A DNA stretch of 64,000 bases from Hirudinaria manillensis. Its lineage: Eukaryota > Annelida > Clitellata > Hirudinida > Hirudinidae. The notes below the pieces were generated by a model. It was not told where the DNA came from, made no database searches, and saw only the letters and a program-made list of their open reading frames with translations. This document shows, one piece after another, positions 1 through 64,000 of this stretch. The stretch lies in NCBI GenBank assembly GCA_034509925.1, contig CM067528.1, positions 2,593,501-2,657,500 of the forward strand. Reading direction: 5' to 3'. The first letter of the stretch is position 1, and each line of letters begins with the position of its first letter. The position numbers and the translations under genes are program-made.

Positions 1-97
1 TTGCATATGCAAAACGAACCAAGGGAGCTGACTTAGCATGCAATTATAAGCTAATTAAAAATTCAGATTTCAGGTGAAACGTGAAGCAATCAAATCA

Positions 98-895
98 TTA
101 CACAGAACTCTTTCGACTCGCAACAATGAGTTCACAACTCATAAATCCGTATCCGTCATGGGAGACTTTCCTCAAGGCTCTTTCCATTTCTTCATGGTCA
201 ACGACTTCCTTGTGGCTATAGTGCGTTATGAAGTAAAGGTCTTTGTCATATTCTTTCATATCAATTCTAACCGTGTACGGTACAATTTTATCAAAAGTGA
301 CAGATATATCGTTCAATTCTCCTCTTATTAGGGTGGTGTCTTGAAACGGCCTCATTTTATCGGCAAGTACCCGATGACAGTTGTACATGACGTAGTCCTT
401 AGAAGGATTAAGGACAACGAGTTTACCTTTGCTTGGTTTGAGCCAAAAATCAAAACAAAGTCCGAAAAATTCCCGACGATCAACGGAATTCAAGAATAGA
501 AGACTGTGAAACGATGCCACGACGTCCAATTTGTTCTGAAACTTTTCGCTAACTTCGTCTTTCATAAATTCTTCGATCGACATTTCGTAAATTTCAAATT
601 CAACTTTATCGCCGAAACAGTTCTTCAAATTTGGCACCAGTTCCTCAAGGCTGTCGTGGTCTTTATCGACAATGATTAACTTCTTCAAATTGGTAAAATA
701 TTGGAAGAACTCGATGTCGTACTGTCCATATCCTGTGCCAACAGAGAGGGCTATTTCACAGTCTTTGGCAAAGCTTTCATTTGTGGCCACTTCTTTTAAA
801 ATGGGCCTCAAAACTTCAAATTCATCGTGCCGTTGACGAAATTTTTTCAAAGTTTCCGGATAGGCTTGTGAGTACGGATCAGGTTGGGATGACAT
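98..895 (-). CDS. HNMT-like SAM-dependent methyltransferase, copy 1 (divergent)
   Basis: This intronless 265-aa frame encodes a predicted cytosolic class I methyltransferase that would transfer a methyl group from S-adenosylmethionine to an unknown small molecule. The SAM-binding glycine loop is SVGTGYGQ (residues 51-58). The acidic residue ending strand 2 lies in IIVDKD (about 74-79), with Asp where the other copies have Glu. The strand-4 block DVVASFHSLLFL corresponds to the HNMT segment that contains the histamine-contacting Gln, but His stands in the aligned place. It is the most diverged copy: it lacks the EDFMNENRNLSS block shared by the minus-strand siblings and has EEFMKDEVSEKF instead. 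The first in-frame Met, followed by a YPETLKKFRQR helix as in the siblings, is taken as the start. The methyltransferase call is firm; the substrate is unknown. Confidence 0.8.
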   Translation of the reverse strand: MSSQPDPYSQAYPETLKKFRQRHDEFEVLRPILKEVATNESFAKDCEIALSVGTGYGQYDIEFFQYFTNLKKLIIVDKDHDSLEELVPNLKNCFGDKVEFEIYEMSIEEFMKDEVSEKFQNKLDVVASFHSLLFLNSVDRREFFGLCFDFWLKPSKGKLVVLNPSKDYVMYNCHRVLADKMRPFQDTTLIRGELNDISVTFDKIVPYTVRIDMKEYDKDLYFITHYSHKEVVDHEEMERALRKVSHDGYGFMSCELIVASRKSSV

Positions 896-2445
896 GCTGC
901 CAGTTCTCAGTTCTCAGTTCTGGAAAATCAAATTCTCTTTGAACGCAGTACTGAAAAATAAAACAACAAGATTCATTTCCAAACAACAATTTATAGAGAA
1001 GTTAACATGGCAAGGATGACCTTTTGATCTCTTAAAAATGCTTATGCACTTTGCCAATTCGTACGGTTTAAGTCTGCACTTAAAAAATCTCTTAAGCCGA
1101 GATTTGACCTTTGAACTGTTTATTATATAACCTTTTTATGGTTAAAAAAAATGACATCTGCCTGAACTCCAACTTAAAACTAGGTTAAAAAAATGTTAAA
1201 AACAATTCAAATGTTTTTATTTTCTTGATTTTTAAAGCTAATTGCTTCTCTAAGACAGACGAAGTATGCGCCCTTTGGTCGCCCGCAATTCACCATTAAC
1301 TTAAAGTATTACATAAAAGGCATTTTAAATTATTCACTATGAAATCTATTGCGATAATTTAAGAAAATTGCTTCGAATATTTGTGTGAATATTCTTTCAG
1401 GTATTTATCTAAAAAAAATTGATTTTTTTTAAATTTAAATTTTATTTTTTTACATTTGATTTACACAAATTTGAAGTTCAACAATTGACAAACCACATCC
1501 GAACTTCTGGACGATGTCTGGTCAAAGTCTGTCAAAACCATCTTCAATAGCCTCTTGTTTTCGAAGAAATAGTTTTAAAAATATTTTTATCTTGCTGATG
1601 CCTTTGACCTATGTGTAAGCTTTTTATGTTCTTCCTTACGTGCTGATATTTTACTAAAAAAATATTTTTTCTTTTTAATATAAGATAAATGACGAAATAT
1701 TTTTGAAATTAAGCTAAATTTTAAAGTAATGTTTATGCAATTATATATCGGGATATCTTACTAAGAGTGATTTCCTGATTTATGTCTTCATTTCTTTAAT
1801 TCAAAGGAAACACTGTGTTGAGATTCAATTATATTTTATTTGTAACATCAATAAGTTGGATTCTGAGATTACAGACGGCTGAAAAATTACTGTAAATCGG
1901 ACTAATTATTATTAAAAGTATCTATGGCTTTTTGAAATAAAATATAATTTAAGAGTCGACTTTTATTAATTCGAAAATTGGTATCTTTCACCAAGTCGCA
2001 CAAAATGTTTCCTGTGCTGCGAAAAGTCAAAGCCAGGACTTGATTTTATCTTGGCGTGAAAATAATTTGTCAAAAATCAAAACAAATGTGAATTCTTCGA
2101 AAAAAAAAATCAAAGCAAAGAATATAAAATGCCGAGTAAAGCATTATATCGTTCAACCAATCTCTGCTTTCGTCCCATTTTGTTTCGAATCCAGTAAAAG
2201 TCATTTATGAAATTTAAATTGGCACGTTAGATTGACAGAAACCACCGGGCCGAGTTAAATAAAATAATTTAGTTGCATAAAATAATTTAAACCTATAACG
2301 TGTTAAAATTCTTTAATAAAATTTGGTTAATAAAAAATTCGTTATCTTTTGAAATGGAGGAATAAAAGGCAGTTGATGATAATTAATAAAACGATTAATA
2401 TTTTAAAAATCTTCAAATTAAATTAAACAACTTTCAAGAAGAATT
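896..2445. other. AT-rich intergenic region
   Basis: Apart from the TATA box of copy 1 at its left end, no gene, RNA or mobile element was recognised here. Runs of A and T are common, and short frames are closed quickly by stops on both strands. The promoter of the RING-H2 gene must lie at the right end, but no clear core element was seen. Confidence 0.5.
988..995 (-). promoter_or_regulatory. TATA box of methyltransferase copy 1
   Basis: The minus strand reads TATAAATT, 93 bp upstream of the start codon. The same box is found upstream of most array members. Confidence 0.5.
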
Positions 2446-3045
2446 ATGAGAGTTTATAAATTGAAACGCGCCGAAATTCGTAAGTATAATTCGTTGTTAC
2501 AAAACAAACATTAATAAAAATGATAAAATTTATTTATCATTTATCTGCGAGCAGCGTGAAGGAGTGAAATAAATCACCGAAAATGCTAAATGCATAAATA
2601 AATAAATAAAATAATAAAACATTAAATTAATTAATTAACATGCATTTTTCTCTTCCAGGTTCTTTGTCAGGCGTCTGTCCAATTTGTATCGACGAATTCA
2701 AATGCGAGGAAAAAGTTTGCGAACTTCCCTGTCAACACGTGTTTCATCTTTCTTGCATTGCGCAGTGGTCACAAAGGGTTGGTTTTTTGAACGAGTTTCG
2801 TTGAAATTAAAATCTTTTAGTTGCTAATTTGTTTAATTTTAAATGATTTATAGGCAGATACTTGTCCGACATGCAGAATACCCGTGGAGTTCAAGATTTC
2901 AGAATTGAAAAAACTCCCGGAAAGACGAAAGAATTCTATTCAAGGTATATCAAATATATACCATAAACATCCAAGAGTTGGTGGTATTGGAATTATTCTC
3001 GATGTTTTGTTTGATTGCGTTGAACGTTTGCTACGAAAACCCTGA
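2446..3045 (+). CDS. Small RING-H2 E3 ubiquitin ligase, three exons
   Basis: Exons are 2446-2479, 2659-2777 and 2854-3045, joined by GT-AG introns of 179 and 76 bp. Splice phases agree: codon CGT is split across intron 1, and intron 2 is phase 0. The predicted protein is 114 aa. After a short basic start (MRVYKLKRAEI) comes a C3H2C3 RING-H2 finger: CPIC, then CQHVFH, LSC, a Trp and CPTC. Such fingers bind two zinc ions and recruit E2 enzymes, so a ubiquitin ligase role is inferred. The C-terminus has a basic KKLPERRK stretch and a hydrophobic tail (GGIGIILDVLF) that could touch membranes. The donor of exon 2 (GTTGGT) is weak. The gene lies between methyltransferase copies 1 and 2 on the opposite strand. 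The exact family is not recognised. Confidence 0.82.
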
Positions 3046-3709
3046 GATGTTATGAACTTAGTTTCCCTGTCCAGTCTTTCATTTGAACAAATGAAAACAA
3101 TTTCGTTTGGCAGAAAAATAAATTTATGTTTATACAAATGTTTTAAAGTATGTGCTTGGTATTATGAACGACCAATGTTTGGCTTAGACCAGATTTAAAT
3201 GATATTTGCTTTGCAATTCATTCAATAAAATCTTCTCATTCTTAAATATCTGTTATTACGAATTGAATAGTCTGATAAGCGATATCAAGTCCTTTGTTGC
3301 ATATATCAAAACAGCCAAACATATTTGCAAAACATAACCAAGAAGATAAGTGATGATCACGAGTGCAAATAATCTCTCCTATCTTCTTAAGTTCTGAATG
3401 TGGAAATATTATGTTTATTAAATAAAAGGAAAACATCCATCATATTCAGGATCCTTTCTGATGATCATCTTCAATGGCAATTCTAAAATTTAAAAAAAAG
3501 ATTTAAAATTGCCAGGATTGTATCGCTTCTATTTAATTATTATTATAATTAAAATTGTTGAACGCAGTTATAATATCCACTATACATATGATATAATATT
3601 TTGCACATAAATATGTAATTTATGTATAATTTATATTAACTGGTAAAATATACGCAATATAATTAATTTAAAATGGACCAACCACTGTACAATCAATTCA
3701 TTCATTAAT
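3046..3709. other. Intergenic region between RING-H2 and methyltransferase copy 2
   Basis: This holds the 3' UTR and poly(A) signal of the RING-H2 gene and, at the right, the 3' flank of copy 2. No other feature was recognised. Confidence 0.5.
3224..3229 (+). terminator. Polyadenylation signal of the RING-H2 gene
   Basis: AATAAA lies 179 bp after the RING-H2 stop codon on the same strand. Confidence 0.5.
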
Positions 3710-4516
3710 TCAGAATCTAAATATGCAACTGACCAATATCGAATTCCTCTTTTGTACGACAAAAAGTTTACAAACACCTCGTCCCATGCCGTCGGGGCAT
3801 ACCTCCTCCAAGGCCTTTCTGATCTTTTCTTCCGTGATATCACGATTGATGGCATTCATCATGCCGTACAAGCCAATGTTTGACTTTGTGAAATCAAATG
3901 TGTAGTTATAAGTCTTTTCGATAATAACGTCCAGTCGTAACTCCTTTATTTCATTCTTCATTCTCTCTGCATCTGGAAATGAATCCATTTCCTCGGTGGC
4001 TTTGTTGAAGACAGTTACGAAAATGTTTTTCTTCGAAGGATTAGAAGTGATAAGCATTCCTTTGTTTGGTTCCAACCATTGGTCAAAGCACAACTTGATT
4101 AGATCTTGGCGAGTTTCTGGAGTTAAAAAATGGAGAACATAAAAGGCCAGAACCAAGTCTATTTTTGATGAAAGATTTCTATTTTCATTCATAAAGTCTT
4201 CGATCCTTGCTTCGTGGTATTCGATTTCAATTTTATCTCCGAAAGCATTTTCCATGTTGACTTTCAACTCTCTCAGGCAGTTTGGATCTTTTTCTACGAC
4301 AATCAACTTGTGGAGGTTTGGAAGACAGCATTTGATAAATTCAATTTCAAGCTCTCCATAACCTGTTCCAATGGACATACAAGTCCTGACAAATTGGAGA
4401 GATTGCAACTCATTTGATATTTGACTGTTAGCAGATCCAAATGTTTCTACATGATTCGATGTCAGACGAAAATGTTTGAGCGCCTCCGGATAACTATAAT
4501 TCACTTCTGTATTCAT
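3710..4516 (-). CDS. HNMT-like SAM-dependent methyltransferase, copy 2
   Basis: A 268-aa intronless frame. The SAM loop is SIGTGYGE (48-55) and the strand-2 acidic residue lies in VVEKDP (73-78). The array block ARIEDFMNENRNLSS follows, then the strand-4 block DLVLAFYVLHFLTPE. The N-terminal helix SYPEALKHFR resembles copies 9 and 10 more than copies 4-8, and its 5' UTR resembles that of copy 9, so copies 2 and 9 form one subgroup. The C-terminus runs past the usual VVQKRN end by about nine residues (ILVSCIFRF), a tail related to that of copies 5 and 8. A small-molecule methyltransferase is inferred from the HNMT resemblance; the substrate is unknown. Confidence 0.85.
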   Translation of the reverse strand: MNTEVNYSYPEALKHFRLTSNHVETFGSANSQISNELQSLQFVRTCMSIGTGYGELEIEFIKCCLPNLHKLIVVEKDPNCLRELKVNMENAFGDKIEIEYHEARIEDFMNENRNLSSKIDLVLAFYVLHFLTPETRQDLIKLCFDQWLEPNKGMLITSNPSKKNIFVTVFNKATEEMDSFPDAERMKNEIKELRLDVIIEKTYNYTFDFTKSNIGLYGMMNAINRDITEEKIRKALEEVCPDGMGRGVCKLFVVQKRNSILVSCIFRF

Positions 4517-4573
4517 TTTGAAAACCTTTTAGAAATTACAATCCGTTGAAATTGCTCCAATTGCAGATCTTCA

Positions 4574-4581
4574 TATTTATA
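4574..4581 (-). promoter_or_regulatory. TATA box of methyltransferase copy 2
   Basis: The minus strand reads TATAAATA, 58 bp upstream of the start codon. It matches the box before copy 9 in sequence and spacing. Confidence 0.6.
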
Positions 4582-4929
4582 CGGATAGGGTGAACGACTG
4601 TTTATCTCTACCGTGGAATTGGACTATGATTCTTAATTTTTTTTAAACTCGTCGAATGTTTTGAAACAAATTCCGACGACATAAAAACAAACAGTTAAAT
4701 AAACGTGGTCAATAATCACGTCTGACAGTTCTTAGAAAATACCGTCGCTTGTAACAAGTAAGGATGCTGGGAAATATAAATATTATTTAGGCTTTAAAAT
4801 TATAACTATGCTTGTCATCACATTAAATCAGGTGATTTTTATTGACATAATTTAATGTAAATTACAACCTAATGATTAAATATACCTTATTTTTCAAAAT
4901 AATTATTTTCAGCAATCAACAAGAATAGC

Positions 4930-4930
<1 letters not shown>

Positions 4931-5021
<91 letters not shown>
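4931..5021. repeat. (AAT)n microsatellite, about 30 units
   Basis: An uninterrupted trinucleotide run about 415 bp upstream of copy 2. Reading frames through it (poly-Ile, poly-Tyr) are artefacts. Confidence 0.95.
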
Positions 5022-5024
<3 letters not shown>

Positions 5025-6212
5025 GTTGCTCGATCATAATATAATATAGTGTTACTTGTACAAAATATATTATCATGACATATGATAATAACATACAATG
5101 TAATTGTAGTAATATATATTTACCTTATTATTTTTCTTTTTTAATGAGTTTCTTCAAATCAAAGAGAAAAATAAAAATTACCTACAAATTCACTGAGAAG
5201 GTAACAAATAAATTTATATTTTATATTAATTTGAATAAACATTTCATAATTAAACAATTGTTTATTTGCATCATAGCATTTATTTGTAAAACATTTTTAA
5301 TCATATAAAATCAATCATTATTACTAATAAATATAAATATAATAAATATATTTAGTTCATAATATAACAAATTTAAAAATTTATTTTTTATTTTTTTACG
5401 GCAGCTGTTGAACTTTGTTTTTCTCAAAGTTCATCGACCATTGACCTATTTTTTTGCACCCCGATAAAAAGATTTTAATTAAATTTATTTCTTATTCGAA
5501 TTATGGCATAGCTGCATATATACATATAATAATATTATTATTATTATTACTATACATATTATATTATAATAATTTTTATAATATTGGTAAATATATTTTG
5601 AACGTTAAGCAATATATCTATTAATCTTTTTTTAATTAGGAAACGATTTTAAAATCAGAGATAGATTTTCGTAAATTTTGTATTAAGAGGTGCTATTTCT
5701 TAGCACTATTTAACACCCTTCGGTTTTATAAACTCCTAAGTAAAATTATGAAAGAAAATGTAATCTTAATTATTTTTGAAATTACAACAATGCATCTGAG
5801 TTTAAAGTAAATATAAAATTATTTATATAACTCTTTTATTCATTAATTAATGTAATAAATATGATAGATTGAATTTTAAAATTGAGCAAGTATTATCCTA
5901 AAGCCTAGGTTTATGTGAATTTATTTTTTCCTTCCAATCACATTTTTATTTTACTTGTAAAAACTGAACTTAAGGATGATTTGCAGAGCAGGCAGGGTGG
6001 ACCCTGTAAGCATTTGTCAGTATTCGTATAAAAGAAAGTCTCAACTCTATCTTTGTTTACGGCCTCAAGTAACACTTTAGTTATGCACTGCAATGACTGA
6101 GATTCCCTATGGAATTATCCTGCAATAATTATCATAAATATTGTTGACGTTGGGAAGCGTGGTCTCAAAGCCAATTAGTATTCAATTTGAATTTTATACT
6201 CGAATGAATTTA
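5022..6212. other. AT-rich intergenic region
   Basis: Nothing recognisable apart from short AT-rich palindromic stretches around 5520-5580. It ends where the methyltransferase fragment at 6213 begins. Confidence 0.5.
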
Positions 6213-6340
6213 GCGTGTTGAATCTCAATCCATTTCAGACACTTTGGATCTTTCTAAGACAATCAAAGTCTTGAGTATTGGAAGGCAGTACTTGATAAAC
6301 ACAATATGAAATTCTCCGTATGCAGTTTCAATTGATGCAC
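6213..6340 (-). pseudogene. Methyltransferase fragment (copy 3, decayed)
   Basis: About 128 bp on the minus strand aligns by eye with the part of intact copies that encodes the SAM loop through the VVEKDP and LRELKVNM blocks. Frameshifts and substitutions destroy the frame. A matching decayed segment lies at about 10783-10860, followed by the same flanking sequence, which places this fragment at the left edge of the duplicated module. Confidence 0.65.
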
Positions 6341-6567
6341 ATTGCAAACACATTTTTATTAAAAGATTTATTTATTTCAAATTCGGGAAAAAAGTAATAT
6401 TTTAAATTTTTTCAATTTTGTAACAGATACCGTAACAACATTAGAAAGTTATTCACTCTTGTTTCCATTTATTATTTGTTCTGAAAAAGCTGAACAATAA
6501 AAATAAAATGTAAAACTAAATATAAAATGTTTATGCCATAGGAGCAAAATGAGAAACCAAAATATGA

Positions 6568-6600
6568 TTATTTCTGTGCCTTCTGAACAATGCAGTATGT
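6568..6600 (-). pseudogene. C-terminal relic of a methyltransferase
   Basis: The minus strand reads TYCIVQKAQK and a stop, resembling the LFVVQKKK end of intact copies. It stands alone about 320 bp downstream of copy 4, with no adjoining coding sequence. A T-rich stretch ending in TAG lies just upstream on the coding strand. It has an equivalent at 11086-11118. Confidence 0.35.
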
Positions 6601-6923
6601 GATAAATCTTTTTCTTCACTATTAAATATAAAAATTAATTAAAAATAAAGCAAAAATAAAAATTAAATTAATTTATGAAATTATGTATAAAATATAACAT
6701 CTACATACTGGTTAAATCAATTAAAATATCACTAATCATTATTGTGATTGGATGGTGCATGACAACATCAATGTAATTCTTATTTCGTTTATAAATAGTA
6801 TAAATAATAAATAATATAATAATTATCATTCATAAGACAGATTGAATCAAACCTATATTTATACTGCATTTACAAAATATAATGAATTCAATATCTAAAT
6901 GCAAATAAACTAACTAACGTAAT

Positions 6924-7697
6924 TTATTTCTTCTTTTGAACGACAAAAAGTTGATGATGGCCCTGACTATTACCATCAGGACATAGTTCCTCGAAGGCCT
7001 CTCTGATTTTTTCTTCTGAGATGTCACGGTCGACAGCTCTCATCATACCATATAAATCTTTGTCATACTCTCTGATGTCCATTGTATATCTAAATGTCTT
7101 CTCAACAATAAGATTCAGGCCTAAATCCATCATTTCATTCTTCATCTTCTCTGTGTCTTGAAATTCCATTTTCTCGCTGACGTTGTTATAGACAGTTACA
7201 AAGTCGTTTTGCTTTCCTGGACTGGCAAGGATCATAATTCCTTTGTCGCTTTCGAGCCATTGGTCAAAGCACAGCTTAAGCAGATCTTTTCGATTTTCTG
7301 GAGTCAAAAAGTAGAGAACGTATAAGGCAAGAATCAAATCTACTTTTGATGAAAGATTTCTGTTCTCATTCATGAAATCTTCAATCCTTGCTTCATGGTA
7401 TTCGATTTCAATTTCATCACCGAAAGCCTTTTCCATGTTGACCTTCAACTCTCTCATGCAATTTGGATCTCTCTCTACGACTATTAACTTCTCGAGCCTG
7501 GGAAGGCAGCGCTTGATAAATTTAATTTCGCTACCCCCGAATCCAGTTCCAATGGACAAACAGGTCTTGACAAATTGGAGAGATTTGACTTCATTCGACA
7601 GTTGATGGTCAATTTCTTCAAGTACTTCTGGAATATTGCATCTTTTTAGGAATCTTTTGAACGCCTTTGGATAGGTCAAAATTTCCTGTTCATTCAT
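6924..7697 (-). CDS. HNMT-like SAM-dependent methyltransferase, copy 4
   Basis: A 257-aa intronless frame beginning MNEQEILTYPKAFKRF. The SAM loop is SIGTGFGG (48-55) and the acidic strand-2 residue lies in VVERDP (73-78). The shared ARIEDFMNENRNLSS block precedes DLILALYVLYFLTPE. The aligned position of the HNMT histamine-binding Gln is Tyr. It ends in VVQKKK without the extra tail of copies 2, 5 and 8. Its closest relative is copy 7 (11441-12214): coding sequence, TATA box and several hundred bases of both flanks match, so the two are products of one segmental duplication. The substrate is unknown. Confidence 0.86.
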   Translation of the reverse strand: MNEQEILTYPKAFKRFLKRCNIPEVLEEIDHQLSNEVKSLQFVKTCLSIGTGFGGSEIKFIKRCLPRLEKLIVVERDPNCMRELKVNMEKAFGDEIEIEYHEARIEDFMNENRNLSSKVDLILALYVLYFLTPENRKDLLKLCFDQWLESDKGIMILASPGKQNDFVTVYNNVSEKMEFQDTEKMKNEMMDLGLNLIVEKTFRYTMDIREYDKDLYGMMRAVDRDISEEKIREAFEELCPDGNSQGHHQLFVVQKKK

Positions 7698-7750
7698 CTG
7701 TAAAACGGTTTTGAAGTCCTTTGAGTAACAAATGGTGTTTGTTTGTTACA

Positions 7751-7758
7751 AATTTATA
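7751..7758 (-). promoter_or_regulatory. TATA box of methyltransferase copy 4
   Basis: The minus strand reads TATAAATT, 54 bp upstream of the start codon, at the same spacing as in duplicate copy 7. Confidence 0.6.
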
Positions 7759-7965
7759 GCAGTGAAAATGAACGACGACCCCAAATATTTCTTATTCTAA
7801 TTAAAAGAAAAATTAAATAAAAAATAAGGTGCTTGTAAGAGAGGCGTGGCTAACTAACCACAAAGTCCAAAGTTGTTTTGTACTGCTGTTATTAATTACA
7901 CTATTTAACAAATTTTTATTTTTGATTTATCCTTCCCTTAATAAGGGACTCTTCAGTTTGATGTT

Positions 7966-9032
<1,067 letters not shown>

Positions 9033-9833
9033 CTAAATTAAACAACTGACCAAAAGCGGATTCGTTTTCTGCACGACCAAAATTTGACAAACACTTTTGC
9101 CCTTGCCATCGGGGCACACTTCCTTCAAAGCCATTCTGATCTTTTCTTCTGAGATACCACAGTTGAAAGCCACCATCATACCATATAAGTCCGTATCATA
9201 CCTTTCTAAGTCAATTGTAAACTTGTAAGACTTTTCATTAATAATATCAAGGTCCAAATCTTTTATTTCATTCTTTAGCATCTCCGCATCTTGAAATGAT
9301 TCCATTTTCTCGGTGGCTTTATTATGCACAGTTACAAAATCATTATTCTTCGAAGGACTAGAGAAGGTAAGCATTCCTTTGTCTGGTTCTAGCCATTGAT
9401 CAAAACACAAATTGATTAGGTCCTTGCGAATTTTTGGAGTTAAAAAATGGAGAACATAAAAGGCAAGAATCAAGTCTACTTTTGATGAAAGGTTTCTGTT
9501 TTCATTCATAAAGTCTTCGATCCTTGCTTCATGGCATTCGATTTCAATTTTATCTCCGAACGCATTTTTCATGTTGACCTTCAAATCTCTCAAACAACTC
9601 GAATCTTTCTCGACGGCTATTAACTTTTCGAGGTTGGGAAGGCAGCATTTGATGAATGTGATATCGTTAGCTCCTAATCCAGTTCCAATGGAGAGACAGG
9701 TCTTGACAAATTGGAGAGATTTCACTTCATGCGACAGTTGATTGTAAACATTTTCGCTTACTTCTGCATCATCGCATCTTCCAAGAAACTTTCTGTACAC
9801 CTCTGAATAAGTTAAACTTGCTTTTTCGTTCAT
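9033..9833 (-). CDS. HNMT-like SAM-dependent methyltransferase, copy 5
   Basis: A 266-aa intronless protein starting at MNEKASLTYSEVYRKF. The frame is open for 21 further codons upstream, but those residues have no counterpart in the siblings. The SAM loop is SIGTGLGA (48-55), followed by VEKDSS, the shared ARIEDFMNENRNLSS block and DLILAFYVLHFLTPK. It ends in VVQKTNPLLVSCLI, an extended tail shared with copy 8 and the broken copy 6. Copy 8 (12689-13501) is its duplicate partner. The TATA element has drifted. The substrate is unknown. Confidence 0.85.
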   Translation of the reverse strand: MNEKASLTYSEVYRKFLGRCDDAEVSENVYNQLSHEVKSLQFVKTCLSIGTGLGANDITFIKCCLPNLEKLIAVEKDSSCLRDLKVNMKNAFGDKIEIECHEARIEDFMNENRNLSSKVDLILAFYVLHFLTPKIRKDLINLCFDQWLEPDKGMLTFSSPSKNNDFVTVHNKATEKMESFQDAEMLKNEIKDLDLDIINEKSYKFTIDLERYDTDLYGMMVAFNCGISEEKIRMALKEVCPDGKGKSVCQILVVQKTNPLLVSCLI

Positions 9834-9903
9834 TATTAAAATTAATTTGAAACTTTGTATTGGCGAAAGTTCTTTATTTCGCATATAAGAAAACAAGAGA
9901 CAA

Positions 9904-9912
9904 CTTTTTATG
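9904..9912 (-). promoter_or_regulatory. Degenerate TATA element of methyltransferase copy 5
   Basis: The minus strand reads CATAAAAAG, 71 bp upstream of the start, where partner copy 8 has TATAAATT. This suggests weaker or altered core promoter function. Confidence 0.3.
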
Positions 9913-10227
9913 TAAGTTTCGAAAAATAAAAATATGAATTTTGAAGTGGGGCGGCATTAAATTAAAAGATCGAGTTCAAAGTTTTCATTTGCAGGGCTGA
10001 TGCAACTGCTATTATTTATTTTTTACATTTATTCCAGGCCATGTAAACTGCCATGCTTTATCGCATCAATCTGTTTAAATGGAGAAGGATTACATCATTT
10101 TTAACAATCTATTAACTATTTTTCAACGGTGTCTTGATAGTAAATCATTTAATTTTTTGACACTCAGTTGCAATGAGAAATACTCTCATAAAAAATTCGA
10201 TAAAACATTTACTTGGTAATGTCTGTG
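9913..10227. other. Intergenic region
   Basis: AT-rich, with no gene. The stretch around 10090-10200 weakly resembles 8450-8600, suggesting shared 3' flanks of related copies. Confidence 0.4.
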
Positions 10228-10860
10228 TTACGAATATTTATGTTTATATTTGTGCCATGAAATAAGCTGAAAAAAAATTTGAAATGAAATTAAACAACTG
10301 ACCAAAAGCGGATTCTTTTTCTGCAGGACAGAATTTTGACAAACAACTTTGCCCTTGCCATCGGGGCACACTTCCTTCAAAGCCATTCTGATCTTTTCTT
10401 CTGAGATACCACAGTTGAAAGCCACGATCATACCGTATATGTCAGCATCGTACCTTTCGAAGTCAATTGTAAAGTTGTAAGTCTCTTCAGTAACAATATC
10501 AAGGTCCAAATCTTTTATTTCAATCTTTAGCATCTCCGCATTTTGAAATGAATCCATTTTCTCGGCAGCCATATTGCATGCAATTATAAAATCGTTATTT
10601 TTCGAAGCATTAGAAACGATAAGCATTCCTTTATCAGGTTCCAACCATTGGCCAAACCACATCTTGAACGATATTTTCGATTTTCTGGAGTCAAAAAGTG
10701 GAGAATGTATAAGGCAAGAATCAAATCTACTCTTGATGAAAGATTTCTGTTCTCATTCATGAAATTTATCGTGTTGAACTTCAACTCATCTCTGACGGTT
10801 TGAGTCTTTCTACGAATATCAACTTCATGAGTTTTGGAAGACAGCACTTAATTGATGTAC
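10228..10860 (-). pseudogene. Broken HNMT-like methyltransferase, copy 6
   Basis: The C-terminal half is open (WFGQWLEPDKGM to VLQKKNPLLVSCL) and closely resembles copies 5 and 8. At about 10662-10680 a small deletion relative to copy 8 shifts the frame. The block MNENRNLSSRVDLILALYIL continues in another frame. Upstream of it (about 10760-10860) the SAM-loop region is shortened, frameshifted and partly missing, ending in sequence that matches the fragment at 6213-6340. No complete SAM site remains, so the gene is inactive as a methyltransferase. Confidence 0.85.
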
Positions 10861-11440
10861 AATGTAAACACATTTTTATTAAAAGATTTTTTTATTTAAA
10901 ATTCACAAAAACGTGATATTTTAAATTTTGTCATTTTTGTACAAGATACGGTAACAACATTAGAAAGTTATTTTTATTGTCTATATTTATTATTTATTAT
11001 GAAAAAGCTGAACAATAAAAATAAAATGTAAACCTAAATATAAAATGTTTATGACATCGGAGAAAAATGAGAAACCGAAATGTAATTACTTCTGTGCCTT
11101 CTGAACAACGCCGTGTGTTATAATTTGTTTTCTTCGCTATTAAAAATAAAAATAAATTAAAAATAAAAATCAAGTTAATTTATAAAATTATGTATAAAAT
11201 ATAACATGTACATACTGGTTAAATCAATTAAAATATCACTAATTGTTATTGTGACTGGATGGTGCATGACAACATCAATGTAATTCTTATTTCGTTTATA
11301 AATAGTATAAATAATTTATAATAATAAATAATATAATAATTTTCATTCATAAGACAGATCATAAGACACCTGTATTTATATTGCATTTGCAAAATATAAT
11401 GGATTCAAAATTTAAATGCAAATAAACTAACTAACGTAAT
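10861..11440. other. Flank duplicated from 6341-6923
   Basis: Close base-by-base similarity to the interval left of copy 4, including a long near-identical stretch from about 11200 to 11330 (compare 6700-6830). It marks the body of the segmental duplication and contains the relic at 11086-11118. Confidence 0.75.
11086..11118 (-). pseudogene. C-terminal relic of a methyltransferase
   Basis: The minus strand reads THGVVQKAQK and a stop. It is the duplicate of the relic at 6568-6600 and lies at the same distance (about 320 bp) downstream of the next gene. Confidence 0.35.
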
Positions 11441-12214
11441 TTATTTCTTCTTTTGAACGACAAAAAGTTGATGATAACTTTGGCCATTGCCATCAGGACA
11501 CAGTTTTTCCAAAGCCTCTCTGATTTTTTCTTCTGAGATGTCACGGTCGACAGCCCTCATCATACCATATATGTCCTTGTCATACTCCCTGAAGTCAACT
11601 TTATGACTAAATGTCTTCTCAACAATAATATTCAGGCCTAAATCCCTCATTTCATTCTCCATCTTCTCTGTGTCTTGAAATTCCATTTTCTCGCTGACGT
11701 TGTTGTAGACAGTTACAAAGTCGCTTTGCTTTTCTAGACTGGCAAGGATCATAATTCCTTTGTCGGGTTTGAGCCATTGATCAAAGCACAGCTTGAGCAG
11801 ATCTTTTCGATTTTCTGGAGTCAAAAAGTAGAGAACGAAGAAGGCAAGAATCAAATCTACTTTTGATGAAAGATTTCTGTTCTCATTCATGAAGTCTTCA
11901 ATCCTTGCTTCGTGGTATTCGATTTCAAATTTATCACCGAAAGCATTTTCCATGTTGACCTTCAACTCTCTCATGCAGTTTGGATCTCTCTCTACGACTA
12001 TTAACTTCTCCAAGCTGGGAAGGCATCGCTTGATAAATCTAATCTCGCTACTCCCGAATCCAGTTCCAATGGACAAACAGGTCTTGACAAATTGTAGAGA
12101 TTGGACTTCATTCGACAGTTGGCAGTCAATATCTTCGAGTACTTCTGGAAGTTTGCACCTTTTTAGAAATCTTTTGAACGCCTCTGGATAGGTCAAATTT
12201 TCCTTTTCATTCAT
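11441..12214 (-). CDS. HNMT-like SAM-dependent methyltransferase, copy 7
   Basis: A 257-aa intronless protein starting at MNEKENLTYPEAFKRF. The frame stays open 29 codons upstream but crosses the TATA box, so that part is not coding. The SAM loop is SIGTGFGS (48-55), then VVERDP, ARIEDFMNENRNLSS and DLILAFFVLYFLTPE. It ends in VVQKKK. It is the duplicate of copy 4, with amino-acid differences concentrated in the N-terminal helix and the C-terminal half. The substrate is unknown. Confidence 0.86.
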   Translation of the reverse strand: MNEKENLTYPEAFKRFLKRCKLPEVLEDIDCQLSNEVQSLQFVKTCLSIGTGFGSSEIRFIKRCLPSLEKLIVVERDPNCMRELKVNMENAFGDKFEIEYHEARIEDFMNENRNLSSKVDLILAFFVLYFLTPENRKDLLKLCFDQWLKPDKGIMILASLEKQSDFVTVYNNVSEKMEFQDTEKMENEMRDLGLNIIVEKTFSHKVDFREYDKDIYGMMRAVDRDISEEKIREALEKLCPDGNGQSYHQLFVVQKKK

Positions 12215-12267
12215 CTGTAAAACGGTTTTGAAGTCCTTTGAGTAACGAATGGTGTTTGTTTGTTTCA

Positions 12268-12275
12268 AATTTATA
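12268..12275 (-). promoter_or_regulatory. TATA box of methyltransferase copy 7
   Basis: The minus strand reads TATAAATT, 54 bp upstream of the start codon, as in copy 4. Confidence 0.6.
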
Positions 12276-12688
12276 GCAGTGAAAATGACCGACGACCCCA
12301 AATATTTCTTATTTTAATTAAAAGAAAAATTAAATAAAAAATATGGTTCTTTTAAGAGAGGCGGGGCTAACTAACCACAAAGTTCAAAGTTTTGTACTGC
12401 TGTTATTAATTAAACTATTTAACAAATTTTTATTTTTGATTTATCCTTCCCTTGATAAGGTTATTTTCTTATTATTTAGGTCAAAAAATAACAATAAACA
12501 CTAATTATTTCTTACTGAGTGAGTACGGCCATACATGTTAAAAAATACGTTACCAAACTACTGAATTGAAATACTTATCCTTATTATATACGTATATCAC
12601 CGTAACAATGTTTAATTTTTATTTATTGATAAAATGTAGTGATTTCAAATATTTTATCTAGTCCGAATAAAGACCAAATATAGTAAAT
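12276..12688. other. Intergenic region with module junction
   Basis: Similarity to the copy 4 flank ends near 12465, at the point where the AAAT array starts in the left module. From about 12570 the sequence resembles the 3' flank of copy 5 (about 8920-9032). Confidence 0.55.
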
Positions 12689-13501
12689 TCAAAATCTAAA
12701 CGCAATTAAACAACTGACCAAAAGTGGATTCTTTTTCTGCACGACATAAATTTGACAAACACCTTTGCCCTTGCCATCGGGGCACACTTCTTTCAAAGCC
12801 ACTCTGATCTTTTCTTCTGAGATACCGCAGTTGAAAGCCACCATCATACCGTATATATCCGTATCGTACCTTTCTAAGTCAATTGTAAAGTTGTAAGTCT
12901 TTTCAGTAACAATATCAAGGTCCAAATCTTTTATTTCATTCTTTAGCATCTCCGCATCTTGAAATAATTCCATTTTCTCGGCAGCCATATTGTATACAAT
13001 TACAAAAACGTTATTTTTCGAAGCATTAGAAACTATAAGCATTCCTTTGTCTGGTTCCAGCCATTGGTCAAAACACATCTTGAACAGATCTTTTCGATTT
13101 TCTGGAGTCAAAAAGTATACAACGAATAAGGCAAGAATCAAATCTACTTTTGATGAAAGATTTCTGTTCTCATTCATGAAATCTTCGATCCTCGCTTGGT
13201 GGTATTCGATTTCAATTTTATCACCGAAAGCATTTTCCATGTTGACCTTCAACTCTCTCAAACAGCTCGAATCTTTCTCGACGACTATTAACTTCTCCAG
13301 ATTGGGAAGGCAGCATTTGATGAATGTGATTTCGTTAGCTCCGAATCCAGTTCCAATGGAGAGACAGGTCTTGACAAATTGGAGAGATTTCACTTCATTC
13401 GACAGTTGATTGTCAACATTTTTGCTTTCTTCTTCATGATTGCATCGTCCAAGAAAGGTTTTGAATACCTCTGAATAAGTTAAACTAGCTTTTTCGTTCA
13501 T
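12689..13501 (-). CDS. HNMT-like SAM-dependent methyltransferase, copy 8
   Basis: A 270-aa intronless protein starting at MNEKASLTYSEVFKTF. The 33 open codons upstream cross the TATA box and are excluded. The SAM loop is SIGTGFGA (48-55), then VVEKDS, the block ARIEDFMNENRNLSS, and DLILALFVVYFLTPE. The extended tail is VVQKKNPLLVSCLIAFRF. It is the duplicate partner of copy 5 and the best intact relative of broken copy 6. The substrate is unknown. Confidence 0.85.
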   Translation of the reverse strand: MNEKASLTYSEVFKTFLGRCNHEEESKNVDNQLSNEVKSLQFVKTCLSIGTGFGANEITFIKCCLPNLEKLIVVEKDSSCLRELKVNMENAFGDKIEIEYHQARIEDFMNENRNLSSKVDLILALFVVYFLTPENRKDLFKMCFDQWLEPDKGMLIVSNASKNNVFVIVYNMAAEKMELFQDAEMLKNEIKDLDLDIVTEKTYNFTIDLERYDTDIYGMMVAFNCGISEEKIRVALKEVCPDGKGKGVCQIYVVQKKNPLLVSCLIAFRF

Positions 13502-13568
13502 CTGTAAATTTATTTTGAAATTTTGATTGACGAAAGGTCTTCGTGTGAAAATTGTGTTCTTTAATCCA

Positions 13569-13576
13569 AATTTATA
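13569..13576 (-). promoter_or_regulatory. TATA box of methyltransferase copy 8
   Basis: The minus strand reads TATAAATT, 68 bp upstream of the start codon. Confidence 0.6.
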
Positions 13577-14735
13577 GTAATAGATGTAAACGAGACTCAA
13601 CTATTTCTTCCTACGTTAGTAGAAACATGAACGTTGAAGAGTGGTGGTCTTAAATGAAAGAAATAAGTGCAAAGTTTGTTTGCAAAGCAGCTGTTTTTAA
13701 TTAGTTTTTGTATTTATTTCACGCAAACTCTACATTGCTACTTACTGTGGATCAGCCCTGTTAAAAGAAAGGAGGTTGAGTAATTATAAAAGTTTAATTA
13801 TAAATTATTATATCCTTGGCTACCAAATGTTATTGATTTTGGGCTAAACTATTATTAATCTTATTGTTAATTTTTATATGACACAATTGTCATTGGATGA
13901 CCCAAGAGTGTGTATATTAAACCCAAAATAATACTTTCCGCGGATTATATTGATTTTTTTAAGATTAAAAATGAAAATATTGGCTTTCAATTTGTCAAAT
14001 GGCTTCCAACATCCAAGTGACTAACACGCAAGCCTTGATCCCGTTGTGTGCTTGTGTGCTGTTGTGTGCGCCCTCCAGTTGAACGTCGTCAGGGACAATG
14101 ATGATGACCACGATGATGATGATGATACTCATGGTGATTATGGCGATGCTAAGGTGATGGTGATGATAGTGATGGTTGCGGTGATGGTACTGTTTTGATA
14201 TTTTTTAATTTATTTTAGTTATAAAAGACAACGGATAAATATCATTTTGATTATTTAATTCTTGCAGACAAAATTATTTTTCTAAAATTTCTTGGTGAAA
14301 GCATTAAGAAAGAAACTAAATATTGCTCATGTTTTTCCAAAAATATATTTTACATAACGCAGAATGTATGTATCTTCTTAAAGTCAGTCAAATCATCATT
14401 AAATTAACTTTAAATCTAAGACAAAACAAAGCTAAAACCATCAATGTCACAGCAACATCAATATCCTATGCAAACTAAGGCAAATGAAAAAGTTGTTTTA
14501 ACATTCAGGATAACTTCTGCAGATATCTTCACCCGCCCATCTAAAGATAGAATTGATTTTTTTTTTTTAGAATTCAAACCTTAAAATATAAAGGCATGAT
14601 TTAGAAAAGCTAGATTTATGAACATTAAAGAACATAGTAATCTCAACAGGCTTATATTTATTATAATGTATTCTGCACACTAATTATGTCAACAGCCAAG
14701 TCTAAAATCAAATTAAAAAAATAACTCACCAAACA
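13577..14735. other. Intergenic region with an imperfect GATGRT tract
   Basis: No gene recognised. An imperfect GAT-rich run lies at about 14095-14190. The rest is AT-rich single-copy-looking sequence, plus the 3' flank of copy 9. Confidence 0.5.
14657..14662 (-). terminator. Polyadenylation signal of methyltransferase copy 9
   Basis: AATAAA on the minus strand, 74 bp downstream of the copy 9 stop codon. Confidence 0.45.
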
Positions 14736-15521
14736 TTAATTCTTTTTTTGAACGACAAAAAGTCGACAAACACCTAGACCCCTGCCATCAGGGCACACCT
14801 CCTCCAAGGCCGTATTGGCCGTTTCCTCTGTGACGCCATTATTGATGGCCCTTAGCATGCCGCACAAACCCGTGCCAAACTTTCTGAAGTCAAACGTGGA
14901 GTTGTAAGTTTTCTCGATGACAATATTCAGGCCTAATTCTTTTACTTCGTTCTTTATTTTTTCCACGTGCTGGAATGTTGCCGTTTCCGCCATGGCTTTG
15001 TTATAGAGGCTAGCTAAAACGTGATTCTTCGATGGATTGCAGAGTACAAACATTCCTTTTTCTGGTTCCAACCATTGGTCAAAGCACATCTTGAACAGAT
15101 TCTTGCGACTTTCTGAATTCAAAAAGTAGAGAACGTAAAAGGCAAGAACCAAGTCTATTTTTGATGAAAGATTTCTGTTTTCATTCACATAGTCTTCGAT
15201 CTTTGCTTCGTGGTATTCGATTTCAATTTTATCTCCGAAATCATTTTCCATGTTGACTTTTAACTCTCTCAGGCAGTTTGGATCTTTTTCTACGACTATC
15301 AACTTGTTGAGATTTGGGAGACAGCATTTGATAAATTCAATCTCAATTTCTCCATATCCGGTTCCAAGGGACATGCAAGTCCTGACAAATTGAAGAGATT
15401 CCAGCTCATTCAGCAGCTGATCCCTAGTTTCTCCAAATGTTTTGACATGATCGGATCTTTGACGAAAACCTTTGAGCACGTCTGGATAAGAAGAACTTTT
15501 GTGCAATGTTTCTGTATTCAT
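14736..15521 (-). CDS. HNMT-like SAM-dependent methyltransferase, copy 9
   Basis: A 261-aa intronless frame starting MNTETLHKSSSYPDVLKGFR. The SAM loop is SLGTGYGE (51-58), then VVEKDP, the slightly diverged block AKIEDYVNENRNLSS, and DLVLAFYVLYFLNSE. It ends in VVQKKN. N-terminus and 5' UTR group it with copy 2 rather than the duplicated module. It is the last minus-strand member before the orientation changes. The substrate is unknown. Confidence 0.85.
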   Translation of the reverse strand: MNTETLHKSSSYPDVLKGFRQRSDHVKTFGETRDQLLNELESLQFVRTCMSLGTGYGEIEIEFIKCCLPNLNKLIVVEKDPNCLRELKVNMENDFGDKIEIEYHEAKIEDYVNENRNLSSKIDLVLAFYVLYFLNSESRKNLFKMCFDQWLEPEKGMFVLCNPSKNHVLASLYNKAMAETATFQHVEKIKNEVKELGLNIVIEKTYNSTFDFRKFGTGLCGMLRAINNGVTEETANTALEEVCPDGRGLGVCRLFVVQKKN

Positions 15522-15575
15522 TTTGAAGACCTTTTAGGAATAATAACTTGTTGTAATCGCTTCGACAATTCTTTA

Positions 15576-15583
15576 TATTTATA
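15576..15583 (-). promoter_or_regulatory. TATA box of methyltransferase copy 9
   Basis: The minus strand reads TATAAATA, 55 bp upstream of the start codon. Confidence 0.6.
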
Positions 15584-17084
15584 ACGATGGCGGAACTTCC
15601 GCAGTAGAGTTGATCGATGATCCCAGTTTGTTTTTTTCTTTTTTCCTTCGAATTCATTCGAAAATATTCTTTAAAAAAACAAGCGTAAAAACACTGCCTA
15701 AGAAGATGTTGGGATGTTCTTTGAAATGTCATCATTTCATTCACGCAAAGTTACTAAGAAACATTATGTTTTAAGTTTATTTTGTACATTTAAGTTAATT
15801 TATTAGCTATTTTATATGACATTTTATTATTTATACAATAAATGTTATTAATGGACGTTAATAAGTTATACCACTCATTCTTCATATTACTCATTATTAC
15901 ACACAAACGTATATGTAAATAGTACAAGTTCCTGCCTAATACAATAATACTTAAAATTATAATATTTCAAATTATAATATTATATTGTTTTCCTCGGCCC
16001 AACAACTCTGTAACCTCATAAACATATTCATTGTTGTACTTGGAACGCCTTCCTTAAGTAAATTCAGATGACATCTTTTTCTCAGCCGGAGAAAAACATT
16101 TAAAAAGATTAATTATCTCGACTTAGATAATGCATACGGGATGGTTTTAGAATTTCAAAGTACAGAGGACGTTGTACCCAGATCTAAAACAAAGTCTTGA
16201 TCTAAATTGCGGTCGTAGGACTTCGTTTAAATTTAAATTATAATATCAAAATAATACTCAACAATAATTACTGTCGCAATGTAGCAATTCCCCCCCCCCA
16301 CATTTTGAAATTATAATTCAAAGATTATATAGAAATAAAAAAATAATAACAAAATTAAAAATAATACCATCTCTTTGGTATTGTCATGACGACGACAAAA
16401 ACAAGTAATTTTCCAATGATCGTTGTTGGAGAGACTTCAAGAAAAAGTCTGGAGATGGTGAAAAGGTTTTATGTTTTAACCCTAATTTGACCTGGTCTGA
16501 CCTTTTTAAATGATCAGCCATTTTGTTCTATTTACATTTAAACTATTAGAAAGAAATATCACTGGGTATTGCGCAGTTGAAGCTTTATGAATGAAAACAA
16601 CATTCTCAGGCCCGCGGGCCACAGGGGGGCCGTGACAAAAATTTCAAATTTTAGTAGGAGATCTCATAAAGTCGTACGAAATAGAGAAGGCTGGAAAAAC
16701 AAAGACATGTTTTTATCTAACTTATTATCGTTGTTAACCATTTAACTTACCATTATTATTATTTTTATTATTATTATTTTATTTTATTTTATTATTATTA
16801 TTATTATTATTAATAGTAGTATTATTTAATTATTAAAAACGTAAGGCTCAAAATTGTTTGAATGACGGTGAAGATACATGTTCAGAACAACGATCTGCTT
16901 TCAATCATTTCTTAATGAATCAAATAAAAGTCCACCAAATAAAAATATACAAAAGTCAAAAACAACCTGTTGTCGGAGATTGCATCCAATCAAAGTCCTT
17001 GGTTAAACCTTCTTTTAGGACAGGTCACGCCCTTAACTCACACCACTGTAATTAGTATAAAATTACTAAAGGCAATTAGCATAA
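15584..17084. other. Intergenic region between divergent copies 9 and 10
   Basis: No gene recognised. A run of ten C lies at 16290-16299. A GC-rich palindromic patch (GGCCCGCGGGCC) near 16611 is reminiscent of termini of some hAT transposon remnants, but no partner end was found. ATT-rich runs occur at about 16753-16815. Confidence 0.45.
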
Positions 17085-17236
17085 TAATAATATTATTATT
17101 ATTATTATATTAATATGATTATTATTATATTAATATTATTATTATTATATTAATAATATTATTATTATATTAATAATATTATTATTATATTAATAATATT
17201 ATTATTATATTAATATTATTATTATTATATTAATTT
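17085..17236. repeat. 20-bp AT-only tandem repeat, about 7 units
   Basis: Units of about 20 bp built from ATTATTATATTAATAATATT are tandemly repeated. Each unit is close to self-complementary, so single strands could fold into cruciform-like hairpins. Confidence 0.85.
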
Positions 17237-17789
17237 TATATCATCATCCGTCAAATGACGGAGGACAAAGACTGTAAACTCTTACAATCACGAAATATTA
17301 TGACGTTATTTACACTTGATATCTTTATATAGCGAATAATTATTAGCTCTTCTGGCCTACTTTTGCAAGACTTCCAAAGGGTTGATTGACCTTTAGGCTG
17401 ACTTTTTAGGCCGCCCTATTAGGCCACGTGACGGCGTGTTGTGAAAAACAACAACATATTTGTCTTCTGAACCTTTTACTTCTTCATCTGTCCAATCATT
17501 CGTTCTCTGCCATCAATTGCCCGATTTTAGAATTTCGGCAGCCATTTTGATCCTAGAGTATTTTTCCAATATTTTTCTTAACGTCATTTGACCCGCCACG
17601 TGCGAGTGAAAATTTTTGTCAGGATGATGACGGTGATGATGGTGATAATAATAATAATTATGAAAAGATTATTGTTATTATTATTAAATTTTATCATTAA
17701 TAATTAGTATTATGTTAACTAGGGCTTAAACTCGTATTTAGTATAAATTATGTTTGAAATAATAAGAAATTTTTACAATTGCAGTTGTT

Positions 17790-17790
<1 letters not shown>
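17237..17790. other. Intergenic region
   Basis: No gene seen. A moderately GC-richer patch (17360-17620) has no recognisable coding potential. Confidence 0.45.
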
Positions 17791-18220
<430 letters not shown>

Positions 18221-18345
18221 GAGTCATAAAAATTAAAAATTTAAATTAAATGATTGCCTTTATAGCAATTTTTATCAATTAAACGTTTTTATACTGATCA
18301 TAATTAAATATCTGCTGTTAAAATAACCGCATTATTTAATTTACA

Positions 18346-18367
18346 ATAATAATAATAATAATAATAA
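18346..18367. repeat. Short (AAT)n run
   Basis: About seven AAT units between the TTTA array and the copy 10 promoter. Confidence 0.7.
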
Positions 18368-18496
18368 CAATAGACGCAATTTTGTTTTTCAAAGCACTAG
18401 CTCTAGCTTGACCTATGTATCTCCTACGTCACATCCTCAAGTTTTTGAGAAGATCTATGTCACTGATGAAGCACTTGCTTCATCTTGCTGGACAGG

Positions 18497-18504
18497 TATA
18501 AATA
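18497..18504 (+). promoter_or_regulatory. TATA box of methyltransferase copy 10
   Basis: TATAAATA on the plus strand, 78 bp upstream of the chosen ATG. It matches the boxes of copies 2 and 9 on the other strand. Confidence 0.6.
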
Positions 18505-18581
18505 CGGGGGAGACTGTCATTGTTTTAGTCGAAGCAACTCTTCTTAAACACAGAAATACTTCGAAGTATTATTTTTTCAGA

Positions 18582-19355
18582 ATGAACGCAGGAACTCTAA
18601 GTTACCCAGAGATGCTGAGAAAGTTTCGCCAGAGATCCAACGATGGCAAGGAATTCGAGGAAATTAAGCGTCAACTGAAAAGCGAATTGGAATCTCTCAA
18701 ATTGGTCAAGGCGTGCTTGTCTTTAGGAACGGGGTGCGGAGAGTTCGATATTGAATTCATCAGATGCTATCTTCCGAATCTCGAAAGGTTCGTTGTCATC
18801 GAGAGAGAACCTGACTGCCTGAGAGAATTGAAGGTCAACATGAAAAACGCCTTCGGAGATAAAATCGAAATCGAATATCACCAAGCAATGATCGAAGACT
18901 TCATAAACGGGAGCAGAAATCTTTCGTCAAAAGTAGATTTGGTTCTCGCTTTTTACATTCTCCACTTTTTCACGCCGGAGACTCGCAAGGATCTGCTCAA
19001 CTTGTCTTTCGACCGTTGGCTCGAATCGGACAAAGGGATGCTTATCTTCTGCGATCTGTCATTTAATAACGTCTTCGCAAGCATTTACAACAGAGCTCTC
19101 GATGAAAGAGATTCATTTCAAGACGTCGAGAGAATAAAGAAAGAAATGATGGAACTGGATCTGAACATCATCGCCGAAAAGACTTACGGCACCACCTTGG
19201 ACTTCACAAAGCACGATACGGACATATGCGCCGTCATGAATGCTATCAATCGTGGTATCACAGAGGAAGGAATCAGAGTGGCTTTGAAGGACGTGTGCCC
19301 TCAGGGCAGGGGTCAGGCCAAATGTAAACTTTTTGTCGTTCAAAAGAAGTATTAG
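18582..19355 (+). CDS. HNMT-like SAM-dependent methyltransferase, copy 10 (inverted)
   Basis: A 257-aa intronless protein. The frame is open from 18408, but those codons cross the TATA box at 18497, so MNAGTLSYPEMLRKF at 18582 is taken as the start. The SAM loop is SLGTGCGE (47-54), then VIEREP, the array block as MIEDFINGSRNLSS, and DLVLAFYILHFFTPE. The end is FVVQKKY. It is the only intact copy on the plus strand. Its synonymous codons differ widely from the minus-strand copies and are richer in G and C, so it separated early or escapes homogenisation. The substrate is unknown. Confidence 0.86.
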   Translation: MNAGTLSYPEMLRKFRQRSNDGKEFEEIKRQLKSELESLKLVKACLSLGTGCGEFDIEFIRCYLPNLERFVVIEREPDCLRELKVNMKNAFGDKIEIEYHQAMIEDFINGSRNLSSKVDLVLAFYILHFFTPETRKDLLNLSFDRWLESDKGMLIFCDLSFNNVFASIYNRALDERDSFQDVERIKKEMMELDLNIIAEKTYGTTLDFTKHDTDICAVMNAINRGITEEGIRVALKDVCPQGRGQAKCKLFVVQKKY

Positions 19356-20342
19356 ATTTGAGACAGTTGCATGATTACGTATGGATTCTATATTTATTAT
19401 TAATAATATTTGCTGGGCATTAAAATTCGGCTCATTATTCAAAAGTTTGTCGCTAAATATGAATTATGTATGTGTAAATGCAACGTAATTTCTAAATTAT
19501 TTCCTGATTTGACACGGTTTTGACGACGACTTTTATTTTCTGTTTATTATAAATTGTTTGAGATTCATAAGAATAAATACATTTTTTGTATTTTTGCCGT
19601 TGTTGCTAATCTAATTTTAATGTTGTTGTTTCATCCTTTGTCATTGTATATTGATGCTCTAAACATAACATATATATAAAACTATAATAAAGATGCAGTT
19701 TTGGTCATCCCCTATTTAATACCATTTAAGTGTTAATTTGTATTTAATATTCTCTTTAATTGTTTAACTCAGAATAAATCTGACAAATAGAGATTTAACT
19801 TGAATAAAAGTGGTATTAACTCCAACCTTGTTTATTTTATCACAAACAGAGGAAATAAAAATGAGCAGAATATATTTTTATTTGAAAAATAGCACAATAT
19901 ATAAGTTCACGCAGAACTTGGTCTCGCAGCTAAAAAAAACAAACCTTTAGTCCTGGAGTTTAATGTTCAAACCAAAAACTTTTAAAAAAGATTTTCTCAG
20001 AAACAGTTCACAGACTGAAGGCTGTTTGGTCTGGTTGCGATTTTTTAGCCGTAATTTAAAGACGAAGATTTAAAAATTTCAGAGTTGAGTAAAGAGCATG
20101 AAATCCAGCCATTTAAAAATGTTTAAAGATTCTTCGCCCTACTTTATAGGAGGCAGAACTTTTGTGTTATATAAAACATTTCGGAATAATTTGAAATAAA
20201 TTCTAATCAAGTCAAAATGAACGTATATTTAATGGCATCATTTTACAAGGAAATAAGGCATAAAATGGCTGGCGATAAAAAAATATCACCCGATAGCACC
20301 TTAAGTTAATAATTTGAAATTCTATTTCATTTCATGGCTTGT
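19356..20342. other. Intergenic region between copy 10 and the membrane RING-H2 gene
   Basis: No intact gene. A short plus-strand stretch near 20062-20130 reads LKISELSKEHEIQPF, resembling the KISELKK part of the RING-H2 gene at 2446-3045, but no finger is recognisable before it. Confidence 0.4.
19572..19577 (+). terminator. Polyadenylation signal of methyltransferase copy 10
   Basis: AATAAA, 217 bp after the stop codon. Confidence 0.4.
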
Positions 20343-20348
20343 TTTATT
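20343..20348 (-). terminator. Polyadenylation signal of the membrane RING-H2 gene
   Basis: AATAAA on the minus strand, 34 bp beyond the stop codon. Confidence 0.5.
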
Positions 20349-20381
20349 ATTAATTCTGAATGCATTAACAACCATTTTATT

Positions 20382-20867
20382 TTAAACTCTCCGAAAAATC
20401 GTTATTAAAAAGACATTTTGAATTTCATCAATTACCCGCCGATATCCAGGTTCGATCATAACCCATGGCGTCCTTGCCTCGTTGTACAGGTATCGAACCC
20501 AGTGCGCGGAATACTGGAACATTGAGTACAATATTAAGAGTATGAAGACGATAATTTTGCCGAATATGTTAAGATCACTCCAAGTCTTGTCGCTAATGTC
20601 CGAGGGCTCTCTGCACATCGGACAAGTATCGTTCCGGTCTAACCAGCTTCTTATGCATTCGTAATGATATAGGTGCTTGCAATTGAGTTCACGAACTCTC
20701 TCGTTTAAAAGGAATTTTTCAAAACAAACGCTGCAACTCATTTCCTCGTCTACATGTTTTTGACAAATGCTCCGTCCATCGAAATCGAAATCGATCACGT
20801 CAATTCCCCCTTCAATCAGTGATTTGTTTCTTTCCTTCAGTTGTACGATTATCGGCAATCCTAACAT
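20382..20867 (-). CDS. Membrane-anchored RING-H2 E3 ubiquitin ligase
   Basis: A single-exon 161-aa frame. Residues about 45-86 form a C3H2C3 RING-H2 finger (CSVC, CKHLYHYEC, a Trp, CPMC), which coordinates zinc and recruits an E2. It is followed by a hydrophobic segment (FGKIIVFILLILYSMF) that should span or anchor in a membrane. An Asp/Glu-rich linker precedes the finger. Finger plus transmembrane helix suggests a membrane-localised ubiquitin ligase. The finger resembles that of the 2446-3045 gene in spacing, but the rest differs, so a family name is not assigned. It is head to head with ATG5. Confidence 0.85.
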   Translation of the reverse strand: MLGLPIIVQLKERNKSLIEGGIDVIDFDFDGRSICQKHVDEEMSCSVCFEKFLLNERVRELNCKHLYHYECIRSWLDRNDTCPMCREPSDISDKTWSDLNIFGKIIVFILLILYSMFQYSAHWVRYLYNEARTPWVMIEPGYRRVIDEIQNVFLITIFRRV

Positions 20868-21543
20868 TTCGATTGCTTTCTTGTTTCTAATTTCACTGCT
20901 TTATTGTCTTTTCTATTGCTAATTTTCAACAGGAAGATGCAAAATCAATGCAAAAATTTAAATGCAGATATAAATCATAAAAACTGAAAATTAATTCTTC
21001 ACATTAATTATTCTCATTATTGAATAGTTTTAATGTTTCTTAGAACAAACAAATAAGTAGCAAATCCTAAACAAATGTAACAAATGTTGGCGAAGTATAA
21101 AGAGGCCACTTTTATCAATAACAAAAATATCAACCTACAATAGGTTGATTTTAAAGATTTTATTCTATATTGGGATTAATTTCTGCAATGCCAATAACAA
21201 AATTTAACCAGACTTAATGATTTATATGATTCTATTTCGAAGCATCTCATGTGTACAAAAACATTAACTTAAAATAATCGAATGCTTTTAATATTGTGTA
21301 ATTTCTTATGTATATCCAATTAATTTTTGCAAAAATTACATATTTATTATCCACATTAACTTTTATATAGGTTTGTTTTTCTGAATTGTCATTCATGTGT
21401 TGCGATTGTGTTTCGTAACTACTGAATCAGGTAATATTGAGTACTAAATTTGATATAACTTTGAACAAGACATTTTCGTTTTCTCTAAGTTGAAATATTA
21501 ACATTTTAGTAGTTAATGCCATAAGATTACGATATACATAAAG
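20868..21543. promoter_or_regulatory. Shared upstream region of the membrane RING-H2 gene and ATG5
   Basis: These 676 bp separate two divergent start codons, so both promoters must lie here if there are no distant 5' exons. No TATA box or other clear element was recognised, and the region is AT-rich. Confidence 0.5.
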
Positions 21544-22881
21544 ATGGCTGAAGACACTGAAGTTTTGCGGACGATGTGGATGGGAGGAGTTAACATTGCA
21601 TTTCAATTATCCGCGGATGAGGTTTTCATACCATCCGATCCACCGGTGCCAGTCTATCAGATAGCCCCTCGAATGTCATACCTACCCTTGGTTATGACAG
21701 ACAGACTTCACAAATACTTTCAGCGTTTTATTGACCCAGAATCAAATTTAGAAAATTTGTGGCTAGAAGATTCTAATGGGAATCCTGTAAAGTGGCATTG
21801 GCCTGTAGGAGTGCTCTATGATATAGAATCTCTCTCTCAAACACAGTGCCCCAGCTTTAAGGTGAGTGGAGCTAGCTAACTATTTTTATGAGTTTTCTGG
21901 ATAAATGAATAGATTTTAGAGACCACATTTTGATTTTACTCGGTCATTGATGAGTAAAAAAGATGGTTTATAAAGTAATAGTTGTAATTTCAATTTAATA
22001 GAATCTAATTTTTCTTTAACATTTGAAACTCAAAATGAAGGAAATTGTATTTAGAAATCAAGCAACAGCTATATTTTCATAAAGCCTGATATTCATAAGT
22101 TTTTCAATCACTTGATAATGCAATGTTTCAGACCAAGACAAACTGGTTCTTGACAGTTCATTACAAAAACTTTCCCGAAGGAGAAATCGTAAAGTTCTCC
22201 TCAAAGGAGGCCATCGAGTCTTTCATCTTGTCGGGCATAAAAGAGGCAGACGCTCTTAAGCATAAAGTCAGAATGATCAACGACATGCCGAAGAACGACG
22301 TCAAGAAATTGCTGTCGGTACGTCATCCGTCGAAACTATTTAGCAGCACTTTGTTAACAAAGAACTTTCCCATTCAGTGAGCGATTAATTAAATTTTAAA
22401 TAGTAGTAACATTCATTTGCTTTTGACCAACAAGGGCTTCGTACCGGAGAGGTTTGACCAGTTTTGGTCGGTGAACAGGAAATTGATGGAAACGACGGGC
22501 AACGAAAACTGCTTCCGGCACGTGCCGTTCAAAATACACGACCAGAACGGAAAAGTCGTCCAGAAACTAATGACGCCGGTAGACAAATCCGGCCGGCAGA
22601 AGACGCTTCTGGATCTCTTCCGACTGGCGGTGCCGTCTCTGATCTCGGACGACGTGGTCAAAAACGAAGAAGGCGAAGAATCGCATCCGTCTACGAATTC
22701 CACCTCGGACTCCGGCGAAGTCGAATCGAATTCTCACGAGAACTTCAAACTGAACTTCAGGTTCCTGGTCCAGGGTATTTCTCCGCCTCTCGTCACCCCC
22801 GTCCAGTGGCTGAGCGAGCACTTCAGTCATCCAGACAACTTCCTCCACATCTGCATCGCCCCTCTCCTGGATACCTCGTAG
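21544..22881 (+). CDS. ATG5: Autophagy protein 5
   Basis: Exons are 21544-21861, 22132-22317 and 22435-22881, with both introns GT-AG and phase 0, giving 316 aa (human ATG5 is 275). ATG5 is conjugated to ATG12 and, with ATG16L1, forms the E3-like complex that lipidates ATG8/LC3 on forming autophagosomes. Matches along the whole length include VLRTMW at the start, WHWPVGVLYD, VHYKNFPEGE, GIKEADALKHK, ERFDQFWSVNRKLME, and QWLSEHFSHPDNFLHICI at the end. The acceptor Lys for ATG12 is Lys143 in GIKEADA. Exon 3 carries an acidic, Ser-rich insertion (about residues 230-265) that explains the extra length. Converges with G6PD. Confidence 0.97.
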
Positions 22882-23635
22882 CATTTGAAACAAAAAGAAG
22901 ATAATCTTCTTTTCGTCGGATTCCCTCTTAAAGTTTTCTGGCATCTCGATGCCTGTCGTCATTTACCTTACCTTAGATCACCTTCGTCACTGTCCACGGT
23001 CTATAAATACGTTGCGAGCAATCGATCTAATAGTTCCACATTTCTTATTCAAACTAAAATTTACGGCCCGACGTTCGAACCAAGCATAACTCCCCTCCCC
23101 TGAGGGTTGTCCAGACCCCCGAGAACGTTATTTGAAAATGAAAATCGATCTTTGAATGCCATCTTGTAAATGTTTTCTTTGGACAATTCTGCTTGATTGC
23201 CTAGCCTGATTATGTTGCTAACAATTTTCATAGGAAAACAAACTTCCAAACCTCATTTTTATCGTCTTTATTTGGAATTTAATTGCTTAAATCGAGGCAA
23301 AAACAAAAAGTTTAGGTGAATGTGCTAACCAGAAAAAATCAAACGATAAGCAAACAAACATGGCAACATCTTAGGACTTCTCTGCTGGTGTGCAGTGCCG
23401 ACAAGAGACGACACTAGAGAGACGGTTCAGAAACAAATGTAAAATATGTAAATCGACTCAAAACACGGACTGAAAGTTTTGACGAAACTCGACGGAGGTT
23501 GGTTCAAAGACGTTGCGATTGTCAAGAATCGAATGCTTGTGCAAAGAAATCGAAAACGTTCTTAATACTTAATACTGTTCTCTGTTGTTTTAAAGCTCCA
23601 GAGGTCAGGAGAAGTTTATGTAGTTGAAGAAGTCA
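22882..23635. other. Convergent 3' flanks of ATG5 and G6PD
   Basis: This should hold the 3' UTRs of both genes. No further coding sequence was recognised. A minus-strand AATAAA at 23267-23272 fits G6PD. Confidence 0.6.
23267..23272 (-). terminator. Polyadenylation signal of G6PD
   Basis: AATAAA on the minus strand, about 365 bp beyond the G6PD stop codon. Confidence 0.45.
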
Positions 23636-24476
23636 TCAGCAAAAGAAGTTGTATCTGGCTGCCATTTCGTCGGCTTCGATGGGTCCTCGGCTGAAATTAT
23701 TTCGTTTAGTAAAGCTTTATTAATTAATTTAAAAAAATTTTGATAAAGTAGCATAATAAATTATCTGTAATTCCTCTGCTTAGTTTGACTTATTAGCCAC
23801 AATCAGAGTTAATTTGTGTCAAATTGGCTAAACTAGGAGTGCCAGCCACACAAAGCCTAATGATATGTCTCATAGCAGTATTGAATTAACTACTGCATTT
23901 CGTATCAATCATAACGTAAACAAGACATCGCCAATGAATTTTACTGCTCACCTGCCGTGGACATATTTGATTGGTCCCGGTTGGTTTTCATCGATTTCAT
24001 GGAGGACGGGCGTGAAGATTCTCCAGGCTTCTGCGAGTTCGTCCGATCTCACGAAGTGGATCTGACTTCCGCAGAACACGTCCAGGATGAGCCTCTCGTA
24101 GGCGTCTGGCATCTTAATGCCCTGGAGCAGAACGACGTATCGGCTTTCTTTAAAATCCATAACAACCAACCAATCGAAGGTCACAAGTTTTAACAATCGG
24201 TCACCCGCCTGCTCGTTCTCACGCTCCATCGCTCGCACGTGCGATTGCCAATTACCGACGTGATCATGAGGCCGATATTATTCGAATCGATAGATGGAAG
24301 GAAGGAATAGAAATGAACGAATGGAATTCTGACCGCATATCTGCTGTTGTAGATGAGGTTCAGTTCGGTCTCCTCGCAGTCAAACAACATGCCAGGTTTC
24401 TTAGACATCAGCCTCATGTACACCGCCTCGTCAGGCTGCACTCTTAAAACAGATGAACATTTCTTAGTAATAATCA

Positions 24477-24512
<36 letters not shown>

Positions 24513-25084
24513 TGTTGCCAGTGAATAATTCACAAAATAATAATCATAATAATAATGATAATGATGATAATTGTTGGTGCCAAATAATTAATTGCAGTGA
24601 AACTGAAAACCTTATGACAAGCTCGTTCCTCTTTATCTCTCCAGGCCTGAAAATGTTGCCAGCAATTTCTCTCATCTGAATCCTCACCTCTGCCTTTCTT
24701 TCATTTAAAGCTGAAATGAGCCAAGCATGTCCTGGCTGGAAGCCACTCCAGGTAAACAAAAGATCGGTCTCAGTCTCACCTTTGCCACACCTGAGAATGA
24801 AGGGCACACCTTCCCACCTCTCGTTGTTGATGTGAAGGACTGCCATTACGTAGGTAGCCGTTTTAGAATCTTTTGGCACCGTCGGGTCGTCCAGGTAACC
24901 CGAGGCCGCATCTCCTCGTCCGTCCGTCCTGCCTTCGTACTGCCCGAGTATCATGTCCTCCAGTTTCAGATCGGGAATGCACTTCAGTACTTTGACCTGC
25001 AGAGTAGAAAGTCATTTGAGTACCATGCCTATTTCAATGTCTAATGTTAATCTTCAGGAAGTATGCAATATATTGTCGTTATGG

Positions 25085-25152
<68 letters not shown>

Positions 25153-27395
25153 CTTTCTGTTTGGCATTTTGACCTTTTCATTTCTGATGTCTTCTGCCTT
25201 TAAAGAAACAGGTTTTTCCATGGCCATGAGACAAAGTATTTGTAGGAGATGGTTCTGCATGACATCCCTGTGGATCAGTTGTTTTTAAAATAATTATAAT
25301 TGTAATTTTAGATTTAGACAACCAGGTTTTGAACAGCAGAGATAATTTACATTAATTCACATTTATTTATCCAATTTTTAACCCACTCAATATTATCCCA
25401 ATGTAATGGCAAAGGCAGTGATCATTACAATAACAATTGATTCTATTCCTTATTGTATCATTTGTTAATCAAATGAATACTCAGAATTCAATATCAACCT
25501 GATGATGCCAAAGTTGTCAAAGTATCCACCTCGCCCCATGGTGCCAAAGGGTTCCTTAAAGGAGATCATGACACTGGCAATGTTGTCTCTGTTCCAAAGT
25601 GGCGTGAACATCCTGTTCCCGAATCTGGATTTTAAAAAAAAAAGCGATGAAGACTCAAGATTTCCACATTTTGCAACAAATGTTTAGAATGATTTTATAA
25701 ATTTTAACGAAAATGAATGAGAAAATAATAATTATAATAATAACTTTTAATAAAAGTAATGCTTCCCAAAAATGTACCTCAGAATGATGAGATTCTGAAC
25801 CATTTCCTTGCCCAAGTAGTGGTCGATCCTGTATATCTCCTCCTCAGTGAAAAGTTTCGCCAAGTGACTTGCAAGTTGATTTGATGATTCAAGATCTCGA
25901 CCGAAAGGCTTCTCGACTATGATTCGTGTCCAGCAGTTCCTGATAAGAATGATAATTTGGACGATAAAAATCATGATTAGGTAACAAAATGATAATAATC
26001 AATTAAGTGATAATCTCTCCTAGTCATAACAATCCTTGTACGCTTTAACTGCCCCATATCTTTGAAACAGGTGTTTACATTTGAAATTATTTGGTCATTT
26101 ACTTAGTGATTGCTTCTCTTGATTAAATCATTCACTTATCAAATCACATAAACGAGTTGATGGAATATTTTGCAAGGACAAAACATTGAGAGAATCATAT
26201 TGCAATGATGATTACAATGTCCTGCTCTGTGAATTGGAAATCTAAGAACTAATTTTAAAGGGCCACACAAAACGTAATGTAAGGATGGCAATGTCACTGA
26301 GAAATTTTGCTAAATTTCGTTGTGCAAATCTTGCGAGTGCTGCTCACCTAGTTTCACCTGTTTTCACACATTTGTGTGTCCTGTAAATAGACAAATAAAA
26401 TGGTCCATCAATAAAATAAACAGACAAATTTAATCGATTATTTCATAACACGATGCAAATGGCACACCTTTTCCAAAATCTAAAAGTCACTTTATTGATA
26501 TCCTATACAGAAATATTCCTACCCAATGGCCATACAATGACTGTGTATATTTGTGGCCACTTGTTGGTAAACAGTTGGTGGAAGGGCAAGGTAGAAGAGC
26601 CTGTTTGCTTGCTGGGATCCCTTTTCATACTTCTTGATGTGCTTGTCCAGTCGTTTGAAATCATCCTCATTTTCGTACGATCCCCTTATGTAATGATTCA
26701 AGCTAAAGAATTTCTCCAGCAATTCTTTCTGATCTTCCTGAACCTGTCACGTTACAAAGACATCATCATCAAATGCTGCTCATCAAAAATCATCTTTTCA
26801 TTAAATAAATCAAGTGATGAAAAAGAACCGCAGAATGTCAAGTACCAAAAGATATTCACTGGCATTACGCCTTATGTCCTCCATAGTTAGGTCGGACCTA
26901 GCATAACCAATGAAATAGGTCTTTTCTGGCAGGAGTCCATCTCTGAAGAGCCACCACAGTGTTGGATAAATCTTTTTCTTGGCCAAATCACCCTTAAACC
27001 ATCATTCAATTGTTAATGCAAATTTAAAATTAAACCCTTAAATCAACTACAAAATTTCATTTGTTTCATTGATTTAATATAATTACAATGGAATAAATCC
27101 AAAATTTCAAACTAATTCTAAGCTTACAGAAGCCCCAAGAACCACAAAAACATGGGTTGCACTGGCATCAAAATCTGTTTCTCCATCTATTGCTGAAGCC
27201 AAAGATTCCCTGATCAACTCCAACGCAGTTTCCTCGGGTTCAACATGATCAACCCTGAGTTTAAGCAAATTTCAAATGTTTTTAATATCTAGCCACTTTT
27301 ACGCTACCTGTAACCAACTTGAAATATATTCCAAGAAATGTTCACCTAAGTGCTAAATTCTCATCAGTATCAGAATTATAGACGACGCTATTCAT
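23636..27395 (-). CDS. G6PD: Glucose-6-phosphate 1-dehydrogenase
   Basis: Twelve coding exons in transcript order: 27395-27346, 27254-27128, 26992-26846, 26743-26523, 25939-25778, 25624-25499, 25267-25174, 24996-24780, 24710-24611, 24442-24334, 24121-23952, 23690-23636. All introns are GT-AG, phases agree throughout, and the sum is 525 aa (human 515). The enzyme oxidises glucose 6-phosphate with NADP+ in the first step of the oxidative pentose phosphate pathway and is a main cytosolic NADPH source. Visible signatures are the NADP+ fingerprint GASGDLAKKK (57-66, split by an intron after Ser), EKPFGRD (191-197), the active-site RIDHYLGKE (219-227), the catalytic-His motif DVMQNHLLQ, and SKKPGM of the structural NADP+ site. 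The N-terminus before VDHVEPEE is the least certain part. Confidence 0.97.
24478..24512. repeat. (ATT)n run in a G6PD intron
   Basis: About eleven ATT units in the intron between the ninth and tenth coding exons. Confidence 0.85.
25083..25150. repeat. (TTGA)n tetranucleotide run in a G6PD intron
   Basis: About sixteen units of ATTG/TTGA just inside the intron after the seventh coding exon. The Ser-Ile-Asn-Gln frame through it is intronic. Confidence 0.9.
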
Positions 27396-29180
27396 TTTGG
27401 AAATATCTTTTCTGAGAGGCTGTTTAGATTCGAAATTCCAACTAATCGCAAACAAAACAAAATTCAATCAACATATTCAGTGATTTTATCTCTAAGACTT
27501 GCCTTAATTAGAAATCTCCCTACTTCGACGACAAGAAAAGGCTAAAAGCAGGACTGCAGATATTAGCATCCATGTGTTTTTTATATTTACCACAATATAT
27601 TCCTTATCGATCGAGAGTAGGTTCTACGAAATTGTATTAAGATTATAGAACTAATTACAAAATTATTTTAGTAATATTTATTGCATTCTCTAATTTAACA
27701 AAATAAGGATTCTTGACAAGCGCCAGTCGGACAAATAGCATAAAAATCGGTCGTTGTTTAATGCAAGAAACCTTCTGGCAATTGTCTCAATACGTCTGCA
27801 CTACAGGAACGTAATCCAGCTTTTTCTTGTAAATACTAACCTCGGGGAAGTCGACAACCTTTTTCGCTTCTCATCACTCATTACCAACGAGGGCTTCCTG
27901 AGTTCGTTTATGCCCTGACGGGCTCATCGCCTACTTGGCCTCAATTTGTTCGTCATATAACCCATCAACGACACGGCAGTCAGCTAGCTATTCTCGGTGT
28001 TTGATCGTCTGTTAACGTTAAGCCCAACCATAACGCATAACGCCAAGTTGTTTGCAAAAGGGTTCTCTTCCTAACAATGGCTAAATGCTAAGCATACCAA
28101 TAGACCAACAAAAAAAGATGCAAATAACAAGCTTTTAATCCATGAAATCTAACATGCATTTGTAACATTTGTTTATAAATGTTTTCGAAGAATGTTTCTT
28201 GAAATCAAGATCCTCCACCCACTATCCTCAACATAAGCCCTTCTGTGGCAAGATCCTTTGCCATTCAGGCTCTTCAGATTATGATGATAGTTTCTTTATC
28301 TTCTTTGTGTTTTGATGATAATGAAATACTTTTGAAAGTGAATCAATGCAATTCAGACATTAAAAGTATTACTCACTGCTAGGACTCCCTAGAATCCTGA
28401 CCGAATTTGACCTGCTATATTCAATACGTCACAAAGAAATTCACAAGTGCTATAGTATAATAAATAAAGACATGTCTAATATTGATGTGTTATGCCGAAA
28501 TAAAGTCTGAATTTAAGTCTTGTCGAGATAAGATTCTGAACATGAAAACACCAGACAAGGCTTGATCCAATAATCTGGAAATGTTGGACAAATTTTTCAC
28601 TCACCTTTATAAGCTCCTTAAAGTTACAGAACAAGTTTATGCTGTGACAGTTTAACCATTACTAAATTTTTACAATTCCATTACATGCTACAATTTATTC
28701 AGCCCCAAGAACGTCCACAAATGACTTGATTAAAGTCGATTACGTCATAAATCTCACGGCCGCTGAAGTGCCAGTCACATAAACAAATCGTTCGACGAAA
28801 TAGTTTTTTTACAAATATTAGTTTGTGTCAGCGAGTCTTTGTAGTCACGAATTCGTAGTTCTATGTTGACGGTCCAAATCATGTCCTCAAGTCTAAACTC
28901 GGTCCTGTTGATTAAGTCAAGAAGAATTGTGTCAAGTTTCAGACATATTTGTAATATAGTTGCTGTGCTTCCTAAATTTGTTGTGCAATTTCACTTCCAG
29001 CAGTTTGAGGGCAGAAAAGGTCATTGAAAGCGATTTTTAAGACAACAGGGCGTGCACAGTGCCAATAATGCCAAACTGCCTAAGGTCTCTGTCATGTCAT
29101 ACAAAATATTAATCAATAAATACTAATAAATATTAATCAATAAATAAGGAACACTTGCCAGGCATTTCCAGAGACTGATT
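27396..29180. other. Intergenic region between G6PD and RBM45
   Basis: No gene recognised. It includes the upstream region of G6PD, where non-coding 5' exons may lie, and the RBM45 3' flank. No TATA box was identified. Confidence 0.5.
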
Positions 29181-31475
29181 CTAAATGGATGTCACTCTGC
29201 CGCTCTTGTCTCCGATGTTGTTTGAGGCTGTCGGAGTGTAGAAGATCTTCAGTCTGTTGCCGTTTATCATCTCACCATTGAGAAACCTCGAAGCCTGAGC
29301 TGCAGATTCCTGATTAGAGAAGTGAGCGATGCCCTGGAAGCTACCTGCAAATGATAATAACAATTTTTATCTTCCAGATTTACAGAACCCATCTGCAATT
29401 CTTCCCTGAGCACTCTTTGAATATCAAAAAGGCAAAATACGAGGGGCAACACACCTGGGAAATATTCCGCCTTCAGAAAGTTTCCGAACCGACGGAAAGA
29501 TTCGCTGAGCACGTCCACTGGGATGAGATCCGGAGAGGACACGAAGTGGAGCTGCTCCATGGTCTCAAGGGAATCGGGAGGAACTCCGGGATATGGCCTC
29601 TGTGCTTCTTGGAAGGTGGGGAGATTGGACCATTCAACTCCCTGGGCTGAACCCCTATAGTTACTGAGGGAATAGTTAGAACTCTGGATGACTGCAGTTG
29701 CCTGGAAATTGTAAATTAAGGACAAGGTGATTCAGCAAATCACTCTTCAACTTTGATTCCCTGAAGGCCATCATCATCATCACCAATGCCACACTAAAAC
29801 TTTGCAGTGAAAATTCACCTTTTCCAGTGTATGGATGAGATTTTTGAAGTTTTCCTCCATTGATCCACCAGTAAATGATCTCTCGGTCATTCCATCGATG
29901 AGCATTCCACTAAACCAGATCAACCAGATCTTACTCACTCACTTACATCATAGCACAAAGTACATGTAAAATGGTATTGATCTATAATATATGCATATAT
30001 AAATATATACATAAATAGTGCCATTTGCATAATATAAGAGGTGCCTTTTCCTATTTATGTAGCTCTTCTCCCTGAGAGAGCTTGCAACAGTGAGAACTGG
30101 GCTTTGAATGCGACACATTGCAACCATTGCCACCTTATATAGGAATGAAACAATTCAGGCAGAAATACCCATTGGAGTCTGTGAAGAGTATGGGGCATCC
30201 AGGTGGGTATTCAAAGGTCTTCAGTTTCTCCTGGGCTCGCTCCATGAAAGGATAATCCATGTAAGCAGCTTGGACAAAACCTTTAAAGTGCATAAAACAT
30301 GTTAAGGCCTAATATTGAATTCTTTGCATATTAATGTTATAATATGTTATATAATGTTACCTGTGAGAGGGTTGTAATCACATGATTCCAAACCAGGTTG
30401 TATGTCAAACAGTTTATAAACCTGTGTCGGTGACAGGTTAAGAGACATCCTTGCATACAGCAAATGATTGCCTGCAGACAATAGGGATTTATCAACGAAG
30501 TAAATTTTTCAGAATATTTTTGAATTAATTAAACAATTCAAAGGTGCTCTTCAAACTAGATTAAAAAATATGTTTATGCCTATTATGCAGATGAGGTATA
30601 CCTAAGGACATTTCTGTATAAGACCTACCCCTGCTATGGCCTGAACCTTCATATCCATCCCTGAATCTCTTCCTGTACGGAGAATTATCTCTCCTGTCTC
30701 TTTCATTCCGAGATCTCTTTGAATTCCACGAGCTTTCAGCAAATTTGGCTCTATAAGCTTTAAACAAATAATTTGCCTTAGAACCAATTTATTTATGAAA
30801 AGCCTAAAACTTCCGTACCCTCATCGCAATTTTCCAGGGCTACTGCAGCGTGGTATGCACTGGAAAATTTCACATAGGCTAGCTGGACTGCTCCCGGATT
30901 CTTCTGCAGAATTCTGACGTACTCCACGCTTCCAAAAGTCTGTATTGATCAAAAATTAAAAATTGATAAACAAATATCAAAGTCGCTAAATTAACTCCAA
31001 TAATTTTTTAACTGACTTCAAAGTGAAGTTTTATATCGTCTTTGGTCTTTCCCTCAGGGACCATGATGAACAACCTCTTCATCTTTTCGTCCTCTTCGGG
31101 ATCCCGCACGCTTCCCTCCTTCTTCTTGTTGGCCAGGAGGACCTAACCATGTTACAAATCGATATCAATTTTGTTGCTTTAAAATAAATATTTATTATCT
31201 GATGCACAATAAATCTACAAAACCTTAATTGGTCTGTCAAGACTGGAAACGATCTGTCCGTTCATTTTCTCGATAGCCAATGCAGCTTCTGATGCTTTCT
31301 CAAAGGTTATGTAACTTATGCCTTTATTTTCTCTTGTTACTCTGTCTTTTAGCATTCTCACATCGACAATTGTACCAAATTTCTCGAAAGCACTTTTGAG
31401 CTCTTCGGGGCTTAATGTTCTGGCACCTAGAATAAAGATTCTATTATAGGTATCGGTGCCCGTTCTATCTCCCAT
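29181..31475 (-). CDS. RBM45: RNA-binding protein 45
   Basis: Nine exons in transcript order: 31475-31224, 31142-31017, 30939-30819, 30757-30602, 30471-30361, 30280-30169, 29909-29819, 29701-29455, 29344-29181. Introns are GT-AG, all phases match, and the sum is 459 aa (human about 476). RBM45 is a nuclear RNA-binding protein with several RRM domains. RRM1 has RIFILG (12-17) and KGISYITF (51-58). RRM2 starts at RLFIMV (107-112) and includes VQLAYVKF. A third RRM-like unit runs from LSPTQVYKLFDIQPGLE to GFVQAAYM. The last RRM covers LHFVSSPDLIPVDVL to NGNRLKIFYT. Between RRM2 and the third unit is an Arg/Asp/Ser-rich stretch (KRSRNERDRRD), so this linker is highly charged. Start and stop are unambiguous. 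Confidence 0.93.
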
Positions 31476-31937
31476 CTTTTATAACAGGATTTATCGTTTA
31501 GATCCAACAGCGTTCGGTAATCACCAAGAAAACAAAAACACTTTTCGAATGAATGCAAGCAGTAGAAATGCAAAGCAAAATTTTAACAGCATCAAGAATT
31601 TAATGTTATTTTATAATTTATAACTAATTTATGATTCGTTAAGCTAGAAAAGTTCTGATTCTGTAAATTACGACGCTGACAATTTTAATAAAAACTGCAG
31701 GCCTCTGCCGAACGTAATATAAAATATATAATTGTTCATATAAATTTCTCGTTAACAAGTGTAACTTTTGTTGTTATATAATTTATTTGATTTGTTAATA
31801 TAATGTAGGTATTCATCCAGAATTTGTAGTATTTATGCAGATGCCAAGTAGTCTTAGAATTATGCTGGGTCAAACATCTATGCAAAATCTTAACTCTAGA
31901 TATCCATTTTAAAAGTGACTTATACCTTAATTCGATC

Positions 31938-32083
31938 GTCTTATTCTGCCTTTTAACATCCTCGTCCGAACGATTTATGCACAGTTTCTCGATAGCGCTT
32001 TGAGCTCCCTGGGGCTGAATATTCTGACATCCAAAACGAATGTTCTGTTGTAGGTGTCTCTGACAGCCTACTGGTAGCTTTTG
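31938..32083 (-). pseudogene. Decayed partial copy of RBM45 exon 1
   Basis: The minus strand reads DTYNRTFVLDVRIFSPREL, matching DTYNRIFILGARTLSPEEL of RBM45, then loses frame and hits a stop. Similarity covers roughly the first 140 bases of exon 1, and nothing resembling the other exons follows. It lies about 460 bp upstream of the functional exon on the same strand, which points to a local duplication. Confidence 0.8.
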
Positions 32084-33595
32084 TTAAGATTTTAAGTGGT
32101 CTCATTCCCCTCAGAAGGAAAGACACAATTTTATCGAATTACGTTTGGTTAAAATTTGTTGATAGTAAATTTTTGGTAATGATTCGATGATTTTTTGAAA
32201 TTGCTCTAAAAAAAATGAAGACAGCATTGCATTACGATCATTGTAACGGAAATTTTAAAATCCTGGACGGAGATTATGGTAGTGATGCTGAAAATCCATG
32301 GCCGAAAGCGTACAAATCTCTTGAAATTTGTTAATCTTGTCGGAATATTGGGCTCGATGATTCCTGAGAAGACATTAAAAGAGGAGACATCCGCTGCTAA
32401 TGTGTTGGGATTTTCAAATTGCACATTGAAATTGTGAATTTAAAAAAAACGGAAGCCAACTTTATTTCTTTTTTATTGAAAATAATGCGAATAATCCTAG
32501 CCCGTTCTGTTTTACAATTTCCGGCAGCGAACCTGAGACGCATTCCAGACGGAGTAGAAATATGTCGATTCGCAGTTTTTAAGTGGACAACTTTCTGAGA
32601 TTTTTAAGTCTGCGAAATTCTTTGTGTCGAATTTTTCTGACTCCTTCCCCTTAATTTCCATGAGTCCTGCTTCTTATCCGATGAAGTTTGATCGAAATAT
32701 AATATTCTTTTATCCATCCGTCCGTTCGTCTGTCTTGCTTCTTCTTCTTCCGATGATTTGCCCCAGGATTTTTTCGAAACATTTTTCCAATCCAATCGAA
32801 AAGAAAGCAACTGCGAGAAACTTCTATTCAAAAGAACAAATCTACTCGTCAAAATAATGAAGAAGACGGCTTGGTTTTGGCCGACAGTTTCAAATGCTGG
32901 GCAATTTTTTCTTTAGTCTCCAGTTTAAGAAACCGGAAGCCAACGCTGTAAATACCTTCATCTTCGCCAATGAAATTTACTGCTTTCGGCCTGCTACAAC
33001 TCGGTTGCTCGAATTGAACGCGAGGATAAGGAATTGATGCACTTCAAACCAGGCTTTATTGGTACCAACTTCCGCCATCTTTTGCAATCCTATCATTGTC
33101 ACCGAAAATCACCGCCATCATTACCGCAGATGTCCCTACCGTTGTCAGTGCAGCGGTCATCCTGGAATAAATCTTTTTGTGGATTTGAATTTTTTTGTTG
33201 TTGAATCTCCAGTCAAATTAAGTTCCTGGAAGTGGCTTTGAAAAGATTTTTAACCAATTCACCTCGAAATTCATCTTTAAATTCACCTTGGATTTGACAG
33301 AGAATTAATTCATATGCAATTTAAACTAACATCCACTTGTGCCAATGCTATTACCGTGTCATAACCTCGACCATCTCAGCTCCACTTTCCCGCCTCCTCT
33401 TTTTGTCGTCTGTTGCATTTTCTGTCTTTCTTTCTGTCTGTCTTTCTGTCTTTTTTTCTTTTCTTCTCCTCCTTCACTCCGAGATGAAATGGAATTATTA
33501 CCTCTGTTGCCGCAGTTTCTTCTGTTTATGGACGAATAATGAATGGCGAGGATGATGCTGAGGAAGACGACGATGAGGACCACGACGATGAAGAT
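32084..33595. other. Intergenic region upstream of RBM45
   Basis: No gene recognised. A pyrimidine-rich run with CTTT/CTGT units lies at about 33412-33475. Confidence 0.45.
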
Positions 33596-33607
33596 GGCGT
33601 TGACTAC

Positions 33608-33649
<42 letters not shown>

Positions 33650-36520
33650 CCTAGTGATCGTAAAACTAGTCTGATAATGATGACGAGTCATTGGCAACGC
33701 AGACGTTTTCCCTGAAAATCCGGTGAGATTATTCAAAAAAACTTGAATTTAAAAAGGGTGGGGGTTGGTGCGGCGATGATGACGACGACGATGGTGGTGG
33801 TGTCTGTGACGATTATGATAGTGATGTTAATGATAATAATGATGATGATGATGATGACCAGGACGGTAATGATGCTGATGATGTTGGGGAAGAGGAAGAT
33901 GAAGCAGATGGTAGACTTTTGTATGCTATATAATATAATATTATAATATTATTATTATTATAAATTATATATTAATATTATATTATTATTATTATTTTTA
34001 TTATATTATATTATGTAATATCTGCTCATGATTTCGGTTCGGTGATGAGAGATGTTCAGTGGACGATGCCGAGGAGGAGGAGTGGAGTCTTTCCTCGTTT
34101 ATTGATGGAGTGGTATCCGTGAGGCGATGCTAATGAATCCCTATGAATCGCTATCATCACCATTACCACCACCACCACCACCGTCATCATCGTCGTCATC
34201 GTCGTCGTCATCATCGTCGTCATCATCGTCGTCATCATCGTCGTCGTCGTCTTCATAACGTGAAAGTCTGTAACCGAATCAAACTGTTTCCTTCCTTTTG
34301 TATGCTGTGAGTCGACATTTTACATGCTCCGATGCACCTCTGTGATGCAACGACGACGACGATGATGATGATGACGACGACGACGACGATGACGACTATG
34401 AAGACGCAGACGAGACCGAGACGACATCCTTGCTCGAGATTAGGGAATCTCCTGAAAGAAAACCTTGACGACCGATGACGCTTCATCCTGAGATTTTTTA
34501 GACGTGCGCACTCCAGCGACACGTCACTGCCCCGTCATGCATTGACCGTCCTGTCGCACTTGAAACCAGCACCTCCGGAGTAAAACCACACTTCTGCCAT
34601 CCTTCCATCCATCGTTCCTCCTATCCCCGGGACATCTCCCCCCCTCCAAATTTGATCGTTTCCGTGGGAACGAGGCACGTGGATGTCGAGAGAGGTCGAG
34701 GCATTTCCTTTGCTAAAACCTCTCGGTCCGGGCTGACATCTGGCGACGTTTTCCATGTTTTTGCGGACGGCGGATCGACAGGAACCCCGGTCACGCTCTG
34801 CTGGTTCCCACGCTTCGCTGAGCGAATATCGAGTCCTTCTCCGTGTTTTTCCGGGACGCCATTTTGTTCTCGTGTGACTTTTTTCCCACCGTTCCGGAAT
34901 GGCTCCGTTACAGACATCGTTGTCGTTGTCGGCATCATCGTCATTTTGTCGCCGAAGTTGTTTTGAAGACGATTTCGATTTTGAGTTTGGAAATTGAGGT
35001 GGAAACATTTCGATTGAAAAACCACGAGTAATTTCCGATTTCAATAATTGCATTTTGTCAATTAAACTGGTAAAAATGTCGATGATGATGATGATGATGA
35101 TGATGGGGGAGGCGTGGAGAAGAAGTGGAATGATGGTGGTGGTGACGATGACGTCGGGTTGGACAATCGACGAGAGTATCTCTCAAGAGCACAACGATGT
35201 TGTTACTACGATTAAGTTCATCACATGACATGAGATGCAACAACAACGACGACGACAACATGAACGACATAAATTCGACATTCTAGAGTCAGACATCGGA
35301 CTCCTACTTTGACTCTCTGCCTTGGTACTAGTCGGACAACCGTCAACAACCTGTCATCCGTGTCATCATCCACGTCATCATCAGGTCATAACCTCATCAC
35401 CTGGACTGAGCACGTTATGTTTTTTTTTTTGTTCGGCAATCAACCCGAGAAGTTTAGTAGCATAGGGGGGACCCTTAGGTGATGAAGGTCAGTTTTAGCG
35501 TCAACTAATTGAATTTAGGAGGACTAATCGCTTTTCTTTAAACCATAACTTTATTGTTTTGAAAACTTATTTAATTATTTTGAAATAACTGAGGCACAGA
35601 AAAACGGTAAAAAATAAATATTTTAGAAATTACATCGCCCATCCAACCATGAACTAAAAAAGCACACGTATACTATAAATGGAGTTAATGGAGTGAATGG
35701 ATGGATGGAACGCCAGGGGAAATCTCAATGAAATTAGTTCTTTAATCCCCGGTAAAATCAAAATAAATCGTCAATAAAATCACTTGATCAGACAAACAAA
35801 CAAACAAACAGACAGGCAGGCAGGCTCACAAAAAAGTAAACGAGCAAAAACAAGAATACGGAGGCAAATCAAGGGACATACACTTGCAATGTCAAAGACA
35901 CTCAGCAGGACACAGAAGCACAGATAAGATGCTACAGGAAAAAGAAGATGAGGAAGAAGAGGAAGATGAGGAAGAGGAGGCAAGCACAAGGGATGGCCAA
36001 CGCACGTTCCATTCCGAAGGCGATGAAGAAAGCGAGAAGCTGGTGCTTAGGAGCACCACCCTAGCAAGCTGTGCCCTTCCATTGCTCGCTATCATACGCC
36101 ACCATTGCGACATCACTATCATCGCCACTCCTGCTGACGACGACGACGACGACGATGAATGAATGAATGAAGATTCAAGCAGTCAAGGAGGAGATTTAAA
36201 GGCAAACCCAGCGCTGCGTTTAATATTTCTTTGTCTTTGGGGGACGATGATGAAGGATTTGCTGACGACGACGATGACGATTGGGATGGCGTCGACGACG
36301 ACGACGATGACGACGGCGAGTCACGCGAATGAGGTGACAAAGTGATAAGGAGTGATGCCACGGGAATGACTTAAACATGAATGGGAAATGCTCAGTTGAT
36401 GTCCGCTGTATCTTTAGACATGGACCACCGTCAACCGGGAAACGCTGAAGACGACGAAGACAAAGATGACGGTGGTGGTGATGAAGGTTGTGATGACGAC
36501 GACGACGACGATGGTGATGA
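33596..36520. repeat. Cluster of imperfect GAT/GAC trinucleotide tracts
   Basis: Many separate runs of GAT/GAC or the complement are spread through this interval: 33596-33649 (pure GAT), 33770-33870, 34150-34258, 34350-34400, 35078-35150, 36135-36175, 36240-36315 and 36450-36530. A short ACAA/ACAG/GCAG run is at 35791-35824. The frames they create (poly-Asp, Met-Thr, Ser) are compositional artefacts. A GC-richer part at 34500-34990 has no recognisable protein. Confidence 0.8.
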
Positions 36521-39500
36521 TGGTGATGATAACTCAGGCGATTCGTGATGCTTATGTCAATAATGAGTCGTGGAATAAATTCTTTTGCGACGACAGCTAC
36601 AACAACGACGACGACAACGCCTACAACAAAGACAACTACGGCAGAAGAAGAATCACCGCTGTCAACATTAACAATAGATTAATTTGCAAACTTTATTATT
36701 TTTCATTTAATTGCATTTAAATATTAAAAGTCTGCAGATTTATTTGTTGGAACTTGGCATAATACAACGACGCCAACAACAAATAACAACACGCGGTCTC
36801 TCTTTCAATTAAAAACGCAACATCCGTTTCCCGAGCTGATTCTCAAATTCTTGATTTATCTTGTTTCATCTTTGTAGGCGCTCGTAGTCATTCTACATAA
36901 TAAATGCCGGCATCCTTCGTATGAGATAAATAACGTAAAATGCTATTATGTTAATCCAGAATGCAGCGTCTTGATTACCGAGACGGTCAGGGATTATTCA
37001 TCTCTCGATAAAAAAAAAACGAATTTTATATTTTATTTATTCTATTTTTTGTAATTTCGTCGGTCATCATTAAATTAGATTCTATCTGATCGGATGATCA
37101 GACGATGTGCTTTATGCACGAAATATTTTAGTCGGTGGAACGTAAATAAGTAAAAGTCACGCTAAATTAGACTGAATTTACAGATATAATTTTATTTTAA
37201 TTACGCAAAAAAAGGATTTATAGTTTTCGAAACTTCCAGTGCCTATCCAAGTCGCATTCAGAAAGCATGAAAGCACTTCATAAAAACTTCTGAAATAAAT
37301 TATCAGACAACATCTTACATTTTTTAAATAAAAACCCAGCTACATTAACACGATCACCGCCAAAATAACAATAAATAATTAAACTAATTAATAAAACAAA
37401 TTAATTAATGTTTTTTAAACAATTTATATCACAATTTGCCCAGGATTTTAAAACGGCTGGCAATGACCTTATTATACACCTCATTCCTTCGTGGCTGTGC
37501 CAGCGATATCCCTGTTTCCTGCCTTCAGGATGAACTTGTAACTGATTTAAATAAAAATTATTTTTCAAAGTAACAACAAAATTTTAGGAAATTAAAAAAA
37601 TTATTTTCAGCCTAAAATTTTAATACATTTTAAAGTCAATTTAGCTTTAAAAACGCTGCCGCTGAAAGTCGTTTCAAATTGATGCAGAATTTAAGATAAA
37701 CAAAATCTGTGATTTTAAAAATCAATAAGGTAAACACAAGTATCCATGCTTTGTGCATCTATATTTTGGCTTTTTATAATAAAAATAAATGATTCAACGT
37801 TTTTGAAAATCTCAACGTAATTCAAATGAATTTGTTCTAAAATCAAAACGCACCCTCGACTCTGTAAACAACGGCGTTTTATTTCAAACCTTTCCGACGA
37901 CGGTGGATGTGATAATGTAGGTGATGACGTTGACGGTGGTGGCGATGATGATGGTTGTAGATGCTGTTGTTGTTGTTGTTATTGTTTATTTTGTTGGCAA
38001 TAATGGTGACACTCCGCTATTAAGCTGGAGGTCACAATAGGAAAGGGAATGGATGACTCATAAATCTCCATTAAACTGCAACATATTTCCAACCAACCAT
38101 CCAGTAGGGATGGACGGACAGACAGACAGACAGACGGATGTATGTATGTATGTATGTATGGATGGTTGGACGGATGGATGGATAGAAATCACGTAAAGTA
38201 CAACCCCGAACTGATTGCTTAATTATACAACGAACGTTCACTGGAATCTAGTTTTCCTCGGCTGTTTCCAGGTGTTCCAATGACCTTTGACACGACCTTG
38301 CCACCTGGAACCATCTTTAAGGTGCTTTTGGTATTGATAATCATCCTTATACTGTTAAGTAACTGTGATGATGATGATGATGACGATCGTGGCTGCCAAC
38401 GGTGTTGATGATAGTTCTAGCCGACCACCATCTTAAAGAAAAGACTTCCGATTGTCCATAAAACGCAATAAAAAACATTAAATAAATAAAAAATATTTTT
38501 AATCCTTATCCTCCACGTTCGCGGGTGCTTGAACTCTGACCTCTGATGGGGTTTCATTCATTGGTTGAAAGTTGTCCAGGGGCTGGGAAGACGGTCGTGT
38601 CCATGCCGGAGTGCAAAAGGTTGTCGGACCACGGTTGAGTGGATTCGTGATGATGACGACGATGGCGATGGCTATGATGATGACGATGATTACGTTAATG
38701 ATGATAACGGTCGTGATTGTGATGATAGCGATAGGCTTGCTAGTGATGCTAGGCTACGATAAAGTGATTACACCTGGACTGGATATGATAACATCTGATG
38801 ATGTCTGCGTGGGAAGTTTGATTGGATGAATGAAAGACTGGAATTCAGTAAACCGACAAATCATTGTGGATGGCGATGATGAGGATAATGATGGTGGTGA
38901 TGGTGGAAGTGGTAGTGACGTCGATTATGATGATGATTGTGAGTGCGAATGAGTGAGTGGACGGATGGGTAGATGGGTGGGTGGTTGAGTGAGTGAGTGA
39001 GTAAAGAGAGAATGAGTAATTGATTGGGTGAGGCAGGCATTGCACGGCATGCTCAATGCTCACGAGAGGAGGCTTTTGGACGATGATATGCGCATTTCGA
39101 CCAAACATGGCCGCCAGTCCGAAGGTTGTGTGATTCTATGTTTCGCGTTCCATGTTGTTGACATCACTTGAAAGTATTTGTCCTCAGCTTTGCTCAATTT
39201 TCAAGACGAGTTGTACAAACTTTAAGTCGGTTTTTATTTATTTTTTCTTCTTAATTTTGGACTCTCGAAGCGTTTCATTTGCCTTCACGCCGGCTGAAAG
39301 ATCGTAGCTTTTGCCAGTTTAGTTTCTCAAGTTTAGACGAGTCGATGTTTAGGTCCAGTGTCGTGGAGTATCTTTGAAGAGACGAAGGTGATGTTCGTTT
39401 TCATTTTAATTTTCATTGTTGAAAATTTTTATAAATAAAGCTTCAATACTTTAAAGTTTGTTTTTAAAAAAAAATGTTTTAAAGCGTCGAATTCGGAATT

Positions 39501-40175
39501 CATGAACATAATTTGAAGGTGTTCTTAAAATGCGATCGTAATACGTAAGTGTAACGTAAGTCATATTCTCTAATTTGAAATTTGAACTTATTTCCTGACT
39601 CTGTCCATCTTCGCCATCAATGTTCATCATCGCCATCGTCTTCATCATCACCACAAATCTCGTCGTCGTCATCTTCATTATCACCATCACCATCTTCATC
39701 ATCTGCTCGAGTGTACAGCACTAGCCAAGCAGTAGGGGATCTGTACGTTATGTACGAATCGATGAAAGTTCAATTTCTAAATTACAAGCAATTGTAATTT
39801 GCAATTGAGTCGAAAATGAAAAGCAGGGATTCTATGCCGAGTCCATACTTTATGTCTCTGTTTCTCCGGTAATTGGAATATCTCGAGTTGTACACTAAAC
39901 AACAACAATATCAACAACAAAAAACAAAAACAGAAACAATAGCAACAGTCGACTGTCGTCATCGTCGCCGTCGCCGTTGTTGTTGTTGTTGCTGTTGTTG
40001 CATGAATTAATCGAGGAATTACGCAATTCCAAAATGGCGCTGTTTTGACTTGAGTGGCTTCACAGACTGAAAGGTTTGTTTGCAAACTTTCATTTTATTT
40101 GCTTCTCCAATCAAAGGCGAGGCTTCTGTTTTTAGTCCTATCTAGCACCATCACTATCATCACCACGGTCTTAAT

Positions 40176-40176
40176 C

Positions 40177-40217
<41 letters not shown>

Positions 40218-40305
40218 CATCATCATCATCATCATCATCATAATCATCATCATCATCGTCATCGTCATCATCAACATCATCATCGTCGTCGTCATCATCA
40301 TCACA
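40176..40305. repeat. Compound (AAT)n-(CAT)n microsatellite
   Basis: About fourteen AAT units change directly into CAT/CGT units. It creates poly-Ile and poly-Met frames on the two strands. Confidence 0.9.
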
Positions 40306-41077
40306 TTCGCCATGACAGAATTTAATTTAGCTCGTGTCCATGTGTTACTGAGTTGAGCATTTAAGCAAAAAATAAATAAAAATAAATAAAAATAAAATAA
40401 AAGAATGCATTCAAAAACACGCCCGAAACGTGTCCGTGCAAGAGGAAGTTGATAAAGCGCCTCCTCTTCCAGGTGGAGATAATGAAAGCAATTAGATCCG
40501 ACATTAATTCGGACGACATTTCGGCTTTTTGTTTACAATTTCTTTGCATCGTTTCTTGATCCGCTTTTCAAAGGCGTTCCGTCACTTCGGAAGAGCAGAC
40601 GTGATCTGCTGTTTTCGCGCCAAAGGAAATGATTTCAATTCAACTTTCGAGAATTCAAAAAGAAGAAAAAAATAGCTGGAACAAAGGTCTTTTAAGAGCA
40701 GACGAACAAAAGACTGTCAACGGCTTTTAGGTAGGAAACATTTGGCCGAGAATTTTGGACGAGATTTCAGAGAAAATCGTCGAAATTGCACACACGATTC
40801 TCGAATTTTTTTAAAAATTCCGGTTGCATAAGAAAAGTCTTTAAAGTGATTAACAGAAACATTAATTAAACCAGATTTGATAAAGCATTTTATATTAATT
40901 ATATTAGCTTGATTTTGTGCCAATTACACGTTGAAATGTAAGTTTAATCTTTGAAATGAACCATCAGTTTTAAATGTCTACCTCTCCTAATTAAGAACAA
41001 ATGGGCCAATTGTTATATTCAGTTCTACGAAATCCTCTGAAAACAATGGAAGAATGGCTTTATTGATATTGTTATTA

Positions 41078-41078
<1 letters not shown>

Positions 41079-41166
<88 letters not shown>
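41079..41166. repeat. (ATT)n microsatellite
   Basis: About 29 ATT units, almost uninterrupted. Confidence 0.93.
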
Positions 41167-41168
<2 letters not shown>

Positions 41169-43345
41169 TATCATCATCATCATAAAATTATTAAAGAGTG
41201 AATCAGAGTTTGCGAACAAAAAACTGAGAACCTAGTAAGAACGAAACCGCAGGCTGGCACTTAGCAGACCACATGACCATCGAAAACATTGATTAAATCA
41301 ATCAATCAATCAACCAACCGACCGACCAACCGTTGATTGATTCAATCAAAGTTCGTCGAATTCCCGCTCGTGGTCGTAGGCGTCTGCTTCTCCTCTTTTC
41401 CACGATGCCACTTAATTAGCACCATCCTATTCCAGCTAATGCCATTAGCAGGGGTCTCGTCGCTCAATGGAGTCTGCATGGATCGCTGGATTTCCTGGAA
41501 GAAGTGTAGGAGCTGGTAGGGAAGGCAGTGCCGGGGAAGGGCACCCTTGGTGCGCCCTCGGTGTTCGAAAGTAAAGGGGTGATTAGGTGGTAAGGTATGA
41601 GTGATTTGGAGGATGAGGAGAAAGATGGAGAGGGAGGAGTTGACCAATAAGTGTAGAGGTGATTGTTTAACTTTTACCCTATATGCTTTCTTTTTTTCTG
41701 CTCCATCCATCATCCTTTATTCTTTTCCATTTGTTTCTATTTTTTAGAAAGCGGAGACGCGACTGTTTATCTCGAATGATGGCCGATGATGAGAAAGAAC
41801 AAATCACGTCCGATTACCGTGTTCACCACTTCCGTCTTTATTTCTGACCGAACGTAAGAGGCAAATCTTTCCAGACCCCCGCCCGACTTTCCAGCAAATC
41901 AGGCTCCAGTGAGGATTTGTTTTTGAAATCATCAGCTTTCCAGGAAACGTTCTTGACAAATTAAATCCGAACCAAACATCCGAGTGCAAACAGCTTCAAC
42001 AGATTTCATCCCATCGGGCTGGCTTTAACTCCATCCTTCCCCTTAATGGCGTTTTCGGGTCAATCTTTCTGTTCCGGAAAGCCACTTTAAAAAGGCCATC
42101 TCGTAGCCTCTTTCTATCTCCCTATCTGTCTATCTGTCTGTCTGTCTCTAAGCAGGAGAATGAGACATTTCGCACGCTTAGGAGTTCATAAAAACGGACA
42201 CTTTACCGGCCGAGATGTCTCCTGGGGATTGGGGTTTAATGCCCATGAAATTTCAATTGGTTGAATGCTGCTTTGTGAAAAGAAAAAGGGTCGATGATGA
42301 TATAATGACGACGACGACGATGATGGTCGATGATGACGACGAAGATGACGATGATGATGACGGGTGATTATCGTTGCATCATCAGTCGCACTTGGAGATG
42401 GAAAGATAGACGCTTCCAGACGACTCCTGATGGACTGAATGATCAGGGGAAGGGAGGAGGAGGAGGAGGAGGAGGAGGAGGAGGTGCAACGGGACAGTTC
42501 CGAAATTGTTCTGAATTTATGAAGCTTTTTCTTTCATTGGAACGAAAACCAATTTTAATTTCTGCTTTAAAATGATGATATGGCTATGATAATGATGACG
42601 GCGATGATGATGATGATGATTTATGGCGGTGGTGATGATGACGATGGCAAGCGTGACGTCAGGAATCATTTCGATGGACCGCATCATCTTCGAAATGCGG
42701 TATGGAAGGATGTTTCCAATTGCTTCCAAAAGACTTCAATAAGCATACCTACATCGGATGATGGATCCCACACACGCACAGAGAGATCGAATCATGAACT
42801 ATAGCACACTACGTACAGCATGCGTCCGATGATGATGATGCGGATGGTGATGTGCAGTGGTGAAGAAGATGATGGAGATGGAGATGAAGCCGATGATGAT
42901 GTTGATGATGATGATAATGACGATAATGCCGTTTCTTATCGTCGGATGATGAAGAGGAACAGTCGAAAATTGCTAGAAGTCTTCATAACATGCGTTGTTA
43001 CTATTAGCCTTTTGCCAATTCCGTCTTAGGCCTCCGTGTGCACTGCGCTGAGTAATCGCAACTGATTTCCAGAGATCGTTCTGCCCTCTTTAACGTCCTG
43101 ATTTGAATCGTTCCAGATAATCCTCCGATGTCTTTACAAGATTCCCGCTCTGGTAGATTGCAAAGCACCGGCTTCCGAGAGGCCGACATCTCCAGCTCTT
43201 CCGGCCACCATCATAAGACGCTATTTTCGATGCACTGAGATATTTTAAATATCGAAGGGGGATCTCTTTGACTGAAACTCATTTTTTATAGCGGAAGATT
43301 TGTCACGCATGTCAACATCAAGTGTATGTTTTGAAACAATATGTC

Positions 43346-45787
43346 ATGTACCGGCCTTTGGACGACAGCGTTCTTAGCTGTTTCTCATCAAAGTGCTGCC
43401 AAACGCATTCACGATCGAGGCACAGATGCGGACACAAAACAGTCGATAAGAGGCTCTCACGACGATCGTCATCAACGAGAAACGCCGAGCAGAAGTCCCG
43501 TCGTCTAGGCTCGAACGTCAGGGAAAAGCAAATCAGGTCGGAAACTTCTCTCTTCTCTGGAAGACACCGTCATCGATTGATCCTTCGATCGTCCTCGTCG
43601 AATCGATTCCGCTCGGATCGATTGCCGGAGCTCTTCGACATATCGCTGGGCAGGCCGAGAACGGGTTATCGGTCCCTGGAGGACTCCACCGGCAACTATT
43701 TCGTACTACCTGACAGGACCTGCGCCGGCAAACACTCCTATCATTCCGTCGTATTCAGTACTTTATTTTTCACTCTGCTTCTCGTCGTCAGCTCAATTTC
43801 CACCTCGATGACCGTCCAAGGAGTAGCAGGGGAGGATCGAACGGCCAACCAATCCGCGGCGGAACGTCCGTCCCTCGTCTCCGGCAACTCGATGCAAGCC
43901 CACCGCCGCGCAACGCCACTCCGTCCAATCCCAGACGGGCCGAGATCGAGGCTCTTCCCTTCCGACGCAGTCAGATTGAAAACTTCGGTCAAGTCTCTGA
44001 CCTCGAACCGAGCGGATCGTTCGAGTAGAGCCGACGATGTCGGAGCGCCGCTGTCCAGCGCCTCTGGCGATCGCATCTTCTTCAAGTTCAGTAGGAAGCG
44101 CATGCCTCCGATAGTGGAGACTTTTAAAAACAGGGGAAATTGGCTCGCAGGATCTGGCGACGATAAAATATCTCCTAATCTAATTGAGAAGAAACAGCGC
44201 TTCCTCCGAGCCGAAAGCGTTTCCAAGTCGAACGAGACGATGTCGCCTGCTCTTATTCCAGCGAAAGACCTCGTCTCGAATCCATCTGAAATCACCCCAA
44301 CTTCAGCGACAGAGACGAAACCGAGCGATGCGAACGTAGTTCGAATCCCGACCGGTTCCCAGAGGGCGAGCGACAATCAACAACCTTCATCCTCGGATTT
44401 CACGTCACAATCTGACAAGCGACTGGTCACATATTCTCTCGAAGTCTCGGCTATGGAACGTCAGTTCAACAGATCAAGACGTCATCGGAAAGGCATTGAA
44501 ATTATGAGCGATTCCGTAAGGGAAGATGGGAAGGGAAGATCCATCGAAACGTCAATGCAACAACAGCAGCAGCAACAACAACAGCCGCCACAACAGCAGC
44601 AACCGCCAAAGCAGCAAAGGACCTGCATCGACGCCAATCAAACGACCTACAGCCAAGGTCAGGGCATTCGCTGGAACATCGACGACCCGAACATGCTGCT
44701 GGATGAAAGCTTCACGTCGCCTTTCTTATCACTCCATTCCGATCTCAACTTCCCACTAGAACATTCCTCTAAAGAGTGCCTTGACGACAATTCCTTTCCA
44801 GACGGGAACGATGCGACGCCAGCCGCTTTGGCGTTCGAGCGCTACAACCGCCGTCAACGTCAGACGGCGTCGGACGTTTGCCAGAGTTTCGGATCCTACG
44901 ATCGGATCGAGTCCTTGTACTTCCCATTCTGCAGCCACCTGAGAATAGTGGATGCCCTGTCCGGTGGGGATTTGGAGTGCTTAACTGCTGATAAGAGACC
45001 CGACGAGGACTGTCCTGAGCCAGTGGCGCGACTACTCATGTTCGACGAGAACGCCAAATCCGTTCACTGCCTTTTCGTAAACGCCATCTCGTACTACAAC
45101 TGCGAAGACATGTATTCCAAAACTGCTCGCTGTGATCAGTGCAAGGTGAGGGACTGCAAATTAGAAATATTTTAATTTAAACAATATCGGGGGAAGTCAT
45201 TTTTCATTTTTTTTTGAAAATAAATTCGTTATTTAGGAAATATTGATATTATTCGTAAATAATCATAGTATATTAGAATCCCCTCGACATAACTTACAAT
45301 TTGTTGACAGATTAAACAAATAATTTTCCTTTCTCATCATCCACAACAACAACAACCTCCACAATAAAGTTCGAGGCCCGGAAAATACAAAATAATTCTG
45401 GAAGTCCCACGTGTTCATTATTCGGGAATCGGTCAATTTCAATCAGTCTCAATCAATTCCAATCAGTTTCAATCAATTTCAATCGGTTTTAATGAATTTC
45501 ATTTCATTTAAATCCAATTTCATGAAATATCTTGAAAATCCAAAAAAAACAACAAAAACACACACACACACACACCGGTAAACTTTACAAGCAACTCTTT
45601 CTCAACAGAAATCCTTGTAAAACTTCACAATCTTTTTTATTGCACGCTTTTTCGGACCATTTTAAACCGACAGCCTTTAAAAACAATATCATTTATATTA
45701 GTGAAATTTATATCATCTTGTAAATTTATGTAGCGCTCTTCGGCATATCAGTTAACCAAAAATAATTACTAATATTTATTTATTATA

Positions 45788-45877
<90 letters not shown>

Positions 45878-48521
45878 TGTCGTTGCTGTTGTGCCTTTTC
45901 CAAATTTCCTGTCACAGCAGGAGAATGAAAATTAAAAATTGTTTGTCACGCACACGTCACACGGACACACACGGAATCAATTTCATTGCCCGCGGATTCT
46001 GAAACTATTAAAGTTTATTTTAAAAAATGGCTTCACGCACACACACAAAGAACACTGAGGAAGAGGAGGTAGACCACGTGACCACGTGTTTTTAAAATTA
46101 TTTTCGAAAAATTAATTTCTAAATTATTTAATTAATCAAATTTAAAATATTAAAATTGACTTTTCTTTTTGTTTCGATAGAAATTAAATAAAATTAAAAT
46201 TAAAAAATAAAATAAAGGATATTTTTTTCCTCTTTTGGATCCCGTTAGCGTGTTCCTATCCTGTACTTTTCCAAAGTGCCGGAGTCGCTTTGAGATTCCC
46301 GCAACGACCTTCAAGAATATTCGACCTTGAAGGAACATTATTAGCATAAGAGGCGGAGTTTCATTGCACTAGTTAACCGGTTTAGTGACGAATCGAAGCA
46401 CGAGACATGATAAACTGAATGAGATTATTATGAATATTAATCAGTTAGTATGAATATTAAAGTGATTGTGATTTTTTTTTTTTTTTGGTTCTCTCAGAAT
46501 TCTTGGATGTTTGGCCCTTCTTTTGTTGATTGGCTGTAGTGTGTTTTTATGGCAAAAATAATAATAATTTAACCACACAGATAATGAATAATGATTTCGT
46601 TAAGCATTCTGGTTGCCATGGAGATGCCTAATTAATATTAATATTAATATTAAAATGCCATTCATTAATCATAGGACCTATGAATCGATCGTTCTTGGCT
46701 TATAAAGTTATACATTTGTTAGATATTCTCAATAATAGTTTATTTTATGTATTAAATATTTTAAATATTTTTAGTAGATAAAGTATTTGAAATGTATTTT
46801 CGAGGTATTATTTTTTTTAAGTTACGAATTTTTATGCTTCTTAAATTCAAATTCTTAACGAGCTGTACTTCCGTAAATACTGAATCGGGTGCGTTTTGTG
46901 CAACGATGAAGCGCTACATCATCGCGTCCGAAGTTTGTTGATCGACTGGAATCTCGGTTTATTTGTTCACCTCGTGAGGCGTTGTACAACTGCCCAGTTT
47001 TCTGTGTTGTTCTTGTTGTTAATCTTGTTGTTGTTGTTGGCTCAATCTTCAACTATTTCTTCAGGCCGCCCCTTATAGCAAACGATTTGATGATCGTTAT
47101 CAGCACCACCGCCATCACCATCACCACCTGACATCGTCGTCGTCGTCGTCATCTCCATCCCCACTATTGCCGGTGTAATTATTTTATTTATCAGGAAGAA
47201 ATCAATAATATCGAATACGGCTAGCCGTGTGAGTGAGTGAGTGAATGAATGGTTGGGTGGGTGAATTGGTGAGTGGGTGTGAGAGTGGGTGGATGGATGA
47301 ATGGGTGAGTGGGTGAACCAGCATTTGATCAAACAGCAACAAAGGATTCTAACGATTAAATGTCTTTTGTCAGCCATTAGGGCTAATGTTGCCTTTCAAC
47401 CATCGTCCTGTGTTTTATGATTTACTTTAAAATTTATTAATTTATTTATTAATTAATTTATTTTTTTAGTAAATATTATTCTAATTTGTTTTATATTTTG
47501 AATTTGTGATGAATTACTTTTTTTTTCTTTATGATTTACGAGTGGATAGGATTTCCACTGAATTTGGGTCAGGTAAAAGGTCAATAATTTGCATATTAAT
47601 TGGTACACATCAAGTCTTCATTTGATACAAATAAATATGAATTAATACAATTTAATAGAAATTGATACAAATAAATACTAAATATACATTAATGCAAATA
47701 AATTCCAATTAGTATATTGTTACAATTAGTATATTAATACAAATAAATACAAAGCGGTAAACTAGTGCAAACTCCTCTAAGGACAATCAATCCTAGACAG
47801 CCAAACTCGAGTAAAAGATGAACTCAACTCGCACCGGAAGTTGGAGATTGAAATGACTTTCGATTCAATTGTCTTCCTGTTGATGCTAAGTTCAAGAATT
47901 CCAATGTCGGCCCAGTTGTATGAGAGCTTGTATGACGGTTGTATCTGTGTTTGTATTTGATACCTTTTGTATGAGGGCTTGTATGACGGTTGTATCAGTA
48001 TTTCTATTTGATACCGGTCGCATCTCTGTTATATGATTTGTATGCTGGTTATGTATGAGCCCCCATGCCAGCTGTTTGTATAGCTGCGTTTGTACGGTTG
48101 AAGTTATTAAGTTGTACAATAAAACTACTACAACTGTTGTTTTTCCGTCAGTACAACAACAACAACAACCACAGCAACAACGACAGCAACAACAACAGCT
48201 CGGTGCAACAGCACTTGTAAGCACTAAGGAGAAACACAAGCATATTTTGAGCTTTAAGTTTAAGAAATCATTTCAAGGAATTGTTTTCGTTTTTAATTCA
48301 TTTTAAAATCATTTAAAATTTAAATATTTAAAAATTAAAAAAATCTTTAATTTAAAATTTAAGCGATACTCGAGAATTCACCATTTGGGTTTTTGTATTT
48401 AAAATATCGCTTTTTTTGTTTTGAATGTCTGTCAAAAAAATGACATTAACTTCGATAACTGAAGCCATCATCGTCATAACCCGTGTCGTTATCATCATCA
48501 ACACCTCCACCTCATGATGGT

Positions 48522-48562
<41 letters not shown>

Positions 48563-50030
48563 AACCTGTATCGATATCATCATCAGCACCCTAACGTCAT
48601 AATGGTATCATCATCATAACCTGTATCGATATCATCATCAGCACCCTAACCTCATGATGGTATCATCATCATCATCATCATCATCATCTTCTTCTTCTTC
48701 TTCTTCATGACATGTGTCGATATCATCATCACCACCAACAGGAGCAGTACCTCCACTCCATCGTCGTCGTCGTCGTCACGTCGTTGCCATGACGACCATT
48801 TGTGGACACCTGCTCCTCTGAAAGGTTGTTAATGCATTTCAATGCGAATGCCTCACGTGACCGATGACGTAACCATACGAGAAGAAGCGACCACAATTAC
48901 GATGGTCGTAGTTTGTGCAAATGCGCCTCAGGCGAGGATGATGATGATGATGATGACGATGATGATGGCGACGATGACGACGACGATGATGGTGATGACG
49001 ATGACGACGACGATGACGTTGACTTTGATGACGTTGATGATGATGCCGGTGTCAATGATGTTGCCTTCATAAAATCGATGACAAATCCATGAGTTAGGCA
49101 CCTCTCTTTTGTCACCTGGAGGAAGGATGGAAAGAAGGAAGGAGGTGAACGAATGAATGAATGAATGAATGAATGAGTGTATGAATGAATGAATGAATGA
49201 ATGACACTGGAATCTTAGAATATTTCGACAGTCAATTTAGAAAAGTCAAAAACTCAGGTAGAATTTTTGATGAGAAAAATTCCATCCGAAGGCATAAGAA
49301 AATTATCGTGATTTTATTTTTTTTTAATTATAGATGCTGTTGTTGCTATTGTTGTTTTGCTCGTTGCCTTCGTTGTTTTGTATTTCGAAGTTTATTTGTT
49401 TGTATGTTTGTATGTATGCATTTTTAGCCGCTTTTAGCTTAGTTATGTAATGATGATAAATTATGAACATTTAAACACGCAGGGCGCGCCCTGACGAATC
49501 GGGCTTCGTTGAGAATCCCACGACTATGCCTACGATATTGTTGTTGTTGTTGCTGCTGCTATTTTATGAATGATGACCTAATCAACAACAATAACAGTGG
49601 CAGTTAGATGGATGCCAGGTAGGCATCATTAGTATGGATTGATTGATCGAATGATTGAACGAATGAGCGAAAGAATGAATGCATGAGTGAACGAATGAAT
49701 GAATGAATGAATTCTTTTTCAAAGACGTGATTTCGATTGATATGGGAGCATACTTCTGAGGTGATATTTGTTGTGTATTCTTTCATCCATCAATTAATCC
49801 TTTCATCAATCCATCCATCCATCCACCCACCCACCCATCCCATCCCTCCGACAGTCCATCTATCCATCCACCTATCCGTCAATCCAAGATCGAATAATTG
49901 ACGTTACTAATTTAAATGGTAAGAAGATTTTTTTTTCTTTGCCTCACACGACGACATAATTATTCGGTTGTCAAGGCAGCGGATATGACAAACAGGACCC
50001 TTTATTAATGATGAAGACCATAGTGATGAT

Positions 50031-50062
<32 letters not shown>

Positions 50063-53000
50063 CGACGATGACGACGACTTTGACGTCCACTTGAGAGCAC
50101 TAAAGGCTGATTGCAATGCGTGGTTTGTTACCAATTTCAGACAATTATTTTCATACACAATGCATCCATTCATCTGGATAATTCACTCGCTCAATCCGTC
50201 CGTCCTTCCATGCACTTTGCATTTAATGCCAAACTGTGCATGCATTCCAAGTCAATGACGAAGCCCTCACCGAGAGGTCAAAGGTCAAGCGGTTTGAGTT
50301 CGTAAAGGTTACGAACCACCGCAGAAAATTTCACGGCGACATTAGAGAGAATTATAAGAGAATATTTTAAGGCAATAATTGCATTTGTTGAAGAAATTCT
50401 TAATAAATTGAGTTTTAATTCGAATTTAATTACTTCCCATGTTTAATTTACTAAGACATTATTCTGAAATATTTAGGCAAATCGATTTCTAGAGATTAAT
50501 AGCATTTCTGTCTTATTGGGTAGAAATTAATTTACGATTTAATGATTTTATCAATGTTATTGTTTACATTGCCAGAGCAGTTGTTGATGCTGTTGTTGTT
50601 GTTGTCGAAACAATTATCAATTGATTAATAATATAAAAATAAATACATTTTTAATCGTAAATATTCGTATTTAATGAAAAAAAACCGACCTAAAGTCAAT
50701 CGTATTAGCACGAGGCCTAAGAATAAGTGGATGTACAATGTACAATCATGGCTTAAAAGGCTCCAAATTAGCAATACTTAGAGGAAGGCAGAAGCACTTG
50801 AAATGATTTAGAATTACTGACAAGTAGGCAGAAATACTCGACAGGACTGAGAAATACCGAGAGAAACTCGAGAGGACAGAGAGATCCATCCAGCACTCCA
50901 TCCATCAATCCATCCAACATTCCATGTCATGCATATAAAACAAGGGATTCTCCCACGCAAATTCCAAATGGATGGAATTTTCAAATTTGGCGCTCAAAAC
51001 GCAGAATGGTGACGTCGCCAATCAAATCCAGATGTAGTCGAACACGTCATCATAGAAATTGCGGGAAAATTATTATTATTTTTTTTTTTTTTGAAATAAA
51101 GTTTTAAATAAATATTTTATTGTAAATAAAAATTATTTTATTTTTTCAATTTACAGAAAAAAATAATTTATTTGTTTTAAATATTTATCAACGATGTGGC
51201 CTAAACTCGACTTTGAATTTCCGTTAGCAGTGAATTCGATTTTCATTTCCAAATTTTGGGAACAAATGTAAATTTGTTGATATTCATTTTTCAAAAAAAG
51301 GTAAAAAATGTACAAAATGGTAACTTTTACGTTAATTAAAAATATTCCAAGTTGAACTTGAGCGACCTCTTCAGGGTCAAAGTTCATTCGTTGACCTCTG
51401 TTGTTCTCGGTCGTACCCAGGTGTTTACCATTTCAATCCTTAACCCGATTACCTGGCATCCACTTGCACCTTTCAATCACTCATCAACCCAATCGTCAGT
51501 CCATTCAACTAGCAACTGGCCAATCAATCAAGGCATTTGATTGCCAATCATTTCCTGAGCGTCTGGCTGTCATCATCACCGACACCATTTCGCCATCGTT
51601 ATCATCATCACCGTATCATCATCATCGTCGTCGTCGTCATCATCACCATCACGGATAGTCGTGCACTCATAGACTCTCATTTGTAATTTCTCGTTGATTC
51701 CCGAATTCAACGGTTGACAGTTGAGGATTCAATTCTCGGTTGAATTTTAAAATTTGCACTCTACGACTCGAATGGAGTTTGTTTTTCATCTCCTCCTCAA
51801 TCAATTGAACAAAGATGGCGTCCGGGATCGAGACACGACGTTGAATTTGCCGAACGAATTAATATTTATTTATTTATTTATTGCCACGAATCGTCTGGTG
51901 AAAGTTGAATGTTCGTTTCGAAAGATGATTTCGACGTGAGACTATGTCGGGATGAAATCGTAAAAAAAAGTCTCCACCTGCCTGGAAAGTTCAGACGAGG
52001 ATTCTGAAGTGGAAAAGAGAGTCTGAAAGTGAAGCAAAATCGTGGCACATCAACCAAGTATCAATTGATCGGTGGATCACTCAACTCCGCCGAGAACCAA
52101 GCACCAGATACGGGGCTCGATTTACGAATCGAAAAGAGGTTCTAAAAACTCCAAGCAATAACCGATCCAGGAGTGAAAAAAAAAAATTGATGACTGATGC
52201 CGGCAAATGGCGAGATCGAAGCTTTCATCTGAAGTTAGAAAGCCGAAGTTTTGCTTTCGCGAGAGAACAAGATGAACTTCTTCCGCCACGGACTTGTAAA
52301 CAGCAGACGATGAATGAACCGAAAAATGTCTGCCATTTTTTAACGGTACATCCGTTCAAATGCTCGTTTTCCGTTCGCAATAGATTTCATTTTGTACCGG
52401 TTTCTTTCTTTCTTGTTTAAGAAATGACAATGTCGTTGAATTTCAAATCAGAGTTAATTCTATGAACGAGTAAATGTTATTCAAAACATCGTTTAACGTC
52501 GGAGACGCGAAATCCCCGTCGCCATCTTGCAAGCCAAACGAGAGACGTAAACATCACGTCCAATAGGCCATTAATCTGTCTCCGCTTCGCTTCTAAAATC
52601 AATTTATTTTTTTTTTTTGCCGATTTAATTTGATTTTTTAATTTTTTAGTTTTAAATTTTATTTTATTTTATTTTTACTCGAATTCGTTCGATTCGAATA
52701 TTTCTCCGAAGTTGTTTTCACTTTGCTAGGTAGGCTGAGAACCATCAATCAGCGCTCATCGTATCGATAATGCCAAACAATGCTGGACGTAAATTATTGC
52801 ATTTATCAATATTGCCAATTATTATAATCGATGGATTGCGCAGTCTAAAGTCGGACAAACGTCGAGATATGGAAATTGATAACCGGATTGGATAGGACTC
52901 CATGCATTGGATGGAACGTTCATGCTAACTCCGAGCATTAAATTTGTCCTCGCATCAGAATCTCCATCGTGTTCTCCAATTACTTGAACGTCGCCGTAAT

Positions 53001-53938
53001 TTCTACAACATAGATTCACCATCCATCTGAGTTCCACCCTCTTGGTAGATCACGAGATCCATGTACCATCCATATACCCCGAAAGCGTTCAGCACCTCTG
53101 CCACCCTCAGGCGTTTCACAACACCGAGGGCTTTCACAGTTTTCATGTTCGACCTCTTGCCTTCCCCCTTTTACAGGGAGAGGTTACTTCGTGCAAATGA
53201 AAACGAATTCCCTTCGAAATCGTACAAAATAACTCCGATTGTTTCAGTCCATTCAATCCGGCGATTCGTTCGTGACGTCTGCTTGAACAAAAAAATCCGG
53301 AAAGGATTTTGAAACTGGAAAGGGTGAGAAATCCCGGAGCCGGAAAGAATGTCGATTGGATGGGATGGAAAAGGCGCTTGAAAGTAGCAGACGTTTCGTG
53401 GAAAATGTTTGAAAAATTGAATAGCCGTAAACAAGTTTATATCATTAATTAGTCAAAAAGTACTTTCAATCACATGCTAAACTTTTAATCGGTGGGCACA
53501 ACGACAACTTTAAATCCAGGAACGTAGAGAAAAGAACATATATATATATATATATAAATAAAGGTCTTTGTACACACAATCGTTCGTCTCTGTATCTCCG
53601 CTCGTATCTCTCGCTTCTCCTTCGTTAAAACCTGGCTTTTAGCGAGGCCGGATGACGATTCCTATGACGTGGAAAGAGCGATGCATTCCTCAAATCCCTT
53701 GCAAATTTCGACCAGACATTTTAATCAATCCGCCGAGCGTCTGCAACTTTTGCGCGGGAAAAAGTTTTCAGTGAATCAAAAAACATTTTTTTTTCCTCTC
53801 CGCGTTCCTCGTTTGCTCCATCTTTTCCAGCAAAAAAAGAAGAAGCAGATTGCTTTGCAAACACTGCAGCCTGGCTTTTTGCTTCGCCGGACAAACGAAC
53901 TGGTCATATATTATTATTATTATTATTTTTTGTCATAC

Positions 53939-53984
<46 letters not shown>

Positions 53985-54393
53985 GTTGTCGTCGTCGTTG
54001 AATTTGTTGTGAAAAGTATTCTTTAAAAATGCCAATTCATAATTTCTTAATAATAATAATTATTATTATTATCCGTTCAAATTTAGAGACCGAATGGCAG
54101 AGTAGAGCAGGCTTAGAATTAAAAATTAAAAATTGTAACTTAATAAGACCATTCAATTAATGCGTACCACCGGCGTAAGAATACACGAGCCTGTGTTTTC
54201 GATGGGCGTAGGTTTTACGACCGCAGAGCGCACGGATCGCTCCGCGGGTTGGAAAACAACGCAGGGGGAAAAGTAAATTTAATCACGGATAAAATTTTAT
54301 GGAAAACAAATCTATGGGTCTCCATGGAAACGCGCTGCCCTCAGGATTGGTGTACCGGGTAGTGACGTCACAGTTCGGGTACACGGAGGGAGG

Positions 54394-54462
<69 letters not shown>

Positions 54463-56436
54463 TAGCGCCAAGTTTTAGTTACAAGTGTACACTGTACAGA
54501 TAGTACAAAATGCGCCGTTTATTATGAACAATATTTTCTTAGATATTATTGTAATATGATGAATAATTTTATTATAATAACGATAACAATATTAATAATA
54601 ATAATAATAATTTCTTATTGCATATAATAATTACATAAAATCACGTGATGTACTTTTAAACTAAAAAATAATGATATCGCCATTTTGTAGCCCGCAGGGG
54701 TTGCTTGGCAACGAGAGATTGGAAGGTCGAGGCCAGCAGGATGATTTATAATTAAGAATATTTGTTTTTATTTTTAAATTTATAAATCAGAGAATAATTC
54801 CTGAACGAAACGTATTCAAACGATAAAAATATTAACAAAAATGAAATTAAAATACGTCAAATAAGGGCGTAATAAATTGTAATCGATTGCACCGATTGGT
54901 TAAGATATATGAAGGTCGGGTCAAAGTTCAAAACAAACAAAGTTTAATTGAAAATCGTTTTAAAGAATTAAAATGGCTCTCAAAACACGACCTGTTGTGA
55001 ATTCTAAAAATAATTCAAGAAGGTTCAGTTCTTATCTCGTGGAGTTCCAGTGCTACGCTTTTGGGGATTAGGCGAGCTGCTACTAGTCGATTGGAATTGC
55101 GAGGGTCTTGTGGTTGGTTGGTGTAGTTGGTGTGGTTGTTGTAGTTAGTGTGGTTGGTGTAGTTGGTGTGGTTGTTGTAGTTAGTGTGGCTGGTTTGATT
55201 GGTGTAGTTAGTGTGGTTGTTGTAGTTAGTGTGGTTGGTGTGTTTGGTGTGGTTCGTGTGGTTGGTGTAGTTAGTGTTGTTGGTGTAGTTGGTATGGTTG
55301 GTGTAGTTGGCGTGGTTGGTGTGGCTGGTGTAGTTAGTGTGGTTGGTGTAGTTAGTGTGGTTGTTGTAGTTAGTGTGGTTGGTGTGTTTGGTGTGGTTCG
55401 TGTGGTTGGTGTAGTTAGTGTTGTTGGTGTGGCTGGTATGGTTGGTGTAGTTGGCGTGGTTGGTGTGGCTGGTGCAGTTAGTGTGGTTGGTGTAGTTGGT
55501 ATGGTTGGTGTGGTTGGTGTTATAGGGGACGGTCGTGAAAGACGATATCACACAGATGATGTTGATGCTGTCGAAGATAATGATGAAGACAAAGACCATG
55601 ATGATCGAGATGACGACGACGACGACGATGAGGAGGAGGAGGGGTCTTGACGATGATTATGATATTTTAAAGATAAAATGATTTTTTTTTACGAAGATGC
55701 AACAGAGTTCCACATGAATATTTGCAGGATGAGTTCCAGTGGAAAATGTCTTCCAACATTCCATTTAAAATCTTTAATTAAAATTTTTAATTTAATTTTT
55801 TAAAAATAATAAATAATTTAATCTCATGATTTCAAATTATAATGTTTCTAATTCATTCCTCCATCTTCCGTCCGTCCGTCCGTCCATCCATCTTTTTTAT
55901 TTTATTTATTTATTTATTTTCTTTTTGGCGGGAAACCTTTCAATAATTTACTCTGCTGAATTTTTCATTCACCAGACGTTATTTTTTTTTTTACTGGAAT
56001 TTTCAGAAGAACTTTGACAAAGTAAATGCGGAGAGATGTCGAGTGTCTGGTGAGGGTTGGAATTTGGGGGATTGGCGGGTTGGTGTGGGAGGTGGCATAG
56101 CAGAGGGGATTGGATTGGATTGGTTGGGTGTGATGAAATGAGTTACCAGGCAATCATTGTTTTTCCATCCCTCGATCCATCTTACCATCCGTCCGTCTTT
56201 CCATCTATCCATCCATCCTTCTACCCGTCCGTTCATCCGTCCGTCTTTCCATCTATCCACCCATCCTTCTACCCGTCCGTTCATCCATCCCTCCGTCCAT
56301 CCCTCTCATGCATCCATACATTCATTCATCTATTCCTCCCGCTATCCCAGATTCCCTGAGAAAATGTGGAAATCAATTCGAGTTAAAATCTTTCACGGCA
56401 ACTGCACGTCGTGGATAAAAACTGAACAAAATTCTC

Positions 56437-56498
<62 letters not shown>

Positions 56499-56530
56499 GT
56501 AATAATAATAGTAATAATAACAATAATAAC

Positions 56531-56562
<32 letters not shown>

Positions 56563-57573
56563 TATTATTATATTATTGTTTCTAGCATTGTTATCATTGT
56601 TCTTGTTGACATACAACAACAACAACAACAACAACAACATCATCCATCAATTATGCTCCTCCTCACATTCCGCATTCTTTCCTTCCGGCAGCCATTTTTT
56701 TTTGCAGACGATTCCTGTTTGCAACATGTGACCATCTCTTTTGGCGGGTTTTTTCCCTTCAGCTCGTTAGGTCGTCTGCTGATTAATATTAATAATAGCT
56801 TAATTAATATTCACGACAGCACTAGTTAATATTAATCAGTTAATTAATTATTCATGAAAAGCACTCATTCGTTTATTCTTTCAGCCTTCTTATATTTATA
56901 TTTATATTAATAATATCCATACTAATATTATGTAAATTGAAGCATAATTAGTATCATATCATGACCCATTTTGATATGTAGTAAAGCATATGTTTTGAGT
57001 CCTAATTAGACAATGATGACGATGATGACGATGATGACGATAATGATGATGGTGATGGTGATGATGACTTAGAGTTAGAAATAATCTTTTATCTTAAAAT
57101 ACATGTGTGTTTTTCCAGAAAAAAAAATAGAATTTGGTTTAAATGCTTCAATTCAAACAATCACAGATCTCTCCTTGTCGTAAATACTCATTCACCCATT
57201 CATTTAGTCACTCGCTCACTCATTCATTCACTCATCAGCCAGATTAAGGGTAAACTAACAAACATACACACAAGAGCACAAAACTATAACATCAACCACG
57301 TCGACGACGACAACGACGACGACAACAACAGCAGCAACAATAACCAACAAACACACGATTTATCAAAAGTGATACAACAATAATTTTTCTCTCGTGTGTC
57401 CTATCAGGCTGCTCACAAACTCTGGACGTGTTCCCTGTTGATTCCCCACTTCTCCAACGACACCCGAGTACCCGGCTGTCCCCACTACGAACAGATCGTG
57501 GAGAACAGGTGCCCCTACCTCTGGCCACACGCCAACAACCAGTACGCTGGAGAGGCCATGTTCCAGTCTAAAA
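43346..57573 (+). CDS. FAM155: NALCN-channel auxiliary factor, FAM155/NALF type (3' incomplete)
   Basis: Exon 1 is 43346-45145 (600 codons, phase 0, donor GTGAGG). Exon 2 is 57408-57573 (55 codons, acceptor CTATCAG, donor GTCAGT, phase 1). The remainder is not found and probably lies right of the window. FAM155/NALF proteins help fold and traffic the NALCN sodium-leak channel and cap it outside the membrane. Seen here: a basic N-terminus, one hydrophobic segment (134-153, [20 protein letters not shown]), a long disordered region with poly-Gln/Pro (405-424), and a Cys-rich domain from Cys512. Domain matches include [30 protein letters not shown] and [10 protein letters not shown] followed by YAGEAMF. 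Human FAM155A has the same order: hydrophobic segment, poly-Gln, Cys-rich domain. GTG at 43322 extends the frame, but the first ATG is at 43346. Confidence 0.72.
45790..45876. repeat. (ATT)n microsatellite
   Basis: About 29 ATT units within the FAM155-type intron. Confidence 0.93.
48470..48740. repeat. Tandem repeat of about 55-100 bp units with embedded (ATC)n
   Basis: Units beginning ATAACCTGTATCGATATCATC and containing ACC/CTCATGATGGTATC recur at about 48476, 48561, 48616 and 48706. Embedded ATC runs (for example 48520-48561) have expanded to different lengths. Confidence 0.8.
54363..54460. repeat. CRE palindrome followed by GGGA/GA tract
   Basis: TGACGTCA (54363-54370) is a perfect cAMP-response-element palindrome. 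It is followed by GGGA units (about 54385-54399) and about 30 GA dinucleotides to 54460, inside the FAM155-type intron. GA tracts can bind GAGA-type factors and form triplex DNA. A regulatory role is inference only. Confidence 0.6.
55108..55525. repeat. 9-bp minisatellite with 144-bp higher-order period
   Basis: Variants of GTTGGTGTA / GTTAGTGTG are repeated throughout. A block starting GGTTGTTGTAG at 55215 recurs at 55359, exactly 144 bp (16 units) later, with the same order of variants. Both strands stay open (Val-Gly on plus, Asn-Thr-His on minus), but the period being a multiple of three explains this. Confidence 0.9.
56441..56565. repeat. (AAT)n microsatellite with AAC interruptions
   Basis: About 40 units within the FAM155-type intron. 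Confidence 0.9.
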
Positions 57574-59896
57574 GTCAGTATTATCTTGGTTTTTCCTTTT
57601 ATTATTATTATTTTAAATTATTTGTCTCTTGGAAAGTTGTTGTTGTTGCCGTTGCTAACATCGTAAAGAAAAATTATAATAGTAATAATAATAATAATGA
57701 TTTGATTAAAACGTGAAAGTTATAATAATTAAAATAATATTCTAAGATTATCATATAAGTTATAATAATATCGCATAATTTCTTAATGTTTTTAATATTA
57801 TTACATAATTTCAAATTGTTAATTAATGATGTTATTACAGTTATAACTATTATTATTATTTCAAATTTACAAACTGTCCGACCCAAGCTCGGGATTAAGG
57901 TGAACTCTTTTTGGAATAATTTTAATTCGATTTTAGAGCATTCTGCAAGAAAAAGAGGGGAAATTATGTTCGTAATTAATCTGATAATCAGCATTACACA
58001 CACGTGCAAGAGCACACATGGACATCGATAAAATTCGCGCCCTCTTTGGCAGACGACTTAAAGGGCCGTGAAATAAACTTTAGAATTACTTCCGAAAGCA
58101 TCATTAAATATTTATGGACTATAATTTAAACCGTGCCATTTGTTAGTGAATCAGAAATAATTTATTCACGGCTATTTATACCTTCGTTACTGATTGGACG
58201 TCGGATAATTTATGCATGTAATAAGCGACGGTATTCTGACACCCAGTAATCCAGAATCTTTCGGAACGAAATTTGAATTTTTTAATTTATTTTCAAATTT
58301 AATAGAAAAAAATGGACCAATTATTATTTGCAATTTGTTAAATTAATCCAGGCGCCTTATTATGAATATTCATGACTATGTTAATAAGCGATGTCAATAA
58401 ATATTTATTAGTAATTCTTATCAACTATATTAATAAATATAACAATTCGTATTGCTAATATTTATCATAATATCCATTAATATCTTTGAATTTTAAATTT
58501 TGTTAAAATCAAATGTTCTCATCATATAACAATTAATATTAGTAACATTTATAATAACATTAATAATAATAACAATAATAATAATAATAATAATAATAAT
58601 ATGGACGAGTTTGTACAAGAATAATAATAATAATAATAATGTAATAAAGCTATATTAGTCACAATAATAATACTCATTAGTATTTTAAATTTTACCAATT
58701 ATTTTTAAAAATATGTTCCCATCTTAAATTAACGGAAAACCCCCAAGAAATCAAACGGATTGTTTTACGTTTCAGGATTCTATTCCAGTTTAAATTTAAA
58801 CTTTTTTCGAATTTATTTCTATTTATTTATTTATTTAAATTTTATTTTTTAAATTTAAAAAAAAAAAAACTAAAAGAGAAGTTAAACAAATGCATGCATT
58901 TTCTCGAAAGTCAATCGAGCGGAACTCGCTTCTTCCAGGTGGAGTCTGTGTTTAAAAATTGTTTCCAACCTATTTTTTTATCAATATCTCAGCTACGTGA
59001 CTTCTGGATATATCTGAATGACAGCAGCAACAACAACAACAACGACAACAACAACGACAACGACAATTAATAATAACATATAAATATATTTATTAATCAG
59101 ACAAACTATTTTAATCTTCTGATAGACGTGATATAAGACGTTCTTATATGATGGACGGCAATGATACCACAAGAATTAAACGATAACAAATTGACTATTT
59201 TTTTCCATTTAATTGTGAAAATCGCGTTAAAAATGTTTACAAAAACCAATGACAACCCCACTCAGCCCCCTAAAGTTCATACAGAGGTCAACACAATACC
59301 CTCCAACACCTGACTAAAAAAATAAACAAGTTTTTTTTTGGAAAAACAAAAGGAAAATCAAAATTTCCATAAAAATTCAAAGTTGCTTCTTCTTCTCCTG
59401 AAATGCATGTCTGGGAAGTGGCAGTTCAAGTCTCGTTAGATCCGTGAACCACGGAGCAGCTGTGGTGTGGAAAGACATGGAAGAAGAGCAGAGCAATGCT
59501 TGTATACCTTGTGAATTGTGTATCCAGTGAATTGTGAATCCTGTGAATTTTGTTTCCTGTGAATTGTGCTTGTGTGTCGTTGCTGGCAAGAAAAAAACTG
59601 AAATTAAGATGTCACATACTTAATTGCGGTGTTCAGATTTCTTTTTATTTTTCATACCTTTTAAATTATATAATATTATATTTATACCTTATATTATATT
59701 ATAAAAAATGATCATTAATATATTTATATAAATATATTTTTAATATATTTTAAAAGTATTTATTTATTTTATCACAAAAAAAAATAATTGCGAAACCAGA
59801 AATTCTGAGGGATTGATGGCTTAGGACTGTTTTCAATCTTTGTTTCTATCGATTACACGGGTCTTTGTTTGTACCTTATATTTTAAATATAATACG

Positions 59897-59930
<34 letters not shown>

Positions 59931-60426
59931 TAAACTAGTGCCCAGAACAGAAATTAGATTGAACAAAGTTTAATTTAATTATTTTAATTTATTTATTTAC
60001 ACTAAAATAAAATGACTCTTCGAGGGACAACCTCCCCAATTGCACCCAAACTCCCCTCGGCCACCCACACCTGCTCAGTCGTTCTGACAGCTGACGAAGT
60101 TGAATTAATTTCATCGAATCGATTTCTTAATTGAAATCCACTCGACGTACAAAAATTTCAAATACCACCTCGAGTTGTACAACGCTGAAAGATGATGACG
60201 ATGATGACGACGATGATGATAATGATGATGATGGCGAAGATGATGACGACGATGACACGGATATCTCTGACTAATTATTACGTGATCGTATCAAGACGTA
60301 TTATTAACAAGCTACTAGGATTAATAACTTTTTATTACGAATGCATCCAATAAATTCAAAATGAATGTGATTGCTGCAACGGTAACCATGGTTACAATTA
60401 CAAGACGAGTTGCTGACAGTCGTAAT

Positions 60427-60631
60427 CAATAAATAAATAAATAAATAATATAATATAATATAATATAATATAATATAATATAATATAATATAATATAATA
60501 TAATATAATATAATATAATATAATATAATATAATATAATATAATATAATATAATATAATATAATATAATATAATATAATATAATATAATATAATATAATA
60601 TAATATAATATAATATAATATAATATAATAC
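60427..60631. repeat. (AAAT)n passing into (ATAAT)n pentanucleotide array
   Basis: About five AAAT units followed by about 36 nearly perfect ATAAT units. The Tyr-Ile-Ile-Leu frames are artefacts. Confidence 0.95.
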
Positions 60632-61716
60632 AACAAAATATAATTGCAATACTATGCCATTTATAATAGCATCCATGCTGTTTATATATTGTTTATATCA
60701 CTTTGTATAATCCATATAATATAATAAACCCTTTTGTTGATCAAATTGATACCAGTATAATACGAGGTTGTTACGTTTTGAGGAGTTTAATGATTTATTT
60801 TTTGTTTTTTATTAACTTAAATTCAAATTTAAACATAATTCCAATCAAAATGAATCTGAAATTGAATCTCAAGACGTACGATTATTATTTTATTCCGAAT
60901 TTAAAGGATTAAAAATTAAAAATAAGAAGAAATGAAAGAGGAGGAGGAGGAGGAGGAGGATGGAAAACATGAAACCACGGAAACGTGCAAAAACGTGAAA
61001 GCATTAAAAGTCAGAGACGCGTCGTGGCAGGGAAACTTCGGGTTTGAGACTCCAGCAACGACCGACGAAGCAGACACGAATGCGGATCATTTTACGTCGT
61101 GAAATGGACTCATAAACCGGAGAAAGCAATTTGTTTGCTCGCAACATGATGGCAGGCAGATCGTAAGGAACAAAATGGCCGACGTCACGTGACACGGGAT
61201 CGATCGCCGCACGACGGTTGGTTAAGGAGGCGTCAGAAAGCGCGAGGGGTTAGGGTGTAATTAAGGGACCCTTCATTGCCCTCCAAATGACCCGACCAGG
61301 CATTTCCGGGTGGAAATGTTCCATGGCTCTGAGTGGATGCATTTTATTGCCTTACGATGCTTTCAAGAGTCCAATTCATCATTTCACTTCTTAAATTCGA
61401 CTTTCGCTTTTAAATTTAAAGAAATTAAAAAGTTTTTTTTTTCTTTTTATGTGAAATTATTCACGTCTGAAAGTATTTATTTGTGCTTTTAGTTGAATAT
61501 TTGATAATATTAATAAGAGTCGGTCGGAGATTAAATGAAGCTTTTGAGCGATAAAAAGGAATGGAATTGGTCAAGGTTGGTAAGAAAGTAAAATGATGTT
61601 CCTCCTTTGGAATTGAGTTTCCACATGAATAATGCACTTTTGATTATTGCAAATTATGGAACAATAAAAATATCCATAAAATTTCATTCAGTCCCTTGCG
61701 AGATAATAACCAAAAA

Positions 61717-62441
61717 GTGAGTGAGTGAGTGAGTGAGTGAGTGAGTGAGTGAGTGAGTGAGTGAGTGAGTGAGTGAGTGAGTGAGTGAGTGAGTGAGTGA
61801 GTGAGTGAGTGAGTGAGTGAGTGAGTGAGTGAGTGAGTGAGTGAGTGAGTGAGTGAGTGAGTGAGTGAGTGAGTGAGTGAGTGAGTGAGTGAGTGAGTGA
61901 GTGAGTGAGTGAGTGAGTGAGTGAGTGACGTGAGTGAGTGAGTGAGTGAGTGAGTGAGTGAGTGAGTGAGTGAGTGAGTGAGTGAGTGAGTGAGTGAGTG
62001 AGTGAGTGAGTGAGTGAGTGAGTGAGTGAGTGAGTGAGTGAGTGAGTGAGTGAGTGAGTGAGTGAGTGAGTGAGTGAGTGAGTGAGTGAGTGAGTGAGTG
62101 AGTGAGTGAGTGAGTGAGTGAGTGAGTGAGTGAGTGAGTGAGTGAGTGAGTGAGTGAGTGAGTGAGTGAGTGAGTGAGTGAGTGAGTGAGTGAGTGAGTG
62201 AGTGAGTGAGTGAGTGAGTGAGTGAGTGAGTGAGTGAGTGAGTGAGTGAGTGAGTGAGTGAGTGAGTGAGTGAGTGAGTGAGTGAGTGAGTGAGTGAGTG
62301 AGTGAGTGAGTGAGTGAGTGAGTGAGTGAGTGAGTGAGTGAGTGAGTGAGTGAGTGAGTGAGTGAGTGAGTGAGTGAGTGAGTGAGTGAGTGAGTGAGTG
62401 AGTGAGTGAGTGAGTGAGTGAGTGAGTGAGCGAGTGAGTGA
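61717..62441. repeat. (GTGA)n tetranucleotide array, about 725 bp
   Basis: About 180 units with one extra base near 61929 and a substitution near 62431. It is the longest array in the window. The four-base period without stops produces frames above 300 codons on the minus strand (Thr-His-Ser-Leu), which are not proteins. Confidence 0.98.
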
Positions 62442-64000
62442 GATAATCAACCGGAGAGGCGGAAGATGAGGAGGTGAACGAGTGGACCCAAACAAACCTT
62501 TGGCCACTCTTAAAGAAGAGAAGAAAAAAAAACAACGCTGCGTACGACGCTGGAAAATCAATAGCACTCCACGTGGTGGACACGTTCGACTCATTTAAAC
62601 AAGCAGCCATTACCAGTCTGCCAATGCATCGATGCATCCATACTGAATGATGAATTCATTCATTTCATTCACTTAATTGCAAGTGCATTGTTCGTTGAGA
62701 TACGTACTTACGTACGTACGTCCTTGCGGCAATTCATCGCTTTGTACTTTTCTGGAGGTTTATTGTATGCGACTTTAATTTATTTAATAATATTTACGTC
62801 GTAAATATGCGTAAATCACCCAAGTATTTATATTGTTTCTTTAAAATATTAATAAACAAAACAATTGAAATGATTTTCGTAAATTAAAGTCTTTTTCTCA
62901 CCTACGTACCTTGGTTTACAACAAATCCTTAATTTCCTGTTCGTTCGCCATAACAATGGCACATTTAAAGCTAAATTGTTACTGAAAGTTTAAACACGTT
63001 TCGATTCATTCTCGTTTGTAATTTCATTCCTATGAAATATTAATTTTTTTTTTCCAATCAAAATAAAATATTTTCATTAATCGTTGAAATTTACGAAAGT
63101 CGAGAGGCAAGTATTTTCCAGGATTTGAGAAATGAGGTGGAAAATTGGGAGGTTAAAGTGGAGATTGATATTTCACCACTTGTGCTTACCATCATCATCG
63201 TCGTCGTCATCGTCATCATCAACGTAGTACGTCAAAGTACGTCATAGGCGTCGTCATTAACATTATCATTATTTTCTGATGAAGGATTTTTGCAGACAAT
63301 TTTCAAATGCAATAAATCTCGCTTAAAATAAAATATGCGTCAAAGTGACGTTGCCTAAGATATGCAAAAGAGAGTGAAAGCTGCCGATCTAAACTATGAC
63401 TATAAAGTTGCTGATAGTGATGATAACCGAGTTAACGATGATGACGACGACGACGACGATGATGATACTGATACTGATGAGCATACCCCAAACTGCATCT
63501 CGGCTCAAAAGCCCTAAAGCCAGTATGGGTTAGTGCCCGACAAACACTAATTTGTATTCGCGCTCGTCTCACGAAACCGGTGCGCGTGAGGTCGGTTTTG
63601 GCGCGTGATAAGGAAGCGTCTGTCACCATGGCGCCTGGTCATTTGGCGCCTTTTCTGAATAAATCTCACTCCGGTGTCACCTTTCTCTTGTCGACATGAC
63701 ATAATCCAACTCCATTTCAAGAGCCAGCTCTCGCCTCAAAGCGTCACTATCATCACCATCACCAACGAAGGTCGTCATCTTCATCCTCATCGTCGTCGTC
63801 ATCATCACAGGCAGGCTTTACTTCAAAGGGAAAAGGATTGCATCAATTATTGATGCCGAATGAGTTTTACATGAGCTGCAGAATCGGGAGCCGCTCCAGT
63901 GGTCAAATTTGCTTATGTCCACAGGCGTCTGCTAGCTGGAAGGAAGCAAGCTATACGGGGGCCGTAGCGAGCGATCCGACGACATCGAGGCGAAGAAAAC

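Follow-up and report, generated by a model that had tools for sequence, protein, structure and literature searches.

The stretch of Hirudinaria manillensis DNA analysed here, 64,000 nucleotides long and referred to as the window (C3:2593501-2657500 in the naming of the genome records), carries eight intact methyltransferase genes, c1 to c8, and two broken copies within 19 kb (Table 1). The first-pass annotation had described such a cluster of eight paralogs plus broken ones, and all eight intact frames were found and are homologous. The eight proteins, 257-283 aa in length, align over their whole length and conserve the SAM motifs; identity among c2-c8 is 53-86%, and c1 shares 32-35% with each of them. 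The listed frame of c4 probably starts 17 codons too early, judging from the ATG of its relatives, which ends at 9833. The proposed spread by tandem duplication is borne out by the two duplicated blocks that carry c3 and c5 (Table 1), and a second duplicated block relates c4 to c6 (970 columns, 86.0% identity). Purifying selection is evident in all 21 pairs of c2-c8, in which NG86 dN/dS is 0.21-0.35 (dS 0.20-1.38), so that the frames have been selectively kept and do not exist by chance. The motif TATAAAT starts 61-100 nt upstream of the ATG in seven of the eight array genes, c4 being the one that lacks it, and shuffled upstream sequences contained it on average in 0.33 of eight genes and at most in four. 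Among the 14 family members outside the window that were included in this comparison (all 15 except C7a3), three (C3s, C2s and C1t3) have TATAAAT, TATAAAA/G or TATATAA among the final 150 nt upstream.

Table 1. Members of the methyltransferase family and duplicated blocks. Positions without a record name are those within the window.
Feature	Position	Strand	Description
c1	98..895	-	intact single-exon HNMT-fold methyltransferase; E at HNMT position 28, H at 143
c2	3710..4516	-	intact; position 28 H, 143 Y
Broken copy remnant	6178..6341	-	
Duplicated block with c3	6330..7946	-	90.1% identical to 10850-12460 (1,627 columns)
c3	6924..7697	-	intact; position 28 I, 143 Y; twin of c5
c4	9033..9833	-	intact; listed frame to 9884; position 28 D, 143 Y; twin of c6
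Broken copy, frame shifted	10279..10882	-	10274-10765 matches part of c6 at 92% DNA identity
Duplicated block with c5	10850..12460	-	
c5	11441..12214	-	intact; position 28 L, 143 F
c6	12689..13501	-	intact; position 28 H, 143 F
c7	14736..15521	-	intact; position 28 H, 143 Y; modelled, top PDB match human HNMT
c8	18582..19355	+	intact; inverted relative to the other seven; position 28 D, 143 Y
C3s	C3:1637362		intronless single copy
C1s	C1:7499283		intronless single copy
C2s	C2:8212304		intronless single copy
C12	C12:6.081 Mb		one intron, after codon 90, phase 0
C5	C5:5.103 Mb		one intron, codon 153, phase 1
C1t1-3 (three genes)	C1:12.10-12.11 Mb		one intron each, codon 153, phase 1
C7a1-3 (three genes)	C7:1.956-1.968 Mb		tandem group; one intron, codon 203, phase 2
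C7b1-4 (four genes)	C7:2.473-2.483 Mb		tandem group; one intron, codon 203, phase 2, except C7b2

The array genes are free of coding introns whereas their neighbours are split, as had been noted at first pass: the Pfam domains UblA and UblB of ATG5 fall into two different open stretches, G6PD is likewise in pieces, with part of G6PD_C recognized, and of the putative RBM45 gene one RRM was found. Several further features of the locus were recorded. A hydrophobic C-terminal extension, LVSCI or LVSCL, is common to c2, c4 and c6 (3710-3745, 9033-9065 and 12689-12725) and is missing from the other five proteins; a long TTTA-type microsatellite at 17750-18229 produces a read-through frame of 159 aa with FIYL repeats, which is not a gene; and a RING-H2 zinc finger protein is encoded in a single frame at 20382-20900, between the array and ATG5.

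For this species, the Asian buffalo leech, a published assembly has 13 chromosomes of 14.76-8.30 Mb, nine small scaffolds and a mitochondrial genome of 15,581 bases (PMC10671345). In the mitochondrial record (C23), the first 4,000 bases carry cox1, cox2, cox3, trnQ and nad6, in that order. An ascidian origin, which the mitochondrial code had seemed to suggest, was rejected, since AGA falls on the Ser of HYVLSMG in cox1 and cox3-trnQ-nad6 is an annelid gene order. The genome (148,429,096 bases in 23 records) was searched with c7, c1 and an exon of C5, a search whose counts are lower bounds. The family comprises at least 23 intact gene models, eight in the window and 15 outside it, plus fragments on C7. 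One coding intron is present in 12 of the 23 models and none in the other 11; in C7b2 the intron lies at codon 200 (phase 2), and the start of this gene is three residues shorter than in the other C7 genes. No relative with several introns was found in the searches of the leech genome. Two side observations concern the dispersed members: C7a2 and C7a3 hardly differ from each other (dS 0.03), and their residue at position 143 is Y, not H, as in the array; and a family member at C1:12.1003-12.1037 Mb lies between very long trinucleotide repeats, with about 100 units per tract.

In the maximum-likelihood tree, c2-c8 form a single clade (100/99), which is joined by c1, C3s and C1s in an intronless clade of ten genes (98/96), with a weak grouping of c1 with C3s and C1s (82/63). 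The intronless C2s lies outside these ten; its branching relative to C12 and the C7 genes is unresolved, and the long branches there may mislead. Thus, the view of the eight genes as one array stands as far as homology is concerned, but they are not the product of one radiation, for c1 adjoins c2-c8 and falls outside their clade. The tree and the gene structures also bear on the earlier suggestion of an intronless, possibly retroposed, founder of the array, which was not supported: introns are lacking from C3s, C1s and C2s as well, and genes of the other subfamilies carry just one each, in three places that match in neither position nor phase, which indicates that the intron-poor state predates the array. 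This state may be ancestral in the family; the pattern fits three independent gains from an ancestor poor in introns, and it also fits many separate losses. A retroposed founder was therefore set aside as unproven, three dispersed copies being just as intronless. A recent transfer from bacteria was also set aside, since no relative appeared among 84,980 prokaryote species in what is a weak test, based on two degenerate and six exact peptide patterns.

We then asked the relationship of this family to histamine N-methyltransferase (HNMT) from structure and sequence. Two leech proteins, one of them c7, were modelled separately, and the top PDB match of both was human HNMT (1jqd/1jqe), with 238 residues matched at an rmsd of 3.5 and 2.9 and an identity of 10-16%; the HNMT fold, including its N-terminal helices and C-terminal strands, is present in the models. 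Juvenile hormone acid methyltransferase, EgtD, NNMT and NTMT1 have the class I fold and the SAM core of the leech proteins, but their structural scores are below that of HNMT for both models, and the top HNMT chain leads the highest-scoring enzyme of any other kind by 3.4 and 5.2 Z units. In addition, a family profile scored 46.2 against HNMT, while 100 shuffles reached at most 22.9; the C7 subfamily alone (23.9) and the C5/C1t group alone (17.5) were near or below that shuffle maximum. The alignment places E28 of HNMT on E, Q143 on H, the Gly of motif I on Gly and the acid that follows on E or D, and across the profiles tried one register is kept both by the Y..F..E motif at the N terminus and by the stretch around Q143. 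The leech proteins thus resemble HNMT in fold, in length, in the SAM motifs and in the N-terminal motif of Y15, F22 and E28, the last of which is E in c1 and in 11 of the 15 found elsewhere in the genome; they differ in that their identity to human HNMT is 10-16%, that the Gln143 position is H, Y, F or N, that Glu28 is replaced in c2-c8, and that their genes have one coding intron or none. The SAM core is intact throughout, with the motif I Gly at both columns in 23/23 and E or D in 23/23 at position 89, an acid that presumably acts in SAM binding.

Sequence signals taken singly were faint. A search of the leech genome with the single sequence of human HNMT returned no match, an empty result that is uninformative without a control; a search of the PDB with c8 as a single sequence returned none either; and HNMT was absent from the best 60 of 132 matches of a profile of the eight array proteins. 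An 11-member profile searched against the PDB retrieved HNMT at an E value of 0.011, below one archaeal methyltransferase and below calmodulins, whose matches to the family profiles were dismissed as chance because they span no more than about 30-45 columns at the C-terminal end. In Pfam, C5, C7b1, C7b4 and C1t3 (27.2 with neighbours) exceed the curated cut-off of 27 bits for Methyltransf_23 (PF13489), which is also the best-scoring family for human HNMT; C2s, C12 and the window proteins fall short of that cut-off, and NCBIfam gave sub-threshold methyltransferase matches only. Such faint signals, together with the 10-16% identity, are what a different class I methyltransferase family would predict, its fold having converged on that of HNMT or being simply common; however, the Z-score gaps, the constant register of the motif and of the Q143 region, and the four members that pass the Methyltransf_23 cut-off make that origin decidedly doubtful. 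As regards fold and profile, the HNMT-likeness seen at first pass is supported. Identity of this order, compared with 26-30% between HNMT proteins of deuterostome invertebrates and vertebrates (PMC3660329), leaves orthology unproven.

The residues aligned with the acceptor pocket of HNMT were compared between c2-c8 and the rest of the family. We take the pocket residues of HNMT that contact inhibitors, Glu28 among them, also to hold histamine. As described for human HNMT, inhibitors in the pocket form hydrogen bonds with Glu28, Gln143 and Asn283 and a hydrophobic contact with Phe19 (PMC9867436). Position 28 is acidic in all 16 leech proteins outside c2-c8, with E in 12 (c1, C3s, C1s, C2s, C12 and the seven C7 genes), the other four (C5 and C1t1-3) having D. 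Within c2-c8, Glu is lost in 7/7 and the acid in 5/7, only c4 and c8 having Asp. Position 143 is aromatic in 7/7 of c2-c8, and in the 16 others it is H in 11, Y in two and N in three; three further MAFFT settings yielded the same columns for positions 28 and 143. So that sites were not hand-picked, all 238 usable columns were scanned, and 27 proved to be of one chemical class in all 16 proteins outside c2-c8. Twenty of these are kept in all seven of c2-c8, and the three kept in no more than 3/7 are HNMT positions 19, 23 and 28, in the N-terminal helix, which holds only four of the 27 conserved columns (P 0.0014, for a region chosen after the fact). The pocket change is uneven, as the acid at 28 in c4 and c8 and the usual residues at 19 and 23 in c2, c7 and c8 indicate.

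A similar pattern is known from carnosine N-methyltransferase of birds (HNMT-like in birds and reptiles), described as a duplicate of HNMT that adjoins its relative and has altered pocket residues and a changed substrate (PMC3660329). The residues concerned are different, being Tyr147 and Cys196 in carnosine N-methyltransferase (PMC3660329) and 28 and 143, partly also 19 and 23, in the leech array. Position 147 is F in c1-c8, and the alignment to the C-terminal part of HNMT, with Cys196 and Asn283, is not reliable.

The helix that bears positions 19, 23 and 28 is also the fastest-changing part of c2-c8. Its dN is 0.435 and its dN/dS 0.61, compared with 0.194 and 0.24 for the rest of the protein; windows over it have the highest dN of 224, and codon permutation reached the observed difference in dN in 0/5,000 and that in dN/dS in 11/5,000 trials. 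In the C7 genes the helix dN/dS is not raised (0.21 versus 0.24), and the dN difference was reached in 77/5,000 permutations. The helix of the C5/C1t group has a dN/dS of 0.64 versus 0.23, at a low dS (0.281) and over 29 codons, so that the array may not be alone in such helix change. Because the helix value in c2-c8 stays below 1, relaxed constraint has to be weighed: redundant copies whose substrate helix drifts, with no new function, would also account for the two broken copies within the array and for the heterogeneous substitutions at position 28. We nevertheless consider such drift unlikely, since in the same genes dN/dS is 0.20 for the SAM core and 0.26 for the C-terminal part, a TATA box lies at a similar distance in seven of the eight, and position 143 is aromatic in every one of c2-c8.

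A constrained SAM core, a helix that changes faster than any other part and the loss of Glu make a substrate shift with diversification the likeliest account of c2-c8. We therefore favour, as probable, the interpretation that these genes belong to a leech branch of the HNMT fold family of SAM-dependent, probably cytosolic, small-molecule methyltransferases in which c2-c8 have shifted and diversified in substrate. Judging from their altered pocket residues, seven of the eight array enzymes probably methylate molecules other than histamine, and c1 and the dispersed copies, all with an acid at position 28, would be the likelier handlers of histamine-like cationic acceptors. SAM would be bound in the conserved core and the N-terminal helix would close over the acceptor; altered helices may then select different amines or aza-heterocycles, and the array may serve as a small kit for detoxification or for methylation of specialized metabolites.

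The inactivation of histamine, or of another host amine, at the bite or during the blood meal would assign a single job to all the amplified copies, and it would suit a leech described as being in clinical use for its blood feeding, with an HNMT fold and with E28 and H143 in c1 and most dispersed copies. Against this stands the Glu28 column, which is not E in 7/7 of c2-c8 and differs among the copies. Moreover, none of the 23 proteins has a 12-residue hydropathy mean above 1.5 near its start, a crude count made without a signal-peptide predictor, so that secretion is not suggested. We accordingly regard one shared histamine-clearing role as quite improbable. As to histamine in leeches, about five group II decarboxylase genes were grouped by eye from 21 exon matches in the genome; the one at C4:5365540-5366500 reads PLSRRF, with a Ser that we take to mark histidine decarboxylase in sites of this type, and two on C7 read PLGRRF and PFGRRF, these three being the genes compared at this site, with others on C6 and C13. 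Histidine decarboxylase has been stated to be apparently missing in leeches (PMC7992859), and a review mentions histamine-like material in leech saliva (PMC8046405).

Returning to the substrate shift, a fuller picture can be offered tentatively: a protostome branch of HNMT with at least 23 genes in the leech, of which one array has left the histamine-type pocket and diversifies its acceptor helix for other amines or heterocycles, perhaps with products that are secreted, or detoxified, in blood feeding. HNMT has been identified in Deuterostomia, Acoela and Anthozoa, with many secondary losses inferred (PMC10244343), and the survey reported in PMC3660329 detected no hnmt-like orthologue in protostomes. 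Among the papers listed in our literature search for annelid or leech HNMT, none dealt with it, although published work on the subject may exist. The array is a natural experiment, in which a copy with the widespread pocket stands beside seven altered ones, and its genes are short, intronless and easy to express, which makes the substrate range of the HNMT fold directly testable. If orthologous, this large leech family of the HNMT fold would overturn the loss of HNMT in protostomes.
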